Source: Burkholderia savannae
GTDB lineage: Bacteria; Pseudomonadota; Gammaproteobacteria; Burkholderiales; Burkholderiaceae
Reading direction: 5' to 3'
DNA length: 64,000 nt
Assembly (NCBI RefSeq): GCF_001524445.2
Contig: NZ_CP013417.1
Location: 1,860,001-1,924,000 of the forward strand
This document shows positions 1 through 64,000 of the stretch, piece after piece (position 1 is the stretch's first letter; every line of letters begins with the position of its first letter). A program made the position numbers and the translations under genes. Below the pieces are notes generated by a model that searched no databases, had not been told where the DNA came from, and saw only the letters and a list, made by a program, of their open reading frames with translations.

Positions 1-502
1 AACGTCCCGCTCGAACCGCTTGCCTTGCTTCGCGACGTCGCTCTTCTCACGGGCCGAATCGACGTCCGGCTTCGATCGGTTCGACGGCCGGCCGTTTCTC
101 GACTCGGCGCGCTTTCCTTCCATTCGTCTTTTTCGCGACATGCGCGCGCGATCGCGAGCCGCGATGCATTTCGTTTCGCCTCATCTCATTTCGTCTCGCT
201 TCACCTCGCGGCGCATTCGCGCGCGACGTTTCATGCAGGCAGCGATGCGCTCGACGCGGCGTCAGGCATCGGGATCGTTGCGAAGGCCGGCATCTTTCGG
301 CCCGATCGCATCGGGGCGCGCGGAAAAAGACGCGTCGCGCCGGCTTGAAACCGGACCCGCACGGGCATCGCGCTTGCCGAGCTTGCCGCGATGCGCTCAA
401 GATGCCCGCATCGCGGCCCGAGGGGCCGACCGGTTGTGCCAACCGGCCGATCGACTCCGATCGCATCCGACGGTCGATCGGCATGACGAAAAGGGGGAAT
501 CC
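1..502. other. Upstream region without a supported gene
   Basis: Open frames run through this 0.5 kb on both strands, but they look like the random openness of GC-rich DNA: no recognisable domain, no credible ribosome site, and one of them simply runs into the esterase gene that starts at 503. It probably holds the esterase promoter; no confident -35/-10 pair was recognised. Confidence 0.5.
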
Positions 503-1522
503 ATGCAGATACGTCACGTTGCGTCGCGTGCGATGTCGGCCGCCGCGCTCACGCTCACGCTCGCGCTCGCGGCCGCTGCGTCGTCGAACGCGCGAGCTTC
601 CGCGTCGTTGCCCGCGCTACGGGCCGACGCCCGTCAGGTGTCGGTGTCCGGGCTGTCGTCGGGCGCGTTCATGGCGGTGCAGTACCAGGTCGCGTATTCG
701 GCGTCGGTGATCGGCGCGGGCGTGGTCGCGGGCGGCCCGTATTACTGCGCGAAGGGCAAGCTCGCGAACACGAAGAACTGCATGCAAGGCATGCCGGATA
801 CCGAGCAACTGATGACCAGGGCGCGCGACTTCGAGGCGAGCGGCCAGATCGATCCGCTCGCGAACCTGAAGCATGCGAAGGTCTATCTCTTCAGCGGCAC
901 GAAAGACGCGGTCGTGAGTCAGCCTGTCGTCGACGCGACGTGGTCGTTTTTCTGGCTGGCGGGCGTGCCTGCGGCAAATCTCGCGTACGTCGTCGACGTG
1001 CCGGCCGGACACGCGTTCGTCACGCCTGCCGCTGGCGGCGTGTGCAGCGCGAACGCGACGCCCTTCATCAATCATTGCACCGTCTCGCAAGCGGGTTACG
1101 ACCAGGCGGGAGCGCTCCTTCAGGCGATCTACGGGCCGCTGTCGCCGCCCGTCGCGCAACCGGCGGGGCGCGCGATCACGTTCAATCAGCGTGAGTTCGC
1201 GCCCGTGGCGAGCGGGCTTGCGAAAGACGGCTACGCATACGTGCCGCGCGCGTGCGACGCGAACGCCGGCTGCAAGGTGCACGTGGTGTTCCACGGTTGC
1301 CTGCAATCGGCGGACGTCGTGCGCGACATGACGACCTACCGGAACTGGGCGGATGCGAACGATATCGTCGTGCTGTATCCGCAGGTGGCGGCGGATTTGC
1401 CCGTCAATCCGCAGGGATGCTGGGACTGGTTCGCTTATACGGGGCAGGAGTATGCGTTGAAGTCGGGGGCGCAGATGCGCGCGGTGCGCAAGATGATCGA
1501 ACGGGTGACGTCGTCGCATTGA
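503..1522 (+). CDS. Secreted PHA/PHB depolymerase-like esterase (copy 1)
   Basis: A 339-residue alpha/beta-hydrolase expected to cleave short-chain polyhydroxyalkanoate or related esters outside the cytoplasm. The first ~33 residues form a signal peptide (charged start, Ala/Leu-rich core). The lipase box GLSSG (residues 50-54, Ser52 as likely nucleophile) opens the catalytic domain. Later landmarks are an Asp in SGTKD and a His in PAGHAF, plausible triad members, and the C-terminal VVFHGCLQ and PQGCWDWFAY blocks typical of the type 2 catalytic-domain depolymerase family. No substrate-binding domain follows, so it could equally act on soluble oligomers. The start at 503 is chosen because a purine-rich site (aagggggaat) lies just upstream and the signal peptide begins there, although the frame stays open to position 20. 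A paralogue lies at 2361-3386. Confidence 0.85.
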   Translation: MQIRHVASRAMSAAALTLTLALAAAASSNARASASLPALRADARQVSVSGLSSGAFMAVQYQVAYSASVIGAGVVAGGPYYCAKGKLANTKNCMQGMPDTEQLMTRARDFEASGQIDPLANLKHAKVYLFSGTKDAVVSQPVVDATWSFFWLAGVPAANLAYVVDVPAGHAFVTPAAGGVCSANATPFINHCTVSQAGYDQAGALLQAIYGPLSPPVAQPAGRAITFNQREFAPVASGLAKDGYAYVPRACDANAGCKVHVVFHGCLQSADVVRDMTTYRNWADANDIVVLYPQVAADLPVNPQGCWDWFAYTGQEYALKSGAQMRAVRKMIERVTSSH

Positions 1523-1551
1523 CGCGCAGACGCGCAGACGCGCAGACGCGC
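1521..1551. repeat. 8-bp tandem repeat (GACGCGCA, ~3.9 copies)
   Basis: The unit GACGCGCA is repeated in tandem starting within the stop codon area of the first esterase gene. Such short arrays are common variable-number loci in Burkholderia genomes. Confidence 0.8.
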
Positions 1552-1734
1552 TCGCGCGTGAAGCCGCGGCGACGCGGCGCGGGAGGGAGCAGGAAGGCGG
1601 CGGCGCGCATGCGGCGTGGCGTGCATGACGCTTCGCCGCCGCCCGCCGCATGGGGAGAGCAGCGGAGGTGCGCGCGGCGCGCACGCGGAGTGTTCACGGC
1701 CGGCGCGGGCGGCGTCGTACCGCCGGCGCCGGCG

Positions 1735-2169
1735 TCAGTCCGCCTCGCGGTACACCTGCGCGAAGCGCTGCGCCTGCACGACGCCGTAGTCGCCCGGCGC
1801 GTATTGCATCACCCAGTCGCCCGCGTCGCCATGCAGTGTGTCGCCGCCCGCCGAGCGCGCGATCGAGAACGGCGCGTCCATCCGCTTCGCGAGCACGACG
1901 GCGGGACGGTTGCGGTACGCGCCCGGCGCGCCGTGCACGACGCTGTCGGCGGCGGGCAGGTACTTCGCGTCGAAGCGCTCGCGCGACACCACCCAGCGGT
2001 CGCCCGTCGAACCGGTGACGAGCGCGTCGCCCGCCGCATAGCGGTTCGGCCCTTCGAGGCTCATCAGCTCGCCTGCCTGCGCGGCGAATTTGACCTGGAC
2101 CGTCTCGTTCTTGACGACGCGCAAGGCGTCCGGATCATTGCGGAGGTCGACGTTTTTCAATTCGATCAT
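1735..2169 (-). CDS. PGDYG-domain protein
   Basis: A 144-residue soluble protein without signal peptide or membrane segment. The C-terminal part carries the family-defining sequence YAPGDYGVVQ, preceded by GDWVMQ, which matches the small PGDYG-domain family of unknown function. The start at 2169 (MIELKNVD) is preferred over a TTG five codons upstream (2184), but neither has a strong ribosome site. It lies convergent to the first esterase gene and divergent from the second, so it was either inserted between, or trapped by, the duplication that made the two esterases. The family is recognised; its biochemical role is not known. Confidence 0.75.
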   Translation of the reverse strand: MIELKNVDLRNDPDALRVVKNETVQVKFAAQAGELMSLEGPNRYAAGDALVTGSTGDRWVVSRERFDAKYLPAADSVVHGAPGAYRNRPAVVLAKRMDAPFSIARSAGGDTLHGDAGDWVMQYAPGDYGVVQAQRFAQVYREAD

Positions 2170-2360
2170 GTCGATTTTTGTCAATAAAAGCGCATCACTT
2201 TAGCGCGAATCCAGGCGCGCGTGAACGCCGACCTTGCGGGCAACGGAGGCAGCGACGAATATGAAGTGATCGCGTCTCGATTTTGCCGTCCGACTGTGTC
2301 GACCTGTCCGGGCGACGCCGGCCGTCGTTGCCGTCGCCCGGCGGGATCAAGGGGAAATCC

Positions 2361-3386
2361 ATGCAGATGCGCCACGCCGCCGCGCGCGCGATCCTCGCCG
2401 CCGCGTTGACCATCGCGCTCGCCGCCGTGTCCGCGAGCGCGCAAGCTTCGCCGCCGCTGCCCGCGCTGCGCGCGGACCCGAACCAGGTGTCGGTGTCCGG
2501 GCTGTCGTCGGGCGCGTACATGGCGGTGCAGTATCAGGTCGCGTATTCGGCGTCGGTGATCGGCGCGGGCGTGATCGCGGGCGGCCCGTACTACTGCGCG
2601 GCGGGCAGCCTCACGAACACGGGCATCTGCATGGGACTCTTGCCGAACACGGTGCCCGATTCCGGGCTGCTGTTGACCGCCGCGCTGGGCTTCGCGGCGA
2701 GCGGTCAGATCGATCCGCTCGCGAACCTGCAGCGCGCGAAGATCTATCTGTTCAGCGGCACGAAGGACACGATCGTCCGCGAGCCCGCCGTCGATGCGAC
2801 GTGGTCGTTTTTCTGGCTGGCCGGCGTGCCCGTGACGAACATCGTCTACGTCGCCGACATTCCGGCCGGGCATGCATTCATCACGCCGTCGGCAGGCAAC
2901 GCGTGCGATGCGAACGCCGCGCCGTACATCAGCCATTGCAGGGTCGGTCAGTCGGGCTACGATCAGGCGGGCGCGCTGCTCGAGACGATCTACGGGCCGC
3001 TTGCGCCGCCCGTCGCGCAGCCGACGGGGCGCGCGATCACGTTCGACCAGCGCGAGTTCGCGCCGGCGTCGAGCGGGCTCGCGGCGGACGGCTACGCGTA
3101 CGTGCCGAGCGCATGCGGCGCGAGCGCCGGCTGCAAGGTCCACGTCGTGTTCCATGGCTGCCTGCAGTCGGCGGACGTCGTGCGCGACATGACGACCTAC
3201 CGGGACTGGGCGGATGCGAACAATATCGTGGTGCTGTATCCGCAGGTCGCGAAGGCCGGCACGCCGGGCAATCCGCAGGGATGCTGGGATTGGTTCGCGT
3301 ATACCGGGCAGAACTATGCGCTGAAGTCGGGCGCGCAGATGCGCGCGGTGCGGGCGATGATCGATCGGGTGACGTCCGCGCGGTGA
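2361..3386 (+). CDS. Secreted PHA/PHB depolymerase-like esterase (copy 2)
   Basis: A 341-residue paralogue of the 503-1522 product, alike over nearly the whole length including the signal peptide start and the ribosome-site region (ggggaaatcc before ATG). It has a signal peptide of about 30 residues, the lipase box GLSSG (47-51, Ser49 likely nucleophile), SGTKD and PAGHAF blocks, and the C-terminal VVFHGCLQ and PQGCWDWFAY motifs of type 2 depolymerases. The region between the SGTKD block and the lipase box differs most from copy 1 (a longer GLLPNTVPD segment), which may change specificity. Expected to be exported and to hydrolyse short-chain polyhydroxyalkanoate or similar esters. The start is fixed by the ribosome site and signal peptide. 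Confidence 0.85.
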   Translation: MQMRHAAARAILAAALTIALAAVSASAQASPPLPALRADPNQVSVSGLSSGAYMAVQYQVAYSASVIGAGVIAGGPYYCAAGSLTNTGICMGLLPNTVPDSGLLLTAALGFAASGQIDPLANLQRAKIYLFSGTKDTIVREPAVDATWSFFWLAGVPVTNIVYVADIPAGHAFITPSAGNACDANAAPYISHCRVGQSGYDQAGALLETIYGPLAPPVAQPTGRAITFDQREFAPASSGLAADGYAYVPSACGASAGCKVHVVFHGCLQSADVVRDMTTYRDWADANNIVVLYPQVAKAGTPGNPQGCWDWFAYTGQNYALKSGAQMRAVRAMIDRVTSAR

Positions 3387-3644
3387 CGCGCGTGTGCCGT
3401 AGGGGCGGGGTTCGGGCGGCTCGGGCGCGCGTGCGAGGGGCGCGCGAATCGGCGAGCTAGCGGCGGGCCGGTGAACGCGTGATGACCGAGCGAGCGTGTG
3501 CCGTAGGGGACGGTTATGGGGCGACGCGTCGGAGATTGGTTCGCGGTGCGTTCGCGAGGTTGCGCGCTCGCCCAACGCGCCGCAAGCGGGCGTGAGCTGA
3601 CGGGAGCGTGTCGCGCGGGCCCGCGCGACACGCTTTTCATGCCG

Positions 3645-4160
3645 TTACTGCGCGGCGCCCGAGCTCGCGGCGGCCTGGCCGTCCGCCTTGCCCGGATGCT
3701 TGCGCGCGCGCGCCTTGCCCGGCTCCGGGTGCAGCCACTTGCGGAACGTCGAATCGGCGAGCGTCTTCTGCTCGGCCGGGAAGCTCGCGTACAGCGGCGC
3801 GAAGGCGTCGGAGAGCTTCTTCGCGCCGTCGGCGTTCGCCTGCGTCAGCTCGGCGTATTGCTTCATGTCGTCGAGCGCGGACGCGTTCTTGTTTTCCATC
3901 CGCTCGCGATAGAGCCGCGCCATCGTCGCGCCGTTGTCGCGCATCGTGTCGGCGAACGTCTTCCATTGCGCTTCCTGCTCCGGCGTGATCTTCAACTGGT
4001 TGTGCAGGTACGTGATGCGCTCCTCGACGCGCGCTTCATGACGCGCGGCGGCGGCAGGGGCGGAGGCCGGCGCGGCCGGCGCCGACGCGCTCGTCTGCGC
4101 GTGCGCGAGCGTGGCCGCCAGCGCGAGCGCGGCAGCAAAAGTCAGCGAGATCTTTTTCAT
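3645..4160 (-). CDS. Spy/CpxP-family periplasmic protein (LTxxQ motif)
   Basis: A 171-residue exported protein: signal peptide MKKISLTFAAALALAATLAHA, an Ala/Pro-rich linker, then helices carrying LKITPEQEAQWKTF and FPAEQKTLAD, the two LTxxQ-type motifs of the Spy/CpxP periplasmic chaperone family. The tail is basic and Ala-rich. Members act as ATP-independent chaperones or stress sensors in the periplasm. The start is supported by an AGGAG site a few bases upstream of the ATG. It is transcribed alone, divergent from the Lrp-type regulator, with 634 bp between them. Confidence 0.8.
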   Translation of the reverse strand: MKKISLTFAAALALAATLAHAQTSASAPAAPASAPAAAARHEARVEERITYLHNQLKITPEQEAQWKTFADTMRDNGATMARLYRERMENKNASALDDMKQYAELTQANADGAKKLSDAFAPLYASFPAEQKTLADSTFRKWLHPEPGKARARKHPGKADGQAAASSGAAQ

Positions 4161-4794
4161 TGGAGCTCCTGTGTGGTCGTCGGACGGGAATTCGGATGCG
4201 GGCGCGGCGCGTTCGACCGCCTGCGCGGCGCGCGTCCCGCGCTATTAGTAGCACGGTATCGGGCCGTTGGGCGACGATGCGACATCTGCTTACAACCGAA
4301 ACGAATCGAAATCACGCCTGTGCGGGGGAGGTTTCGGCCGGCGTGCGCGTCGGCGTGCGGCGGGTGGATCAGGGCGTGCGCGCGGTGGCGGGGCCGCGAT
4401 CGGCGACGCCTTCGTCGAGTCGGCGCGCCGTGGCGCGAATCGGATCGCTTGCGGTGCGTGTCGGCAAGCTGCGAAAGCGCGGCGCCGATGTCTGGAATCC
4501 GGACGGCGGCGAAGGATGTGCGCAACGCGCTTCGATGAATGGATGTCTCAACCGACCAACCGACCAACCGACCAAGTGACCAAGTGACCAAGCCGGACCG
4601 ACATCGACCGACACCGGCGCACCAGCGCGGCGTCCATCTTGCTCTCGCGCCCGCGCGCAGCGTCCCCGTCGCTCGCACGACAGCTCGGTACGGCGGATTC
4701 GGTCGAAAAGCCGATCGGTCTGTCGATCGAACGCGAGGTTGGGCGCGCGGCCGTTCGGCGCTATCATCGCGGCACTTCCATTTGCCGATTCGCC
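4161..4794. other. 634-bp divergent intergenic region
   Basis: No gene is supported. The region separates the Spy-like gene (minus strand) from the Lrp-type regulator (plus strand), so it should hold both promoters. It contains the 8-bp tandem repeat at 4549-4588. Open frames here lack ribosome sites and domain similarity. Confidence 0.5.
4549..4588. repeat. 8-bp tandem repeat, two variant units
   Basis: Three copies of CAACCGAC followed by two copies of CAAGTGAC, five consecutive 8-bp units, about 200 bp upstream of the Lrp-type regulator. The two-variant structure suggests growth by slippage after a unit mutated. Confidence 0.8.
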
Positions 4795-5256
4795 ATGCGT
4801 CCACCCCGACTTGATCAACTCGACGAACTCGACCGCAACCTCGTCGCGCTATTGCAGGCGAACGCCCGCGCGAGCGTCGCGGATCTCGCGCGGCAACTGG
4901 ACGTCGCGCGCACGACCGTGCTCGCGCGGATCGCGCGGCTCGAGCGCACGCAGGTGATCGCGGGCTACAGCGTGCGGCTCGGGCAGGACGTGCTCGACGC
5001 GAGCATCTACGCGTACGTCGGCATCATCCTCGCGCCGAAGTACGGCAAGGACGTGCTCAAGCGCCTCGATCGCATGCCGGAGGTGCAACTGCTGTGCGCG
5101 GTGAGCGGCGAGTACGACTACGTCGCGTGGCTGCGCGCCGATTCGCCCGAGCGCCTGAACGATCTGCTCGATCAGATCGGCGCGCTCGAAGGCGTCGAGC
5201 GGACGACGACGTCGATCATCCTCGCGCGCAAGATCGACCGCGGGACGATCGGCTGA
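4795..5256 (+). CDS. Lrp/AsnC-family transcriptional regulator
   Basis: A 153-residue regulator. Residues ~7-60 form the AsnC-type helix-turn-helix (DELDRNLVALLQANARAS then a VARTTVLARIARLE recognition region); residues ~70-150 are the ligand-binding RAM domain, with the characteristic VSGEYDYV segment. Members bind amino acids and act as dimers or octamers. The start at 4795 gives the usual length for the family; an upstream in-frame extension to 4639 has no family similarity. The next gene (5325) is on the same strand after 68 bp. Target genes cannot be told from the sequence; the saccharopine-dehydrogenase-like gene 2 kb downstream is a candidate by metabolic theme only. Confidence 0.88.
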   Translation: MRPPRLDQLDELDRNLVALLQANARASVADLARQLDVARTTVLARIARLERTQVIAGYSVRLGQDVLDASIYAYVGIILAPKYGKDVLKRLDRMPEVQLLCAVSGEYDYVAWLRADSPERLNDLLDQIGALEGVERTTTSIILARKIDRGTIG

Positions 5257-5324
5257 CGCGCCGCGTCGCCCGAGCGCGCGATGGGCGAGGACGAATGAGA
5301 CAACCTTGACGAGAGGCCGGGATC

Positions 5325-6404
5325 ATGACGACGAGCCAAACCTATTCGCGCCCCGAGCGGCTGCTGCAGATCGCGTCGTGGGGCATCGCCGTGGCGTTCG
5401 CGCTGTTCCTCAACATGCTGGGCAGCCTCGTGATCCGCGACATGGCGTTCGCGCCGCGCGGCGGGCCGCCGACGCTCGCGCGCTACGCCGACACGCAGGC
5501 GGACGCCGCGCTGCGCGCGTCGCAGCGGGAACTGCAGCGCGAGCAGGGCGCGCTGACGGATAAGGCCGACGCGTTCGCGACCGCCCGCAATCGCGCGCAG
5601 CAGGACTACGACCAGGCGAAGGAGAGCTTTCGCAACTGGATCGCGACGCGCAGCGCGACGGGCGACGCGAGCCGCAACCCGGAGGTGCTCGCGCGCACGC
5701 GCCAGCTCGACGAGCTGCAGGCAGCCGTGGCCGGATGGCAGCGCCGGCACGATCAGATCGCCGATCAGCTCGACGCGCTGCGCAAGCGCCAGGACGACGT
5801 GAGCGCGCAGCTCGCGCAATCGCGGACGCAGGCCGAGCAGCGCTTCGAGCAGGCAAGCCGGCGCTACGAGCTCGTCGTGTTCGCGTGGCGGCTCGCATTC
5901 ACGCTGCCGATCCTCGTGCTCGCGGTCTGGCTGTTCGTCCGTTACCGGAAAGTGCGCTACTGGCCGTTCGTCTATGGCTTCGGGATGTTCGCGCTGACGG
6001 CGTTCTTCGTCGAGCTCGTGCCGTATCTGCCGAGCTTCGGCGGCTACGTGCGCGTCATCGTCGGCATCGTGCTGACGGTGTTCGCGGGCGTCTACATGCT
6101 TCGCGCGTTCCAGCGGTACGTGGAGCGCAAGCGCGAGGAGATGCGGCGCAGCCAGCGCGAACGCGCACAGGCGATCGGTTACGACAAGGCGATCGCCGCG
6201 TATCAGAAGAAGCTGTGCCCGTCGTGCGACAAGCCATGGAACCTGGGCGGCGACGGCGCGACGTTCTGCATCCACTGCGGGCTCAAGCTGTTCGAGCCGT
6301 GCGGGTGCGGCACGCGCAACTTCGCGTTTTTCCCGTTTTGCAGCGGCTGCGGGGCGTCGGTGAGCCGTGCGGAAGACGAGCGGCGGCGCGCGGACGACGC
6401 GTGA
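5325..6404 (+). CDS. Membrane protein with coiled coil and C-terminal zinc ribbons
   Basis: A 359-residue protein of unrecognised function. An N-terminal membrane segment (residues ~13-33) is followed by a long Gln/Arg/Ala-rich coiled coil (~60-185), then two or three hydrophobic segments (~187-275), a basic stretch, and a cysteine-rich C-terminus: CPSCDKPW, CIHCG, CGCG and CSGCG, i.e. two zinc-ribbon-like pairs. The architecture suggests an inner-membrane protein with a large periplasmic or cytoplasmic coiled coil and a cytoplasmic zinc-binding end. It starts 68 bp after the Lrp-type gene with AGAGGCCGG upstream and could be cotranscribed with it. Confidence 0.7.
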   Translation: MTTSQTYSRPERLLQIASWGIAVAFALFLNMLGSLVIRDMAFAPRGGPPTLARYADTQADAALRASQRELQREQGALTDKADAFATARNRAQQDYDQAKESFRNWIATRSATGDASRNPEVLARTRQLDELQAAVAGWQRRHDQIADQLDALRKRQDDVSAQLAQSRTQAEQRFEQASRRYELVVFAWRLAFTLPILVLAVWLFVRYRKVRYWPFVYGFGMFALTAFFVELVPYLPSFGGYVRVIVGIVLTVFAGVYMLRAFQRYVERKREEMRRSQRERAQAIGYDKAIAAYQKKLCPSCDKPWNLGGDGATFCIHCGLKLFEPCGCGTRNFAFFPFCSGCGASVSRAEDERRRADDA

Positions 6405-6405
6405 C

Positions 6406-6430
6406 GCATCACGCATCACGCATCACGCAT
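6406..6430. repeat. 7-bp tandem repeat (GCATCAC, ~3.6 copies)
   Basis: The heptamer GCATCAC is repeated immediately after the stop codon of the zinc-ribbon gene; short array typical of slippage. Confidence 0.75.
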
Positions 6431-6510
6431 GACGCGCGGCCGGCGCGTCATGGGTCGTCATGGGTGTGTCATGGGTGTGTGGCGGGCGGCCGTTTGCGCG
6501 CGCGGCCGGG

Positions 6511-6834
6511 TTACGGCGATTCGATCACTTTGCAGGGCTTGTTGCAGTCCGTGTACCTCATGCACGTCTTGTTCGAGACGAGCCGTTGCAGGTTTTCCCG
6601 CGCGAGCTTCTTGGCTGCCGTGCACGCGTCGTGGCTGTTGCCCGGGACGACGCCCGTGGCCGACCGCCCGCGGTCGGCCTTGCACGGGTCGGCGGGCGCG
6701 CCTTCCTTGATCGAGCAACGCCCCTCCTGACTGACTTTTGCCGCGTGAGCGGCAGGCGCGGCGGCGAGCGACGCGAAGCCTGCGACGACGGCAAGACGGA
6801 TCAGACGGCCTGCGTTCCGGGTGACGATTGTCAT
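6511..6834 (-). CDS. Small secreted cysteine-rich protein
   Basis: A 107-residue protein of unknown function. A signal peptide spans about residues 1-32 (ends APAAHAA). The mature part is ~75 residues with six cysteines (RCSIKEG, DPCK, DACTAA, KTCMRYTDCNKPCK), so it probably forms three disulfides after export to the periplasm or beyond. No catalytic motif is visible. Start at 6832-6834 is the ATG that begins the signal peptide. It is a single gene, convergent with the zinc-ribbon gene. Confidence 0.65.
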   Translation of the reverse strand: MTIVTRNAGRLIRLAVVAGFASLAAAPAAHAAKVSQEGRCSIKEGAPADPCKADRGRSATGVVPGNSHDACTAAKKLARENLQRLVSNKTCMRYTDCNKPCKVIESP

Positions 6835-7322
6835 TGTTCTTCTTTCCAGCGAATGCGTCCGAGACCGGCCGGCCTCGGACGAGCCGGCCGCCCGTAGGGG
6901 CGCGGCGATGGGCCGGCGGCGCGCCGGAGCCGGGCGGGATCGATGCGTCACGGCGCGATGCGGCGCGACGATGCCCGCGATCGAGCCTAAGAAAGCCGAA
7001 AGCGTGCCGTCAAGCTGCGAAATCTGGTGGGCGGGCAACGCGCGTCGAATGGCGGCCGATGCCTTGCGGCGCGTCGCGGCGACATGGTGGCGATATGGTG
7101 GCCACGCGGCGGCAATATCGCGGAGCAGCACAGGCGGGCGGTCCGCTCGAATCGGCCGCCCGCCGATCGTTTTCGACGAATCGTCGAAAACGATCGGCAA
7201 TCCGTCGAAAATTCGCGTCGATCCGCATCAGTTTTCGTCTACAAAGTGTTTTTGCACATCCCTACACTTTCCGACAGGGCAACACGCCACTTACAACAAT
7301 CACCTTGTCAGGAGAGAACGAC
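6835..7322. other. Regulatory gap with a large palindrome
   Basis: 488 bp between the cysteine-rich gene (minus) and the dehydrogenase gene (plus). It holds the 37-bp palindrome at 7162-7198 and presumably two divergent promoters. No gene is supported. Confidence 0.5.
7162..7198. promoter_or_regulatory. 37-bp near-perfect palindrome
   Basis: Two 18-base arms (GCCGATCGTTTTCGACGA and its exact complement) separated by a single A, about 125 bp upstream of the saccharopine-dehydrogenase-like gene. It has no trailing T-run, so a regulator site or cruciform/transcript hairpin is more likely than an intrinsic terminator. Confidence 0.6.
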
Positions 7323-8423
7323 ATGAAAATCGCCATCGTCGGCGCGGGTCTCATCGGTCACACCATCGCTCATCTGTTGCGCGAAACCGGCGACTACGAA
7401 GTCGTCGCGTTCGACCGCGATCCGGACGCGCTCGCGAAGCTCGCGAACGAAGGGATCGCGACGCTGCGTGTCGATTCCGCCGATGCGACCGCGATCCGCG
7501 AAGCGGTGAAGGGCTTCGACGCGCTCGTCAACGCGCTGCCGTACTACCTGGCCGTCAACGTCGCCGCCGCCGCGAAGGCCGCGGGCGTCCATTACTTCGA
7601 TCTGACCGAGGACGTGCGCGCGACGGGCGCGATCCGCGAGCTCGCCGAAGGCGCGAACCGCGCGTTCATGCCGCAGTGCGGCCTCGCGCCCGGCTTCATC
7701 GGCATCGCCGCGCACGAGCTCGTGAACGGCTTCTCCGAGGTGCGCGACGTGAAGATGCGCGTCGGCGCGTTGCCCGAGTATCCGACCAACGCGCTGAAGT
7801 ACAACCTGACGTGGAGCGTCGACGGCCTCATCAACGAATACTGCCAGCCGTGCGAAGCGGTTCGCGACGGCCGCCGCCAATGGGTGCAGCCGCTCGAGGG
7901 GCTCGAGCATTTCTCGCTCGACGGCATCGAATACGAGGCGTTCAACACGTCGGGCGGCCTCGGCACGCTGTGCGAGACGCTCGAAGGCAAGGTCGAGACG
8001 CTCGATTACAAGTCGGTCCGCTATCCGGGCCACCGCGAGCTGATCCAGTTCCTGCTCGAGGATCTGCGCCTGTCGACCGATCGCGACACGCTGAAGGCGA
8101 TCATGCGCCGCGCGGTGCCGTCGACGAAGCAGGACGTCGTGCTCGTGTTCGTCACGGTGACGGGCATGAAGCACGGCCAGCTCGTGCAGGACGTGTTCAC
8201 GCGCAAGATCTTCGCGAAGGAAGTTTGCGCAATGCCGATGAGCGCGATCCAGATCACGACGGCGGGCGCGATGTGCGCGGTGCTCGATCTGTTCCGCGAA
8301 AAGAAGCTGCCGCAGAGCGGCTTCGTGCGCCAGGAGCAGGTGCCGCTGCACGCGTTCCTCGCGAACCGCTTCGGCAAGCTGTACGAGGGCGGCACGCTCG
8401 AGAGGATGCACGCGCTCGCGTAA
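7323..8423 (+). CDS. Saccharopine dehydrogenase-like NAD(P)-binding protein
   Basis: A 366-residue cytosolic oxidoreductase. It begins with a Rossmann fold: MKIAIVGAGLIG gives the GxGxxG motif at residues 7-12, followed by an acidic residue at the end of the second strand (FDRD). The rest (ALPYYLAVNVAAAAKAAGVHYFDLTED and a central saccharopine-dehydrogenase-like domain) matches the bacterial saccharopine dehydrogenase family, often linked to lysine/2-aminoadipate metabolism. The start is fixed by AGGAGAG seven bases upstream. It is a single gene followed by a terminator at 8576-8610. Exact substrate is not visible from the sequence. Confidence 0.8.
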   Translation: MKIAIVGAGLIGHTIAHLLRETGDYEVVAFDRDPDALAKLANEGIATLRVDSADATAIREAVKGFDALVNALPYYLAVNVAAAAKAAGVHYFDLTEDVRATGAIRELAEGANRAFMPQCGLAPGFIGIAAHELVNGFSEVRDVKMRVGALPEYPTNALKYNLTWSVDGLINEYCQPCEAVRDGRRQWVQPLEGLEHFSLDGIEYEAFNTSGGLGTLCETLEGKVETLDYKSVRYPGHRELIQFLLEDLRLSTDRDTLKAIMRRAVPSTKQDVVLVFVTVTGMKHGQLVQDVFTRKIFAKEVCAMPMSAIQITTAGAMCAVLDLFREKKLPQSGFVRQEQVPLHAFLANRFGKLYEGGTLERMHALA

Positions 8424-8530
8424 TGCCTGCGCCGCGCGCGACGCGTGTTGCGCGCGGCGGGCGGCTCCGTCGCGACGAGCGGTGCCGACCGGAGCGCGGC
8501 GCGTCAACGTGAATCGAGGCGCGTCGATGC

Positions 8531-8557
8531 AAAGACCGCAAAGACCGCAAAGACCGC
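8531..8557. repeat. 9-bp tandem repeat (AAAGACCGC, 3 copies plus partial)
   Basis: Three exact copies and a diverged fourth, between the dehydrogenase gene and its terminator. Likely a variable-number locus. Confidence 0.75.
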
Positions 8558-8575
8558 AAAGACCCCGCGAAACGA

Positions 8576-8610
8576 CGCCGGGCCGGCCGTAGGGCCGCCC
8601 GGCGTTTTTT
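8576..8610 (+). terminator. Intrinsic terminator after the dehydrogenase gene
   Basis: A GC-rich hairpin (CGCCGGGC arm pairing with GCCCGGCG, inner arms GGCC, loop GTAG-like) followed directly by six T residues. It lies 150 bp after the stop codon at 8423. Confidence 0.85.
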
Positions 8611-8659
8611 GCAAGCCGTGTCGGAAACGGAAATGGGACAGCCGTCGCGATTCGCCGCG

Positions 8660-9280
8660 TCAGGCGGGCAGCGGCGGCACGGTCGACGCGCCGCGCGCGG
8701 GCGGCGGTGCGATGTGATCGAGGAGCGCGCCGACGTCGGCATCCGACGGCGCGGTGTTGTCGAACATCAGGAGGCCTTCGCACTGCTCGCCCGTCGGGAT
8801 GAAGCGGCGCTGCCGGTATTCGTCCCAGTGCGCGAGCTTGTAGGCGTCATTCGGGTTGCCGCGCGCGACGATCCGCGTGTGCGCGGTCTCCTCCGCCGTG
8901 TGGACCCAGACGATGCGCAGCTCGACGTCGGGCCCGATGCCGAGCCACGCGCGGTCCAGGAGGCGCCTGTCGCGCACTTCGCGCGACATCGGGCCGACGA
9001 CGATCACGCTGATGCCGAGCTCGAGGTTCTCGCGCGCGGTGTCGAGGAGCCCCTGATATTCGGGATCGCGCAGATGCTGAAGATAAAGCGGGCTGTCGCG
9101 GTCGTTCGGGTCGTGCGTCAGCGCGCCCATCGCGGCCGAGCTGTAGCGGCCGTACAGCGTGTCCTTGTCGAGCAGGCAAAACGCTTCGCCCGTCGTCTTC
9201 ATCAGCGGCCGGATCAGCCGCTTCGCGAGCGTCGTCTTGCCCGTGCCGGCATGGCCGCAGAAAAACACCAGATACGTCAC
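8660..9280 (-). CDS. P-loop kinase/AAA-type ATPase coupled to cydX
   Basis: A 206-residue cytosolic protein with Walker A GHAGTGKT at residues 9-16 and an overall layout like small P-loop kinases (AAA_33/zeta-toxin-like fold): an acidic DKDTLY segment after strand 2, a VIVVGPMS strand, and a terminal RIVWVH strand followed by an Arg-containing lid. A phosphotransferase acting on a small molecule is plausible; substrate unknown. The start is GTG at 9278-9280: GGAGGG lies about ten bases upstream, and the codon overlaps the cydX stop codon (GTGA), so translation is coupled to cydX. Stops near a convergent terminator region of the dehydrogenase gene. Confidence 0.75.
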   Translation of the reverse strand: MTYLVFFCGHAGTGKTTLAKRLIRPLMKTTGEAFCLLDKDTLYGRYSSAAMGALTHDPNDRDSPLYLQHLRDPEYQGLLDTARENLELGISVIVVGPMSREVRDRRLLDRAWLGIGPDVELRIVWVHTAEETAHTRIVARGNPNDAYKLAHWDEYRQRRFIPTGEQCEGLLMFDNTAPSDADVGALLDHIAPPPARGASTVPPLPA

Positions 9281-9435
9281 GAACGGCTGCCCTCCGGGGC
9301 GGCGGGCTCGCTCGCCCGGTGTGCGTCGTCGGGCGAGCCCGTCGGGAAATTGCCGCTCGCTTCGAGCCACATCGCGTTGATGATGCCGAAGCCGAGCGCG
9401 ACGCCGATGCCGAGAATCCATGCGAAGTACCACAT
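9277..9435 (-). CDS. cydX: CydX-like small subunit of cytochrome bd oxidase
   Basis: A 52-residue membrane protein beginning MWYFAWILG and continuing to GFGIINAMWLE, the signature of CydX/YbgT, the single-helix subunit that stabilises the heme site of cytochrome bd quinol oxidase. Residues ~2-22 form the membrane helix; the tail is polar and longer than in the E. coli protein. The ATG at 9433-9435 has GGAGGCAG upstream. Normally cydX follows cydAB; here no cydAB is nearby and the only partner is the kinase gene, which it overlaps by four bases. The next gene, corA, is divergent 202 bp away. Confidence 0.82.
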   Translation of the reverse strand: MWYFAWILGIGVALGFGIINAMWLEASGNFPTGSPDDAHRASEPAAPEGSRS

Positions 9436-9637
9436 CGCTGCCTCCTTGACGCTCAGGACGGCGGCATGGGCCGCCGGACGATTCGAGGGAGCGCCGCTTC
9501 GCGCGAGGGCGGGCGGCGACGCGTGCACGACGCCGATCATGACCAATATCGGCGGCCCGCGCAAGCGACGCGTCGCCGCCGCTTCGCGCGAGAGCGGCTA
9601 AACTGTGCGCCGGAATCGCTTCGAACCTAGCAACAGC

Positions 9638-10615
9638 ATGCTGATCAATTGCGCCGCATACCAGGATGGCCGCAAGCTGGCCGACATCGACATCGACGAC
9701 ATCAGCGACTACGTCGCGAAGCCCGAGTGCTTCGTCTGGGTCGCGCTGAAGGACCCCGAGCCGGAAGAAATCGAACGGATGGGCGAGGAGTTCGATCTGC
9801 ACGAACTCGCGCTCGAGGACGCACGCAAGGGCCATCAGCGCCCGAAGATCGAGGAATACGGCGATTCGCTGTTCGCGGTGCTGCATACGCTGGAGATCGA
9901 CGGGCAAGGCGAGCTTCGGTTGGGCGAGCTGAACGTGTTCGTCGGCCCGAACTACGTGCTGTCGATCCGCAATCACACCGAGCAGGACTTCCGCGCGGTG
10001 CGCGCGCGCTGCGAGCGCGAGCCGCATCTGCTGAGGGAGGGCGCCGCGTTCGTGTTCTACGCGTTGATGGACCAGGTCGTCGACCGCTATTTCCCGATCC
10101 TCGAGGCGCTCGGCGCGGAGCTGGAGGCGCTCGAGGACCGGATCTTCGAGAAGACGGGCACGGCCGCCGCCCGCGCGCTGATCGAGGATCTGTACACGCT
10201 CAAGCGCCGGCTCGTGATGATGCACCAGCACACGGCGCCCCTCGTCGAGCCGCTCGCGAAGCTCGTCGGCGGGCGGATTCCGCAGGTCTGCGCGGGCATG
10301 GACCACTATTTCCGCGACGTCTACGACCATCTGCTGCGGATCGTGCGGACGATCGAAGGGCGGCGCGAGATGCTCGTGACCGCGCTCCAGGTGAACCTCG
10401 GGATGATCTCGCTCGCGGAAAGCGAGGTGACGAAGCGGCTCGGTTCGTTCGCCGCGCTGTTCGCGATCCCGACGATGATCGCCGGGATCTACGGGATGAA
10501 CTTCAACAACATGCCGGAGTTGCACTGGCGCTACGGCTTCTATGTGTGCCTCGGCGTGATGGCGGCCGCCGACCTGTTCCTGTGGAAACGCTTCAGGAAG
10601 GCCGGATGGCTGTGA
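9638..10615 (+). CDS. corA: CorA-family magnesium/divalent cation transporter
   Basis: A 325-residue membrane channel for Mg2+ (and possibly Co2+/Ni2+). The large N-terminal cytoplasmic domain (~1-265) is acidic and helical; the C-terminus has two membrane helices, the first ending in the hallmark GMN motif (YGMNFNNMPEL, Gly-Met-Asn at 286-288), followed by a short basic tail (KRFRKAGWL). Family members work as pentamers in the inner membrane. The start at 9638 gives the standard length. The gene converges on the YciI gene ten bases away. Confidence 0.9.
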   Translation: MLINCAAYQDGRKLADIDIDDISDYVAKPECFVWVALKDPEPEEIERMGEEFDLHELALEDARKGHQRPKIEEYGDSLFAVLHTLEIDGQGELRLGELNVFVGPNYVLSIRNHTEQDFRAVRARCEREPHLLREGAAFVFYALMDQVVDRYFPILEALGAELEALEDRIFEKTGTAAARALIEDLYTLKRRLVMMHQHTAPLVEPLAKLVGGRIPQVCAGMDHYFRDVYDHLLRIVRTIEGRREMLVTALQVNLGMISLAESEVTKRLGSFAALFAIPTMIAGIYGMNFNNMPELHWRYGFYVCLGVMAAADLFLWKRFRKAGWL

Positions 10616-10625
10616 GCCGCCGTGC

Positions 10626-10916
10626 TCACGCGGGCGTCGCGAGCTTGCCGACGACGACGCTCCACGGCCGCACCCGCCAGCGCTTGACGAGGCCGTTCGC
10701 GACGTAAGGATCGGCTTGCGCGAACGCCTCGGCGGCGGCGGGCGACGGCGCGTCGAACACGAGCACCGCTTCGTCGGTCGGATCGGCGAGCGCGCCCGCG
10801 AGCAGCAGCTCGCCGCGCGCGGTGGCCGCCTTCGCGAGCTCGAGATGCTCGGCGCGGTACGTGCCGCGCCGCTCGAGATAGTCGTCGACGAGTTCGTAGG
10901 TCAGCAGGTAGTACAT
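10626..10916 (-). CDS. YciI-family protein
   Basis: A 96-residue soluble protein with the YciI ferredoxin-like fold pattern: MYYLLTYELV at the start, then ERRGTYRAEHLELAKAATARGELLLAGALADPTDEAVLVF and a C-terminal DPYVANGLVKRWRVRPW block containing the conserved His/Asp neighbourhood. Family members are small dimeric proteins related to muconolactone isomerase folds; physiological roles are mostly unknown. The start carries a GGAG site upstream (GTGAGGAGCGCTCC). Single gene, convergent with corA. Confidence 0.8.
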   Translation of the reverse strand: MYYLLTYELVDDYLERRGTYRAEHLELAKAATARGELLLAGALADPTDEAVLVFDAPSPAAAEAFAQADPYVANGLVKRWRVRPWSVVVGKLATPA

Positions 10917-11411
10917 GGAGCGCTCCTCACAGGATGGGGCATGCCGGCCCGTCGGCGCGAACCCGCGGCGGGCGGTTATACGGGCAACGGCCACGGGCAA
11001 CGGCCAGTAAACGGCCAGTATAGGCTGGGCTTCGCGGGCGCCGCATCGTGTAACAATCGGTCGCGGGCGAACACCTCGCATCGACCGCGCGGCCGCCCCT
11101 GAACGTTCGCGTCGGCGCGCCCGGCGGGCTTGAGCGCCGAATCTCGTCGGCGGCGCGGCGGTTGCCGCGCGTCGCGGCGAACACGCCGTTACAAATCGAT
11201 ACGGACCGTGGCGTCCGCACGCGTCAGACTGGCGCGCAATGCGCACGTTCGTCCGCATGTTCATCCATCGGGCGGACGCTGCGGACGCATCGCGCGACGG
11301 CAGACGCACGAGCGTACGCGAGCGCTCACGACCGTCGCGCGGCATGCCTTTGCGATACGCAGGCGGCGCGATCGCGACGCCGCACCGAATCACACGACAC
11401 CACACGAATCG
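10917..11411. other. 495-bp intergenic region
   Basis: No gene is supported. It separates the YciI gene (minus) from the lipoprotein gene (plus) and includes a short imperfect repeat (ACGGGCAACGGCC-like, near 10979-11020). Confidence 0.45.
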
Positions 11412-11852
11412 ATGAAGCTCCGAACACTGTTGCTACTGGGAATGTCGTCCGCCATGCTCGCCGCGTGCGGCTGGTTCCATGCGGGCCCCGGCGAGCGCGA
11501 CATCGACGCGGCCGTGCGCCGCGCGCTCGACGCGGAGAATCGCGGGCCGCTCAACTCGATGCTCGGCCAGCCGCTGCCGGTGGCGGCCGACGTCGCGTCG
11601 GTGAAGCCCGTCGGCGATTGCACGAAGGTGGCCGAGCGCACGTATTCGTGCAACGTCGCGATCACCTGGCACGACGGGCGGCCGGACGAAGGCGACGCGT
11701 CGTTGCGCACGACGCTCACGTTCACCGAGGGCAGCGACGGCGCGTGGCAGACGTCGCACGTCGATGCGGCGCTCGCCGCCGGTGCGGCGAAGTCGCTGAT
11801 CGACCGCATCAGCGGTGCGATCGCGGCGAGCGGCGCGTCGCAGCCGCAGTGA
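11412..11852 (+). CDS. Hypothetical lipoprotein
   Basis: A 146-residue exported lipoprotein of unknown function. The signal peptide MKLRTLLLLGMSSAMLAAC ends in a lipobox (LAAC, Cys19). The mature part is small and mixed in character, with a CTK...TYSCNV cysteine pair that may form a disulfide and an Ala-rich C-terminal helix. Length and layout fit the many small Burkholderia lipoproteins with one compact domain. Transcribed alone. Confidence 0.7.
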   Translation: MKLRTLLLLGMSSAMLAACGWFHAGPGERDIDAAVRRALDAENRGPLNSMLGQPLPVAADVASVKPVGDCTKVAERTYSCNVAITWHDGRPDEGDASLRTTLTFTEGSDGAWQTSHVDAALAAGAAKSLIDRISGAIAASGASQPQ

Positions 11853-12240
11853 GCCGGCCGTTCGCGGCCGGTGGTCGGCGGGAGTGCTGCGTATTTCGGC
11901 GTGCGGCGGCGATCGGCTTCATGCAATTGAGCCGCCGCCGAAGCGGCGCGTGGCGTGTCGCTCATCGCTCGAAGCCGATGTGAGCGCACGGCGACCGGCT
12001 TCGGGCGGGGCCCCCGCGCGTTGCAACGACCGATCGCGGCGGTGGGCGCCGTGGTGCGCGCGGCATGTGCTCGGTCGCGCCGATTGGAGGCGGGCTGGGC
12101 GGTAAATGGTCGCCGCGACAGCGAACTCGCGCGCGAGCGCGACGCCCGATCGCATTCGGCGATCGGCCGCTGCACGGAAAGATTGTGGCGCGAGAAGGTT
12201 GGGAAAGGCGGGGAACCGGGCCGCGAAGAAGCGCTCGCGC
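11853..12240. other. Intergenic region without a supported gene
   Basis: About 390 bp of GC-rich DNA between the lipoprotein gene and the heptamer array. Open frames exist but show no domain, signal peptide or ribosome site. Confidence 0.45.
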
Positions 12241-12305
12241 AAGCCCTAAGCCCTAAGCCCTAAGCCCTAAGCCCTAAGCCCTAAGCCCTAAGCCCTAAGC
12301 CCTAA
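12241..12305. repeat. Telomere-like heptamer array (AAGCCCT / complement AGGGCTT, 9 copies)
   Basis: Nine perfect tandem copies of the 7-bp unit plus two further bases. The complementary strand reads TTAGGGC repeated, resembling a eukaryotic telomere unit with one extra base. In this context it is best read as a variable-number tandem repeat. Confidence 0.9.
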
Positions 12306-12511
12306 CAGAGGCCGTTGAAATTCTCTCCTGCAAGGTGTCGGAGAAAATCGTCGACCTCTCTGAATGCGCGACAAACCGCTTGTTCGGCTTCGGTATGGGG
12401 GAGGCTCCCCCAAAAACCTTGTGCGAGGAGCACCTCGCAAACCAGTTTTTCAATGGCCTGGTCAGCCCAACGCCGCGAGCCGTAACCTACCGCGCGCGGC
12501 CCCCGCGTCAC
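12302..12511 (-). other. Short open frame, possible transposase remnant
   Basis: A 69-codon frame starting MTRGPRAVGYGSRRWADQ and ending at the heptamer array. The segment RRWADQAIE is faintly like the start of a conserved block in IS5-group transposases, but the rest does not fit, and no terminal repeats were found. It may be a decayed insertion-sequence end abutting the array or simply non-coding. Confidence 0.25.
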
Positions 12512-12517
12512 GCGACG

Positions 12518-12748
12518 TCAGTGATGCGCGTACGTGCGCGGCGCGCGCACGGCACGCCGCACGTGGTGTCGGCGCTGCTTGTGATGATGCGTCGTTTTCA
12601 CGGCGTGCCGTGCCGGCGTGGCCTGCGCGCCGCCGGACATGCCCGTCTGACCTTCGCCGAAGTGATAGGTCTGCGCGTGGGCGACCGGCGCCAGCGCGGT
12701 CAGCGCGAATGCGGCGCAGGCGGCCGCGATGAGAATCGAAAGCTTCAA
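12518..12748 (-). CDS. Small exported His/Arg-rich protein
   Basis: A 76-residue protein of unknown function. The best start is TTG at 12746-12748: GGAG lies nine bases upstream and it directly begins a signal peptide (KLSILIAAACAAFALTALAPVAHA). The mature protein, about 50 residues, carries TYHFGEGQTGMSGG and a basic His/Arg-rich tail (KTTHHHKQRRHHVRRAVR). It could bind metal or nucleic acid, but nothing specific is visible. An ATG twelve codons upstream (12784) is the alternative start and has no ribosome site. Confidence 0.55.
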   Translation of the reverse strand: MKLSILIAAACAAFALTALAPVAHAQTYHFGEGQTGMSGGAQATPARHAVKTTHHHKQRRHHVRRAVRAPRTYAHH

Positions 12749-12920
12749 GAGAATGTGCTCCGGTCGGATAAGGCGAACGAGCATAGCGCGACTGCGGGCC
12801 GTGTGCCTTTCGTTTGCCTGCGCCGAATGATCTTTGACAATCGCGCGACGCGCTCGATGCCGGCGCGTCGCGCGGACGGCCGGCGCCGCGCATTGGCTTG
12901 TTACGCCGCCGTCGGTCGGC

Positions 12921-13211
12921 TCAGTACTGGCGATTGTCGTCGCCGCGTCGGTCGTCGCGCCCGCGGTCGCCGTCGCGATAGCCGCCGCGATCGTCACGCC
13001 GGTCGTCGCGCCGGTTGTCGTCACGGCGATAGTATTGCGGCGGATGCGAGCGTTCCCATTCAGCGCGTTCCCAGTAGCGCTGGCCGTCCCAATAACGGTC
13101 GCCGTGCCAGCCGATGCCGACGTTCACGCCGACGGCGGGTTCGGCCGGATACACAGCGCAGCCTGCGAGCATTGCGCTCGCGAGGAGCGGCAGAAGCATC
13201 AGTTTTTTCAT
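12921..13211 (-). CDS. Small lipoprotein with Arg/Asp-rich repeat tail
   Basis: A 96-residue lipoprotein. The signal peptide MKKLMLLPLLASAMLAGC ends in the lipobox LAGC (Cys18). A short Trp/Tyr-rich segment (GWHGDRYWDGQRYWERAEWE) follows, then a low-complexity tail of RRDD/DRRG units. Similar small lipoproteins with YXX-rich and DR-rich tails are common in Burkholderia; function unknown. An upstream start five codons earlier (MGLKV) is possible. Confidence 0.65.
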   Translation of the reverse strand: MKKLMLLPLLASAMLAGCAVYPAEPAVGVNVGIGWHGDRYWDGQRYWERAEWERSHPPQYYRRDDNRRDDRRDDRGGYRDGDRGRDDRRGDDNRQY

Positions 13212-13502
13212 GACTTTCAACCCCATGAAGTCGGTTCGTAACCCGAATCATAGAGAGTTGGCGGACCGCCGCGTGTAAAGGATTGCAACGGTATATGACG
13301 ATGACGGCCGCCGCGCCGCGCGATGCGGCGCCGCGTGTCGTCCCGGGCGGCGGACCGACGCTCGGGAAAGGCACGACGCTCGTGCAGCCGCCGAAGGCCG
13401 TTCATTCGCGACCGGGGTGCGCATGCCGTGTGCCGCCGTGCGCCGCCGCGCGCCCATTCGCATCGGCTCGCGCCGCAAGTGAATCGACGCGGCGCGATCG
13501 CA

Positions 13503-15935
13503 TCACTCGCTTTGCGGCGGCGGCAGGTTCTGCACCATCAGCGTCTGCGGATTCGACAGAGGAATGCCCGCCGCGCGCAGCCGCTTGAGGATCTCGAACA
13601 GCAGATCGCTCTTCGTCGTCCCGGCGATGCGCGGACTGCCGACGTAGCCCGTCACGCTGAGCGTGATCCCGTCCGGCGTGAGCTGGCTGAACGTGACGGA
13701 CGGCGCGGGCTTCTCGAGGATCGCCGCGTGCTCGCGGTACGCGCCGAGCAGCAGGTCGCGCACCTGCTCGGGATCGGTGTTGAGCGGGAACGTGAGCATC
13801 AGCGTCGCGACGCCTTGCGTGCTGTTGCCCATCGTCACGTTGCGCAGGTTCTGCGAGATCAGCTGCGAGTTCGGCACGATCACGGTCGAGCGGTCGGACA
13901 GCTGGATCTCGGTCGCGCGCACGTTGATCCGCCGGATGTCGCCTTCGACGCCCGAGATGCTGATCATGTCGCCGACCTTCACCGGCCGCTCGGTCAAGAG
14001 GATCAGCCCGGACACGAAGTTCTTCACGATTTCCTGCAGGCCGAAGCCGATGCCGACGGACAGCGCGCTCACGATCCACGCGAGGTTGTCCCACTTGACG
14101 CCGAGCAGCGACAGCGTAAGCAGTACGATCGCGACGTAGCCGACATTGCTGAAGAGCGTGATGAGCGACGCGCGCATGCCGGGGTCCATGCCGATCGCCG
14201 GCAGCAGCTCGTTGTCGAGCCAGCGACGCACCGAACGCAGCAGATAGAGGCCGACCGCGAGCGCGAGCGCCGCGTTCAGGATGCGGTCGGGCACGATGTT
14301 CAGGCGCTGCAGCTTGTCGCCGCCGAACATCGAGATCACGCTCACGAGCAGGTCGTTCGGCGTCGTGCCGAAGCCGCCCGTCAGCAGCGCGACCACGGCG
14401 ACGAGCAGCAGCATGCTCGTGCCGAACCCGGACAGCACGGTCTTCGCCTGATCGAGATGGCTGTCGTTCAGCCCGAACAGATGCTTGATCAGCTTGCCGC
14501 TCGACAGGTTCGCGGAAAACGCGCTCGCGCACACGTCGCGCGTGAGACGGGTCAGCAGGTACAGGCTGCCGAGCACGATCTCGAACCAGACGAGCTCGTA
14601 GGTCAGAAAGCGGGCGACGGAGATATAGCCGACGAGCAGCGCGACGAGCGCCGCGACGACGGTCAGCGTGACGCCTGCGTGGATCAGCCCGGCGAGCGTC
14701 GAGCGCGCCTCGGGCGGCTCGCCCGCCGCGGCGAGCGCGGTGCGCACGCGGTTCGCGCGCAGCAGCGACGCGCCGATCGTCATGACGACGACGAGCGACA
14801 CGATCCCGCGGCCGAACAGCGTGACCTGCACGCTCGTGTCGGCCGTGCGGTTCAGTTGCTCGAGCGCGCCCGCGACGAGCAGCAGCGTCGCGAGGATCGC
14901 CGGGAACGGCCGCATCGCGAGCGCGACTTCGTCGGCGAGCGCGGGCAGGCGCCAGCTCGGATGGCGCGTGCACAAGAGCGCGCGGCCGAGGCCCGCGATC
15001 AGCGCGCAGGTCAGCGCGAGCTTCGCGAGCTCGTCGGCGAAATCCTGCAGTGCGCTCGGCAGCGCGTAGTCGCGCGTGAGCGCGAGGTAGACGAGCTGCA
15101 CCGTGACGCCCGTCGTCACGACGCTCGCCAGCACGACCGACGTCGCGAGCGCGCTGCGCCGCACGCGGGTTTCCGGCAGCTTCGTCAGGCTGAACCAGGC
15201 GAGCGCGCGCTCGGCGAGCCGCCTGCCGATCGTCCACACGGCGAGCGCGGCGGCGATGAGGAGCGCGGTGCCGAGCCGCCGGCCCGGCTCCCACGCCGCG
15301 CGCAGCATTTGCCCGATCTGCGCGCCGAACGCGTCGAGCTCCTGCCGGTCGTCGTCCGACGGATGGAAGAGGGGCGCCCAGAACTGCGCGCCGAGGATAC
15401 TGCCCGAGCGCAGCACGAGCTGGTCGCGCAGCAGGCTGCGACGCAGCTTCGAGTATTGCTGGGTCAGGTTGACGAGGCTGTCCTTCTCGTCGGCGGCCTG
15501 CTTGAGCGCGGCGTCGAACTGCGTCTTGCGCGCGTTCAGGTCCGCGCGCTGCCGCGCGACGGCAGCCGTCTCGGGCGCGGCGCCCGGCGCGGGCGGCGGG
15601 CCTAGCACGTCGAGCTGCGCCTGGAGCTGCGCGCGCGCGGGCACGAGCGCGGCCGTCAGCTTCTCGACGTCCGTCGCGAGCGCTTGCGTCGCTTCGTCGA
15701 GCGCGTTCAGCTGCTTGTACGTTGTCGCGGTCGACGCCTGCTGCTTGATGCGGTCGAGCGTGACCTGCACGCGCTTGAGCTCGGCGACGGCCTCGTCGCG
15801 CGAGATCGTCGGCGCGGGCGGCACGGTCGCGCCGGACGCGAGGTCGACGGCCGCGACGGCGGGCAGCGCCACACAGAACAGATGAAATAGACAAACGAGC
15901 GCGACATGGCGCGCAAATTTCGGAAAACGGACCAT
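13503..15935 (-). CDS. Large MscS-family mechanosensitive channel with DUF3772
   Basis: An 810-residue inner-membrane protein. After a signal peptide (~1-28) comes a periplasmic coiled-coil/DUF3772 region (~30-220) and a series of about ten hydrophobic helices. The C-terminal third is the MscS core: the pore-lining region GVKWDNLAWIVSALSVGIGFG and QEIVKNFVSGLILLTERPVKVGD, then the cytosolic beta domain (VEGDIRRINVRATEI, IVPNSQL). Such proteins open under membrane tension to release solutes during osmotic downshock. It is a single gene with 210 bp to the nos locus end. The long size places it with the MscK/YbdG-like multi-helix group rather than small MscS. Confidence 0.88.
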   Translation of the reverse strand: MVRFPKFARHVALVCLFHLFCVALPAVAAVDLASGATVPPAPTISRDEAVAELKRVQVTLDRIKQQASTATTYKQLNALDEATQALATDVEKLTAALVPARAQLQAQLDVLGPPPAPGAAPETAAVARQRADLNARKTQFDAALKQAADEKDSLVNLTQQYSKLRRSLLRDQLVLRSGSILGAQFWAPLFHPSDDDRQELDAFGAQIGQMLRAAWEPGRRLGTALLIAAALAVWTIGRRLAERALAWFSLTKLPETRVRRSALATSVVLASVVTTGVTVQLVYLALTRDYALPSALQDFADELAKLALTCALIAGLGRALLCTRHPSWRLPALADEVALAMRPFPAILATLLLVAGALEQLNRTADTSVQVTLFGRGIVSLVVVMTIGASLLRANRVRTALAAAGEPPEARSTLAGLIHAGVTLTVVAALVALLVGYISVARFLTYELVWFEIVLGSLYLLTRLTRDVCASAFSANLSSGKLIKHLFGLNDSHLDQAKTVLSGFGTSMLLLVAVVALLTGGFGTTPNDLLVSVISMFGGDKLQRLNIVPDRILNAALALAVGLYLLRSVRRWLDNELLPAIGMDPGMRASLITLFSNVGYVAIVLLTLSLLGVKWDNLAWIVSALSVGIGFGLQEIVKNFVSGLILLTERPVKVGDMISISGVEGDIRRINVRATEIQLSDRSTVIVPNSQLISQNLRNVTMGNSTQGVATLMLTFPLNTDPEQVRDLLLGAYREHAAILEKPAPSVTFSQLTPDGITLSVTGYVGSPRIAGTTKSDLLFEILKRLRAAGIPLSNPQTLMVQNLPPPQSE

Positions 15936-16077
15936 CGGGAAACCTTACAGATCGGTTGCGCGAACGGACAACCGGAATGCGCTGTAGATTGCCACGGTTT
16001 TTCGGCTCGCGTATCGCCGACGACAATCCGAAACAACTGAAAGGAAAACGAAATATTAAGGTTCTTGACAGCGCATG

Positions 16078-16139
16078 CCGCGCGCCGCCGCGCGCCGGTG
16101 CCGCGCGCGGCTCCGGTCGCGATGCGCGGCGGCGCGCGG
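16078..16139 (-). terminator. Strong GC hairpin downstream of nosR
   Basis: A perfect 16-bp inverted repeat (CCGCGCGCCGCCGCGC and complement) with a 30-base loop begins six bases after the nosR stop codon on the minus strand. There is no T-run, so it is a terminator or 3' stabiliser by position only. Confidence 0.5.
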
Positions 16140-16145
16140 CGGACC

Positions 16146-18278
16146 TCAGATCCGCTCGATCGGTATGTAACGGCCGTCCTTGCCGATGGGCGTCACCGGC
16201 AGGCCGGCCTTCTCGCGGCGCTTTCGTTCCTTCGCGAGCGGCGGGCAGCTGTGCGCGTCGTAGTACATGACCATGCAGTCGAGGCACAGCAGGCATTCCA
16301 TCGGATCGATCCGGCCGGCGGCGTCGATCGCCTGCGAGCCGCAGCCGACCGCGCACGCATGGCAGCTCGTGCATTCGGGCTTGCGGCGCAGCTTGAGGAG
16401 CCGCAAGCGCCCGGGCAGCGCGAGGCTCGCGCCGAGCGGGCACAGATACTTGCAGAACGGCCGCTCGATGAAGATCGACGCGCCGACGACGAGCGTCCAG
16501 AACAGCATGAAAGGCCACGAGCGGTTGAGGACGCCGACGAGGAAGGTCGTCTTGAACGGCTCGATCTCGGCGAGCTTCTCGGCCCACGGCATCGAAAAGA
16601 ACGACACGACGAGCAGCACGGCGAACACCGCGTACTTCAGCATGCGCAGCCGGCCGTGCCAGCGCGGCGGCAGCTTGCGCTGCAGGCGCGCGAGGCCTGT
16701 TGCGCGCGCGGTCTTGTAGAGCAGCTCGGACAGCGAGCCGAACGGGCACAGCCAGCCGCAGAAGAGGCCGCGGCCCCAGACGATCGCGGTGATCGCGATC
16801 GCGATCCAGAACAGGAAGACGAACGGATCGGACAGGAAAAGCCCCCAGTTCCAGCCGCCCGCGAGCGAATGGACGAGCGTGAGTACCTGCGTGATCGACG
16901 GCTGCGCCATCTCGTGCCAGCCGGCGAAGCCGATCGCGATCAGCCAGCTCGCGGTCTTCGGCCACGACACCCAGCGCTTGTCCGCGCGCGTCGCGCGGCG
17001 CACCCAGCGCTCGCGCGTCGCGAAGAAGAGCGTGACGGCCGCGATCCAGGCGACGAACAGGCCGATCTCGAGATGCTTGGCCGTCCAGGCCTTGCGCCAC
17101 GCGGGCACGTCTTCGTCGACGCGCGGGCGGCCGCCCGCGAGGAATTCGCCCGGCAGCCAGTACCGGGAGCCGAACGCGGAGAACGTCTTCGCGCCCGTCT
17201 CCTTGTCGGACCGGTGGCCGAGGAACACGAACTGCCACGGATACGCGGCGCTGAACCGCGTGCTGCGCACGATGAAAATGCCCGTCTCGTCGAAGGCCGG
17301 CGCGCCGGCCGCCTGCATCGCGTACAGATTCAGGTAGTCGGAATCCTTGAACGTGAACGCGTTGATGCCTTGCCGGACCTGGATGCGATCGTAGATGCCG
17401 CCGCGCACGAAGCCCGAGCCCTTGAACGACTCGGTGCCGTTCGCGACGACGAACAGCGCGTGCTCGCCCGGTTTCAGCCGGCTCATCAGTTGCGCGTATT
17501 CGTAGTCGCCGAGGATGCTCTTGCCGATCGCGGGCGCGTTCAGATAGCCGTAGTAGAGATCGAGATAGGGCGCGCCCGTGTCCGGCGCGCCGACGTCGGC
17601 CGGCCGGATCGCGAGATGCGCGAGCGCGCCGCGCTCGACGAGCGTCCGCCACGCATAGCGCGTGTTCGACGGCAGCAGCCTCGCCTGCGGCAGCACCGTT
17701 TCCTTCACGATGCCGACCTGGCTCGCGATCGCGACCGCGCAGCGCGAGATCAACTGATTCTCGGCGATCACGGTGACGGTCGCGCCCGAGATCGCGTCGA
17801 CGCTCGTCGCGCCCGCGTCGCCGTTGCCGATTTCGAGCCGCGCGCCCGCGAACTTGCCGACGTACTGACGCAGGAACGCGAGCAGCTTGCTTTCAGGAAT
17901 CCCGACGAGCAGGATCGGCTCGCTGTGCTTGAGCACGCGCACGCCGGTGATCGTGCCTTTCGTGTCCATCCCGATCAGCGTGACGATCGGCTTGCCCGAA
18001 TAGCCCTGGATGTCGACGATGTCGGTCGACAGGAACACGTAGCCCTTCAGCGTGCGTGTGCGCCCGTCGTCCGCGTAAGCGTCGACGTACGGCGGGCTGC
18101 CCTTGCGCGCCGAGAACGCGTTGGCGCCCGGCAGCACGGACGCGCAATCGGTCCACTTGCACATCTCGGGCTGGCTGAAGAGTTCGGGCGGCAGCTCCTG
18201 CTCGTAGATCGACGCGACGCCGGGGCGGGCCGCCGCGACGAGGAGCGCGAACAGGATGATCCGGAACAGTGCTTTCAT
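16146..18278 (-). CDS. nosR: NosR, membrane iron-sulfur flavoprotein for N2O reduction
   Basis: A 710-residue protein that passes electrons from the quinone pool towards NosZ. Signal/anchor at the start, then a periplasmic FMN-binding domain (~30-400, with IDAISGATVT-type FMN-attachment region), several membrane helices (~420-590) with two cysteine motifs (CGWLCPFG and CKYLCPLGA), and a cytosolic ferredoxin-like end with two 4Fe-4S motifs (CTSCHACAVGC and CLLCLDCM). The ATG at 18278 (MKALFRI) is preferred over a GTG three codons earlier. It is the last gene of the nos operon; in many denitrifiers nosR is the first. The flavin is expected to be attached by the ApbE-type protein encoded at 25895. 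Confidence 0.92.
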   Translation of the reverse strand: MKALFRIILFALLVAAARPGVASIYEQELPPELFSQPEMCKWTDCASVLPGANAFSARKGSPPYVDAYADDGRTRTLKGYVFLSTDIVDIQGYSGKPIVTLIGMDTKGTITGVRVLKHSEPILLVGIPESKLLAFLRQYVGKFAGARLEIGNGDAGATSVDAISGATVTVIAENQLISRCAVAIASQVGIVKETVLPQARLLPSNTRYAWRTLVERGALAHLAIRPADVGAPDTGAPYLDLYYGYLNAPAIGKSILGDYEYAQLMSRLKPGEHALFVVANGTESFKGSGFVRGGIYDRIQVRQGINAFTFKDSDYLNLYAMQAAGAPAFDETGIFIVRSTRFSAAYPWQFVFLGHRSDKETGAKTFSAFGSRYWLPGEFLAGGRPRVDEDVPAWRKAWTAKHLEIGLFVAWIAAVTLFFATRERWVRRATRADKRWVSWPKTASWLIAIGFAGWHEMAQPSITQVLTLVHSLAGGWNWGLFLSDPFVFLFWIAIAITAIVWGRGLFCGWLCPFGSLSELLYKTARATGLARLQRKLPPRWHGRLRMLKYAVFAVLLVVSFFSMPWAEKLAEIEPFKTTFLVGVLNRSWPFMLFWTLVVGASIFIERPFCKYLCPLGASLALPGRLRLLKLRRKPECTSCHACAVGCGSQAIDAAGRIDPMECLLCLDCMVMYYDAHSCPPLAKERKRREKAGLPVTPIGKDGRYIPIERI

Positions 18279-18350
18279 GTTGGTCACTTTGACGAAGGCG
18301 CGGGCGCGGGCGCGACGTCGATCGCGCCCGCGTCGCCGGCGGCGGTGCGG

Positions 18351-18878
18351 TCAGTGCGCCTTGGCGACCATGAAGTCGACCGCGGCCTCGACCTCGTTGT
18401 CCTTCAGGCTCGGATTGCCGCCGCGCGGCGGCATCGTGCCCTTGCCGCCGGTGAAGCCTTCGAGCGCGTGCTTGTACAGCGTCGGCTTGCCTTGCGCGAT
18501 GCGCGGCGCCCAGTCGTCCTTGTTGCCGGCGATCGGCGCGCCGGCCGCACCCGTCTGGTGGCACATGAAGCACACGCTCTTGAACACTTTCTCGCCGGCG
18601 GGGTTCGGCGCGTCCGCGGCGGTGGTCGGGGCCGCCGCGGCTGCATTGGCCGCGGGCGCCGGGTCGCTCGAAGGCGCGGGCGCGGCCGGCGCGGCGGACG
18701 GCGCGGAAGCGGCCCCGGCGCTCGCGCCGGCAGACGCGTCGACCGTGACCGAAGCGGCGGGCGCGATCGATGCCGACGACGCGGCGGGCGGCGCGCCGCC
18801 GTCGCGCTTGCCGCAGCCCGACAGGCCGAGCGCAAGCGCGAATCCGACGGCGGCGATCGACAGGTTTCGAATCTTCAT
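18351..18878 (-). CDS. Lipoprotein c-type cytochrome of the nos operon
   Basis: A 175-residue monoheme cytochrome c. Signal peptide with lipobox LSGC (Cys22), a long Ala/Pro/Ser linker (~30-92), then a compact cytochrome c5-like domain with CFMCH at 103-107 and a likely axial Met at 149 (GTMPPRGG). It would be tethered to the periplasmic face of the inner membrane and could donate electrons to NosZ. The position between two small nos-operon genes and nosR (72 bp upstream of nosR) supports this. Similar cytochromes are sometimes called nosC. Confidence 0.82.
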   Translation of the reverse strand: MKIRNLSIAAVGFALALGLSGCGKRDGGAPPAASSASIAPAASVTVDASAGASAGAASAPSAAPAAPAPSSDPAPAANAAAAAPTTAADAPNPAGEKVFKSVCFMCHQTGAAGAPIAGNKDDWAPRIAQGKPTLYKHALEGFTGGKGTMPPRGGNPSLKDNEVEAAVDFMVAKAH

Positions 18879-18901
18879 GGTTTTTCCTCGTATCAGGGGA
18901 G

Positions 18902-19327
18902 TCAGGATGTAACGGCCCGCGCATCGGACGAGCCGTGCGCGGACGGGGGTTCGTGGCCGAGCAGCGGCGCGTCGGCAAGCCGTTCGATCAGCACGCGGAC
19001 GTTGCGCCACGGCTCGGCGCCGATCTTGGTGACGGGATCGGCGACGACGCGCCCGTCCGGCGTGTGCAGATGATTCGGGTGCGCGGCGTTCGACGGCGCG
19101 CGGGCGTCGACGCCCGCGGGGCGCGGCGCGGTGTCGATGCGCATCTCGGCGTCGCCCCAGCGCCAGGCGATCGCGTATTCGTGCGGGCCCGCGATGCGCA
19201 GCGTCAGCTCGACGCCGTTCGCGAGGCTCACGTCGAGCGCGTCGCGGCGCAGCGTGACGGACGCGACGCGCGTCGCGTCGAACGTGGTCTCGATGCGCTC
19301 CTTCAGTTCGATGTGCAGCATCGTCAT
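18902..19327 (-). CDS. Nos-operon protein of unknown function (141 aa)
   Basis: A soluble 141-residue protein with no signal peptide. It looks like a small beta-rich domain (VASVTLRRDALDVSLANGVELTLRIAG, then YAIAWRWGDAEMRID), followed by a His/Pro-containing stretch (NAAHPNHLHTPDGRVVADP). No family was recognised. It overlaps the upstream 89-residue gene by four bases (ATGA) and is followed after 23 bp by the cytochrome gene, so it is cotranscribed with nos genes and probably helps NosZ assembly or electron supply. The start is MTM or the internal MLH two codons later. Confidence 0.6.
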   Translation of the reverse strand: MTMLHIELKERIETTFDATRVASVTLRRDALDVSLANGVELTLRIAGPHEYAIAWRWGDAEMRIDTAPRPAGVDARAPSNAAHPNHLHTPDGRVVADPVTKIGAEPWRNVRVLIERLADAPLLGHEPPSAHGSSDARAVTS

Positions 19328-19593
19328 GCTCCTTGCGCGAGCAGCAGCGCGCGCAGTTGCTCGCGGATCGTCTCGCGCGTGTGGGTGAGCGTCTTCGCGG
19401 CGACGTAGTGCTCGTACGCCGGGTGTTCGTCGACTTCGCCCGCCGCGATCCGCGCGAGCAGCGCCGCTTCGTCGGCCGCGCCGAATTCGGCGAGGAGGCG
19501 CTTGCGATCCTCGCGCAGGTCGTAGAGCAGGCGGCTCAGCGCGTCGATCTGCTGCGCCGCCTCGTTGGGCAGGTTGCGGAAGAAATGCGTCAT
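19324..19593 (-). CDS. Small helical nos-operon protein (89 aa)
   Basis: An 89-residue cytosolic protein, almost entirely helical by composition (AAQQIDALSRLLYDLREDRKRLL and the Ala/Leu/Arg-rich remainder). It has no cysteines and no recognised family. It starts ten bases after the nosL stop and overlaps the next gene by four bases, so it belongs to the nos operon. A role as a small adaptor is possible but unproven. Confidence 0.6.
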   Translation of the reverse strand: MTHFFRNLPNEAAQQIDALSRLLYDLREDRKRLLAEFGAADEAALLARIAAGEVDEHPAYEHYVAAKTLTHTRETIREQLRALLLAQGA

Positions 19594-19603
19594 CTCGTCG
19601 TCC

Positions 19604-20134
19604 TCACATCGTCTGGTCCTTGACGACGCCGCCATCCGTCGTCGCCATCTCGGGGGTGATCTCGTCGAAGCGGTAGAGCTTGCCGCCCTCGGTTTGCGCG
19701 AAGCGCGCGGCGTCGGCTTCGGAGGCGAACGACGCGAATGTCTGGCCCATCGCGCCGAGCTTCTTCGAGCCGATCACGTAGATCGCGCGCTTGGCGTCGA
19801 TCCAGTGGCCGACCGGGTGCCGCCAGTCGGCCGCGGCCATGTCCTGCACGTAGAGCGCGCGGACCTTGCGGTCGTGCTCGGGGCGCAGATAGACGGAGAA
19901 GAGGCCGAGCGTGTCGCAGAAGAAGTCCGGCTGGCCGTCCGCGTAGACGATCTGCGCCTTCGGGCCCGGGTAATCCTTCAGGCTCATGCCGTCGAGCACG
20001 CTGACGGTCGCGTCGGTGATTTCGCGCGGCGCGGGCGGCGTTTGCGCATCGTGGCCGCAGGCGGCGACGAGGACAGCGGCGGCGAGCGCGGCGACGGCCG
20101 TCCTCACGGCGGCGGGGATGCGGCGGTGTTTCAT
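19604..20134 (-). CDS. nosL: NosL copper-binding lipoprotein
   Basis: A 176-residue lipoprotein that delivers copper for the CuZ centre of NosZ. Signal peptide with lipobox VAAC (Cys26); the NosL core follows (SVLDGMSLKDYPGPKAQI, then DFFCDTLGLFSVYL and VQDMAAADWRHPVGHWIDA), with the Met and Cys residues expected to bind Cu(I). The ATG overlaps the nosY stop (ATGA at 20131-20134), so its translation would normally be coupled to nosY; the nosY frameshift should weaken that coupling. Confidence 0.88.
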   Translation of the reverse strand: MKHRRIPAAVRTAVAALAAAVLVAACGHDAQTPPAPREITDATVSVLDGMSLKDYPGPKAQIVYADGQPDFFCDTLGLFSVYLRPEHDRKVRALYVQDMAAADWRHPVGHWIDAKRAIYVIGSKKLGAMGQTFASFASEADAARFAQTEGGKLYRFDEITPEMATTDGGVVKDQTM

Positions 20135-20963
20135 CGATTGAATCTCCAGGCGGCGAGGCCGAGCGGCGCCACGATCCACGCGAGCATGACCGGGCCGAGA
20201 AAGAGCGGCGACGCGAGCGCGGCGGGAAACGCGCTGACGGCGCCGAACATCGTATGCAGATCGCCCGGCCGAAGATGTTCAGGATGCGGAACACGTCGGC
20301 GGGATTGAGCAGCAGCAGCGGCGGCAGCAGCGGGCCGATCCCCGCGCCGCCCGTGAGCACGAGCGCGCCGAGCAGCAGCAGGTCGTAGACGAGCACGAAG
20401 AAGAACCACAGCGCGATCGCGACGCCGCTCGCCGACGTGCGGCTCGCGCAGAACGCCGACGCGCACACGGCGATGCTCAGGAACACCCAGCCGAGCAGCA
20501 CCGCGCTCACGACGAAGCCCGCGTACTGATACCAGTCGGCGACGGGCACGCGCGCGGCGATCACCGCGCCCGCCGCGCCGAAGCCCGCGAGCGTCGCGCA
20601 GGTGAGGGCGGCCGCGAGGCCGGCGTACTTGCCGACGAGCAGCTCGGTGCGGGTGAGCGGATACGACAGGAGCAGGTTCAGCGTGCCGCGCTCGCGCTCG
20701 CCGACCAGCGCGTCGAAGCCGAGGATGAGCGCGATGAGCGGCAGCAGGTAGATCGTGAGGCTCACGAGGCTCGCGATCAGCGGCTCGATGCCGTGAAAAC
20801 CGACGGCGCCTTGCGCGGCCGCGCCGAAATACGAGATCGCGAGCGTGAATGCGGCGAACACGAGCGAGACCGCGAGCACCCAGCGGTTGCGGATGCGGTC
20901 GTGGAACTCCTTGCCCGCGATCACGCGGATTTGCGCCCACGGCGGGCGAGCGGGCGTGCTCAT
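20131..20963 (-). pseudogene. nosY: nosY permease gene interrupted by a one-base frameshift
   Basis: Encodes the membrane partner of NosF in the NosDFY complex that helps mature NosZ. From the ATG at 20963 the frame gives a normal ABC-2-type permease with six helices up to DVFRILNIFG (codon ~230), then shifts. The missing C-terminus (HTMFGAVSAFPAALASPL to LGLAAWRFNR) continues in another frame to the expected stop at 20131. The total length is 833 bp, one base short of 278 codons; the missing base lies near 20264-20270 in a GGCCGGGC run. As written, translation would read on in the wrong frame to about 19590. It overlaps nosF by four bases at the start. A sequencing error is the main alternative to a true lesion. 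Confidence 0.85.
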
Positions 20964-21874
20964 GCGTTCACCTCGTATCCGGCGTAGCCGAGGAACACGT
21001 CTTCGAGCGACGGTTCGTGAATGTGCAGGTCGACGATGCGCGCGGCGAGCGGCGACAGCGCGGCGATCGCCGCCATCTTTGCGTGTTGCGGGCAGGCGAA
21101 CGCGATCCGGCGGCCGCGGATCGTCGGTTCGCCGAACGGCGCGCGGCGCAGCGCGGCCTCGACGGCGCGCGTGTCGTCGTCGCGCAGCACGAGCTCGATC
21201 GTGAGCGGCAGGTTGGTCTCGCCGCGCAGCGCGTCGACGCTGCCCACCGCCTGCAGCCGGCCCGCGCGCACGATCGCGAGGCGATCGACGCGCTGCTGGA
21301 TCTCGGCGAGGATGTGCGACGTGATGACGATCGTCGCTCCCGCGCGCTGCCGCTCGCGAAGAATCCGGTAGAACGCGCGGATGCCTTCCGGATCGAGGCC
21401 GTTTGTCGGCTCGTCGAGGAACAGCAGGCGCGGATCGCCGAGTAGCGCCTGCGCGAAGCCGAGCCGCTGCTTCATGCCTTTCGAGTATTCGCGAACCTTG
21501 CGCGCGGCCGCGCGGGCGAGCCCCACTTCTTCCAGGAGCGGCGCGCACGCGGCCGGCTCGACGCCTTTGCGCCGCGCGAAGAAGCGCAGCGTCTCGAGCC
21601 CCGTCAGGTTGTCGTAGAGCACGACGTTTTCCGGCAGATAGCCGAGCGTGCGCCGGATCGCGAGAAACCGCGCGTCGCGCGCGGACACGCCTTCGATCCG
21701 CACGTCGCCCGCGTCGGCGGCGACGAGGCCGAGCATCAGCTGGAACAGCGTGCTCTTGCCCGCGCCGTTGCGGCCGATGAGGCCGAACAGCTCGCCCGGC
21801 GCGATCGAGAGATCGACGCCGTCGATCGCGCGCACCGCGCCGAATGTCTTGACGACGCCTGTCAGCTCGATCAT
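20960..21874 (-). CDS. nosF: NosF, ABC ATPase for NosZ maturation
   Basis: A 304-residue cytosolic ATPase. Walker A GRNGAGKST at 34-42, Q-loop, signature YSKGMKQRLGFAQAL, Walker B LLFLDEPTNGLD and switch His in ITSHILAE are all present; the C-terminal ~80 residues form the extra domain usual in NosF. It works with NosY and the periplasmic NosD to supply sulfur or copper for the CuZ centre. The ATG overlaps the nosD stop by four bases and its own stop overlaps the nosY start, so nosDFY is tightly coupled. Confidence 0.92.
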   Translation of the reverse strand: MIELTGVVKTFGAVRAIDGVDLSIAPGELFGLIGRNGAGKSTLFQLMLGLVAADAGDVRIEGVSARDARFLAIRRTLGYLPENVVLYDNLTGLETLRFFARRKGVEPAACAPLLEEVGLARAAARKVREYSKGMKQRLGFAQALLGDPRLLFLDEPTNGLDPEGIRAFYRILRERQRAGATIVITSHILAEIQQRVDRLAIVRAGRLQAVGSVDALRGETNLPLTIELVLRDDDTRAVEAALRRAPFGEPTIRGRRIAFACPQHAKMAAIAALSPLAARIVDLHIHEPSLEDVFLGYAGYEVNA

Positions 21875-23121
21875 CGCTTGCCCGCCCATTGTTGCCAGCC
21901 GGCGTGCGCGGCGCGCATGCGCGGCGCGTCGTCGACGACGCTCGGCACCGCGAGCAGCGGAAATTGCCGCGCGACGACGCGCAGCGCCTGCACGGCCGGG
22001 CTGTTCATCAGCACCTTGACCGGCGGCACGCGCCAGGTCAGCCGGTCGACGAGATCGTTCGCCTTGTACGGCACGTCGCCGACGCCGCGGCCGCGTGGGT
22101 CCCAGCCGATGTAGTTGCTCCAGTAGTTGCCGGGCCACGCGACGTCGGCCGCGGCGACGTAGCGGATCTGCTCGCGGTTGCCGGCGAAATCGTTGCCCGT
22201 CACGTCGTTGTGGATCGAGCCGCCCCACAGATGCACGCCGACCTTGTTGTCGACGACGAGGTTGCCGCGGATCGTGTTGTACTCGGCGTCATAGACGAAA
22301 AAGCCGCGCTGGTTGCCGGCGACGACGTTGTTCTCGATCAGCGAATCCTGGATCGTGCGCAGCATGATGCCGTGATCGGTGTTGCCCCAGACTGTGTTGT
22401 TCCGCACGATCTGATTGCGCGCCTCCATGATCGCGAGGCCGCCTCGGTTGTGATACACGTCGTTGCCGTCCCAGACGTTGTAGTAGGAGTTCATGTAGTG
22501 CGTGCCGTAGCGCACGTCGTGGATCGTGTTGCGCTCGAAGCGCGCGTGATGCGACACGTCGACGTAGATGCCGTCGCGCGCGTAGCTGATCGTGTTGCCG
22601 ACGATGCGCGCGCCCGTCGTGTTGTAGAGCTGGATGCCGTTGCCGCGCTTCGGCGACAGGAAATCGCGCTTGCCGACGATCACGTTGTCGGTGACTTGCA
22701 CGTCGGCCGAGCGCTCGATCCACATGCCGAACAGGTTGTAGACGAGCTCGCAGTGCTCGATGCGCGCGCGGTCGGAGCCCGGTTGCACGTAGACGCCCGC
22801 GTTCTGCGCGGTCAGGTCGGCGCCGCTGTCGACGATCGACAGGCCGCTGATCGTCACGTCCGGCGCGGCCACGCGGATCACGTCGCCGGAAAGGCGCCCG
22901 TCGATCGTCGGGCGGCCGACGCCGCGCAGCGTGAGGCGCTTGTCGATCGTCAGGTTCTCCGCGTAGCGGCCGGGATGCACGAGCACCGTATCCCCCGGCC
23001 GCGCGGCGGCGAGCGCCGCGCCGATGCGCTCGCCGGGATGCACGGCGAGCGTCGCCGCGAACGCGGCGTGCATCAGCAGCGGCGCGGCGGCGAGCGTCAC
23101 GAGAACGTGGGGAGTGGGCAT
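21871..23121 (-). CDS. nosD: NosD, periplasmic beta-helix maturation factor
   Basis: A 416-residue periplasmic protein. Signal peptide ~1-23, then a right-handed parallel beta-helix of CASH/NosD repeats rich in N-x-I/V-x-x-N-x motifs (e.g. NTISYARDGIYV, NTVWGNTDHGIML, NNVVAGNQRGFFV). The C-terminal part has YWSNYIGWDPRG and a helical end. It is required with NosF and NosY for CuZ assembly in NosZ. The start at 23121 begins the signal peptide. 183 bp separate it from nosZ, containing the 9-bp tandem repeat. Confidence 0.92.
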   Translation of the reverse strand: MPTPHVLVTLAAAPLLMHAAFAATLAVHPGERIGAALAAARPGDTVLVHPGRYAENLTIDKRLTLRGVGRPTIDGRLSGDVIRVAAPDVTISGLSIVDSGADLTAQNAGVYVQPGSDRARIEHCELVYNLFGMWIERSADVQVTDNVIVGKRDFLSPKRGNGIQLYNTTGARIVGNTISYARDGIYVDVSHHARFERNTIHDVRYGTHYMNSYYNVWDGNDVYHNRGGLAIMEARNQIVRNNTVWGNTDHGIMLRTIQDSLIENNVVAGNQRGFFVYDAEYNTIRGNLVVDNKVGVHLWGGSIHNDVTGNDFAGNREQIRYVAAADVAWPGNYWSNYIGWDPRGRGVGDVPYKANDLVDRLTWRVPPVKVLMNSPAVQALRVVARQFPLLAVPSVVDDAPRMRAAHAGWQQWAGKR

Positions 23122-23152
23122 TGTTTTCCGTTTCGTCAGGGCGTCGGCGTTT

Positions 23153-23188
23153 TTCGCTTCGTTCGCTTCGTTCGCTTCGTTCGCTTCG
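23153..23188. repeat. 9-bp tandem repeat (TTCGCTTCG, 4 copies)
   Basis: Four exact consecutive copies in the nosZ-nosD intergenic gap, within the presumed nos transcript. Copy number could vary among strains and change spacing between nosZ and nosD. Confidence 0.85.
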
Positions 23189-23304
23189 CGCGCGGGCCGC
23201 CGGCGGCCCGCGTCGTCCCGGGCAGCGGCGTGCTCGCCCGGGCGCGAAGCCCCGGTTCCCGTCGCCGCCGCCCGCGCGGCACGTGCCGCCGGCGTGCGAG
23301 CGCG

Positions 23305-25272
23305 CTATGCTTCGACGAGCATTCGCGAGCGCATCTCGAGGTGCAGCGCGTGACAGAAGTTCGTGCAGAAGCACCAGAACACGCCGGGCTTGTCCGCGAC
23401 GAACGTCACCGACTGCGTCTGCTGCGGATGCACGACGAAGTTGATGTTGTAGAACGGGATCGCGAAGCCGTGCGTCAGGTCTTCGACCTTGTCGAGATTG
23501 GTCAGGATGATCGTGACCTCGTCGCCTTTCTTCACGGTCCATTCGCGCAGCCCGAAAGTCGGCGCCTGCGACGTCAGGTAGACGGTGACCTTCCTGCCGT
23601 GCCGCTCGACGCGGCTGTCCTTCGCGTTCTTCACCGCGCGCGGGAACTCGTCGAGGTTGTAGATCTGCCGCGTCTTGATGATGTCGCGGCGCACGACGAT
23701 CGAATCGTGCGGCTCGGGATACGTCGGATGATCGGCGACGAGCTGCATCTTCTCGCCGCTGATGTCGATCAGTTGCGCGCTGTCCGGATGCAGCGGGCCG
23801 ACGGGCAGGTAGCGGTCCTTCGAGAACTTGTTGTCCGAGATGAAGAATTTGCCGTCCGGCTCCTTCGTCTCGCCCATCGACGTGAAGCCGTGGCCGGGCT
23901 GGTAGTGGACGTCGATCCGGTCGACGACCACCTTCGCCGCCTTGTCGCCCTTGTACGCCTTGATCGCCTCGTCGAGACTCCACTTGACGATCTGGCTGTC
24001 GAGAAAGAGCGTCGTGTACGCGTAGCCCTTGCCGTCGAAGCCTGTGTGCAGCGGCCCGAGCCCGATCTCGGGCTCCGCGACGACCGCGTCGCGCGGCTCC
24101 TTCAGCTCGCCCGCGAACCACTTGAGCATCAGCTCGTGCGAGATCAGCGTCGCGGTCGGCGAGAGCTTGCCCGCGCACGCATAGTACTTGCCGTCGGGCG
24201 AGACGTTCACGCCGTGCGGGTTCTTCGGCACGGGCACGTAGCAGGTGAGGGCGGTTTTCGGATCGGCGTTCGCCGCATGCGTGCCGTCGACGACGGGTAC
24301 GGGCGAATTGCCGATGCGAAACGTCTTGCCGTTCTTCACCGCTTCCTCGATGCGCGCGACGTTGAAGAACACGCACGCGTCGCGTTCGGCCGCCATCATG
24401 TCCTCGTAATGGACGCCGTTCTCGGTGTTGTACTGGTTCGAGCACGCGAGCTTGCCGTCGTACGACGTCGCGACGAGATCCATGTTGCCGTCGATCTTCA
24501 CCTGCCAGCGCGGCTGCATCGTCTTCGCGTCGACGCACGTGAAGAGGCAGTAGTACTTCTTCGGATCGTTCAGGTCGCGGCCGTCGTTCGGATGCGGAAT
24601 GTGGAACTCGTTGCCGCAGAACACGCGCGTCGTGTAGTTGATCTTGTCGTCGAGCGGGTCGCGCTTGTCCGGGAAGATGCCGTGGAAGCCCTGCACGTTT
24701 GGCAACGGCGTGATCGCGTCGCATTCCATCGTGTCGAGGCGCACGCGCGCGATCCGCGCGTTGATCTTGTCGTTGACGAAGATGTACTTGCCGTCGTACG
24801 TGCCGTCCGCATACGACATGTGCACGTGGTGCGTGTCGCCCGTGAAGTAGTCGAGCTGGCCGTTGGCCTTCGTGCCGATGATCTTGCGCGATTCGTTCGT
24901 GATGCCCCAGCCGGACATGCAGTCGATGTTGTAGACGGGAATGCGCCGTATCTCGCGGCCGGACGGCAGGCCGTGCACGCGGATGTCGCCCGAGTGGCCG
25001 CCGCTCGAGAACACGTAGTACGTGTCGAGCTTGCCCGGATGCACTTCGTACTTGCCGAAGTCGATCGCGGCGGCGGGGCTCGCGCCGCTCGCCGCGCTCG
25101 CGCTCGTGCCGCCCGCGGCGGCGGGCGCGTCGCCGCCCTTGTTGCAGCCGGCGAGGCCGAGCGACAGGCTCGCGCCCGCGAGCCCGGCGACCGCCGACGA
25201 CGCGAGGAACTTGCGCCGCCGCGCGTCCTGCGGCGCCGCCGCGTCTTCAGTGTTTGCCTTGGTATTAGCCAT
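23305..25272 (-). CDS. nosZ: NosZ nitrous-oxide reductase (clade I)
   Basis: A 655-residue copper enzyme that reduces N2O to N2 in the periplasm. A Tat signal (RRRKFLASSAV at ~18-28) marks clade I. Unusually the signal ends in a lipobox, LAGC with Cys43. The seven-bladed propeller carries the CuZ histidines (blocks GHSGDIRVHG, HHVHMSYADG, EFHIPHP, NPHGVNVSPDG, GLGPLHTGF). The C-terminal cupredoxin domain holds the CuA site: Cys636, Cys640, His644 and Met647 in CTNFCHALHLEM, with Asn where the Pseudomonas enzyme has Trp between the cysteines. Start ATG at 25272 has GTGAGAA upstream; a GTG one codon earlier is possible. First gene of the operon, preceded by FNR-type boxes. Confidence 0.95.
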   Translation of the reverse strand: MANTKANTEDAAAPQDARRRKFLASSAVAGLAGASLSLGLAGCNKGGDAPAAAGGTSASAASGASPAAAIDFGKYEVHPGKLDTYYVFSSGGHSGDIRVHGLPSGREIRRIPVYNIDCMSGWGITNESRKIIGTKANGQLDYFTGDTHHVHMSYADGTYDGKYIFVNDKINARIARVRLDTMECDAITPLPNVQGFHGIFPDKRDPLDDKINYTTRVFCGNEFHIPHPNDGRDLNDPKKYYCLFTCVDAKTMQPRWQVKIDGNMDLVATSYDGKLACSNQYNTENGVHYEDMMAAERDACVFFNVARIEEAVKNGKTFRIGNSPVPVVDGTHAANADPKTALTCYVPVPKNPHGVNVSPDGKYYACAGKLSPTATLISHELMLKWFAGELKEPRDAVVAEPEIGLGPLHTGFDGKGYAYTTLFLDSQIVKWSLDEAIKAYKGDKAAKVVVDRIDVHYQPGHGFTSMGETKEPDGKFFISDNKFSKDRYLPVGPLHPDSAQLIDISGEKMQLVADHPTYPEPHDSIVVRRDIIKTRQIYNLDEFPRAVKNAKDSRVERHGRKVTVYLTSQAPTFGLREWTVKKGDEVTIILTNLDKVEDLTHGFAIPFYNINFVVHPQQTQSVTFVADKPGVFWCFCTNFCHALHLEMRSRMLVEA

Positions 25273-25526
25273 CACATTCTCACTTATCGTTTCGATTCAG
25301 CGCCAAGCAACCGGTAGCTTTACTTCGATTTCAGAAATACGGGTTTCCTGGTGACTGGATATGCACCGCATTGCGGCAAAATGTCACTCAATAGCCTCAA
25401 TCTCCTTTCATCTCAAGGGCAAATGCAAATAAAACAAAAAGTAAGGATTATGAAATTTATTTATTCATCTTGATTTGAACGGAAAGATTTCCGTCGCTAG
25501 TGTCGTAGCTCGCCTATTCATGAGAA

Positions 25527-25540
25527 ATGATCTGGATCAA
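25527..25540 (-). promoter_or_regulatory. FNR/DNR-type box upstream of nosZ
   Basis: ATGATCTGGATCAA matches the FNR/DNR consensus TTGAT-N4-ATCAA with one mismatch. It lies about 255 bp upstream of the nosZ start codon, consistent with anaerobic or nitric-oxide-responsive activation through a long leader. Confidence 0.6.
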
Positions 25541-25783
25541 GAAGGGGTATTGGAGATGAATGTTTTCTGGCATCGTCGCGGGTGTGCTTGAACGGCGTCA
25601 AACCGGATGCGCGAAACACGGCCGGAGGGAGGAGGCGAAGTGCGGGTTCGACGCAACTTGACGCGGTTTTACGGCACTTTAAACGTCTGATGAATGATGC
25701 GAAAAGACGCTGCCGACATGCGGCACCCGGACGCAGCGGACCGCCGGCCAAGAAATCGCTGTCGGACCTTTCGCCGGCCCAAT

Positions 25784-25797
25784 TTGATTTGAATCAA
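25784..25797 (+). promoter_or_regulatory. Perfect FNR/DNR box upstream of apbE
   Basis: TTGATTTGAATCAA is an exact TTGAT-N4-ATCAA palindrome, about 98 bp before the apbE start. It probably makes the apbE-exporter unit co-regulated with nosZ under oxygen limitation. Confidence 0.75.
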
Positions 25798-25894
25798 ACC
25801 AAAAAGTAACCGGGAAAAATAATAATTCGCCATTGGCCGGATGAAATTCGGTCATCGAGCTTCATGGTGAAAAACTGATTCGAGTGCATTTAAA

Positions 25895-26953
25895 TTGTCT
25901 GCTTTTAGGAAAACCATTGGCCTGTCGCTGACGGCCATTATCGGTATCGCCTTTGCGCTCTGGCTGACGCTCAGAGCGCCGGAGGTTTATGTCCAGGGCA
26001 CTTATGTATTCGGCACGCGCGTGCAATTGGCGCTCTACGGCGTGCCGCTCGATCGCGCGCAGCAGGCGACGAACGCGGTGTTCGCGCATTTCCAGGCGAT
26101 GCATCGCGGGCTGCACGCGTGGCAGCCGTCGGACGTCACGCGGCTCAATCGAAGCCTCGCGGCGGGCGAGCCGTTTCACGCGCCCCCCCAGCTCGCCGCG
26201 ATCCTGCGCGCGGCGCGCCGTTTGTCGATCGACACACAGGGGCTTTTCGAGCCGGGCATCGGACGGCTGATCCGGCTCTGGGGCTTCCAGTCCGATCAGT
26301 TCGACGTGAAGCCGCCGTCGCGCGACGCGGTGCAACGCGAAACGGCGCGGCATGCGCGCATCGAGGATCTCGTCATTTCGCCGTCCGGCGTCGTTACGAG
26401 CGCGAACCGCGCGATCGCGATCGATCTCGGCGGCTACGCGAAAGGCTGGGCGCTCGACGACGCGGCCGCGATGCTCAAGGCGCAGGGCATCGACAACGCG
26501 CTGATCGACGTCGGCGGCAATCTGCTCGCGCTCGGCAGCAAGGGCGGCGAGGCGTGGCGCGTCGGCATTCAGGACCCGCGCAAGCCCGGCACGCTCGCGA
26601 CGCTCGAGCTGCGCGACGGCGAGGCGATCGGCACGAGCGGCGATTACGAGCGCTTCTTCCAGGCGAACGGCGTTCGCTATTGCCACATCATCGATCCGCG
26701 CAGCGGCTTTCCCGCGACGCAAAGCGAATCGGTGACCGTGCTCGTCGCGCCCGGCCCGCACGCCGGCGCGCTTTCCGACGGCGCGAGCAAGCCGCCCTTC
26801 ATCGCGGGACGAGCGGCGATGCCGCTCACGCGCGGGCTCGGCGTCGACGCCGTGCTGATCGTCGATGCGCAAGGGCGCGTGTGGGCGACGGACGCGATGG
26901 CCGCGCGCGTGCGCTTCGCCGATCCGGCGCTGCGCGCCGCTCGCCTCGATTGA
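25895..26953 (+). CDS. ApbE/NosX-type FAD:protein FMN transferase
   Basis: A 352-residue protein that covalently attaches FMN to a Thr/Ser of target flavoproteins. N-terminal membrane/signal segment (~7-27), then the ApbE domain with DLGGYAKGWALDDA, LIDVGGNLLALG, GTSGDYERFF and the metal-binding HIIDPRSGFPA block. In nos loci the homologue (NosX) flavinates NosR, which fits its position opposite nosZ and its FNR box. The start appears to be TTG at 25895; no strong ribosome site is visible and no in-frame ATG precedes the membrane segment. Followed after 20 bp by the ABC ATPase gene. Confidence 0.85.
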   Translation: MSAFRKTIGLSLTAIIGIAFALWLTLRAPEVYVQGTYVFGTRVQLALYGVPLDRAQQATNAVFAHFQAMHRGLHAWQPSDVTRLNRSLAAGEPFHAPPQLAAILRAARRLSIDTQGLFEPGIGRLIRLWGFQSDQFDVKPPSRDAVQRETARHARIEDLVISPSGVVTSANRAIAIDLGGYAKGWALDDAAAMLKAQGIDNALIDVGGNLLALGSKGGEAWRVGIQDPRKPGTLATLELRDGEAIGTSGDYERFFQANGVRYCHIIDPRSGFPATQSESVTVLVAPGPHAGALSDGASKPPFIAGRAAMPLTRGLGVDAVLIVDAQGRVWATDAMAARVRFADPALRAARLD

Positions 26954-26973
26954 GCGACGGGAGCGCCGCCGCG

Positions 26974-27924
26974 ATGTCGCACGGGCCGAGCATCGATTTG
27001 CAGGACGTGAGCCTCCATCGCGGCGGCCGGGCGATTCTGCGGCGCGTGAGCCTGTCGATCGGATACGGCGAGCTCGTCGCGATGGTGGGGCTGAACGGCG
27101 CGGGCAAGACGTCGCTGCTGTCGCTCGTCGCGACGCTCGCCGCGCCGAGCGGCGGGCGGATCTTCGTCGACGGTGTCGACGCGCTCGCGCAGCCGGCCAG
27201 GGTGCGCGAGCGAATCGGCGTCGTGTTTCAGGAGTCCGCGCTCGAGCCGCGCCTGTCCGCGCGCGACAACCTGTGGTTCATCGCGCATTGCCAGGGCGTA
27301 AGAGGGCGCGCCGCGCGGGCGCGCACGGGCGAGCTGCTCGCGATGCTCGGCCTCGACGCGCACGCGGCGACGCCGGTGCGCTGGCTGTCGGGCGGCCAGC
27401 GCCGGCGGCTCGAGCTTGCGCGCGCGCTTGTCGCGAAGCCTCGCGTGCTGCTGCTCGACGAGCCGACGCTCGGCCTCGACGTGGCCGCGCGCGATGCGTT
27501 CTGGGCGGAGATCAAGCGGCTCGTCGCCGACGGCTGCGCGGTGCTGTGCTCGACGCATCACACGGAAGAGGCGCGCGACGCCGATCGCATCGTCGTGCTC
27601 GATCGCGGCGAGCGGGTCGCGCTCGGCTCGTGGCGTGCGATGCGCGCGCCCGTGCCCGGCGTGATCCGCCTGCGCGTGCCGGATATCGACGCCGCGCGCC
27701 GCTGGCTCGCCGAGCACGGCTATCCGGTCGAAGTCGACGAAGACAATGTCGTCGTCGCGGGCGCCGATCCGCAGGCCGTGCTGCCGGCGCTGCTGCGACG
27801 GATGCCGTGCCGCGTGCTCGGCGCGGATATCGCGGCCCCCGGCCTGAAGGACGTCGTCGGCCACTGGATCGCCGCGCGGCGGCGCGAAGACGCGGCGGCG
27901 CCGCGCGCCGGGGAGCGCGCATGA
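26974..27924 (+). CDS. ABC exporter ATP-binding protein next to nos genes
   Basis: A 316-residue ATPase of the ABC-2/drug-export type. Walker A GLNGAGKT at 39-46, signature LSGGQRRRLELARAL, Walker B VLLLDEPTLGLD and switch CSTHHTEEA are intact; the C-terminal ~90 residues form an accessory domain. It overlaps the permease gene by four bases (ATGA) and follows apbE closely, so apbE-ATPase-permease look like one unit. Its substrate is unknown; the context suggests a role linked to N2O respiration rather than general drug efflux. Confidence 0.8.
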   Translation: MSHGPSIDLQDVSLHRGGRAILRRVSLSIGYGELVAMVGLNGAGKTSLLSLVATLAAPSGGRIFVDGVDALAQPARVRERIGVVFQESALEPRLSARDNLWFIAHCQGVRGRAARARTGELLAMLGLDAHAATPVRWLSGGQRRRLELARALVAKPRVLLLDEPTLGLDVAARDAFWAEIKRLVADGCAVLCSTHHTEEARDADRIVVLDRGERVALGSWRAMRAPVPGVIRLRVPDIDAARRWLAEHGYPVEVDEDNVVVAGADPQAVLPALLRRMPCRVLGADIAAPGLKDVVGHWIAARRREDAAAPRAGERA

Positions 27925-28661
27925 GCGACGTTCTCGCGATCGTCTGGTTCGATCTGAAGCGCTTCTGGGCGTCGCCGCTGCGGATACTGTTCGGGCTCAC
28001 GCAGCCGCTCCTGTATCTGTTCGTGCTGGGCGCGGCGCTGCGAAGCGGCACCTATGCGGAGATCGGCGGTTACCAGGCGTACATTTTTCCGGGCGTGGTC
28101 GGATTGTCGCTGATGTTCACGGCGATCTCGGCCGCAGTCGGCATTGTGCACGACCGCCAGACCGGTTTTCTGAACGCGCTCCTGGTGTCGCCCGTGCGCC
28201 GCGTCGACATCGCCCTCGGCAAGATCGGCTCGGGCGCGCTGCTCGCGTGGATACAGGCGCTGCTGCTGCTGCCGTTCTCGCCGGCGATCGGGATCGGCCT
28301 CACGGCGCCGCGCCTCGCGCTCCTCGTCGCGGCGATGGCGTTCGCCGCGCTCGTGTTCTCGGCGCTCGGACTCGCGCTCGCGTTGCCGTTCCGTTCGGTG
28401 ATTGTGTTTCCGGTCGTGTCGAACACGCTGCTGCTGCCGATGTTTTTCCTGTCGGGCGGCCTGTATCCGCTCGACCTCGCGCCGGACTGGATTCGCGCGG
28501 CGGCCGCGTTCGATCCCGCCGCTTACGGGGTCGACCTGATGCGCGGTGTGTTGACGACGCAGTTCGCGATCGCGCCGTCCCGCTCGATCGCGGCGCTCGC
28601 CGCGTGCCTCGCCGCCGCGGGCTGGCTCGTCGTGCGTCGCATCGGGCGGCGGGACGCTTAG
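27921..28661 (+). CDS. ABC-2-type permease next to nos genes
   Basis: A 246-residue inner-membrane protein with about six hydrophobic helices and the ABC-2 family pattern (PLLYLFVLGAALRS, FPGVVGLSLMF, NALLVSPVRRVDIALGK, MFFLSGGLYPLDLAPDW). It is the partner of the preceding ATPase, with which it overlaps by four bases. The two resemble the NosF-NosY pair in general layout but are not a close copy. They are intact while nosY is frameshifted. Confidence 0.8.
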   Translation: MSDVLAIVWFDLKRFWASPLRILFGLTQPLLYLFVLGAALRSGTYAEIGGYQAYIFPGVVGLSLMFTAISAAVGIVHDRQTGFLNALLVSPVRRVDIALGKIGSGALLAWIQALLLLPFSPAIGIGLTAPRLALLVAAMAFAALVFSALGLALALPFRSVIVFPVVSNTLLLPMFFLSGGLYPLDLAPDWIRAAAAFDPAAYGVDLMRGVLTTQFAIAPSRSIAALAACLAAAGWLVVRRIGRRDA

Positions 28662-29168
28662 CGCGCGATCCGGGCCCGTCGAGCGGCACGCGTCGGGACG
28701 GCGCACGACAGCCGTGCTCAACGTCCGTTTATCCAGAGGTGCAACTAACGGTCTGGTTTCCCATTCGACCACGTCACACGACTTCGCCCCGTCGATGCGG
28801 CGACCTTCCGAAGCTGCCAACAGAGCAGGGCTCTACGACGATTATTCCAAGTCGCCCATATTCACCAGTTCAGATTGTGAATCGATATCCTCGATTAAAT
28901 GAATCGGCGTTTGAAATTTCACATCCTCGTGCGGAATTGAAGTTTCTATGTTTTCGTTGAAAACGATCTATCGTTCCTGAAGGCATGGAGGGATTTAAAA
29001 AATTAAATCCGTATTGATTAAACGGGGTTGAAAACGAAGTGAAATTTCGATGAAACCGGTTTGGCGTCGAGTGTCGCGCGGCCGCTTCGATGGAGGCTGT
29101 AAAGAGAAATCGTTTCCATGCCGCGCATTTCTGATCATTCGTTATCAGATGTTTAATTGGGGGCAAAA
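28662..29168. other. Intergenic region with AT-rich end
   Basis: 507 bp without a supported gene. The last 250 bp are clearly richer in A/T than the surroundings, as is usual upstream of secreted-protein genes in accessory DNA. No confident terminator or regulator site was recognised. Confidence 0.5.
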
Positions 29169-29624
29169 ATGAATGCAATGCTTTGGAGGCGCCGTTTGGA
29201 TCACGTCATGTCGGCAATGTTGACCGCCGGAGTCGCGCTGCTCCCGCCTCTCGCCTTCGCGGACGGGGAATCCGCGCCCGGGATGCGGAGTTTGTCGAGC
29301 GTGATTGCCGCGCCTGCGGTGCGCAACGCGGTTGGTCCGGCGTGCACGCAAAATGTGTCCATCACGTCGCTCGCCAATCACGACCTCGTTTCGACCGAGT
29401 TGGGATATGCGGGGAGCGAATATGCGATGTTGCGCGCCCGTGCGACCGCGGCGGGCCCCTGGGAGCAGTACACCGTGTGCAACTACACGAGCGACGGGTA
29501 TTGGACGATTCAATCGCAAGCGAACGGACTATACGTTTCCGCGGAGCTCGGCTACTCGGGTGGCCAGTACGGGATGCTGCGCGCACGCGCTTCCGTTGCA
29601 GGTCCTTGGGAACAGTTCCGCTAG
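29169..29624 (+). CDS. Secreted two-repeat fascin-like beta-trefoil protein
   Basis: A 151-residue exported protein: signal peptide ~1-32 (ends LAFADG), a ~30-residue linker, then two similar repeats of about 45 residues. Repeat 1 reads HDLVSTELGYAGSEYAMLRA and ends GPWEQY; repeat 2 reads GLYVSAELGYSGGQYGMLRA and ends GPWEQF. This pattern (YVSAELGY...LRARA...GPWEQF) is that of fascin/actin-crosslinking-like beta-trefoil repeats found in bacterial secreted proteins and may bind sugars or proteins. Only two repeats are present, so it could be a truncated gene or half a trefoil that dimerises. The start is supported by a GGGGG run seven bases upstream. Confidence 0.6.
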   Translation: MNAMLWRRRLDHVMSAMLTAGVALLPPLAFADGESAPGMRSLSSVIAAPAVRNAVGPACTQNVSITSLANHDLVSTELGYAGSEYAMLRARATAAGPWEQYTVCNYTSDGYWTIQSQANGLYVSAELGYSGGQYGMLRARASVAGPWEQFR

Positions 29625-30499
29625 AGCGATCCGTTTCGCGAGAGGAAGCGCTCGAGTTCGAAGAACTGAGCGCAAAAGGGGAATACACGGGGATATCCGT
29701 GGCTAGCGATGCGACGCCCAGGTCGCCCCGACATCCCGACTCGATTGCGACTGGGCGGCACGGTGTCGAAGGGGATGGGGGGGCTTGCCCGAATGCCGTG
29801 CCGCCATGAAATCGTCTACGTGAGGACGCGGAGCCAGCGCAGATCTCGACGTGCGCCGGTCGACGTGACGTCACGCTCCGGCGAGGGCGATGGGGAGCCT
29901 GCCCGGCGGATGACGCCGCTGTCGCACGGCGCGCCGCGGCTCGCCGGACGGATGAATCGAGCTCGCCGCGCAAAACCGAAGCGCCGCGCGCGTGCATGTT
30001 GTCTCATGCCGCGATCCCGCGCAGAACCATCCCGGCCGGCTGTACGACGCCCGCGAACGCCGGATGCCGACACTACCATTTCTCTCAGGGGGAATTACTA
30101 AAAATAATAACCGTTATGAAATAATATGATATCGCAGGCAGAAAATAAAATGTAAAGTGGATCTACGCCATCTTTCATCTGGACAAAAGACATCTCACAT
30201 CGATGTCGAAAATAAAAATAAAGTCAACGCTTAAAAGGCAATTCAAATCGACATTCCATCGTGTCCTGTCGGGCGACAGGTATTAAATATACTGATAAAT
30301 CAAAAACCGGCCGTCCAATCGAATTGATCGATCAATAACAAAAAAGAGGCTCGCCCGTGAGCGATGTCGCTCGCGACGGCCTCGCAAAGCGTCTAATTCG
30401 CCTGACATTGATCCAAATGTGTGCCGAGGGGCGTTTTAACATTCGAACAAAATTTCGAATCTCGGAAAAAATCATTCAAAAATGCGCCAGGAGATTCAA
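29625..30499. other. 875-bp intergenic region, AT-rich and structured near its end
   Basis: No gene supported. The last 400 bp are AT-rich and contain a CCTGTCGGGCGACAGG hairpin (30265-30280), a perfect ATTGATCGATCAAT palindrome (30323-30336) and a further hairpin around 30347-30386. These lie upstream of the protease gene and may regulate it. Confidence 0.55.
30323..30336. promoter_or_regulatory. Palindrome ATTGATCGATCAAT
   Basis: A perfect 14-bp palindrome about 165 bp upstream of the protease start. It resembles an FNR box but has a 2-base instead of 4-base spacer, so a different regulator is more likely. Confidence 0.4.
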
Positions 30500-31642
30500 A
30501 TGAAACGTTTGATCAAGCAAGTCGCTTTTGCCGCGCTCGGTTCGCTGATCGCGACCAGCGCTGTTGCCCAGCAGATCAAGACGCATGGAGGCGTGACACA
30601 GCTCACGTTGCCGGAGCGCGCCGTGCAAGTGGCCGCGATCGATTTCAAGAACGCATTGCCGATGCCGTTGCCGAAGCCGATCGCTGCGCCGCCCACCATG
30701 CTGGAATCGCTGATGTACAACGCCAAGCCGACTCTCGGCTTGCCCGGCTACGCGCGAGGCGGCGCGGGCGACGGCAAGCAAAGACCGGTGCAATTGGTGG
30801 CGCCCGTCGATTTGAGCCAGACCGGGGTCCAGCCGCAGGAATTCGGCACGTCGAATCAGCCGTACAACACCAGCCAGGTGAACGCATACGGCGACAACAC
30901 GCAGTATTACTATCCGTTCCGCCCGGCCGGGAAGCTGTTTTTCAACATCGGCTCCGCAACCTATCTGTGCTCCGCATCCCTCATCAAGCCGGGAGTGGTC
31001 GTCACGGCGGCGCATTGCGTAGCGAATTTCGGCCAGCGGCAGTTCTATTCGAACTGGGTATTCGTTCCCGACTATAGCAATGGGTCGGCGCCCTATGGGG
31101 TATGGAGCGGGGCGTCCGCCACCATCATGACGTCCTACTTCGACGGCTCCGATCCGTGCGCCGTCGCCGGCGTCGTTTGCCAAGACGACGTGGCCGTGAT
31201 CGTGCTGACGCCGCAAGGCGGAGCGTACGCGGGCAATAGCGCCGGATGGTATGGCTATGGTTGGAACGGCTATAGCTACAACTCGTCGGGGCTCGCTCAG
31301 ATCGACCAGCTCGGTTACCCGGTGGCGCTGGATAACGGCGTCTTCATGGAGCGCAACGGATCGCAAGGTTTCGTGTCCGCCGGCTATTCGAACAACACGA
31401 TCATCGGATCGCTGATGACCGGAGGTTCGAGCGGCGGCCCGTGGCTCGTCAATCTCGGCATGCCGCCCGCGCTCAACGGCACGGGTTTCGGCAACGCGGC
31501 CTCGCACAATGTCGTGGTCGGCGTGACGAGCTGGGGCTATACGGATACGACGGTGAAGCAGCAGGGCGCTTCTCCGTTCACGAGCGGCAACATCGTGGTG
31601 CTCGTGAATACCGTATGCGGCAGCACGCCGGCGGCTTGTTGA
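30500..31642 (+). CDS. Secreted trypsin-like serine protease
   Basis: A 380-residue exported protease. Signal peptide ~1-24 (ends SAVAQQ), a ~110-residue propeptide/linker, then an S1-type domain with the triad His172 (VVVTAAHCV), Asp230 (QDDVAVIVL) and Ser311 (TGGSSGGPW). Cysteine pairs (CSAS/AHC and CAVAGVVC) fit a disulfide-stabilised secreted enzyme; the closest general style is the V8/glutamyl-endopeptidase-like trypsin group. The start has GGAG eight bases upstream of the ATG at 30500. Single gene in an accessory setting, so a secreted factor against host or competitor proteins is possible, as inference. Confidence 0.82.
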   Translation: MKRLIKQVAFAALGSLIATSAVAQQIKTHGGVTQLTLPERAVQVAAIDFKNALPMPLPKPIAAPPTMLESLMYNAKPTLGLPGYARGGAGDGKQRPVQLVAPVDLSQTGVQPQEFGTSNQPYNTSQVNAYGDNTQYYYPFRPAGKLFFNIGSATYLCSASLIKPGVVVTAAHCVANFGQRQFYSNWVFVPDYSNGSAPYGVWSGASATIMTSYFDGSDPCAVAGVVCQDDVAVIVLTPQGGAYAGNSAGWYGYGWNGYSYNSSGLAQIDQLGYPVALDNGVFMERNGSQGFVSAGYSNNTIIGSLMTGGSSGGPWLVNLGMPPALNGTGFGNAASHNVVVGVTSWGYTDTTVKQQGASPFTSGNIVVLVNTVCGSTPAAC

Positions 31643-31971
31643 CGGCGATCTGAGGGAGTGCGCCGCGTGCGGCGTTGCGCTCGTCGTGCCGATGCGGCAC
31701 GACGGCGCGAACGCTGCGCCGCGGCGCATCTTCTCGACTGTTCGGAGTCGAGATCAAAACGACGGTTTGACTCGACGAACGGCCGGAAGGGGCGCGTGGC
31801 GCGTCTTCGATCCGAGGATAGGGAAATGTGCGGGCCGCATGTGCCGCGCGTGTCGTTGCTCACGTCTTCATCGCGCAGCGGCCGCCGCAATTGAACGCAT
31901 CGCCGCTGCAGCGGGCCGCTTGCGGTGGAAGTCACGCGCTGGGGCCGGTCGGCCCGAGGGCGCGTGCCGGC
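31643..31971. other. Convergent gap without a supported gene
   Basis: 329 bp between the protease gene and the AraC-type gene, which converge. Short open frames lack any support. Confidence 0.45.
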
Positions 31972-32967
31972 TCAGCGCGTCGCGCGCGTGCGCGCGGCGT
32001 CGGGCGTCATGCCCGTCCATGTGCTGAACGCCCGGAAGAACGAGTTCGGATCTTGGTAGCCGAGCAGGAACGCGATCTGGCTGTAGGGTAAATCGGAGCG
32101 ATCGAGGTAGTGCCACGCGAGCCGCTCGCGCACGTCGGCCAGCACGGCCTTGAAGCTCGCGCCTTCTTCGCCGAGCCGGCGCTGCAGCGTGCGCTTGCTG
32201 ATCGCAAGCGAGCGCGCGACGTCCTCGGCGGTCGCGAGGCCGCCGGGGATCAGTTCCAGCAGCGCTGCCCGGACCCGCTCGACGATGCCGGCTTCGGCCG
32301 ACAGCGCGGTCAGGCGCCGACGCAGGTCAGGCTCGAATACTTGCCACATCGCGTCGTTCGCCGTCACGAACGGGCGTCGCGCGTCGCACAGCGCAAAGCT
32401 CACGGATGGCGCCGCGCCATAGCGCGGCGTCGCGCCGAAAAAGCGTGCGTAGTCGTCGTGCGGCCGCAGTTCTCGCGGCAGCGTAATCGCGCTCGCAGGC
32501 ACGCGCAAGCGGGTCGCGATCCGCGCCAGTTTCACGAAGAAGCCGAGTTCGGTCGCGAGCAGCGCGCCGGGGGGCGCGACGTCTTGCTCGACGAAGTCGA
32601 TGGCGAGCGTGAGCGCGTCCGCCTCCAGTGCGACGCGCAGGCGCAACGGACCGATCAGAGGCTTGAACTGGCTGATGCGCCGTACCGCGACTTCGAGGTT
32701 CGGGCTGCACAACGCCGCGAAGATCGGCGGATCGAACGTCTCGACCGATACGTAGTCGAGTATGCGCAGGGGCAGGGGCATCGACGGCTCGCCGGCCATG
32801 TCTTCGAACGCCTGCCACAGGCGGAAATACTCGCGGGTCGACAGGCCGGCGTCCGGCCGCGCGAACAGGTCGGCGGGCAACTGCGCGCGCCGCAGCAACT
32901 CGTCGACGGATAGATCCAGATCGGCCAGCAATATCCGCCAGCCCGGCGAGATCGCGAAGCGGTTCAT
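31972..32967 (-). CDS. AraC-family transcriptional regulator
   Basis: A 331-residue regulator with an N-terminal arabinose-binding-like/AraC_binding-2-type domain (~1-225) and a C-terminal double helix-turn-helix (~235-325): RSLAISKRTLQRRLGEEGASFKAVL and the second element SQIAFLLGYQDPNSFFRAFSTWTG. This layout is that of the OruR/virulence-regulator type of AraC proteins. Its start overlaps the stop of the reductase gene by four bases (ATGA), so it is translated with it and probably controls it or is its sensor. Confidence 0.85.
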   Translation of the reverse strand: MNRFAISPGWRILLADLDLSVDELLRRAQLPADLFARPDAGLSTREYFRLWQAFEDMAGEPSMPLPLRILDYVSVETFDPPIFAALCSPNLEVAVRRISQFKPLIGPLRLRVALEADALTLAIDFVEQDVAPPGALLATELGFFVKLARIATRLRVPASAITLPRELRPHDDYARFFGATPRYGAAPSVSFALCDARRPFVTANDAMWQVFEPDLRRRLTALSAEAGIVERVRAALLELIPGGLATAEDVARSLAISKRTLQRRLGEEGASFKAVLADVRERLAWHYLDRSDLPYSQIAFLLGYQDPNSFFRAFSTWTGMTPDAARTRATR

Positions 32968-34022
32968 CGCCGCAGTTGCCCGGTCTCGACGAGCTGCTGG
33001 AAGAAGTCGTTCATCGATTCGGCGAGGGGCCGGTAGCGGATGCCGAGCTCGTTGCGGCTGCGGCTATTGTCGCTGTGCCACGGCAAGCCGACGTTGCGGG
33101 CCACCATCCTGCGCGTGACGGCCCGGTTCGCGAGCGGGCCGGCCAGCCAGACGAGCCATTTGGGCAGCACGCGCCGGGGAATCGGGTAGTCGTCGCCATA
33201 CCGTTCGAGCAGCGTCGCCGCCATCGCCGGCAGGCTCGTATCGTGGCCCGACACGAGGTAGCGGCCGCTCGCGCCCGGCAGGAACGCCGCGCGGACGTGC
33301 GCCTCGGCCACGTCGCGCACGTCAACCACGCCGATGCCGAGATCGGGCGCGCCGCTCTTCATCGTGCCGTCTCCCATCTGCCGCACGATCGCGAAGCTCT
33401 CGGACGTGCCTTTCGGGTTGATGCCCGGTCCGACGACGAGCGACGGATTGATCGTCACCAGATCCCAGCGCTGCTGCGCGCCCGCGATCTTCCACGCTTC
33501 GCGTTCGGCGACCGTCTTGGAATACGAATACGGCTGGTGCGTGAGCGACGAGCTCGTATTCCAGATCGCCTCGGTGAACATGCCGTTCGGCGTGGCGGCG
33601 AGATCGGCGTTGTCGCCGTAGATGGCCGCGCAGCTGCTCGTCAGCACGACGCGCCGGACCGACGGCGTGCGGTTCACCGTGTCGAGCACGTTGCGCGTGC
33701 CGAGCAGCGCGGGATCGATCAGTTCCTTCTGCGGATCTCGCACGTCGACCTTGAACGGGGATGCGGTATGGAACACGATCCCGCAGCCGGCCATTGCCTG
33801 CGCATACGAGCCGGGTTCGAGCAGATCGGCGCGGAAGTAGCGGATCGCGCCGGGCGCGCGGGCCGCGATCCGCTCCAGATGCCTGAGCTTGTCGCGGTCG
33901 GCAGGATCGCGCACAGCCGCGTGAACCGTGAAGCCCGCGTCGAGCAGCCGTTTCACGAGCCAGCCCGCGACGTAGCCGGTTGCGCCGGTCACCATGACCG
34001 GGGTGTCGGTGTTGATGTCCAT
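32964..34022 (-). CDS. Extended-SDR reductase (dihydroflavonol-4-reductase-like)
   Basis: A 352-residue NAD(P)-dependent oxidoreductase of the extended short-chain dehydrogenase group. The nucleotide-binding start VTGATGYVAGWLVKRL and the catalytic YSYSKTVAE (Tyr-x-x-x-Lys) are present, together with the SSCAAIYG segment. Related enzymes reduce aldehydes or ketones such as dihydroflavonols or methylglyoxal; the actual substrate here is unknown. The ATG at 34022 (MDINTD) is preferred over a GTG five codons upstream (34037). It forms a two-gene operon with the AraC-type regulator. Confidence 0.8.
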   Translation of the reverse strand: MDINTDTPVMVTGATGYVAGWLVKRLLDAGFTVHAAVRDPADRDKLRHLERIAARAPGAIRYFRADLLEPGSYAQAMAGCGIVFHTASPFKVDVRDPQKELIDPALLGTRNVLDTVNRTPSVRRVVLTSSCAAIYGDNADLAATPNGMFTEAIWNTSSSLTHQPYSYSKTVAEREAWKIAGAQQRWDLVTINPSLVVGPGINPKGTSESFAIVRQMGDGTMKSGAPDLGIGVVDVRDVAEAHVRAAFLPGASGRYLVSGHDTSLPAMAATLLERYGDDYPIPRRVLPKWLVWLAGPLANRAVTRRMVARNVGLPWHSDNSRSRNELGIRYRPLAESMNDFFQQLVETGQLRR

Positions 34023-34199
34023 CGTCGTCGATTCCACTTCACATGATGTTCGACATGATGCCGGCTTTCACGCGCGCCGTAACTCGCCAAGCGCGCCAAT
34101 CGGCATGCGCGGCGCGCCATGGTGAGCGCACGCGCGGATCGTCTTGCGAGCGCTGTGGTGTCGTTCGTTGTCTGCGAGAGACGGGGCTACTCCACATTC

Positions 34200-34778
34200 A
34201 ATTTCCGCAGGCGCTTTCGAAACGTTGCCGAAGCGCTGTTCCACAGCCGCCAGCATGACGTCACGCACGACATCGCCGCTATGACCACCGGTCGTCGCCG
34301 CCTAACTCATGGCCTCACGGTCGCAGCAATCGAGCGCGAAGGTCACGCGCAGCGGCTCGCCATTGTCACAGCGAAACTCGAAGCCGTCAGAACACCATCG
34401 CTGGTTGCTCCTCGGTACAGCCACTTTGCCGTCGTGTCGGCGCTCGATGTGCGGCCGCGCAGGCCTGTGCAGCAGCAAGTCGTGCACGCGCATCACGCGA
34501 TACACACGTTTGGCGTTGACCGGGGCCTCGCATCGGGACTCCCGCTCGCTTCGCAACAGGCCCCATATGCGCCGATAGCCGTAGCTTGGCAAGTCGGCAA
34601 CAAGCAATCGAATTGCGTCGACAAGGCTTGCGTCGTCCGACTTGCGAGCGCGTCGTCCGTCTCGCCAATCAGCTGGTCGCGCGAGCTTTGCCGCCACATT
34701 CGAGCGCGCTACACCGAGAACATCGCAAACCCGCTTCACTGCGTGTCCTCCGGCAATGAGGGTGAGCGCGCAATCCAT
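34200..34778 (-). pseudogene. Truncated IS2-type orfB transposase
   Basis: The reading frame gives the regular IS2 OrfB start (MDCALTLIAGGHAVKRVCDV, then ARPADW and YGYRRIWGLL) up to VTFALDCCDREAMS, where a TAG at 34302-34304 replaces the usual Trp codon. Beyond it the frame continues as AATTGGHSGDVV and DVMLAAVEQRFGNV to AEIE, after which similarity ends. The DDE catalytic core is therefore incomplete. It marks the left edge of the accessory block with the toxin-antitoxin and effector genes. Confidence 0.75.
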
Positions 34779-34830
34779 TTTCGCGACTTCATCACCTCCA
34801 CGGCCTCCCGGAGAATCTCGTTTTCCATGG
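34200..34830 (-). mobile_element. Degraded IS3-family (IS2-type) element
   Basis: Remnants of both orfA and orfB of an IS2-like element. orfA is only its C-terminal part (ENEILREAVEV...KWIARSP, within 34736-34828). orfB (from about 34778) has a recognisable N-terminal half, then a stop codon where Trp is expected and a truncation near 34200. No terminal inverted repeats could be placed. Confidence 0.75.
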
Positions 34831-35006
34831 TCTTTATATGGACGCCTCCGGCTTGCCAAGGTTTGTTGCTCTGTCGAACAGATACAGGCTGCGGTTTTAT
34901 ATCCGGCCCATGCAGGTCGAAGCCCGCTGGCCCCAATGGAATCCGCTGACTCATGCCTCATTTTTGCCACGGACCGTGATGTCGTGTCAGGAGCAAGTCC
35001 CTCATT

Positions 35007-35108
35007 GTGCGCGAGGGCAAGAAATTCGAGAAACTATCAGCGTATCTTGAGGCCGTGCAAGCAAAGCCGTCTGTCCAGTGGCGCAGAGCTTACAAATTTG
35101 CGAAGTAG
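35007..35108 (+). other. Short open frame or gene tail (33 codons)
   Basis: VREGKKFEKLSAYLEAVQ to the stop at 35108, in protein-like Lys/Ala/Glu-rich composition unlike random GC-rich frames, with CAGGAGC upstream. It may be the C-terminal end of a gene cut by the neighbouring element, or a very small gene. No family recognised. Confidence 0.3.
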
Positions 35109-35137
35109 GGCAGGTAGGTTGGACGCGGGCCGTGACG

Positions 35138-35167
35138 TGAACAAAGGGCTTCAGATACCGCTACAAT
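35138..35167 (+). promoter_or_regulatory. Putative promoter of the toxin-antitoxin operon
   Basis: TGAACA and TACAAT (35162-35167) with an 18-base spacer resemble a sigma-70 -35/-10 pair. The start point would lie near 35174, giving a ~20-base leader before the preferred antitoxin ATG at 35195. Confidence 0.4.
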
Positions 35168-35194
35168 AGTGGCATGCAGAAATTGGGGAACGAT

Positions 35195-35431
35195 ATGCTC
35201 ACTGTTGCATTGCCCGTCGAATTGGAAGCCGCCATCGTAACGGCGGCACACCGGTCAGGCCAGTCCGTTGACGAATATGTGGCCACGGTTTGCGCCGATG
35301 CTTTGTCGCTCGAAATGGATCGGGCGCGACTCGATTCGTATCTTTCAGGTACGCCGGCGGTGCAACATGACCGTGTTCGCGCGTGGCTGACTGAACTTGC
35401 TTCGGGAAATCGTACCGAATGCCCGCGCTGA
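35195..35431 (+). CDS. Ribbon-helix-helix-type antitoxin
   Basis: A 78-residue protein starting MLTVALPVELEAAIVTAAHRSGQSVDEYV, the pattern of a CopG/ParD-like ribbon-helix-helix DNA-binding domain, followed by a helical C-terminus that would wrap the toxin. It overlaps the toxin gene by 13 bases, the classic arrangement of type II toxin-antitoxin operons, and would neutralise the toxin and repress the operon. The ATG at 35195 has GGGGA six bases upstream; an ATG at 35174 would add seven residues but falls at the predicted transcription start. Confidence 0.72.
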   Translation: MLTVALPVELEAAIVTAAHRSGQSVDEYVATVCADALSLEMDRARLDSYLSGTPAVQHDRVRAWLTELASGNRTECPR

Positions 35432-35697
35432 TCTGGCATCCAGATGCGCTGGAAGACGTTGCACGACTGTACGATTTTCTCGTGATGAACAGCCCGGCGG
35501 CTGCACGCCGTGCGGCTCAGATCATTGTGGACGCTGCCGATTTGATCGCCGAAAACCCCGGCATCGGTGCACCTCGGGCGGAATTTCGCGAATGGGCGGC
35601 CAGATTCGGCCGTAGTTCCTACGTTATCAGGTATGCCGTACTGGATGGCGACGAGGTGCTCGTGACCCGGGTATGGCATAGCCGCGAGTATCGTTAA
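35419..35697 (+). CDS. RelE/ParE-superfamily toxin
   Basis: A 92-residue protein with the ParE/RelE fold signature: PALIWHPDALEDVARLYDFL at the start, GAPRAEFREWAARFGRSSYVIRYAVLDGDEVLVTRVWHSREYR at the end, including the conserved Arg, Tyr and terminal His/Arg. RelE-type toxins cut ribosome-bound mRNA and ParE-type block gyrase; which applies cannot be told from the sequence. Coupled by overlap to the antitoxin gene. Confidence 0.82.
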   Translation: MPALIWHPDALEDVARLYDFLVMNSPAAARRAAQIIVDAADLIAENPGIGAPRAEFREWAARFGRSSYVIRYAVLDGDEVLVTRVWHSREYR

Positions 35698-35785
35698 GTA
35701 TCAGCAGGGAACCTGTCAGGCTTGCTAGTTTGTCAAATGTATGACAATTTGGTAGCTTTCGCCCGACCGACAAGCGGGGGTTCTC

Positions 35786-36268
35786 ATGCCGATTTCTTGC
35801 ACGTTTGCACTTAATAATCAGAAATTCTCGACGCTTCAGTGCCCGGGCGTTGGTGCTTTTCCTGCATTTTCGGGAACGAGCGAGGGGCGAGATAATCCGG
35901 CGGCAATCGCCAAAAAGGATGTCGGTCCGTTGCCGCCTGGACGCTATTACATCGTCGATAGAGAGTCGGGTGGGCGTTTGGGCAGCATACGCGATTTCGT
36001 TTTGGAGCACTTCTACGAAACCGATCGGACGACTTGGTTTGCGCTGTATCGTGCGGACGGCCAAATTGACGATTGGACCTTCATCAACGGCGTGAGGCGA
36101 GGGAGTTTCCGCCTTCATCCGAACGGGCCTAGGGGCTTGAGTGAAGGCTGTGTCACTCTGGTGAATCTGCAGGACTTCGTGAAGCTGCGAGCCGCCCTCA
36201 AGGCAACGCCCATGATCAGCGTGCCCGGTTTCGCCGGTCGTGCATACGGTACGGTCGATGTTCGATGA
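35786..36268 (+). CDS. DUF2778/Tlde1-type peptidoglycan-targeting effector
   Basis: A 160-residue protein without signal peptide. Its core matches DUF2778 (Tlde1), a toxin family related to L,D-transpeptidases: DVGPLPPGRYYIVDRESGG, then HPNGPRGLSEGC with the catalytic pair His111 and Cys122. Known members are type VI secretion effectors that disturb peptidoglycan cross-linking in rival cells. No secretion genes are nearby, so it would be an orphan cargo. The ATG has a GGGGG ribosome site. It overlaps the next gene by four bases (ATGA), the typical effector-immunity arrangement. Confidence 0.8.
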   Translation: MPISCTFALNNQKFSTLQCPGVGAFPAFSGTSEGRDNPAAIAKKDVGPLPPGRYYIVDRESGGRLGSIRDFVLEHFYETDRTTWFALYRADGQIDDWTFINGVRRGSFRLHPNGPRGLSEGCVTLVNLQDFVKLRAALKATPMISVPGFAGRAYGTVDVR

Positions 36269-36525
36269 AAGCGTCTCGAATCGTGTTTAACGTGGTGGCG
36301 ACGCTGGCGGTTACGCTGGCGCTCGCCAAGGTGGCCGGGTCGATCCAGTTCGCGCCGTGGGCTACAAATGCCTTGGTTCGTTTTGCGGGGCTCTTCGGTG
36401 CGTACGGCGACGAGGGCGTCGAGGATGTTTATCTGGCCTCGTCGTTCCTGGCGTCGCTGATTGTGGCGGTTGCGGTTGTATGTGGCGCGAATCGGCTGTT
36501 CCGGCGTCCGAGTGGTGGAAATTGA
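36265..36525 (+). CDS. Probable membrane immunity protein for the Tlde1-type effector
   Basis: An 86-residue protein with two membrane helices (~5-24 and ~58-78) and a short periplasmic-size loop between (APWATNALVRFAGLFGAYGDEGVEDVY). No family recognised. Its overlap with the effector gene and its small membrane nature fit an immunity protein protecting the periplasmic peptidoglycan, by analogy with Tldi1. Confidence 0.6.
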   Translation: MKASRIVFNVVATLAVTLALAKVAGSIQFAPWATNALVRFAGLFGAYGDEGVEDVYLASSFLASLIVAVAVVCGANRLFRRPSGGN

Positions 36526-36527
36526 AG

Positions 36528-36815
36528 ATGCAGCTTGAATTGCTGGAACGGCCGTATCTGTCGGCCCAAGAACTGGCCGATGTGGCTCGGGATATCAGGA
36601 ATCTCTACTGGGTGATCCGCAACACTCGGCGCGGAATCCATGACGCGAAGCGACGGCGCGTGTATTACAAGATTGCCGAGCATAAAAAACGCCTGCTCAT
36701 GGCAGGCGTGTCGAAGGAAATGATTTTGGGCTTGCTACGCTGTTGCCGGGCGCGCGATTGTCAGGGACCGGGCTGCTTTGATTGCCCGAATCGTCGCGGT
36801 CAGTCTACGTGCTAA
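36528..36815 (+). CDS. Cysteine-rich hypothetical protein in the effector operon
   Basis: A 95-residue soluble, basic protein. The first ~70 residues are helical (LSAQELADVARDIRNLYWVIRNT, then a KRRRVYYKIAEHKKRLL stretch); the end is a cysteine cluster, CCRARDCQGPGCFDC, which could bind zinc. It starts two bases after the immunity gene stop with GGTGGAAAT upstream, so it is the third gene of the effector operon. Function unknown: regulator, second immunity factor or adaptor are all possible. Confidence 0.6.
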   Translation: MQLELLERPYLSAQELADVARDIRNLYWVIRNTRRGIHDAKRRRVYYKIAEHKKRLLMAGVSKEMILGLLRCCRARDCQGPGCFDCPNRRGQSTC

Positions 36816-36899
36816 AATTGACATAATATCAATTATCAACAATATTGCTGTAGTAGCTTTATAGAAACGTCGCGTTCTAGCCATTTAGAAATGCCGTGC

Positions 36900-37139
36900 T
36901 TTGGACCTCGATACGCTCGCCGGTTCCCCACGACGGAGCCACCTATCAGCGAGCCCGAGGCGCAGCTCGACGGCCGCAAGCTCTGCTGCTCGCGTGGCAA
37001 GGTTGTCGGCGGTTCGGGCTCGATCAACGCCCGAACGAACGCTGCCGATCTGAGAGCGGCTGCGCGGATCGACTACGTGCTCGACGACGCCTGCGCTGTC
37101 GAACTGGTGCGCATTGCCGCGTGCTGGACGCGAGCATGA
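36900..37139 (+). pseudogene. Fragment of a GMC-family oxidoreductase
   Basis: A short frame includes ISEPEAQLDGRKLCCSRGKVVGGSGSINA, close to the conserved FAD-binding block PRGKVLGGSSSINA of choline-dehydrogenase-type (GMC) flavoproteins, which in those proteins sits near the N-terminus. Neither the upstream dinucleotide fold nor the remainder is present, and the frame continues into unrelated sequence. It is a decayed remnant at the edge of the accessory block. Confidence 0.5.
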
Positions 37140-37278
37140 GAACGCGCCGCCCATCCAGGTAGCGTTCGCGGAAGATCGCCCTCTGCCGACGCTGGGCGAT
37201 TTGAAGGCGACGGTCTCGTCAAACTGTGCCCGGAACTTGAGAGCCGAATTTCAATCCCCGCCCCCCCAAGAGAATCCA

Positions 37279-37923
37279 TCAGTTGCCCTCCGTGTCGAGC
37301 ATCCCTTCCTTGAAGGCAAGCCGCATGAGACCAGTGATATCGCTGACGCCGAGCTTGCGCATCAGGCGCAGGCGATACGTCTCCACAGTCTTGACCGACA
37401 GGTGCAACGACTCCGCGATGCTGGCGCTCGTGCGGCCCCGAACCACCAAATTGAGCACCTGACGCTCGCGCAGCGAGAGCGCCACCGCAGGCTCCGGCGC
37501 CGCCGCCGACGAGAGCGCCTTCGCCGCGGCGGAGGCGATCTGGGCGCTCCAGTAGTGGCGGCCCGCAACCACGTTGCGCAGCGCCTCGATGACCTCGCCA
37601 CCCTTTGATCCCTTGAGTACGTAGCCCATCGCGCCCATCCTCACGGCGTCGAGCACCTGGCGCGGCTGCGAGAGCATGCTCAGCACCAGCACGCGCGACG
37701 GCAGCTTGCGGCGGTGCATCTCGCCGAGCAGTTCGAGGCCGGAATGCTCGCCGAGCGACAGGTCGAGCAGTACCACGTCGGGCGGCGCGCGCATGATGTC
37801 TCGAAGCACTGCCTGCGGAATCCAGCCCTCGCCCACGACCCGGTATCCGGCAGGTTCGAGCAGCGCGCGCAGTCCGTCTCTCAGCACAGCGTGATCGTCG
37901 ACCAGATAGATGGTCTGGTTCAT
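37279..37923 (-). CDS. NarL/FixJ-family response regulator
   Basis: A 214-residue regulator. Receiver domain at ~3-120 with the phospho-acceptor Asp54 (VVLLDLSLG) and the acidic pair DD at 9-10; LuxR-type helix-turn-helix at ~148-208 (SLRERQVLNLVVRG, SIAESLHLSVKTVETYRLRLMRKLGV). It overlaps the histidine kinase gene by four bases (ATGA), so the two form a two-component system. Divergent from the GH3 gene at 40056, a plausible but unproven target. Confidence 0.88.
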   Translation of the reverse strand: MNQTIYLVDDHAVLRDGLRALLEPAGYRVVGEGWIPQAVLRDIMRAPPDVVLLDLSLGEHSGLELLGEMHRRKLPSRVLVLSMLSQPRQVLDAVRMGAMGYVLKGSKGGEVIEALRNVVAGRHYWSAQIASAAAKALSSAAAPEPAVALSLRERQVLNLVVRGRTSASIAESLHLSVKTVETYRLRLMRKLGVSDITGLMRLAFKEGMLDTEGN

Positions 37924-39842
37924 GGCGCGTACCTCAACTCGATCGTCGTGCCGCGCCGTCCGGCGCTAGAGCTCACGACAAGTTGCGCACCGATTCCCAG
38001 CGCGCGCTCGCGCATGCCCACCAGCCCGAGATGGCCGGGCTTGTGCGCACGTTCGGCGGGCCCGAGGCCGCGGCCGTCGTCGTGCACGCTCAGGACCAGC
38101 CCGGGCATGCCCCGTGCATCCAGCCTGACCGCGACATGGCCGCCGCGCGAATGCAGCAGCGCATTGGCAATGGCCTCGCGCGCCACCATGAAGACCGCAT
38201 ATTCGACATCGGGTGCCCAGCGGCGCTCGGCGAGTTCGTCGGCGGCATCGAGCGTCACGCGCACTTCCGGATGCTTTGCCGCCTGCGCCTGCACTTCGTT
38301 GTCGAGCGCTACCGCAAGGCCCTGCTCTTGCAATAGCGCCGGCCGCAATTCAACCAGCACTTCGCGCACTTCGCGCATGCCGCGATCGATGAGCGACGAG
38401 ATCTGCGACCAGCCGTTCTGCACGATAGCGTCGTCGCTCGCGGGCAGACGCGCGCGCACGGCGTCGACGAAGATGCGCAGCGAGGTGAGCGTCTGGCCGA
38501 ATTGGTCGTGCAGCAATTGCGCGAGACGGCGGTTGGTCTTCTGCTCGGCGTCCATCAGGTCGCGCGTCAACGCGGACAATTGCTCACGATAGCGCTCGAC
38601 AGCCTGCTCGGACTCGACGCGCTCGGTGACGTCTCGTGCAACGAGCGTGATGAAGCTCCGGCCTTCGACGCTCGTGCGCGTCGCGGAGACTTCGAGGTGC
38701 TGCATGCGCCCGTCGTGACCTACGCCCGACAAGGTTCGCCTCGCATCGACAAGCGATCGCAGGCCGTCGCCGCGCGGCAGGATGTCGGGCAGCGGACCGT
38801 CCTTCAACTGGGCGGCGCTGCGGCCGAAGACACGTTCGGCCGCAGGGTTGCAGAGGATGACGCGGTCGGCGTCGTCAATGCCGAGAATGACGTCGCTTGC
38901 CGCCGACACGATCGCCGAAAGCAGCGCTTCGCTCTCGCGCACCTGCTGTTCGGCGCGCCGGCGTTCGCTCAGGTCGCGCGCCACCATCACGAGCGCGTAG
39001 ACGACATCGTCGTCGTCACGCTGCGGGTAGAGCCGCAAGTGGCCCCAGAACCGCGTCTCGCGCGTACGTCCGAGCCAGCCTTCGTATTCGGTGCGGTCTC
39101 CGTCACGGGCGCGGGCGAGCAGCGATGCGCTCACGCCGCACTCGGCGCCATCCGACGAAAACAGCATCTCGAACGGTAAGCCCAGCGCCTCTTTCGCATG
39201 GGAATCGAACAGTGCGGCGGCGTTGCGGTTCCAACTCAGTATGCGGCCCTGGGGCGAGAGCTGGACCATCGCGATATCGACCGCCGCATCGATCAGCAAT
39301 TCGGCCTGATGCTTGGCGGCGCGCACCGCCTCGCTCAGTTCGCTATGCGTGCCGAGATAGCCGATGAAGCAGTCGCCGTCGAAGAGCGGCGTCGTGTGCC
39401 ACTGGACCCAGGAAAGGCGCCCGTCGCGCCGCACGTGCACGGCGCGGCCATGCAGCGCAACGCGCTCTTCGCGCATGCGGCGCAGAATTTCTCCGATGAC
39501 GGTGCGCTGACTCTCCGGAATCCAGAGGCCGATCGGCGACTGACCGGCAAAATCGGACGAGGGGTAACCCGTCATCACCTCACTTGCGAGGTTCTGATAG
39601 ACGATGCGGAACTGATCGTCATAGAGCACGAGGCCAAGCGGCATATCGCGCAGGAAACGCCATGCGCGGCCACTGTTGGCGACCGCGAGCGCCGCCGCGC
39701 GCGCCTCGCCGACACGATCGAGGCCGTCTTCCTCGACCTGCCGATACCACAGTTTGGTCGTGCCCCACGGCTCGGCATTCGCGGACGAGGTTTTCGAACT
39801 GGCGGGATCGGCCACCGGGGCCGCTGTTTGACGGGTTGCCAC
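37920..39842 (-). CDS. PAS-domain sensor histidine kinase (NarX/DegS type)
   Basis: A 640-residue cytosolic-looking kinase without clear membrane segments. Three PAS domains (~65-175, ~180-295, ~305-410) precede a HisKA_3 dimerisation domain with the phospho-His at 445 (LLHDQFGQTLTSLRIF) and a HATPase_c domain (~545-640, with HDDGRGLG and GLVGMRERA). It should sense an internal signal such as redox state, oxygen or a ligand and phosphorylate the adjacent regulator. The start is GTG at 39842 with AAGGA upstream. The gene lies 213 bp from the divergent GH3 gene. Confidence 0.86.
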   Translation of the reverse strand: MATRQTAAPVADPASSKTSSANAEPWGTTKLWYRQVEEDGLDRVGEARAAALAVANSGRAWRFLRDMPLGLVLYDDQFRIVYQNLASEVMTGYPSSDFAGQSPIGLWIPESQRTVIGEILRRMREERVALHGRAVHVRRDGRLSWVQWHTTPLFDGDCFIGYLGTHSELSEAVRAAKHQAELLIDAAVDIAMVQLSPQGRILSWNRNAAALFDSHAKEALGLPFEMLFSSDGAECGVSASLLARARDGDRTEYEGWLGRTRETRFWGHLRLYPQRDDDDVVYALVMVARDLSERRRAEQQVRESEALLSAIVSAASDVILGIDDADRVILCNPAAERVFGRSAAQLKDGPLPDILPRGDGLRSLVDARRTLSGVGHDGRMQHLEVSATRTSVEGRSFITLVARDVTERVESEQAVERYREQLSALTRDLMDAEQKTNRRLAQLLHDQFGQTLTSLRIFVDAVRARLPASDDAIVQNGWSQISSLIDRGMREVREVLVELRPALLQEQGLAVALDNEVQAQAAKHPEVRVTLDAADELAERRWAPDVEYAVFMVAREAIANALLHSRGGHVAVRLDARGMPGLVLSVHDDGRGLGPAERAHKPGHLGLVGMRERALGIGAQLVVSSSAGRRGTTIELRYAP

Positions 39843-40055
39843 GCGCTGCGGTCCTTCACGTTAGGGTCTCGATGAGGGCCGTTCGAGCATAGCCGATTCC
39901 ACTTCGCATAGGGTAATCGAGCAGCGCGATGTCCGACTTCCCTTACAACGCCCTCACCCGGCGGCTTCTAGAATGCGCTCGTCAGTGAACGCAATCCGTC
40001 CGTGGGCGGGTTACACGCTGTCTTCGATAATCGAACGCCGACTGGAGGAACCACG

Positions 40056-42350
40056 ATGGACAACACGCTGCACGAGGCCGCCGGCCTGGTATCGCGCATG
40101 ACGATCGAGGAGCGAGCGCGGCTCCTCTCCGGCGACGGCTGGTGGCGAACGCACGCCGTCGAGCGCCTCGGGCTGCCCGCGATCACCTGTTCGGACGGGC
40201 CGCACGGTCTGCGCAGACTGCAGGGCCTTTTCGGCGACAGCGTGCCGGCCACCTGTTTTCCGACCGCGACCGCGCTGGCCGCGACCTGGAATACCAGCCT
40301 GATCCGTGAGGTCGGCGCGGCGCTCGGACGCGAGGCGCAGGCAGCCGATGTGCAGATCCTGCTCGGCCCCGGTGTCAACATCAAACGCTCGCCGCTCGGC
40401 GGCCGCAACTTCGAATACTTCTCGGAAGACCCGTTGCTGTCGGGCCGCATGGCAGTCGCGTACATCGATGGCGTGCAGGGCGAAGGCGTCGGCACGTCGC
40501 TCAAGCACTTCGCGGTGAACAGCCAGGAAACGCAACGCATGGCGACAAGCTCCGACATCGACGAACGGACGCTGCGCGAGACGTACCTGCAGGCCTTCGA
40601 GATCGCGGTGCGCGAGGCGCAGCCGTGGTCCGTGATGAGCGCTTATAACCCGGTCAACGGCGTTTATGCATCGGAGCATCGCGAATTGCTGACGGATATC
40701 TTGCGCGACGAGTGGGGCTTCGAAGGCTTCGTCGTGTCGGACTGGGGCGGAATCAACGACCGCGCGAGCAGCGTGGCGGCAGGCACGAACCTGGAGATGC
40801 CGGGCAGCGGCGATTACAACCGCAACCGGATCATCGCGGCCGTGCGTGACGGACGCTTGTCGAACGAGACGCTCGAGCGCGCCGCGACCGAACTCGTGGC
40901 CGTGGCGCTGAAGGCGACCGCCGCGAAGAAGCCCGCCTTCGCCTTCGACGCCGACGCGCATCACGCCCTCGCTCGGCAAGTCGGCGGCGAGTCGATCGTG
41001 CTGTTGAAGAACGAAGATGGCGTGTTGCCGCTGCGCGCCCGCCAGAAAGTCGCGCTGATCGGCGATTTTGCGAAGGCGCCGCGGTATCAGGGCGCGGGTA
41101 GTTCGCAGGTCAACCCGATCCGCGTGACGAACGCCTTCGACGAGTTCGCCACCTTGCTCGGCGCGGACAGACTGTTGCACGCGGCAGGCTGCGACGCCGA
41201 GGGCGACACCGACGACGCGCTGCTCGCCGACGCGGTGAACAAAGCCGCGTCGGCGGACGTGGCGATCGTCTTCGTCGGCTTGCCCGATAGTTACGAATCG
41301 GAAGGCTTTGACCGCCGCTCGATCGACATGCCGCCCGGCCACGTGCGACTGATCGAAGCCGTAGCGATAGCGCAGCCGAGCATCGTGGTCGTGCTGCTGA
41401 ACGGTTCCGCCGTCGCAATGCCGTGGATCGACGGCGTCAAGGGCGTGGTCGAGGGCTGGCTCGGCGGGCAAGCCGGCGGCGGCGCGCTGGCGGACGTGCT
41501 CACGGGACGCGTCAATCCGTCGGGCAAGCTCAGCGAGACCTTTCCGGTTTGCATCGAGCAGACGCCGGCCTTTCCGGCCTTCCCGAGCCATTGCGGCCAT
41601 GCGCTTTATGGAGAGGGGCTCTTCGTTGGCTACCGGCACTACGACATTCGGGATATCGAACCGCTGTTCCCGTTCGGCTTCGGCCTGAGCTATACGGAGT
41701 TTGCGTATACCCGCATCGAAAGCGGCACGGCCGCCTTCGATGCCGATGCAGGCGGCTCGATCGCCGTCGATGTGACGGTCAGGAACGTCGGCGCTGTTGC
41801 GGGGCAAGAGGTCGTGCAGCTCTATGTGCACGAGCGCGCACCCGCGCACCCGGGGCCTGTCAACGAACTGCGCGCGTTCGACAAGGTCATGCTCGCGCCC
41901 GGCGAGGAAAGGACGCTGCGCTTCGCGCTCGGCCGCCGCGACTTCGCGCACTACGATCCGCAAGCGCAAGCATGGTCGGTGAACCCGGGCGAGTTCGATG
42001 TGCGCGTGGGAGGATCGTCACGCGATCTGCCGCTGCAGGCGACCCTCCACGTGCGGGCGCGCCCGTTGGCGAGGACGCTCACGCGGCAGTCGCTGGTGCA
42101 GGATTTCAGCCGGATGCCGGCGGTGTACGAAGAATTCGCGCGCGCGCTCGGATTCGCCGAACTGGTCGAGCCGGCGCCCGAGGCATCGTCCGCCGACATG
42201 ACGCGGGAGCAGATCACCGCGGCGCGCAAGGCGCGCATGGCGACCCGCGCGTTCGTCGACGAAATGCCCATCAACAAGGTGCCGGCGTTCTCGAAAGGGC
42301 GATTGAGCGAGGCTCGGCTCGACGAGATTTTGCGCATCGCGTCGGCGTAG
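40056..42350 (+). CDS. GH3 glycoside hydrolase (beta-glucosidase-type)
   Basis: A 764-residue glycosidase without a signal peptide, so probably cytosolic. The N-terminal GH3 barrel contains SDGPHGLR, the GGRNFEYFSEDPLLSG block and the nucleophile Asp229 (FVVSDWGG); the alpha/beta sandwich follows, with a C-terminal fibronectin-like domain (TVRNVGAVAGQEVVQLYVHE). It hydrolyses beta-linked glucosides or xylosides; exact specificity unclear. Start: GGAGG nine bases upstream. Followed after 97 bp by a sugar-binding protein gene, suggesting import and cleavage of an oligosaccharide. Confidence 0.87.
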   Translation: MDNTLHEAAGLVSRMTIEERARLLSGDGWWRTHAVERLGLPAITCSDGPHGLRRLQGLFGDSVPATCFPTATALAATWNTSLIREVGAALGREAQAADVQILLGPGVNIKRSPLGGRNFEYFSEDPLLSGRMAVAYIDGVQGEGVGTSLKHFAVNSQETQRMATSSDIDERTLRETYLQAFEIAVREAQPWSVMSAYNPVNGVYASEHRELLTDILRDEWGFEGFVVSDWGGINDRASSVAAGTNLEMPGSGDYNRNRIIAAVRDGRLSNETLERAATELVAVALKATAAKKPAFAFDADAHHALARQVGGESIVLLKNEDGVLPLRARQKVALIGDFAKAPRYQGAGSSQVNPIRVTNAFDEFATLLGADRLLHAAGCDAEGDTDDALLADAVNKAASADVAIVFVGLPDSYESEGFDRRSIDMPPGHVRLIEAVAIAQPSIVVVLLNGSAVAMPWIDGVKGVVEGWLGGQAGGGALADVLTGRVNPSGKLSETFPVCIEQTPAFPAFPSHCGHALYGEGLFVGYRHYDIRDIEPLFPFGFGLSYTEFAYTRIESGTAAFDADAGGSIAVDVTVRNVGAVAGQEVVQLYVHERAPAHPGPVNELRAFDKVMLAPGEERTLRFALGRRDFAHYDPQAQAWSVNPGEFDVRVGGSSRDLPLQATLHVRARPLARTLTRQSLVQDFSRMPAVYEEFARALGFAELVEPAPEASSADMTREQITAARKARMATRAFVDEMPINKVPAFSKGRLSEARLDEILRIASA

Positions 42351-42447
42351 CCCGAGATCGGCGATTTACACGTTTTGATTTTTCGACGCACTCTGGCGGC
42401 GTCAGGGAAGCGTTCCTTTTTCGATCAGGTGTCTGGGGGAGATAAGA

Positions 42448-43698
42448 ATGAAAGTCGGCAAATTCATGGGCGGCCTGTGCGCCGCAGGCCTCTTGTCTGG
42501 CGCAGCGGCATCGGTGCAGGCCGCCGAAGCCGTGTCGGTGCTGCACTGGTGGACGTCGGGCGGCGAATCGAAGGCCGTTGGCGTCCTCAAGAGCGACATG
42601 CAGAAGCAAGGCTACGCGTGGAAAGACTTCGCGGTCGCGGGCGGCGCGGGCGCCTCCGCGATGACCGTGCTCAAGACCCAGGTGATCTCGGGCAACGCGC
42701 CGGCGGCCGCGCAAATCAAAGGCCCGCTGATTCAGGAGTGGGCCGAGCAAGGCGTGCTCGCGCCGATCGATTCGGCCGCCGGAGACTGGAAGAAGAACCT
42801 TCCGCCGCAGATCGACAAGATCATCCGCGCCAACGGCCATTACGTCGCGGCGCCCTTCTCGGTGCATCGCGTGAATTGGCTGTACATCAACAAGGCCGCG
42901 CTCGACAAGGCAGGCGGTAAAGTGCCGACCACATGGCCGGAATTCTTCGCCGTGGCCGACAAGATGAAGGCCGCGGGCATCGTTCCGGTTGCGATGGGCG
43001 GCCAGCCGTGGCAGGACGTGACGCTGTGGGAAGGCGTGGTGCTCTCGCAGGGCGCGGACTTTTACAGGAAGGCGATCGTCGATCTTGATCCAAAGACGCT
43101 CACGTCCGACAAGATGGTCCAAGTATTCGACACGGTGCGCAGGATTCAATCGTACTTCGATCGCGGCCGCGCCAGCCGTGACTGGAATCTCGCGACGGCG
43201 ATGGTCGTCAACGGCAAGGCCGGCATGCAGTTCATGGGCGACTGGGCGAAAGGCGAATTCGCCGGCGCGAACAAAAAGCCGGGCAGCGACTACATTTGCG
43301 CGGCGGTGCCGGGCACGGACAAGGCGTACACGTTCAACGTCGATGCGTTCGTGTTCTTCCAGCAGCCGGGCCAAAAGGAAGCGACGCCCGGCCAGCTCGC
43401 ACTCGCGAAGACGATCATGTCTCCGGCGTTTCAGGAACAGTTCAGCCTGTACAAGGGCTCGATTCCGGTGCGGCTTGGCGCGCCGATGGCGAAATTCGAC
43501 GACTGCGCCAGGAAGTCCTACGCGGACGAACAAACAGCGATCGCCGGCAACGGGTACGTGCCGTCGCTTTCGGGCAGCATGGCTCAATCGGATGCGATCG
43601 CCGGCGCAATCACCGACGTCGTCACCACGTTCATGAACTCGAACCAGGATTCGAAGCGCGCGGTTCAAGCGCTTGCGAAGGCTGCGAAGACGAAGTAA
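42448..43698 (+). CDS. ABC sugar-transporter substrate-binding protein
   Basis: A 416-residue periplasmic solute-binding protein of the family 1 sugar/oligosaccharide group. Signal peptide ~1-26 (ends AASVQAAEA), then SVLHWWTSGGE, the usual first strand of this family, and further blocks such as WLYINKAALDKAGGKVPTTWPEFFAVADKMKAAG. It should bind a monosaccharide or oligosaccharide for an ABC importer. No permease genes follow; the only ABC sugar ATPase nearby is at 54216 on the other strand and its permease is destroyed. Start: GGGGGAG upstream of ATG. Confidence 0.88.
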   Translation: MKVGKFMGGLCAAGLLSGAAASVQAAEAVSVLHWWTSGGESKAVGVLKSDMQKQGYAWKDFAVAGGAGASAMTVLKTQVISGNAPAAAQIKGPLIQEWAEQGVLAPIDSAAGDWKKNLPPQIDKIIRANGHYVAAPFSVHRVNWLYINKAALDKAGGKVPTTWPEFFAVADKMKAAGIVPVAMGGQPWQDVTLWEGVVLSQGADFYRKAIVDLDPKTLTSDKMVQVFDTVRRIQSYFDRGRASRDWNLATAMVVNGKAGMQFMGDWAKGEFAGANKKPGSDYICAAVPGTDKAYTFNVDAFVFFQQPGQKEATPGQLALAKTIMSPAFQEQFSLYKGSIPVRLGAPMAKFDDCARKSYADEQTAIAGNGYVPSLSGSMAQSDAIAGAITDVVTTFMNSNQDSKRAVQALAKAAKTK

Positions 43699-43709
43699 AC
43701 GAGTGTCGG

Positions 43710-43742
43710 CGCCCCAGTTGCGATCTTGCTCGCGACTGGGCG
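43710..43742 (+). terminator. Hairpin downstream of the sugar-binding protein gene
   Basis: CGCCCCAGTTGCGA pairs with TCGCGACTGGGCG around a short loop, twelve bases after the stop codon. There is no T-run, so it is a weak or factor-dependent terminator candidate. Confidence 0.4.
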
Positions 43743-44097
43743 TCGTCAGTGAAACCTTGAGATGCAAAGGGGACTGCTCGAGGCCTGTCGATGCGCGCCG
43801 GCGACGGCAAGGCGCCATGGCGCGCCACGTTTCGCTTGCTCGCCGGCGCGGCCGTCCGATTGTCCGGACTGCCGCGCCGATCCATGACACGTCCCGGCCG
43901 ACGCGGCATCGATACGCTTTTGACCGTCGAGTCTTCCGCCTCGCGCGGCAGAGCGCCCGCGAAATTACCGCCCCCCGGCGTTTCGGCCGTTACGGTCGAC
44001 ATTTGCGAGGGCATCCGCGGGGCGCGATACGTCTCTATTCGCCATGCCGAACGGTTGGCCGAAGCCGGTATCGCGCTCTCGACGTCATCGTCGCCGC
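43743..44097. other. Convergent gap, no permease remnant found
   Basis: 355 bp between the binding-protein gene and the second GH3 gene, which converge. It was checked for ABC permease fragments and none is visible in any frame. Confidence 0.45.
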
Positions 44098-46503
44098 TCA
44101 TTCGAATACGCTGACGTCGCAAAGCATGCGCCAATTGCGGCCAAGCGTGCGCACTTCCTGTCCCGATACGGTCAGCGTGCCGAACAGATGGATATCGCGG
44201 CTGGAACTGCCGATCATCAGATCGAACTCCCCGGGTTCCACGACGCGCTCGCCACGCTCGTCGGTAAAGTTGAGCATGTCGACCGGCAATCGGACCCGTA
44301 CGATTCTGCGCCCGCCCGCCGGCACGAAAACGCGCTGGAATCCCTTGAGTTCGCGCACCGGGCGCACGACCGATGCAATACGGTCACGGACGTAAATCTG
44401 AGCGACGTCTGTTCCATCCCGCTGGCCGACGTTTTCTATCTCGAAGACAAACTCGAATACCCCGCTGGCCACATCGGCGTGGCTGTCGATCAAATCAAGC
44501 GCCCCGTAGCGAAACCGCGTATACCCCAAACCGAATCCAAACGGATAGCGCGAGCCGAAATGGTAGGCGACAGGCGTGCCTGCGCTCTTCAGTTTGTGGT
44601 TGTACACGTAGGGCACCGCGCCCGCGCTTTTGGGAATCGACAACGGCAGGCGGCCGCTAAAGTCGGCCGCGCCGGAAACCAGCTCGGCGATCGCATCCGC
44701 TCCGCCCTCACCCGGCGCAAAGGCGACGATATGTGCGGCCACCACCTCCTCCAGCCCTCCAAGGTTGTAGGGGCGTCCCCCCGTCTGCACGACGACCGTC
44801 GGCGTGCCGCTCGCGACGACGGCCTCGAGCAGCGTCTGCTGCACGCCCGGCAGTTCGAGGCTATCGGTATCCGAGCCCTCCCCAACGGTGCCGGACTGGA
44901 ACAACCCTGCGAGGTCGCCGACAAACACGAACGCGACCGCCGCCGATCGTGCCGCGGCGACAGCGGAATCGATCTGTCGGAGGTCGCGGCTGATTGGAGC
45001 CTGCCGATTCTCATCGAGCGCGCGCGCCATATCCACGTCGCCTGGAAACACCGGCGTGCCCGCGCGCCGCTCCTGAATAATCTCGCACCCCTTCGCGTAG
45101 ACGACGCGATCGGCGGCGAATCGTTCCCTGAAAGCCTGCAGCGGGGTTTTCACGGGCGATCGCGCATCCTTGCCGGTCGTGATCAGATGGACCGGGAAGC
45201 TATAGCCGGCGAGCAGCGCGAGAGGATCGTCGGCAGTCGGCCCAATGACCGCCACACGATGCTCCTGCGCTGCACGAACCGGCAAAGTGCCGTCGTTCTT
45301 CAGCAGGACGATGGATTCGAGCGCGGCTTGCCGCGCGAGCGCCGTGGCGTCGCCGCCGCTCACGTTCACGCCGTCGGGGTCCGCATAAGGGCGCTCAAAA
45401 AGCCCCAGCCGGAATTTTTCGGTCAACACTCGCGACACCGCGGCATCGATCGCCTCCAACTCGATATCGCCGCGTTCGATCGCGGTTTTCAAGTGCAACG
45501 CGCACTCGTGGCCGGGAAGTTCGACATCGAGCCCGGCATTGAACGCCAATGCCGCGGCTTTCGCCTCGTCTTGCGCGACGCCGTGATGGGTGAGGAGCAG
45601 ATTGACCCCGGCATAATCGGCAACAACCAGTCCGTCGAATCCCCATCGACGGCGCAGCGTGCCTTCGATCAATGCCTGATCCGCATGACAGGGAATGCCG
45701 TCGATATCGTGATAGGCGGGCATGACGGACCCCGCGTCGGCCAGCTTGACCGCCATCTCGAACGGAAGCATGAAGATATCGTTGAATTCCCTCGGTCCGA
45801 TGCGCACGGGGGCGTGATTGCGCCCGCCCTCGCTCGCCGAATGCCCGGCAAAGTGCTTGAGCGTGGCGAGCAGATCCCGTCGCTCGCCCTGCAGTCCCTT
45901 GACGTAATGACAAGCCAGCACGCCCACCAGATAGGGATCTTCGCCGAACGTCTCCTCCGTGCGTCCCCATCGCGGATCACGCGACACATCCAGCACCGGC
46001 GCGAGCCCCTGGTGGCAGCCGATCGAACGCGCTTGCAGGCCGATTTCTCTGCCGACCGCCTCGATCAGCCCCGGGTTCCAGGTGGCGGCGTAGTTCAGCG
46101 GCGAGGGAAACAAGGTGGCGCCGTCGATCGTGAGGCCGACCAGGCATTCCTCGTGAGACATTACCGGGATACCCAATCGGGTATCCTCGACCATCCGGCG
46201 TTGCAGTTCGTTGAGCGCCCGGACACCTTCGCGGGCGTCGACCGCATGGGTCCCGAGCGGCCGGGTGATCTGCCCGAGGCCGTGTGCGAGCAGCGTATCG
46301 ACCGTAATGCCGGTCTGGCGCTGAGCAAAATCCGCGATTCGCCAGGTATGCTTCCCGTCGGATGACAGTTCCAGCCAACCGGCATGCAACTGGGCAATCT
46401 TTTCGTCCAGATGCATTCTTGCAAGCAGGTCGGCGACGCGCTCCCGGATTGGCGCATTCGGATTGCGATAAAGGGCGGAGTCTGTTGCGTGATCGATCGA
46501 CAT
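44098..46503 (-). CDS. GH3 glycoside hydrolase (probable beta-xylosidase)
   Basis: An 801-residue enzyme without signal peptide. GH3 barrel with DVSRDPRWGRTEETFGEDPYLVG, KHFAGHSASEGGRNHAPV and nucleophile Asp296 (LVVADYAG), then the alpha/beta sandwich (FVFVGDLAGLFQSGTVGEGSD) and a C-terminal fibronectin-like domain. The DPRWGR/SEGGRN pattern is that of bacterial xylosidase/glucosidase GH3 enzymes, and its place as the last gene of the xylose-oxidation operon favours beta-xylosidase activity (inference). 88 bp separate it from the aldehyde dehydrogenase gene. Confidence 0.85.
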   Translation of the reverse strand: MSIDHATDSALYRNPNAPIRERVADLLARMHLDEKIAQLHAGWLELSSDGKHTWRIADFAQRQTGITVDTLLAHGLGQITRPLGTHAVDAREGVRALNELQRRMVEDTRLGIPVMSHEECLVGLTIDGATLFPSPLNYAATWNPGLIEAVGREIGLQARSIGCHQGLAPVLDVSRDPRWGRTEETFGEDPYLVGVLACHYVKGLQGERRDLLATLKHFAGHSASEGGRNHAPVRIGPREFNDIFMLPFEMAVKLADAGSVMPAYHDIDGIPCHADQALIEGTLRRRWGFDGLVVADYAGVNLLLTHHGVAQDEAKAAALAFNAGLDVELPGHECALHLKTAIERGDIELEAIDAAVSRVLTEKFRLGLFERPYADPDGVNVSGGDATALARQAALESIVLLKNDGTLPVRAAQEHRVAVIGPTADDPLALLAGYSFPVHLITTGKDARSPVKTPLQAFRERFAADRVVYAKGCEIIQERRAGTPVFPGDVDMARALDENRQAPISRDLRQIDSAVAAARSAAVAFVFVGDLAGLFQSGTVGEGSDTDSLELPGVQQTLLEAVVASGTPTVVVQTGGRPYNLGGLEEVVAAHIVAFAPGEGGADAIAELVSGAADFSGRLPLSIPKSAGAVPYVYNHKLKSAGTPVAYHFGSRYPFGFGLGYTRFRYGALDLIDSHADVASGVFEFVFEIENVGQRDGTDVAQIYVRDRIASVVRPVRELKGFQRVFVPAGGRRIVRVRLPVDMLNFTDERGERVVEPGEFDLMIGSSSRDIHLFGTLTVSGQEVRTLGRNWRMLCDVSVFE

Positions 46504-46591
46504 AAGAACTTTCAGGAGAATATTCAGGATCTGACGTGACGCGTCGCCCGCGCTCGCTCCGATTCAATCGCAGCAAGCAAGGCGAACCGCA

Positions 46592-48034
46592 TTAAAGATC
46601 GCCAGGATTGATGTAGGCCGTTTTAATGGTGGTGTAGAACTCGCGCGCATAGGCGCCCTGCTCGCGCGGACCGTAGCTCGAGCCCTTGCGGCCGCCGAAC
46701 GGCACGTGATAGTCGACTCCGGCGGTGGGCGTGTTGACCATCACCATCCCTGCCTGAGCGTGCCGCCGGAAGTGTGTCGAGTATGTCAGCGAGGTCGTGC
46801 AGATTCCCGCGGACAAACCGAATTCCGTATCGTTCGCGATCGCCAGGGCGTCTTGATAGTCGGCGGCCCTGATGATCGTCGCGACAGGGCCGAACACCTC
46901 TTCGCGATTGATCCGCATTGAATTGGTCGTGCCGGTGACGAGCGCGGGCGCCAGAAAATGCCCGTCCGTCAGGCAGGTCACGCGTTCTCCGCCGTGAATT
47001 TCCGCGCCCTCGCCGCGGGCGACATCGAGATACGCTTCGACCTGCCGTAGTTGAACGGCGTCCACGACCGGCCCGATCTGTGTGCCCGGCTGCCTCGCGT
47101 CCCCTACTTTCAACGCACGGACCCGTTCAGTCAGCCCTGCCACGAAGCGATCGTGAATGCCCGCGGTCACGATCAGGCGGCTCGATGCCGTGCAGCGCTG
47201 GCCGGCAGAAAAAAAAGCGCCGTTCAGGCTGGCCTCGATTGCGATATCGAGATCCGCATCGTCCAGAACGACCATGGGATTCTTTCCCCCCATCTCCAAC
47301 TGGATGCGTTTTCCCGAGTCGAAACACGTTCTTCCGATATCGCGGCCGGTGGCGACCGAACCTGTGAAACTCACTGCGGCCACCAGCGGCGACTTCACGA
47401 GCGCCGCACCGACCACCGAGCCGGGCCCCATGACCAGGTTGACGACGCCGGGCGGCGCGCCCGCTTTCTCGATCATCCCGATCAGTTCCCACGCACTCGC
47501 GGGCGCCTGCGCCGCCGGCTTGAGGACAACGCAATTTCCGTAGGCGAGCGCCGGCGCAATCTTCCAGGCGGGTATCGCAATCGGAAAATTCCATGGCGTA
47601 ATCAGGCCGATCACGCCCAGCGGCTCGCGCGTCACTTCAACCGTCAATCCGGCTCGAACGGAAGGCAAGACGTCGCCGTTGAGCCGGAGTGCCTCGCCCG
47701 CAAAGAACTTGAACACCTGAGCGGCGCGCGTCACTTCTCCGATCGCCTCGGCAAGCGTTTTCCCTTCTTCCCTGGCGAGCAGGTCGCCCAACTCGTCCTT
47801 GCGTTCGAGAATGGCGTTCCCTGTTCTATCCAGCACATCGAAGCGCTGCTGCGGCGTCGATACGCTCCAGCGATCGAACGCGCGACATGCGGCGTCGATC
47901 GCCCACTGCGTCTCTTCCTCGTCGGCCTGAGCCACGTGACCGACGACGTCCGCCGTGTCCGACGGATTGATGTTCGGCAAGAAGTGGCGGCCCGGAATCC
48001 ACTTGCCGTTGATGAAATGAGTGAACTGTCTCAT
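46592..48034 (-). CDS. 2-oxoglutarate semialdehyde dehydrogenase (XylA of Weimberg pathway)
   Basis: A 480-residue NAD(P)-dependent aldehyde dehydrogenase. Asn149 (TPWNFP), Glu247 (LEMGGKNP) and Cys281 (SAGQRCTASS) form the catalytic set. Its length, the neighbouring gene set and the order match the last Weimberg step, oxidation of 2-oxoglutarate semialdehyde to 2-oxoglutarate, as in Caulobacter xylA. The ATG at 48034 overlaps the stop of the xylX-type gene by four bases. An upstream extension of the frame has no similarity. Confidence 0.85.
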   Translation of the reverse strand: MRQFTHFINGKWIPGRHFLPNINPSDTADVVGHVAQADEEETQWAIDAACRAFDRWSVSTPQQRFDVLDRTGNAILERKDELGDLLAREEGKTLAEAIGEVTRAAQVFKFFAGEALRLNGDVLPSVRAGLTVEVTREPLGVIGLITPWNFPIAIPAWKIAPALAYGNCVVLKPAAQAPASAWELIGMIEKAGAPPGVVNLVMGPGSVVGAALVKSPLVAAVSFTGSVATGRDIGRTCFDSGKRIQLEMGGKNPMVVLDDADLDIAIEASLNGAFFSAGQRCTASSRLIVTAGIHDRFVAGLTERVRALKVGDARQPGTQIGPVVDAVQLRQVEAYLDVARGEGAEIHGGERVTCLTDGHFLAPALVTGTTNSMRINREEVFGPVATIIRAADYQDALAIANDTEFGLSAGICTTSLTYSTHFRRHAQAGMVMVNTPTAGVDYHVPFGGRKGSSYGPREQGAYAREFYTTIKTAYINPGDL

Positions 48035-49251
48035 TGTTTCGTCCTCGAGGTTGCCGCGACAATCGGCTTCGGCGATTTGCTCGCCGCACCGACGTATCCT
48101 CTTCGCGCGAGATTGCCGTAGAGCGCGCGCACGCCGAACGTCCACGGCGAAATTTCGGTAGACAGCCGAACGGTATTGATCAGCGAGCCGATGGACGGCG
48201 TCGAAATCGTGACGACGTCGCCGGCGTGATGCGTAAACCCTTCGTCGCGAATATCGCGATCCTGGATCGGTGAGAACATCGTTCCCAGAAACAGCATGAA
48301 GCCGTCCGGATACTGATGATGGCGACCGTACGTTTGTGCGACGAGGTCCAGCGGATCGCGGCTGATCTCGCGCATGTGGCTCTTCCCTTCGAGGACGAAA
48401 CCGTCGTCGGCGCCCTCGATGCGAAGACAAACGCTTGCTGCTCTCACGCTGTCGAGCGTGAACTTCTCGTCGAACAGGCGCACGAACGGACCGATCGCAC
48501 ACGATCCGTTGTTGTCCTTCGCCTTGCCGAGCAGCAATGCGGATCGCCCCTCGATGTCGCGCAAATTGACGTCGTTCCCCAGCGTCGCGCCAACGGCCCT
48601 TCCCGCACTATTGACTGCAAGGACGATTTCCGGCTCAGGGTTGTTCCAGCTCGACATCGGATGAAGTCCGACATCGGCGCCAAACCCGACCGAAGCCATC
48701 GGCTGCGATTTTGTGAAGACCTCGGCGTCCGGGCCGATGCCGACCTCCATGTACTGAGACCACGCGCCGTTTTGCAGCAACGCCTCTTTCAGCTTCGCAG
48801 CCGCCTCGGACCCCGGCTTGATCTCCGACAGATCGGCCCCGATAAGCGTCGTGATCGCCCGTCGCATCTCATGAGAATTTTTTGCGTCTCCTCGCGCACT
48901 CTCTTCGATCACGCGCTCCAGCAGGCTAACCGCGAATGTCACGCCGCACGCTTTAATGGCTTGCACGTCGCACGGAGCCAGGAGCCTCGCCGGCGAAACC
49001 GCGCCCGGATCAAGAGCGTCCTTCAGAATGTCGTCGATCGAGCCCAGGAACTCGCCCTCGCCGTAACGGACGATCTCCAGAATATCGGGACGCTCGAAGA
49101 GATCCGACGTCGTAGGTCCGAACCGGGTGATATCGACAACACATCCGTCTCTGACCGTTACGACCGCCGGACCGTCAACGGGTGCGCTTCGCCACACGCG
49201 TCCGACGAGCAAGGCATCGCACAAATCGACCGGCAAATTTGTCTCGTTCAT
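48031..49251 (-). CDS. xylX: 2-keto-3-deoxy-pentonate dehydratase (XylX, FAH family)
   Basis: A 406-residue enzyme of the fumarylacetoacetate-hydrolase superfamily that dehydrates 2-keto-3-deoxy-D-xylonate (or L-arabinonate) to 2-oxoglutarate semialdehyde. Conserved blocks GVTFAVSLLERVIEE, WNNPEPEIVLAVNS, LGNDVNLRDIEGRSALLL and GTMFSPIQDRD closely follow those of Caulobacter XylX. The ATG at 49251 has GGTGAGA upstream; a GTG four codons earlier is possible. Overlaps the dehydrogenase gene and follows the porin gene after 134 bp. Confidence 0.87.
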   Translation of the reverse strand: MNETNLPVDLCDALLVGRVWRSAPVDGPAVVTVRDGCVVDITRFGPTTSDLFERPDILEIVRYGEGEFLGSIDDILKDALDPGAVSPARLLAPCDVQAIKACGVTFAVSLLERVIEESARGDAKNSHEMRRAITTLIGADLSEIKPGSEAAAKLKEALLQNGAWSQYMEVGIGPDAEVFTKSQPMASVGFGADVGLHPMSSWNNPEPEIVLAVNSAGRAVGATLGNDVNLRDIEGRSALLLGKAKDNNGSCAIGPFVRLFDEKFTLDSVRAASVCLRIEGADDGFVLEGKSHMREISRDPLDLVAQTYGRHHQYPDGFMLFLGTMFSPIQDRDIRDEGFTHHAGDVVTISTPSIGSLINTVRLSTEISPWTFGVRALYGNLARRGYVGAASKSPKPIVAATSRTKQ

Positions 49252-49384
49252 ATCTGATCTCACCGAACTCTCTCAAAAGTTCATCGTGCATTCGACGATG
49301 AAGCGCCCATCGCGTCGCACCAAAGCCGTTTCCGCACATCCGGAGGAACGACGTCCTACCGGCATCGCGCTCGCCAAACGATAT

Positions 49385-50461
49385 TTAGAACGTGTGCTGA
49401 ATACCGGCATAAACACCGGTTTGCGCCTGCCCCGGTAACGGGCTCGTCGAACTGCCCGGCAGATTCGCTTCCAAGCCGAACGTTCCCGTCTTGCTGTTTC
49501 TGACCGTGGCCATCTGAAAATCAAGCAATGTCCGCTTCGACAGGTTGTATGTGCCGCCCAGCGTGTACATCGTTGCGTTACCGTTGCCGTGATTCGCATT
49601 CACGTGGTAGATCGCCGCGATCAACGACGCCTGCGAGTCAACCTGCCATGACACGCCACCCCATATCTGGTTGGTCACCGACGGAGCGCCCGGCGCGACC
49701 TGGCCGGCGTGCGACGACAGCCACACCGCCTGCAGCTTGAACGGAGCCAGAAACACGTTGGCGCCCACGAAATACTCTTTGGAATACTGAAAGACATCGT
49801 CGAGCGCGCCGTTCGCGGGATTTCTCACCTCGTCATATGTGCCCCGGATCTGGAAGAGCGGCGCGGTATAGGTGATCTGAAAACCGCCTTGCCGCCCCTG
49901 AACCGTCGTGCCGTTTCCATTCCAGTTCGTCGCGTTCGATAGTGCGTACTGGGCCGCGAAATCAAACCCATGAAACGCGGGCGACTGATACGAGATGTTG
50001 TTGCTCGAAATCGGCCAGCTCCTTCCGCGCACCAACGAAGCCGACGACCACGATGACATGATGAACGGGTCGAAGTCCCACGTTCCATATGAAATGAATA
50101 ACTGGCGGCCTACCTGCAATCTCCCGTAACGCGGGTTATCTAAACCGATCGCCGCCCACCGCGTCCATATCGAGTTCGGAGCGCTGAATTGTCCATTCGT
50201 GGCGTTGAAGCTGTTTTCGAGTTTGAAGACAATGTCGGTGTTCGCGCCAATATCTTCCTTGCCGGTCAATCCCCACAGGCTGGTCCCCCAGTCTCCACTC
50301 TCGGCACGGAAGCGCGAACTTTGACCGCCGTGCGGATTCGTGACCGCGTTCATGTATTCGATTCCCGTATCAATGCGACCGTACAACGTGAGGCCGCTTT
50401 CGGCATACGCCGGTGCTGCACCCACGGCAAAACCGGCTATCAAACACGCCTTCCTCATCAT
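49385..50461 (-). CDS. General porin (Burkholderia type)
   Basis: A 358-residue outer-membrane porin. Signal peptide ~1-20 (ends AYAES), then the Gram-negative porin start SGLTLYGRIDTGIEY and the terminal GVYAGIQHTF ending in Phe, the signal for the BAM machinery. The many strands give an expected 16-stranded trimeric barrel. Sitting inside the xylose operon between xylD and xylX, it probably admits pentoses or xylo-oligosaccharides. Upstream 50462-50580 is AT-rich with TATAAC/TATATT-like motifs. Confidence 0.88.
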   Translation of the reverse strand: MMRKACLIAGFAVGAAPAYAESGLTLYGRIDTGIEYMNAVTNPHGGQSSRFRAESGDWGTSLWGLTGKEDIGANTDIVFKLENSFNATNGQFSAPNSIWTRWAAIGLDNPRYGRLQVGRQLFISYGTWDFDPFIMSSWSSASLVRGRSWPISSNNISYQSPAFHGFDFAAQYALSNATNWNGNGTTVQGRQGGFQITYTAPLFQIRGTYDEVRNPANGALDDVFQYSKEYFVGANVFLAPFKLQAVWLSSHAGQVAPGAPSVTNQIWGGVSWQVDSQASLIAAIYHVNANHGNGNATMYTLGGTYNLSKRTLLDFQMATVRNSKTGTFGLEANLPGSSTSPLPGQAQTGVYAGIQHTF

Positions 50462-50733
50462 GCTCCAAACCCTCCATCTACCTTATTCGGGCCTTTTATG
50501 GATGCAACACCATTTGCCAGGCGCCCGATTCATTACGCAAACACATCATTTAGTTATACAAAATATATTGGCGTGATGCCTTCATGAAGTCGCACTTCCC
50601 GCTGCTCGGTTCTTCCGGGCAGGAATCGGACCGGTGACTTTGCTGGCTCAGCGGTTCCTGGCGCATCGCCCGATATGGCGATTAGGCGCCGCCGGCAAGA
50701 CAGCGGAGGAGTTCAGTCAACTCATGGCGATGT

Positions 50734-52521
50734 TCAGTGATTGTGCCGAGCAGGCGTGTGAGCAACGCCGCGATACTTGACGGCCAACTCCATGCATGCG
50801 CCGTGCTCCAATTGGCCGACAGTCGAGCGATAGATCTCCTGCCACGGCGTCTGATTCGGCCTCACCGGCGGCGCGCCTTCCTCCGTGCGGCGACGCTGGC
50901 GCTCCGATTCGGACACCAGCATGTCGCACGTTCCGGCATTCAGGTCGATGCGAACGACATCGCCGGTTCGCAGCAGCGAGAGTCCTCCACCCACCGCGCT
51001 TTCCGGCGATGCATTGAGGATCGAAGGACTATCGGATGTGCCGGACTGACGCCCGTCGCCGAGCGTCGGCAAACTGGTCACGCCGTGCCGGATGAGCGCG
51101 TCGGGAGGCTGCATATTCACGACCTCCGCCGAACCGGGCCAGCCCACCGGCCCGGCGCCGCGAATCACGAGAATGGTTCGCTCGTCGATGCCCAGTGCCG
51201 GGTCGTTGATTCGAGCGTGATAGTCGTCCGAATCTTCGAATACCACGGCGCGGCACTCGAACACGTTCTCGCTTCCCGGCGTCGCCAAATAGCGTTGCCT
51301 GAACTCGTCGGAAATGACGCTCGTCTTCATGATGGCGAAATCGAACAGGTTGCCGCGGAGCACCAGGAAACCCGCGCGCTCCATCAGCGGAGCGGTAAAC
51401 CGCGCGATCGCCTCCCGGTCGACGCTCTCCCGTCCTGTGAGGTTCTCGCGCATGGTGCGTCCTGTGACAGTAGGACGATCCACTCTCAGCCGGCCGGCTT
51501 GCATCATCTCCCACATCACGGCCGGAACGCCGCCCGCGCGATGGAAGCGCTCCCCCAAATATTTGCCCGCGGGCTGCACGTTCGCGAGGAGCGGCACATC
51601 GTAACCGTAGGCCTTCCAGTCGTCCGGCGACAATGTGACGCCCGCATGGCGCGCCATCGCCATGATGTGGGGTTGGGCATTCGTCGATCCGCCGATCGCA
51701 GCGTTCACTGCGATCGCGTCCAGAAAGGCGTCGCGAGTCAGAATCGTCGATGGCCGTTGATCGTCGTACGCCAATGCGACGATACGACGCCCGGTTTCGT
51801 ATGCGACCTGTGCGCGCTCGCGATAAGGCGCCGGGATGGTCGCGCTGCCGGTCAGCGACAACCCGAGCGCTTCAGCCAGAGAATTCATCGTGAGCGCGGT
51901 CCCCATCGTGTTGCAATGCCCCGCGGACGGTGCGGAAGCCGTGGCGATCCGTAGAAATTCCTCACGATCGATCTCACCTGCGGCCAATCGCCTGCGGCCC
52001 TTCCAGATGCTCGCCCCCGAGCCGGCCGGTTCGCCGCCATACCAGCCGTCGAGCATCGGGCCGCCGGACAGCACGATGGCGGGGATGTCCACGGTGCTGG
52101 CCGCCATGATCTGCGACGGCGTGGTCTTGTCGCAACCGGTGGTCAGCACAACGGCGTCAATGGGGTATCCATGCAAAATCTCCACCAATCCGAGGTAGGC
52201 CAAATTTCGATCGAGCGCAGCCGTCGGGCGGCGGCAGTTTTCGAATACCGGATGGACGGGAAACTCGAGCGGTATCCCGCCGGCATCTCGAATGCCGTCG
52301 CGAACCCGCCTGGCAAGTTCAAGGTGAATGCGGTTGCAGGGACTGATGTCACTGCCTGACTGCGCGATGCCGATGATCGGTTTGCCCGAGCGCAATTCAG
52401 CCGGCGTCATGCCGTAATTCATGAATCGCTCGAGATACAACGCCGTCATGTCGATGCGATCCGCGTTGGCAAACCAGTCCTGCGAACGGAAGCTTCCCCG
52501 GGCGCGGCTCTTCTCACTCAT
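50734..52521 (-). CDS. xylD: Pentonate dehydratase (XylD, IlvD/EDD family)
   Basis: A 595-residue [Fe-S] dehydratase that removes water from D-xylonate (or L-arabinonate) to give 2-keto-3-deoxy-pentonate. The cluster cysteines lie in SDISPCNRIH, LTTGCDKTTP and SAGHCNTMG; the SGSDISPCNRIHLELA, PIIGIAQSG and NMQPPDALIRHGVTSLPTLGDGRQSG blocks agree closely with Caulobacter XylD. The start at 52521 overlaps the lactonase gene by eight bases. 272 bp separate its stop from the porin gene start. Confidence 0.9.
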   Translation of the reverse strand: MSEKSRARGSFRSQDWFANADRIDMTALYLERFMNYGMTPAELRSGKPIIGIAQSGSDISPCNRIHLELARRVRDGIRDAGGIPLEFPVHPVFENCRRPTAALDRNLAYLGLVEILHGYPIDAVVLTTGCDKTTPSQIMAASTVDIPAIVLSGGPMLDGWYGGEPAGSGASIWKGRRRLAAGEIDREEFLRIATASAPSAGHCNTMGTALTMNSLAEALGLSLTGSATIPAPYRERAQVAYETGRRIVALAYDDQRPSTILTRDAFLDAIAVNAAIGGSTNAQPHIMAMARHAGVTLSPDDWKAYGYDVPLLANVQPAGKYLGERFHRAGGVPAVMWEMMQAGRLRVDRPTVTGRTMRENLTGRESVDREAIARFTAPLMERAGFLVLRGNLFDFAIMKTSVISDEFRQRYLATPGSENVFECRAVVFEDSDDYHARINDPALGIDERTILVIRGAGPVGWPGSAEVVNMQPPDALIRHGVTSLPTLGDGRQSGTSDSPSILNASPESAVGGGLSLLRTGDVVRIDLNAGTCDMLVSESERQRRRTEEGAPPVRPNQTPWQEIYRSTVGQLEHGACMELAVKYRGVAHTPARHNH

Positions 52522-53401
52522 TGCAGAATCCCTCCGTGCAAAATGCCTGCGGCTGGCCAGGCACGTCCGCTCGAAACTCGAAGAGCCCGCCCGCATGCGG
52601 CTGCCGTTGTAAAGCGGTGTTCGACAATCCTTTCCGGGCGGTCGTCACATACACCGTTCGTAAATCGTCTCCGCCGAAAACCAGCTTGGTGACGTTGTCG
52701 CAAGGGAAATGTATCTGGTCGGTCAGCGCGCCATCCGGCGAAAATCGTTCGATTCGGGCCCCGCCGAAGAGGGCGACCCATACGAATCCGTTCGCGTCCA
52801 CTGCCATGCCGTCCGGATATCCGCCTCCCGATATGGAGACGAATCGGCGCTTGCGCGCGAGCATTCCCTCCTCATCGACGTCAAACGCATAGATGACGCG
52901 ATTCAGCGTATCGGCGTGATACATCACGCGGCCGTCGGGGCTGACGGCTGGGCCGTTGGTGATGACGTAGCCTGTATCGCAGGCAATTGGCCTGCCATTG
53001 GGCTGGACGCGGTACAACGTGCCTCGCGCCTGTCGCTCGCTGTCATCCATTGAACCAAACCACAGCCGCCCCCGCCGATCGACATAACCGTCGTTCAGCC
53101 GGTTCCCCGGGATGTTCGATTCGACGTCGATGATCTTGAGGAATGCCCCGGTGATCGTGTCGAATCGATAGATGCCGTCCTCGAGGCCCGACGCCAGCCC
53201 GCCGTCGGCCAGCGGAGCGAGAAACCCCGGTTGCGCGGGCGCCGCCCACGAACTCGCCTGCCGGCTGTCGACATTCAGGCGATGCACCCGCTGGCTCTTG
53301 ATATCGACGAAGTAAACCGAGCGCTCGGCGTCGCTCCAGATCGGACCTTCGCCGAGTTCCGCGGCGACATCCCAAATGCAGATCGGTGCGGTTGTCTTCA
53401 T
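52514..53401 (-). CDS. xylC: SMP-30-family sugar lactonase (XylC-type)
   Basis: A 295-residue cytosolic beta-propeller lactonase. It starts DVAAELGEGPIWSDAERSVYFVDI, where the metal-binding Glu lies, and contains GNRLNDGYVDRRGRLWFGSMD, ALSPDGRVMYHADT-like VSPDGRVMYHADTLNR and GGYPDGMAVDANGFVWVALF, the family landmarks. It opens xylonolactone or arabinonolactone to the acid. Overlaps the SDR gene by four bases (ATGA) and the dehydratase gene by eight. Confidence 0.86.
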   Translation of the reverse strand: MKTTAPICIWDVAAELGEGPIWSDAERSVYFVDIKSQRVHRLNVDSRQASSWAAPAQPGFLAPLADGGLASGLEDGIYRFDTITGAFLKIIDVESNIPGNRLNDGYVDRRGRLWFGSMDDSERQARGTLYRVQPNGRPIACDTGYVITNGPAVSPDGRVMYHADTLNRVIYAFDVDEEGMLARKRRFVSISGGGYPDGMAVDANGFVWVALFGGARIERFSPDGALTDQIHFPCDNVTKLVFGGDDLRTVYVTTARKGLSNTALQRQPHAGGLFEFRADVPGQPQAFCTEGFCNE

Positions 53402-54165
53402 GCGCCGTACCAACCCGCATCCACGAAATATGCCCGCCCCGAGCAACGGGCGGAATCGCTGGAGGCGAGGAACAATGCCATGTTGGCCACGTGCTCCGGC
53501 TCTATCCGCAGCGGCAGACATTGCCCTTCGATGATCTTCGCTTCGCTTTCCGGAGATTGCCAGAGCTTCATCTGTCGAGGGGTACGCACCGCTCCCGGCA
53601 CAATGCAGTTGACCCGGATGCCATATGGTCCGAGATCGCGGGCAAGCCCGCGAGTCAGGCCTTCGATGCCGGCCTTGGCGGTCATGTAGATGGACAGGTC
53701 TTTCAACGCGAGATGCCACGAGATCGATCCGAGATTGACGATCGATCCGCCGCCGGCTTCACGCATGCCATTCGTCACGGCCTGCGAGCAAAAAAAATGA
53801 TGCTTGAGGTTGACGGCGAGCCGTTGGTCCCAGTCGCTGCTTGTAACGGATTCGACGGTGTTCCGATTATCGTTTGCCGCGTTATTGATCAACACGTCGA
53901 CGGGACCGGCGCCCGCTACGACCCGTTCGAACGCGCGCCCGATGGCGCCGACGTCCCGCAGATCGCACGAGACGAACGTCGGCGGGCATTCGGCCCGGCG
54001 GTGCGTAGCCTCGAGTGCGCTGGACTCCTCTTGTGCGATGTCCAGAAAGAACACTCGCGCGCGTTGCCTCACGAACGCCTCCACCATCGCGGCGCCGATG
54101 CCGCTTCCCCCTCCGGTGACGACGACGGCCTTCCCCGCAAGGCTGGGATAGATTGTGTGCGACAT
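53398..54165 (-). CDS. xylB: SDR aldose dehydrogenase (XylB-type)
   Basis: A 255-residue short-chain dehydrogenase. The TGGGSGIG cofactor motif is at 17-24, NNAA follows, and the catalytic Ser147/149-Tyr160-Lys164 set is present (NLGSISWHLALKDLSIYMTAK). Position at the head of the xylC-xylD-xylX-xylA run makes it the D-xylose (or L-arabinose) 1-dehydrogenase that starts the oxidative pathway. No strong ribosome site is seen; the ATG at 54165 gives the family length. 50 bp after the ABC ATPase gene. Confidence 0.84.
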   Translation of the reverse strand: MSHTIYPSLAGKAVVVTGGGSGIGAAMVEAFVRQRARVFFLDIAQEESSALEATHRRAECPPTFVSCDLRDVGAIGRAFERVVAGAGPVDVLINNAANDNRNTVESVTSSDWDQRLAVNLKHHFFCSQAVTNGMREAGGGSIVNLGSISWHLALKDLSIYMTAKAGIEGLTRGLARDLGPYGIRVNCIVPGAVRTPRQMKLWQSPESEAKIIEGQCLPLRIEPEHVANMALFLASSDSARCSGRAYFVDAGWYGA

Positions 54166-54215
54166 GATCGTTTCAGTTGTATCGATGGGTTGGCGAGTGG
54201 CGGAAATGGGCGAGA

Positions 54216-55382
54216 TCATGCCGATCGCAGCGGGTAATCGCGCGCGCGCCCAACGTCGAGGCGCCGCAATGCGAGGCCCTCGTCATCAAAGACATGACAG
54301 AAATGGGGAGAAGCCGTCAATGTGATCGGTTGCCCGCCCGCCAGATCGACGTCGCCGCTGAGCTTCGCGATCACATTAGCGTCGCCGTTCTGGCCAATGC
54401 TTGCGTGCAGATACGTGCATTCGCCGAAGCGCTCGACCCGACGCGTCCTTGCGCGGATGATTTGACTGCGGGTGTCGCCGTCCGTAATGACGAGATGCTC
54501 GGGACGCATGCCCAAGGTCACCTCCATTCCGACGTGCGCGTTGGCTCCGCTCACGGATGCACGCAATACTTCGCCGCCGAGCAGGCAAACCGTCACGCCG
54601 CCCGCATCGACAGCGGCAATCCGGCCTCGCACGATATTCATCCTCGGCGAGCCGATGAACTCCGCGACGAACCGGCTTCCCGGCCGATGGTACAAATCCA
54701 GCGGCGAGCCGATCTGCGCAATGCTGCCGTGGCGCTCCACGTCCGCACCCGCACGCAACAGCACGATCTTGTCCGCCAGCGCCATAGCCTCGGTCTGATC
54801 GTGCGTGACGTAGACGGCGCTCGCCTGGTTAAAAGCTTTATGAAGGCGTGCGATTTCGATGCGCGTCTGGACGCGCAGCGCGGCGTCGAGGTTCGACAAC
54901 GGCTCGTCGAAGAGAAACACTCCCGGCTCCCGAACGATGGCCCGCCCGATGGCGACACGCTGCCGCTGCCCGCCGGACAGTGCCGCCGGCTTGCGCTCCA
55001 GCAGCTTATCGAGTTGCAGCGACGCTGCGGCCTCGCGGACCTTCCTGTCGATCGCGGCCGAATTCAGCTTGGCTTGCCGCAGGCCAAAGGCCATGTTCTC
55101 GTAGACGCTCATATGCGGATAGAGCGCATAGTTTTGAAAAACCATGGCAACGCGCCGCTGGGACGGATGCACTGCGTTGACCAACTTCCCGTCGATCCGC
55201 ATCTCGCCGCTGGTGATCGTTTCGAGGCCCGCGATCATCCGCAGCAGAGTCGATTTTCCGCATCCGGACGGCCCGAGAAACACGCAGAATTCGTTCGTGC
55301 CAACCTCGAGGTTGATGTCGCGAATGACGGGGGGATTGTTGCCGTACGCTTTATGAATGCTTGCGAGACTGATGCTTGCCAT
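54216..55382 (-). CDS. Sugar ABC importer ATP-binding protein (UgpC/MsmK-type)
   Basis: A 388-residue ATPase of the carbohydrate-import CUT1 group. Walker A GPSGCGKST at 37-45, signature ALSGGQRQR, Walker B VFLFDEPLSNLDA and switch THDQTEAM are intact, followed by the regulatory TOBE-type domains (FIGSPRMNIVRG, VTLGMRPEHLVI). It should power uptake of a pentose or oligosaccharide. The permease gene immediately upstream is reduced to its last codons by the IS insertion, leaving this protein without its usual membrane partner here. Confidence 0.9.
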   Translation of the reverse strand: MASISLASIHKAYGNNPPVIRDINLEVGTNEFCVFLGPSGCGKSTLLRMIAGLETITSGEMRIDGKLVNAVHPSQRRVAMVFQNYALYPHMSVYENMAFGLRQAKLNSAAIDRKVREAAASLQLDKLLERKPAALSGGQRQRVAIGRAIVREPGVFLFDEPLSNLDAALRVQTRIEIARLHKAFNQASAVYVTHDQTEAMALADKIVLLRAGADVERHGSIAQIGSPLDLYHRPGSRFVAEFIGSPRMNIVRGRIAAVDAGGVTVCLLGGEVLRASVSGANAHVGMEVTLGMRPEHLVITDGDTRSQIIRARTRRVERFGECTYLHASIGQNGDANVIAKLSGDVDLAGGQPITLTASPHFCHVFDDEGLALRRLDVGRARDYPLRSA

Positions 55383-55461
55383 GATCCACTCAACTTGAAG
55401 TCAGGATGCGATCCCGCACCCGGGACGGGGGCGGTCGTTCGGGTCATGCCTGCTGTCGTTG

Positions 55462-55516
55462 CTACCCTTTCACGGAGCCCGCCATCATCCCTTTGATGAT
55501 CCGCTCCTGTCCGAAG
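55462..55516 (-). pseudogene. C-terminal scrap of a sugar ABC permease
   Basis: The last 18 codons of a MalG-type permease, reading LFGQERIIKGMMAGSVKG and a stop at 55462, end abruptly at the IS boundary. The G-x-x-AGAVKG-like ending (here MMAGSVKG) is characteristic of CUT1 permease C-termini. The rest of the gene is absent from the window on the other side of the IS, so a deletion accompanied the insertion. Confidence 0.82.
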
Positions 55517-55603
55517 AGAGGTGGCCGCGCAAATTCGGACAGTCGGGTAAGTGGAATGCCCGGGGCCTGAGCCAGCGATAATGCAGGCAAAGGAACCGGA
55601 AAG

Positions 55604-55912
55604 ATGACGAAGAGAACCCGACGGACGCACTCAGCGGCGTTCAAAGCGAAAGTGGCCCTGGCGGCGGTCAAGGGCGAGCGCACGCTGGCCGAACTGGCGC
55701 AGCAGTTCGATGTGCACCCGAACCAGATCACGGAGTGGAAGCGGCAACTGCAGGAGCGTGCGGCGGATGTGTTCGGCGCGGCCGCTCCACCGTCGAACGA
55801 GCCGCCGGTGGACGTGAAAACGCTGCACGCGAAAATCGGACAGTTGACGCTGGAGAACGATTTTTTGTCAGGAGCGCTCGGCAAAGCCGGACTGCTGAGC
55901 GCAAAGCGATGA
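55604..55912 (+). CDS. IS3-family transposase OrfA
   Basis: A 102-residue DNA-binding protein: [43 protein letters not shown] is the helix-turn-helix of IS3 OrfA, followed by a leucine-zipper-like region ([17 protein letters not shown]). It overlaps orfB by four bases in the -1 frame, and the slippery heptamer TTTTTTG at 55861-55867 lies near its end. Confidence 0.9.
55861..55867 (+). promoter_or_regulatory. Candidate -1 ribosomal frameshift site (TTTTTTG)
   Basis: A T-TTT-TTG slippery heptamer in the orfA frame. Slipping back one base joins orfA to the upstream-extended orfB frame ([16 protein letters not shown] before MIDRT), giving the fused OrfAB transposase typical of IS3-family elements. 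Confidence 0.6.
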
Positions 55913-56739
55913 TTGACCGTACGCATGCGCTGCCGGTTTCGCGACAGACGCGACTGGTTGGCATCGCGAGATCGAGCGCGTATTACCGGGCGCAGCCAGT
56001 GAGCGAGGCGGACCAGTTGCTGATGCGGCGGATCGACGAACTGCACATGGAGTTTCCGTTTGCCGGAGCGCGGATGCTGGCGCGTCTGTTGCGCCGGGAA
56101 GGCTATGAGGTCGGCCGCCGCCGCGTGCGCACGCTGATGAAACGCATGGGCGTGGAAGCGCTGTACTGCAAGCCGAACACGAGCCGACGCAATGCGCAGC
56201 ACAAGATCTGGCCGTACCTGCTGCGCGGCATGAAAATCGCCCGGGCCAATCAGGCGTGGGCACTGGACACGACATACATTCCGATGGCGCGAGGCTTCGT
56301 GTACCTGACGGCAGTAGTGGATTGGTCAAGTCGCAAGGTGCTCTCGCACCGGGTGGCGATCACGCTGGAAGCAGTGCACGCCGTCGAGGCGCTCGAGGAA
56401 GCGTTCGCGCGCTACGGGCTGCCGGACATTGTGAACACCGATCAGGGCAGCCAGTTCACGGCGGGCGCGTTCACCGAGGCCGTACTGGGTCGAGGCGTGC
56501 GGCTGTCGATGGACGGTAAAGGGGCCTGGCGCGACAACGTGTTCGTCGAACGCGTGTGGCGCAGCGTCAAGTACGAAGAGGTTTACCTGCGAGCTTACGA
56601 GTCGGTCAGCCATGCCCGGCGCTCCATCGGCGACTACATCGAGCTGTACAACCGAAAACGGCCCCATTCGAGCCTGGCGGATCGGACGCCGGATGAGGCA
56701 TACTTCGCGACGCTGCCTGCGATCAAATCGGCAGCATGA
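55909..56739 (+). CDS. IS3-family transposase OrfB (DDE)
   Basis: A 276-residue integrase-fold catalytic protein. The DDE residues are in [19 protein letters not shown] and [18 protein letters not shown], with the usual [16 protein letters not shown] ending. It is complete and probably active, made alone or as OrfAB by frameshift. The start overlaps the orfA stop (ATGA). Confidence 0.9.
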
Positions 56740-56800
56740 TTGCCTCGGACGTTCCACTTAAAAATCTCAGAAAACTGTCCGAACGAGTGAGGCCACCTCT

Positions 56801-57164
56801 ATTCGGGTATACCCATTATTTGTGCGATGCAAGCCAGCGAAGGGTTTGACGAGTCCACGCAAAACCGCGACGCTTCGCGCGAGCACCCATCGTTACGACG
56901 TGGTCAGTGCGCCACCCCTCTTATTTTGCAAAGGAGCGCAGGCCTTCCGGCCGATTCAAGCGGGAGCGCATCGTCGCACGCGGGCACGGCTCGGAGCAGC
57001 TTCGCGCGCTGTCACCGGCCCTGATAGAATGCGGCCGGTAAGCGTGACGTTATCGATACCGTGCGAACGGAGCCTCGGATTCGCAGCAGCGCATGCATCC
57101 GCACGCGCAGGACATGCCGAGCGGCAGCCGAGGAGCACCAACCGCTCTTTGCGAAGCCCATGCA
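56801..57164. other. Gap between IS and LacI gene
   Basis: 364 bp including a short GGGTATACCC palindrome and a TATCGATA element at 57051-57058 (listed separately). No permease sequence was found, so the IS right flank is not simply the other half of the interrupted gene. Confidence 0.5.
57047..57062. promoter_or_regulatory. Candidate LacI-family operator
   Basis: ACGTTATCGATACCGT, centred on the perfect TATCGATA, is about 110 bp upstream of the LacI-type gene. A related TATCGATGGG sits just upstream of the xylB-type gene near 54180. Operator assignment is a guess based on symmetry and position. Confidence 0.3.
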
Positions 57165-58202
57165 ATGACTAAGCAAATTCCTACTCTCGCCCATGTTGCA
57201 AGAATCGCCGGCGTGTCGCAGATGACTGCCTCGAGGGCGCTCAACGATCGCCCCGGCGTATCTCAGGAGACGCGCGAGGAAGTGCTGAGGATTGCTGCGG
57301 ACATTGGATATGTCATGAATCGCAGCGCGCAGAAACTCTCCGGCGGGCGTAACGGCATCATTGGGATCGTGACGCCGATGCTCGACAATCAATTCGTCGG
57401 AGAACTGATTGTCGGCGTCGGCAGAGCCGCGCGAGCCGGCGGCTACGAAATCCTCGTGTACACCGTGTTCGACGAAGACCGACATTCGCACCACGGCGTC
57501 CTCGGGCTGATGAAGCAATTCACCGACGGCGTGATCGCCATCCTGCCGAGGGAATCAGTCTACTTCGACGCGCTGGCCGCGGCGCGCGTGCCCGTCGTCG
57601 TGATTGACCAGCGCGGCACGCTAGCCGGGTTTCCCTCCGTTTCCGTCGACAACTATGGCGGTGCGCTACGGGCCGTCGAACATCTGGTCGAACTCGGGCA
57701 CAAGCGCATTGCCTTCGTGTCGGGCGACGAATCGATCGAAGGCGTGCGCGACCGACGACGAGGCTATCTGGATGCGATTGCGCGATTCAATATGCCAAAC
57801 GACCCGGCACTTCTCGTTCAGGGCGGTCTCTCGCAGATGAAGGCATTCGACGTTGCGTCGCAATTGCTCGCTTTGCCCGACCCTCCGACCGCGATATTCG
57901 CGGCGAACGACTTGAGCGCCTTTGGTGTGATCGCTGCAGTCCGAGAGGCGGGCAAGCGAGTTCCCGGCGACATTTCGGTCATCGGATTCGACGACATACC
58001 GATGGCGTCGCAGGTGCATCCGTCGCTGACGACGATACGACAACCCTTTCCGCAAATGGCGCGCGCCGCCGTCAATACGCTAGTGGCACAAATCGACAGC
58101 CCGGAATCGGTGGCGCCACGCATCGTATTGCCCGCCGAACTGGTGATCAGGCAGTCCACCGGGCCTGCGTCCAACCGCGTTGAGTCGCCACAGGTCCGCT
58201 AG
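57165..58202 (+). CDS. LacI-family transcriptional regulator
   Basis: A 345-residue repressor with an N-terminal helix-turn-helix (PTLAHVARIAGVSQMTASRALNDRPGVS, ~5-32), hinge (NRSAQKLSGGRNGIIGIV) and a periplasmic-binding-protein-like sensor domain (~60-340, with GHKRIAFVSGDES, IFAANDLSAFGVI and SVIGFDD). It is divergent from the interrupted importer and xyl operon, so it most likely represses them in the absence of a pentose or derived ligand. The ATG at 57165 begins the helix-turn-helix region. Confidence 0.88.
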   Translation: MTKQIPTLAHVARIAGVSQMTASRALNDRPGVSQETREEVLRIAADIGYVMNRSAQKLSGGRNGIIGIVTPMLDNQFVGELIVGVGRAARAGGYEILVYTVFDEDRHSHHGVLGLMKQFTDGVIAILPRESVYFDALAAARVPVVVIDQRGTLAGFPSVSVDNYGGALRAVEHLVELGHKRIAFVSGDESIEGVRDRRRGYLDAIARFNMPNDPALLVQGGLSQMKAFDVASQLLALPDPPTAIFAANDLSAFGVIAAVREAGKRVPGDISVIGFDDIPMASQVHPSLTTIRQPFPQMARAAVNTLVAQIDSPESVAPRIVLPAELVIRQSTGPASNRVESPQVR

Positions 58203-58503
58203 ACGCTTGCGAGTGCGTCGGAACGCCGCCGCGATCCGCAGCGCAGCGGGGCGTGGGCCAATGTTTTCTTGCCGTCGATCCACTTGTGTCGCGCGGCGAG
58301 GGCTTTGATCTTGTCGTTCGTGGTTTCCGATGACGAGCGGTCTTGCCGACGCGGTTGCCGTGGTGCCCGTTTGCGCGGCGCTTCTCGCATCGCGAGCGCC
58401 ATGGCCGAGGATTGTCGTCGCGTTCGCTGCGTTCGGCGCGGGCACGTCGCAGTCCGCGCCGCCGATGATCGCGACCGTCCCGCGGCGACGCGACGCGCTC
58501 CGG
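58203..58503. other. Convergent gap
   Basis: 301 bp between the LacI gene and the porin gene. A frame on the minus strand (KIKALAARHKWIDGKKTLAH) is protein-like but has no start or family and may be a remnant. Confidence 0.4.
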
Positions 58504-59715
58504 CTAGAACCGATGCCGCAATCCCAGCGCGACGACGACCTGATTGCCGTTCGCGGACGGCGTCAGCGTCCAGACCGACGCATTGAATGCCGGATTGCCG
58601 TTGCCGCCGCTCACGCGCTGATAAACGCCCTCGATGTACGCGTCCGTGCGCTTCGAGAATGCGTAATCGGCTTGCGCCACCACCTGATTCCACTTCGGAC
58701 GGGTTTCGCCCGAGTGCGTATCGAAGCGACCCATCGTATAGGTGTACGCGGCCGCGACACTGAAGCGGCTCGTGACCAAGTAGCGTCCGTCGATCGTGAA
58801 ATTGTCGAACACCAGCGAATCGCCGCTGAGCCTGGCGATGCCGCCGCCTTGAAGAACGCCCGCCACGTCGTCGGTCGCCGAATGGGACCACGCCGCGCCG
58901 ATCGAGTGCAAACCGAATGCATATCGCCCGGCGACGGCCCAGATCTGCTGGCTGCCGCCCGTGATCGTCGCCGAGCCGTCCGTCGTGCTCACCGCGCCGT
59001 TCGCATTGGCCGCGTTCGGGTCCCGGTTGATTTTCAGATATCCCGCGCCGAGCTTCAACGGGCCGTTCGCATAGGAGAGCCCCGCGCTCCATGCCGCGTT
59101 GTTGCCGAACCGGCCGGCCGTGTTCGAGAAGCCGTACATCATGCCGAAGGTCAATCCGCGATACGTCGGGCTCGTGTACTTGATCGAGTGGTTGATGCGG
59201 ATGTTGCGGTTCGAGTCGTCGTTGTCGTACGGATGAACCGCGAGATTGCCGCCCCAGCCGGGGCCGGAAGCGCCGAGCGGCGTCGCGAAATCCAGGACGA
59301 GATCGTACTGGCGGCCGAGCGTGAGCGCCCCGCCCGCTTTCGATTTCACGCCGATCCAAGTCTGGCGGCCGAACATGTCGACGCCTTTTTGCGACAACGC
59401 GCCGTTCGCCGACGAGAACCCGTTCTCGAGCGCGAACACGGCTGACAGTCCGCCGCCGAGGTCTTCGGCGCCGCGCAACCCCCAGCGAGACGCATTCAGC
59501 GCGCCGCTCGTCACGGCCCAATTGCCGCTTCCCCGCGAACCCGCGGCATTGGTGCGCTGATTGCTCGCGTAGGTAATCGACGTATCGATCAAGCCGTACA
59601 GCGTCACGCTGCTCTGTGCGTGGGCCGAACCCGTGCCGAAGCCGGCGAAACAAGCCGCGACGACGGTGGCGGCAATGCCGCACGGCCGGCGACCGCAGAA
59701 AAGAGGCTCATGCAT
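58504..59715 (-). CDS. General porin (Burkholderia type), second copy in region
   Basis: A 403-residue outer-membrane porin. The ATG at 59715 starts a signal peptide with a long n-region (MHEPLFCGRRPCG) and a core ending GSAHAQ; the mature protein begins SSVTLYGLIDTSITY and ends VVALGLRHRF with the terminal Phe. Porin landmarks SRWGLRGAEDLGGGLSAVFALENG and RQTWIGVKSKAGGALTLGRQYD are clear. It is only distantly like the 49385 porin. A different ATG sixteen codons upstream (59763) is possible. AT-rich upstream DNA carries a TATAAA-like box. Confidence 0.87.
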   Translation of the reverse strand: MHEPLFCGRRPCGIAATVVAACFAGFGTGSAHAQSSVTLYGLIDTSITYASNQRTNAAGSRGSGNWAVTSGALNASRWGLRGAEDLGGGLSAVFALENGFSSANGALSQKGVDMFGRQTWIGVKSKAGGALTLGRQYDLVLDFATPLGASGPGWGGNLAVHPYDNDDSNRNIRINHSIKYTSPTYRGLTFGMMYGFSNTAGRFGNNAAWSAGLSYANGPLKLGAGYLKINRDPNAANANGAVSTTDGSATITGGSQQIWAVAGRYAFGLHSIGAAWSHSATDDVAGVLQGGGIARLSGDSLVFDNFTIDGRYLVTSRFSVAAAYTYTMGRFDTHSGETRPKWNQVVAQADYAFSKRTDAYIEGVYQRVSGGNGNPAFNASVWTLTPSANGNQVVVALGLRHRF

Positions 59716-60774
59716 ACCGGTTGAAGTCGCCTCGCGTGCGGTTTTATATAGTTGGTCATGCATATTATTTGTTATGTTGTTCGACGCGATTGGCGATGCG
59801 CGCCCTTGCGCCGATCGACGGACGGAGCGCAATTATCGAAGACGGCGCGCCCGCCGATTAACGGGCGGAACAGGAAAGGTCCTCTGCAAAATCAGGCGCA
59901 ATCGGATCGCGCCGCTTGTTCGGCGGATCGGGATTCTCGCGGGATTCGTCCGGTTTCGGCCGGGATCTCCGTGCCGTCTCGCCGCGCTGACGCCGTACGC
60001 CTTCGTCGCGCCGGCTGCGCGCATGCGGCACGCACAAGGGAGCGCGGTCGAGCGCGTGCCGTCATGCCGCTCGCATTCCGATCGTCATGGCAGCGCAACA
60101 TCATGCTCGATCGCACTTGCTTCGCGTGGCGGCACCGCCCTGCTTCGCGCGGATTCTTCTGGCGCCCGAGCCGAAGTCGCATCGCTCCACGCACATCGAG
60201 TCACCTGCTTGCCTGGTCGCCTTGCAGTCGAGCGGACCCGGGCGTTCCTCCGCGCCCGCAACCCGCAGGCATCGTCGCGCCGCAGGCGGACGAACGGCCT
60301 GCCTGCGGCGCGCGCATGCACCGAATCACCCATTACCGCCGCATCGAAAGCGGCATCGAAGCGACCGGTCTCGATGCCGGTTGCCAGTTACCGGGACGCC
60401 GCCGCGCTCGCGGCGTGCGGCGTACCGCTCGTCACGTTCACGCCGGGCAGCGCGACGCTGTCGATTCAGGTGCTTGCGGGCGACGGGCGGGCTCGCGGCG
60501 CGCGCGGGCGAAGCGGTCTTCAGTCTTCATTCCGCGGAATTGCAGGCTCGTCGCGCCGCTCGTCCGGTCGACCGCGATGCCGGCGCTCGGCTTCGCGCCC
60601 GCCCCGGCGACATTCTCGGCCGGACGAACGAGCGCAAGGTGACGCGTCATGTCGACGAGCGCCGAGTCGCGCGCGGTGACGCTCGCCCGCACGAGCCGGC
60701 CGGGCGCGACGGGCGGTGCCGGCAGCGTCGGCGCGATCGCCGCGCGCCGAAGCCGGCCCGGCGGCGACATCCGC
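59716..60774. other. Gene-poor stretch between porin and cheW
   Basis: About 1.06 kb where no frame on either strand has a convincing start, domain or signal peptide. A minus-strand frame within 60438-60770 is the most gene-like by composition but matches nothing recognised. The first 100 bp probably hold the porin promoter. Confidence 0.5.
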
Positions 60775-61287
60775 TCAGGAGACGAGCCCGATGTCGGCCG
60801 CCGTGATCAGCCGCTCGATGTCGAGCAGAATCAGCATTCGGTCGCCGTCTTCGCCCGCGATCGACCCGAGGTCCGTGATGAACCCGGTATTGATCGCCGC
60901 GCCGAATTCGGGCGCCGGCCGCCGGTCGGCCGCCGCGAGCTGGAGCACGTCGCTCACGGCGTCGACGACGACGCCCACCGTGCGCGCCGCGACGTTCAGC
61001 ACGATGACCACCGTCGACGTGTTGTACTCGGCCGATTCGAGCGCGAACTTCAGGCGCAGGTCGATGATCGGCACGATCACGCCGCGCAGGTTGATCACGC
61101 CCTTGATGAACGCCGGCGCGTTCGCGATGCGCGTCGGCTCCTCGTACGACCGGATTTCCTGCACGCGCAGGATGTCGATCCCGTATTCCTCGGCGCCGAG
61201 CCGAAACGTGACGAACTCCTGCGCGTCGCGCGCCGCGTCCTGCCCGCCGGCGCGCGCCGCTTGCGGCGCTTCCAGAATTGCATTCAT
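60775..61287 (-). CDS. cheW: CheW chemotaxis adaptor
   Basis: A 170-residue CheW that links chemoreceptors to the CheA kinase. The conserved start of the domain [22 protein letters not shown], the [17 protein letters not shown] block and the [10 protein letters not shown] region are present. GGAGG six bases upstream fixes the start at 61287. It lies 37 bp downstream of the MCP gene and is probably cotranscribed with it. Confidence 0.93.
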
Positions 61288-61324
61288 TGCGTTGTCCTCC
61301 AGGCGCATCGGATGCGCGTCGCGG

Positions 61325-63082
61325 TCAGAACGTCTGCCAGTCGTCGGTTGCGGTCGCGGCGGCGAGAGCCGGCGCGGGCTTGCTGAACGTCGGCGCGGCG
61401 TGGGCCGCACGCGGCGCCGCCTCGCTGCGCTTCGCCTTCGCCTTCGGCTTGGCGGGCGTTTGCGCCGTGTGCTGCGCGTGGTGCGCATGTTGCGTGTGCT
61501 GCGCCGCGCCGTCCGTGTTCGCTCGGAAGAACGCGACAGCCTGCGTCAGCTGGCGCCCCTGCTCTTCGAGCGACTTCGACGCGGCCGCCGCCTCTTCGAC
61601 GAGCGCGGCGTTCTGCTGCGTGACTTCGTCCATCTGCGCGATCGCCTGATTGACCTGCTCGATGCCGCGGCTCTGCTCGCCGGACGCCGCCGCGATCTCG
61701 CCCATGATGTCGGTCACGCGCCCAACCGCCTGCGTGACTTCGGTCATCGTCTTGCCCGCTTCGCCCGCGAGCGTCGAGCCGTCGTGGATCTTCTGCACCG
61801 ATGCGCTGATCAGGTCCTTGATTTCCTTCGCCGCGCTCGACGAGCGCTGCGCGAGGCTGCGCACTTCGCTTGCGACCACCGCGAAGCCGCGCCCCTGCTC
61901 GCCCGCGCGCGCCGCCTCGACGGCCGCGTTCAGCGCGAGGATGTTGGTCTGGAACGCGATGCCCTCGATGATCCCGGTGATTTCCGCGACCTTCTCGGAA
62001 CTCTGGCTGATGTCGGTCATCGTGTCGACGACCTGCCCGACCACCGCACTGCCCTTTTGCGCGATTTCCGACGCATTCGCCGCGAGCGAGCTCGCCTGCT
62101 GCGCGTTTTCAGCGTTCTGCCGGACGGTCGACGTCAGCTCTTCCATGCTCGACGCCGTTTCCTGCAGCGACGAAGCCTGGTGCTCGGTGCGCGACGACAG
62201 ATCCTGGTTGCCCGTCGCGATCTGGCTCGATCCGGTCGCGATGCCGTCCGCCGCGGTCCTCACCTGCCCGATCAGCCGCACGAGGCTCGCCTGCATGTCG
62301 CCCATCGACGCGAGCACGCTGCCCGACGGCGCCGAATGCGCGCCCGCTACCGGGCTCAGATCGCCGTTCGCGACGCGCCGCGTGACGTCGCCGAGCGCCG
62401 CGGGCTCGGCGCCGAGCGAGCGCATCAGCCCGCGCGCGATGAGGATCGCCGCGATCACCGCCGCGCCGAGCGCGGCCGCGCAGAGGCCGATCAGCAGCAG
62501 GCGCTGGTTCGCATAGTGCTCGGACGATTCGCGCACCATTTCCTGCGCGCGGCCGCGCGTGTAGTCGCTGTACGCGTTCGTCGCCTTGACGAGCTGAGCG
62601 AGCAGCGGCCGGCACTGATCGTTCATCATCGTGATCGCTTCGTCATGCCGATTGTTCAGCGCGGCGTTGACGATCGCGAGCGCGACCGGCCCGTATTGCG
62701 CCTCGATGCGGTCGATGTCGGTGACGAGGCTGCGCGCCTTGTCGGTCGAATCCGACGCGTTCGCGATCAGCTCCTTCAGCCGGCGCAGGTTCGCCTGCAC
62801 GTCATCCTCGGCTTGCATCACGGCGGCTTTTTCGAGCTCGACGTCGGCCGGCTTCGTCACGAGCACGAGATTGCGAGCGGCGATCGCGCGCCGGTCCACC
62901 GCCGTGCGCACCTGCTCGACTGCTTCCGCGCGCGCGCTGATGCCGCTCACATAGTTCGCGAAGCGATCATTCGCGTCGCCGAGCGCGTGCAGCGCGAGCG
63001 CGGACACGAGCAGCACGAGCCCGACCAGCATGCCGAACGCAATCGTCAGTTTCGCGCTCACGGTCAATTTCTGAAAATTCAT
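61325..63082 (-). CDS. Methyl-accepting chemotaxis protein
   Basis: A 585-residue chemoreceptor. Membrane helix 1 (~11-31), a periplasmic four-helix-bundle sensor domain (~35-190), membrane helix 2 (~191-211), HAMP, then the long cytoplasmic signalling coil with the conserved hairpin tip ([22 protein letters not shown] and [18 protein letters not shown]) and methylation-type Q/E sites. The C-terminus ends DDWQTF, close to the NWETF-type tether for CheR/CheB. A candidate FliA promoter precedes it and cheW follows. Confidence 0.9.
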
Positions 63083-63769
63083 GTATCACCTCGATTCATC
63101 CAACATCGGAACATGCGTCGCGCCGTGCGATGCATTGCCGTCTTCTAACGGCTGCGCCGACGAATGCTTGAGGCATTTTTCGGTATGCAAATCGTTTGCG
63201 TAAGGGTTTACGGGCCGAGGCAATCGTTTCGACGGCCGAAGTGTCAGCGATTCGTCAACTAATCGCGAAGCTTTGTCGGGCAGCGCATCGCGGGCGGTCA
63301 GGCCGGCATCGATCGATGATTCGCATCACCGATCGATTTCCGGCGGAAGAAGCGTCGCAGTGCGAAGCGCATCGGTCACTTTGGGCGGAATGGAGGGCGA
63401 TCGCGTCTTGGCCGTGAATGGCAACGATGCGCCGCGGATCAGCCGCGCGGGCCGATCCGCGCACGGAGGCGAGATTCGACCGAAAAGCCACGCGCGCGCT
63501 CACTGCCGAGCGCGGTGCCGCGATGGCCGATCAATGTGAAGGACTGCGGAATCCGGAACCCGTTTCAAACGAACGCGCGGCCGGGCGGCTTCCCGAATTT
63601 GGGCGATGCGGCGGCGTGCCGCAAAGGCAAGCGCCGCATCCACGGGCGGCGCCTTCGCGCCTTCGCTGCGCGACGCCTGAGGCATTCCCGGGCCGCCTCG
63701 ACCGCGGCGCCACGGGCTTTCGCCGCCGATTGAAAGCCGCCGCGCACGAATGAGGCGCGACGCGCGAGA
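63083..63769. other. Intergenic region before the MCP operon
   Basis: 687 bp with the FliA-type promoter candidate near its start (63145-63171). No gene supported; open frames here lack ribosome sites and similarity. Confidence 0.5.
63145..63171 (-). promoter_or_regulatory. Candidate sigma-28 (FliA) promoter of the MCP-cheW operon
   Basis: On the minus strand TCAA, a 15-base spacer and GCCGTTAG match the FliA consensus TAAA-N15-GCCGATAA at three of four and six of eight positions. It lies about 65 bp upstream of the MCP start, as expected for a flagellar-class chemotaxis gene. Confidence 0.5.
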
Positions 63770-63958
63770 TCAATGCGCCCGATTGCGCAATGTCTCCCTC
63801 ACCCGCTTCGCGACGAGAACGACCAGATAATCGCGTATCCGCGCGCCTTCGCTGTATTCGGCCAGCGTTTCTTCATAGAGCCGGGACACCGCCTCGGCGG
63901 GCGTGCGGGTTTCGGAAGCGATCGCCTGAACGATCTCGTCGACGCGGTTCTGGACCAT
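63770..63958 (-). CDS. DUF3562 small protein
   Basis: A 62-residue soluble helical protein (VQAIASETRTPAEAVSRLYEETLAEYSEGARIRDYLVVLVAKRVRETLR) that matches the small DUF3562 family common in Burkholderiaceae. Function unknown. GGAG eight bases before the ATG supports the start. Confidence 0.75.
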   Translation of the reverse strand: MVQNRVDEIVQAIASETRTPAEAVSRLYEETLAEYSEGARIRDYLVVLVAKRVRETLRNRAH

Positions 63959-64000
63959 GTTTGCACTCCGCAGGGAGGTAAACGGACAAAAACGGCTGGA

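What the first reader, a model, noticed from the sequence alone, without database searches (positions are those of the whole stretch)
20131..20963. nosY carries a one-base frameshift inside an otherwise complete nos operon
Two frames must be joined near 20264-20270 (a GGCCGGGC run) to rebuild NosY, and the total length is one base short of a multiple of three. All other nos genes are intact. Loss of NosY should block CuZ maturation and so N2O reduction, and would also uncouple translation of nosL, whose ATG overlaps the proper nosY stop. Either this strain is becoming a truncated (N2O-emitting) denitrifier, or the base was miscalled in a GC run.
Basis: partly seen in the sequence, partly recalled or inferred. 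Interest (0 to 1): 0.7.

Follow-up and report, generated by a model that had tools for sequence, protein, structure and literature searches.

The report
Frameshifted nosY in a nos operon
One gene of the machine that assembles the nitrous-oxide-consuming enzyme has a one-base reading-frame break in this genome; it is an ordinary, isolated lesion that would stop N2O removal if it is real and not a sequencing slip.

Summary
nosY (20131-20963, minus strand) is 833 bases: residues 1-232 lie in one frame, the last 45 in another. Two gene models trained on this genome put the switch at 20266-20268; none of 543 pieces of six intact neighbours shows such a shift. Relatives give no support for programmed frameshifting: 59 of 59 complete nosY genes, in 62 of 80 nos loci with a match, read through in one frame. 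An intact database protein from another, unnamed contig matches both pieces except at one residue. The break removes the last membrane helix and adds a 225-residue arginine-rich tail. Two narG, one nirK, a NorB and the other nos genes are open, so N2O is the predicted end product if the lesion is real. Open-frame breaks are few: 3 in 464 kb here, 4 in 800 kb of four relatives, but all 4 in one of them. This argues against a generally bad assembly but cannot exclude one miscalled base. Uncoupling of nosL is only partly supported: nosL keeps a ribosome-binding motif. Ordinary frameshift candidate.

The parts
20268..20963 (-). nosY, N-terminal piece (232 residues, five membrane helices by hydropathy)
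   Evidence: PF12679 E 1.6e-40 for its first 231 residues; 231 of 232 residues as in P0001
20264..20270 (-). frame break; models place it at 20266-20268, in a G/C stretch with no run longer than three
20131..20268 (-). nosY, C-terminal piece in the second frame (45 residues and stop, last membrane helix)
   Evidence: 45 of 45 residues as in P0001; 14 of 15 conserved columns kept; too short for a family hit of its own
19590..19592 (-). stop codon reached by the shifted frame; it overlaps the ATG (19593) of the next ORF as ATGA
19604..20134 (-). nosL, intact; ATGA overlap with the nosY stop, GGAG 9 bases before its ATG
   Evidence: PF05573 E 4.4e-48
20960..21874 (-). nosF (304 residues), ATGA overlap with nosY
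   Evidence: ABC_tran in the ORF 20960-22228; start; overlap
21871..23121 (-). nosD (416 residues), ATGA overlap with nosF
   Evidence: PF05048 E 2.7e-57
23305..25275 (-). nosZ (656 residues)
   Evidence: nos_propeller E 3.8e-37; matched over residues 1-656 at 87% by L039
16146..18287 (-). nosR-type gene (713 residues)
   Evidence: Fer4_5 and FMN_bind
18351..19010 (-). c-type cytochrome ORF
   Evidence: PF13442 E 3.2e-13
25895..26953 (+). apbE family, nosX-type
   Evidence: PF02424 E 1.7e-66; the name nosX is inference from position
20223..20229 (-). T TTC CCG heptamer in the shifted frame, 13 codons after the break; probably chance

Best explanation
nosY of this strain carries a genuine, recent one-base frameshift that is private to the strain or rare. 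Ribosomes make the first five membrane helices of NosY, then an arginine-rich tail in place of the sixth, and stop beyond nosL. The NosDFY transporter should not assemble, so NosZ would be made without a working CuZ centre and a denitrification pathway that is otherwise present would end at N2O. Shown here: the frame break, loss of a conserved C-terminus, open nar, nir, nor and other nos genes, and no second nosY. Inferred: that the base is really absent in the living strain, that the product is dead, and the N2O phenotype.
For: Frame break by two models. 119 of the 120 listed homologues keep the stretch after the break; 59 of 59 complete relatives are one-framed. Closest intact protein agrees with both pieces except residue 81. 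The as-is tail has 225 residues, 70 arginines and no membrane helix and no homologue. One nosY only; two narG, nirK, NorB. NosDFY is described as needed for the CuZ centre (passages of PMC7660919 and PMC7558416). In B. pseudomallei a nosZ deletion grew like wild type under hypoxia with nitrate (PMC8191878, section 12), so loss may be tolerated. Few frame breaks in the assembly.
Against: No read data. Apart from the break nosY is undamaged, which fits a miscall equally well. Three of the four comparison genomes gave no open-frame break in 600 kb, against 3 in 464 kb here, so an error rate somewhat above theirs is not excluded. A paper on two Bacillus genomes treated similar single lesions in nirK and qnorB as probable or possible sequencing errors because the strain was active (passages of PMC3475470).
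Confidence: 0.55

Rival explanations
1. Sequencing or assembly error: one base miscalled in a G/C stretch; the living strain has an intact nosY and reduces N2O normally.
For: Single lesion in an otherwise perfect gene; G/C-rich context; an intact copy exists on another very similar contig; precedent of suspected errors in denitrification genes (passages of PMC3475470).
Against: The longest run at the site is three bases. Open-frame breaks are few: 3 in 464 kb of this genome, 4 in 800 kb of four relatives. The genome is in three contigs with completeness 100.
Confidence: 0.4
2. Programmed or tolerated recoding: slippage, perhaps at T TTC CCG 13 codons after the break, restores the last 32 residues and leaves a working NosY with 13 changed residues.
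For: One X XXY YYZ heptamer lies in the shifted frame, in the direction that would return it to the NosY frame; residues 246-247 are the same in both frames.
Against: 0 of 62 loci with nosY show two frames. The heptamer is the codon pair of a conserved Phe-Pro and occurs in unbroken relatives too (at least 6 loci in the 12 commonest contexts shown). None of the 13 residues between matches NosY. No heptamer at the break itself.
Confidence: 0.03

Closest known systems
NosY, permease of the NosDFY transporter (solved chain 7o0y_D, one of 17 entries)
   Same: Residues 11-274 of the intact homologue P0001 align to the solved NosY (E 8.6e-55); the same gene order D-F-Y-L with NosF, NosD and NosL beside it.
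   Different: In the window the reading frame breaks after residue 232 and the last helix is lost.
Frameshift pseudogenes in denitrification genes, such as qnorB of Bacillus bataviensis (passages of PMC3475470)
   Same: A denitrification gene broken by frameshift in a sequenced genome, with mutation and sequencing error both open.
   Different: There two lesions in one of two qnorB copies; here one lesion in the only nosY.
Truncated denitrifiers that end at N2O
   Same: nar, nir and nor are present and N2O reduction is predicted to be absent.
   Different: Such strains usually lack nosZ (recalled). Here nosZ is intact and only an assembly gene is broken, so a nosZ survey would count the strain as an N2O consumer.

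Membership tests
NosY (ABC-2 permease of NosDFY) | ABC-2 permease fold family, in a nos cluster beside nosD, nosF and nosL | tested here: met
   PF12679 1.6e-40 for the N-terminal piece; neighbours by Pfam
NosY (ABC-2 permease of NosDFY) | Complete C-terminus with the last membrane helix in the same frame | tested here: not met
   Frame break at 20266-20268; last 45 residues in another frame
Frameshift pseudogene | Disrupted frame where orthologues are intact | tested here: met
   59 of 59 complete relatives one-framed; closest protein P0001 intact
Frameshift pseudogene | Lesion present in the organism, not only in the deposited sequence | not testable with these tools
   No reads held; background of open-frame breaks low but not decisive
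Programmed frameshift gene | Slippery site at the break and break conserved in relatives | tested here: not met
   No heptamer at the break, one 13 codons after it; 0 of 62 relatives two-framed
Denitrifier ending at N2O | Nitrate, nitrite and NO reductases present and open | tested here: met
   Two narG, nirK, NorB domain protein
Denitrifier ending at N2O | N2O is not reduced to N2 | not testable with these tools
   Needs a gas measurement; inferred from loss of NosY

The most novel reading that the evidence does not exclude
A natural nosZ-positive but NosY-deficient strain that makes N2O reductase without its active centre and so emits N2O, although gene surveys would score it as a complete denitrifier. 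In the boldest form (about 0.03 on its own) slippage on a heptamer 13 codons past the break leaves a trickle of working NosY.
Probability: 0.4. Interest if true: 0.35.

Novelty: new member of a known kind. Interest (0 to 1): 0.2.

Why it matters
If real, it is a clean example of N2O reduction lost through an assembly gene while nosZ stays intact, which surveys of nosZ alone would miss, and it would show that the last step of denitrification is dispensable for at least one strain of this group. If it is a base-call error, it is a reminder not to read physiology from one base.

Tried and rejected
Programmed or conserved frameshift: tested on the 62 of 80 nos loci that hold a nosY match, and rejected. 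Second nosY in the genome: not found. Same-genus genomes as comparison: only this genome of 65 has the nosZ propeller, so the nearest named relatives came from Paraburkholderia, Paludibacterium and Trinickia (110 of 116 stretches encode a relative, best 80 kept). DNA search of nosY in 61 genomes: 45 have a match, but apart from the window and G045 (same order, 70% over 296 bases) those I saw are short; the list was cut. Search with the shifted tail in the protein database: no hit; weak evidence, since gene callers may not report such a frame. Naming the species by a plasmid stretch and a C2 stretch gave mainly Burkholderia at about 80% identity, no species. Literature on a nosY frameshift: (36 papers, 20 listed, mostly on other subjects); the one denitrification paper in the list, PMC3475470, was searched for passages and shows frameshifts in other genes, not nosY. 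PMC7648151, on denitrification in B. thailandensis, is not held. The first frame-break detector (codon model) was insensitive (20 of 84 simulated losses) and flagged L126 twice next to a tandem repeat; the 4th-order model replaced it (51 of 105, and 50 of 71 at least 120 bases from gene-segment ends). In one search one of four own flags (L131) and four of eight flags in relatives (L156, L161, L168, L189) have a stop codon at the junction and look like ordinary gene ends; I dropped them to reach 3 and 4. Wrong frames or strands of mine gave empty family results for nosF and for nirK and norB; repeated rightly.

Full report
What is there. The window lies in a 7.43-Mb genome of three contigs (4,228,278, 2,824,254 and 375,023 bases). 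On the minus strand it holds nosZ, nosD, nosF, nosY and nosL, then two short ORFs without a family hit, a c-type cytochrome, a nosR-type gene and a mechanosensitive channel; an apbE family gene stands on the plus strand upstream. nosD/nosF, nosF/nosY and nosY/nosL each overlap as ATGA. nosY is 833 bases. From its ATG the frame is NosY for 232 residues and then runs on, out of frame, through nosL to a stop at 19590-19592, 457 residues in all. The last 45 residues of NosY lie in the frame that ends at 20131.

Is it more than chance? Two gene models were trained on this window and 20 further 20-kb stretches of the same genome, without homology (nosY's own bases were in the training set). Both switch frame inside nosY: at 20267 (codon model) and 20266-20268 (4th-order Markov model). 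Over 20134-20264 the second frame scores +7.0 and the first -37.5. In 543 pieces of equal length from six intact neighbours the true frame always wins, by at least 30.6.

Relatives. Of 80 nos loci from named genome contigs, 62 contain a nosY match. Of these 59 are complete and read through to query residue 274-303 in one frame, three are cut by the end of the locus, and none has a second-frame piece (L068 and L069 are two loci of one record). 47 of the 59 have ATGA at the nosY stop. Among the best 120 of 2681 protein homologues, 119 keep at least 35 of the 45 residues after the break. The closest, P0001, stands for five member sequences and comes from a 4,081,657-base contig, which is none of the three contigs of this genome. 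It agrees with the window's N-terminal piece at 231 of 232 residues and with the C-terminal piece at 45 of 45. At the one difference, residue 81, it is P0001 and not the window that departs from the consensus. Its source is not shown: the tool prints '-' there. So an intact copy exists in a very close relative, and the lesion is private to this strain or rare; how rare could not be counted, because near relatives are not held (1 of 65 genomes of the genus has the nosZ propeller, this one).

Real or miscalled? The Markov detector found 60 same-strand frame junctions in 464 kb of this genome. Four were flagged, three of them with the upstream frame open beyond the junction: nosY, L122:12860 and L125:13187. 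Four relatives (G006, G008, G017, G024; 200 kb each, 130 junctions) gave eight flags, four of them of the open kind, all in G006; the other three relatives had none in 600 kb. Seven further control loci (103 kb) had none of 35. Detection of simulated single-base losses was 51 of 105, and 50 of 71 away from segment ends. The assembly is thus not rich in frame breaks, which speaks against a generally poor sequence, but it is not cleaner than the best relatives, and no rate can decide a single base. The otherwise perfect state of nosY fits a fresh mutation and a miscall alike. I put 0.55 on a real lesion and 0.4 on an error.

Consequence. By hydropathy the last membrane helix of the intact protein lies at about 254-272, so the break removes it; a paper on Bacillus implies six helices as usual for NosY (passage of PMC3475470). 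In its place comes a tail of 225 residues with 70 arginines and no membrane helix. No homologue of the tail was found. NosDFY is described as essential for maturation of the CuZ centre (passages of PMC7660919 and PMC7558416); the mutant cited there is in nosD, so the step to nosY is inference from the complex. The genome has one nosY, two narG over the family cut-off, one nirK of 519 residues with a cytochrome c domain and one NorB-type NO reductase among six COX1-family matches, all open. The prediction is N2O as end product. In B. pseudomallei, whose nar, nir, nor and nos genes also lie on two chromosomes (passages of PMC5524735), a nosZ deletion grew like wild type under hypoxia with nitrate (PMC8191878, section 12), so loss of this step may be tolerated.

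nosL. Termination next to nosL at the ATGA is lost. But a GGAG stands 9 bases before the nosL ATG, and the shifted frame stays open across nosL, so neither loss of initiation nor Rho-dependent polarity need follow (inference). By coincidence the shifted frame ends in the ATGA at the start of the next ORF (19593).

Recoding. No X XXY YYZ heptamer lies at the break. One, T TTC CCG, lies 13 codons downstream in the shifted frame. It is the codon pair of a conserved Phe-Pro and is also seen in unbroken relatives (at least 6 loci among the 12 commonest contexts shown), so I read it as chance.

Species. Not established. The plasmid and C2 stretches match Burkholderia best, at about 80%, and the layout of the denitrification genes resembles that reported for B. 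pseudomallei, but no call names the organism. I therefore treated it as possible kin of a listed germ and mended nothing.

Verdict.

Noticed in passing
window 19590-19593: The shifted nosY frame ends in a TGA that overlaps the ATG of the next ORF (19324-19593) as ATGA.
   Followed up: partly
L122:12860 and L125:13187 (G000 contig 1): Two further open-frame breaks in this genome, found by the same detector.
   Followed up: partly
L126:8409-8640: A long 9-base tandem repeat, read as (ADI)n, (PTS)n or (MSA)n in different frames, at the start of an ORF.
   Followed up: no
window 44098-55382: A block of minus-strand sugar-catabolism genes (GH3, aldehyde dehydrogenase, FAA hydrolase, porin, IlvD/EDD, SMP30, SDR, MalK-like ABC) that the codon model follows only in fragments.
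   Followed up: partly
L139 (G000 contig 3, first 20 kb of 375 kb): The third contig resembles plasmids of Burkholderia cenocepacia and relatives at about 81% and has an IS66-type element at 11414-13496.
   Followed up: no
L068 and L069: The Dyella jiangningensis SBZ 3-12 record gives two nos loci with equal match values, at two places of one chromosome.
   Followed up: no
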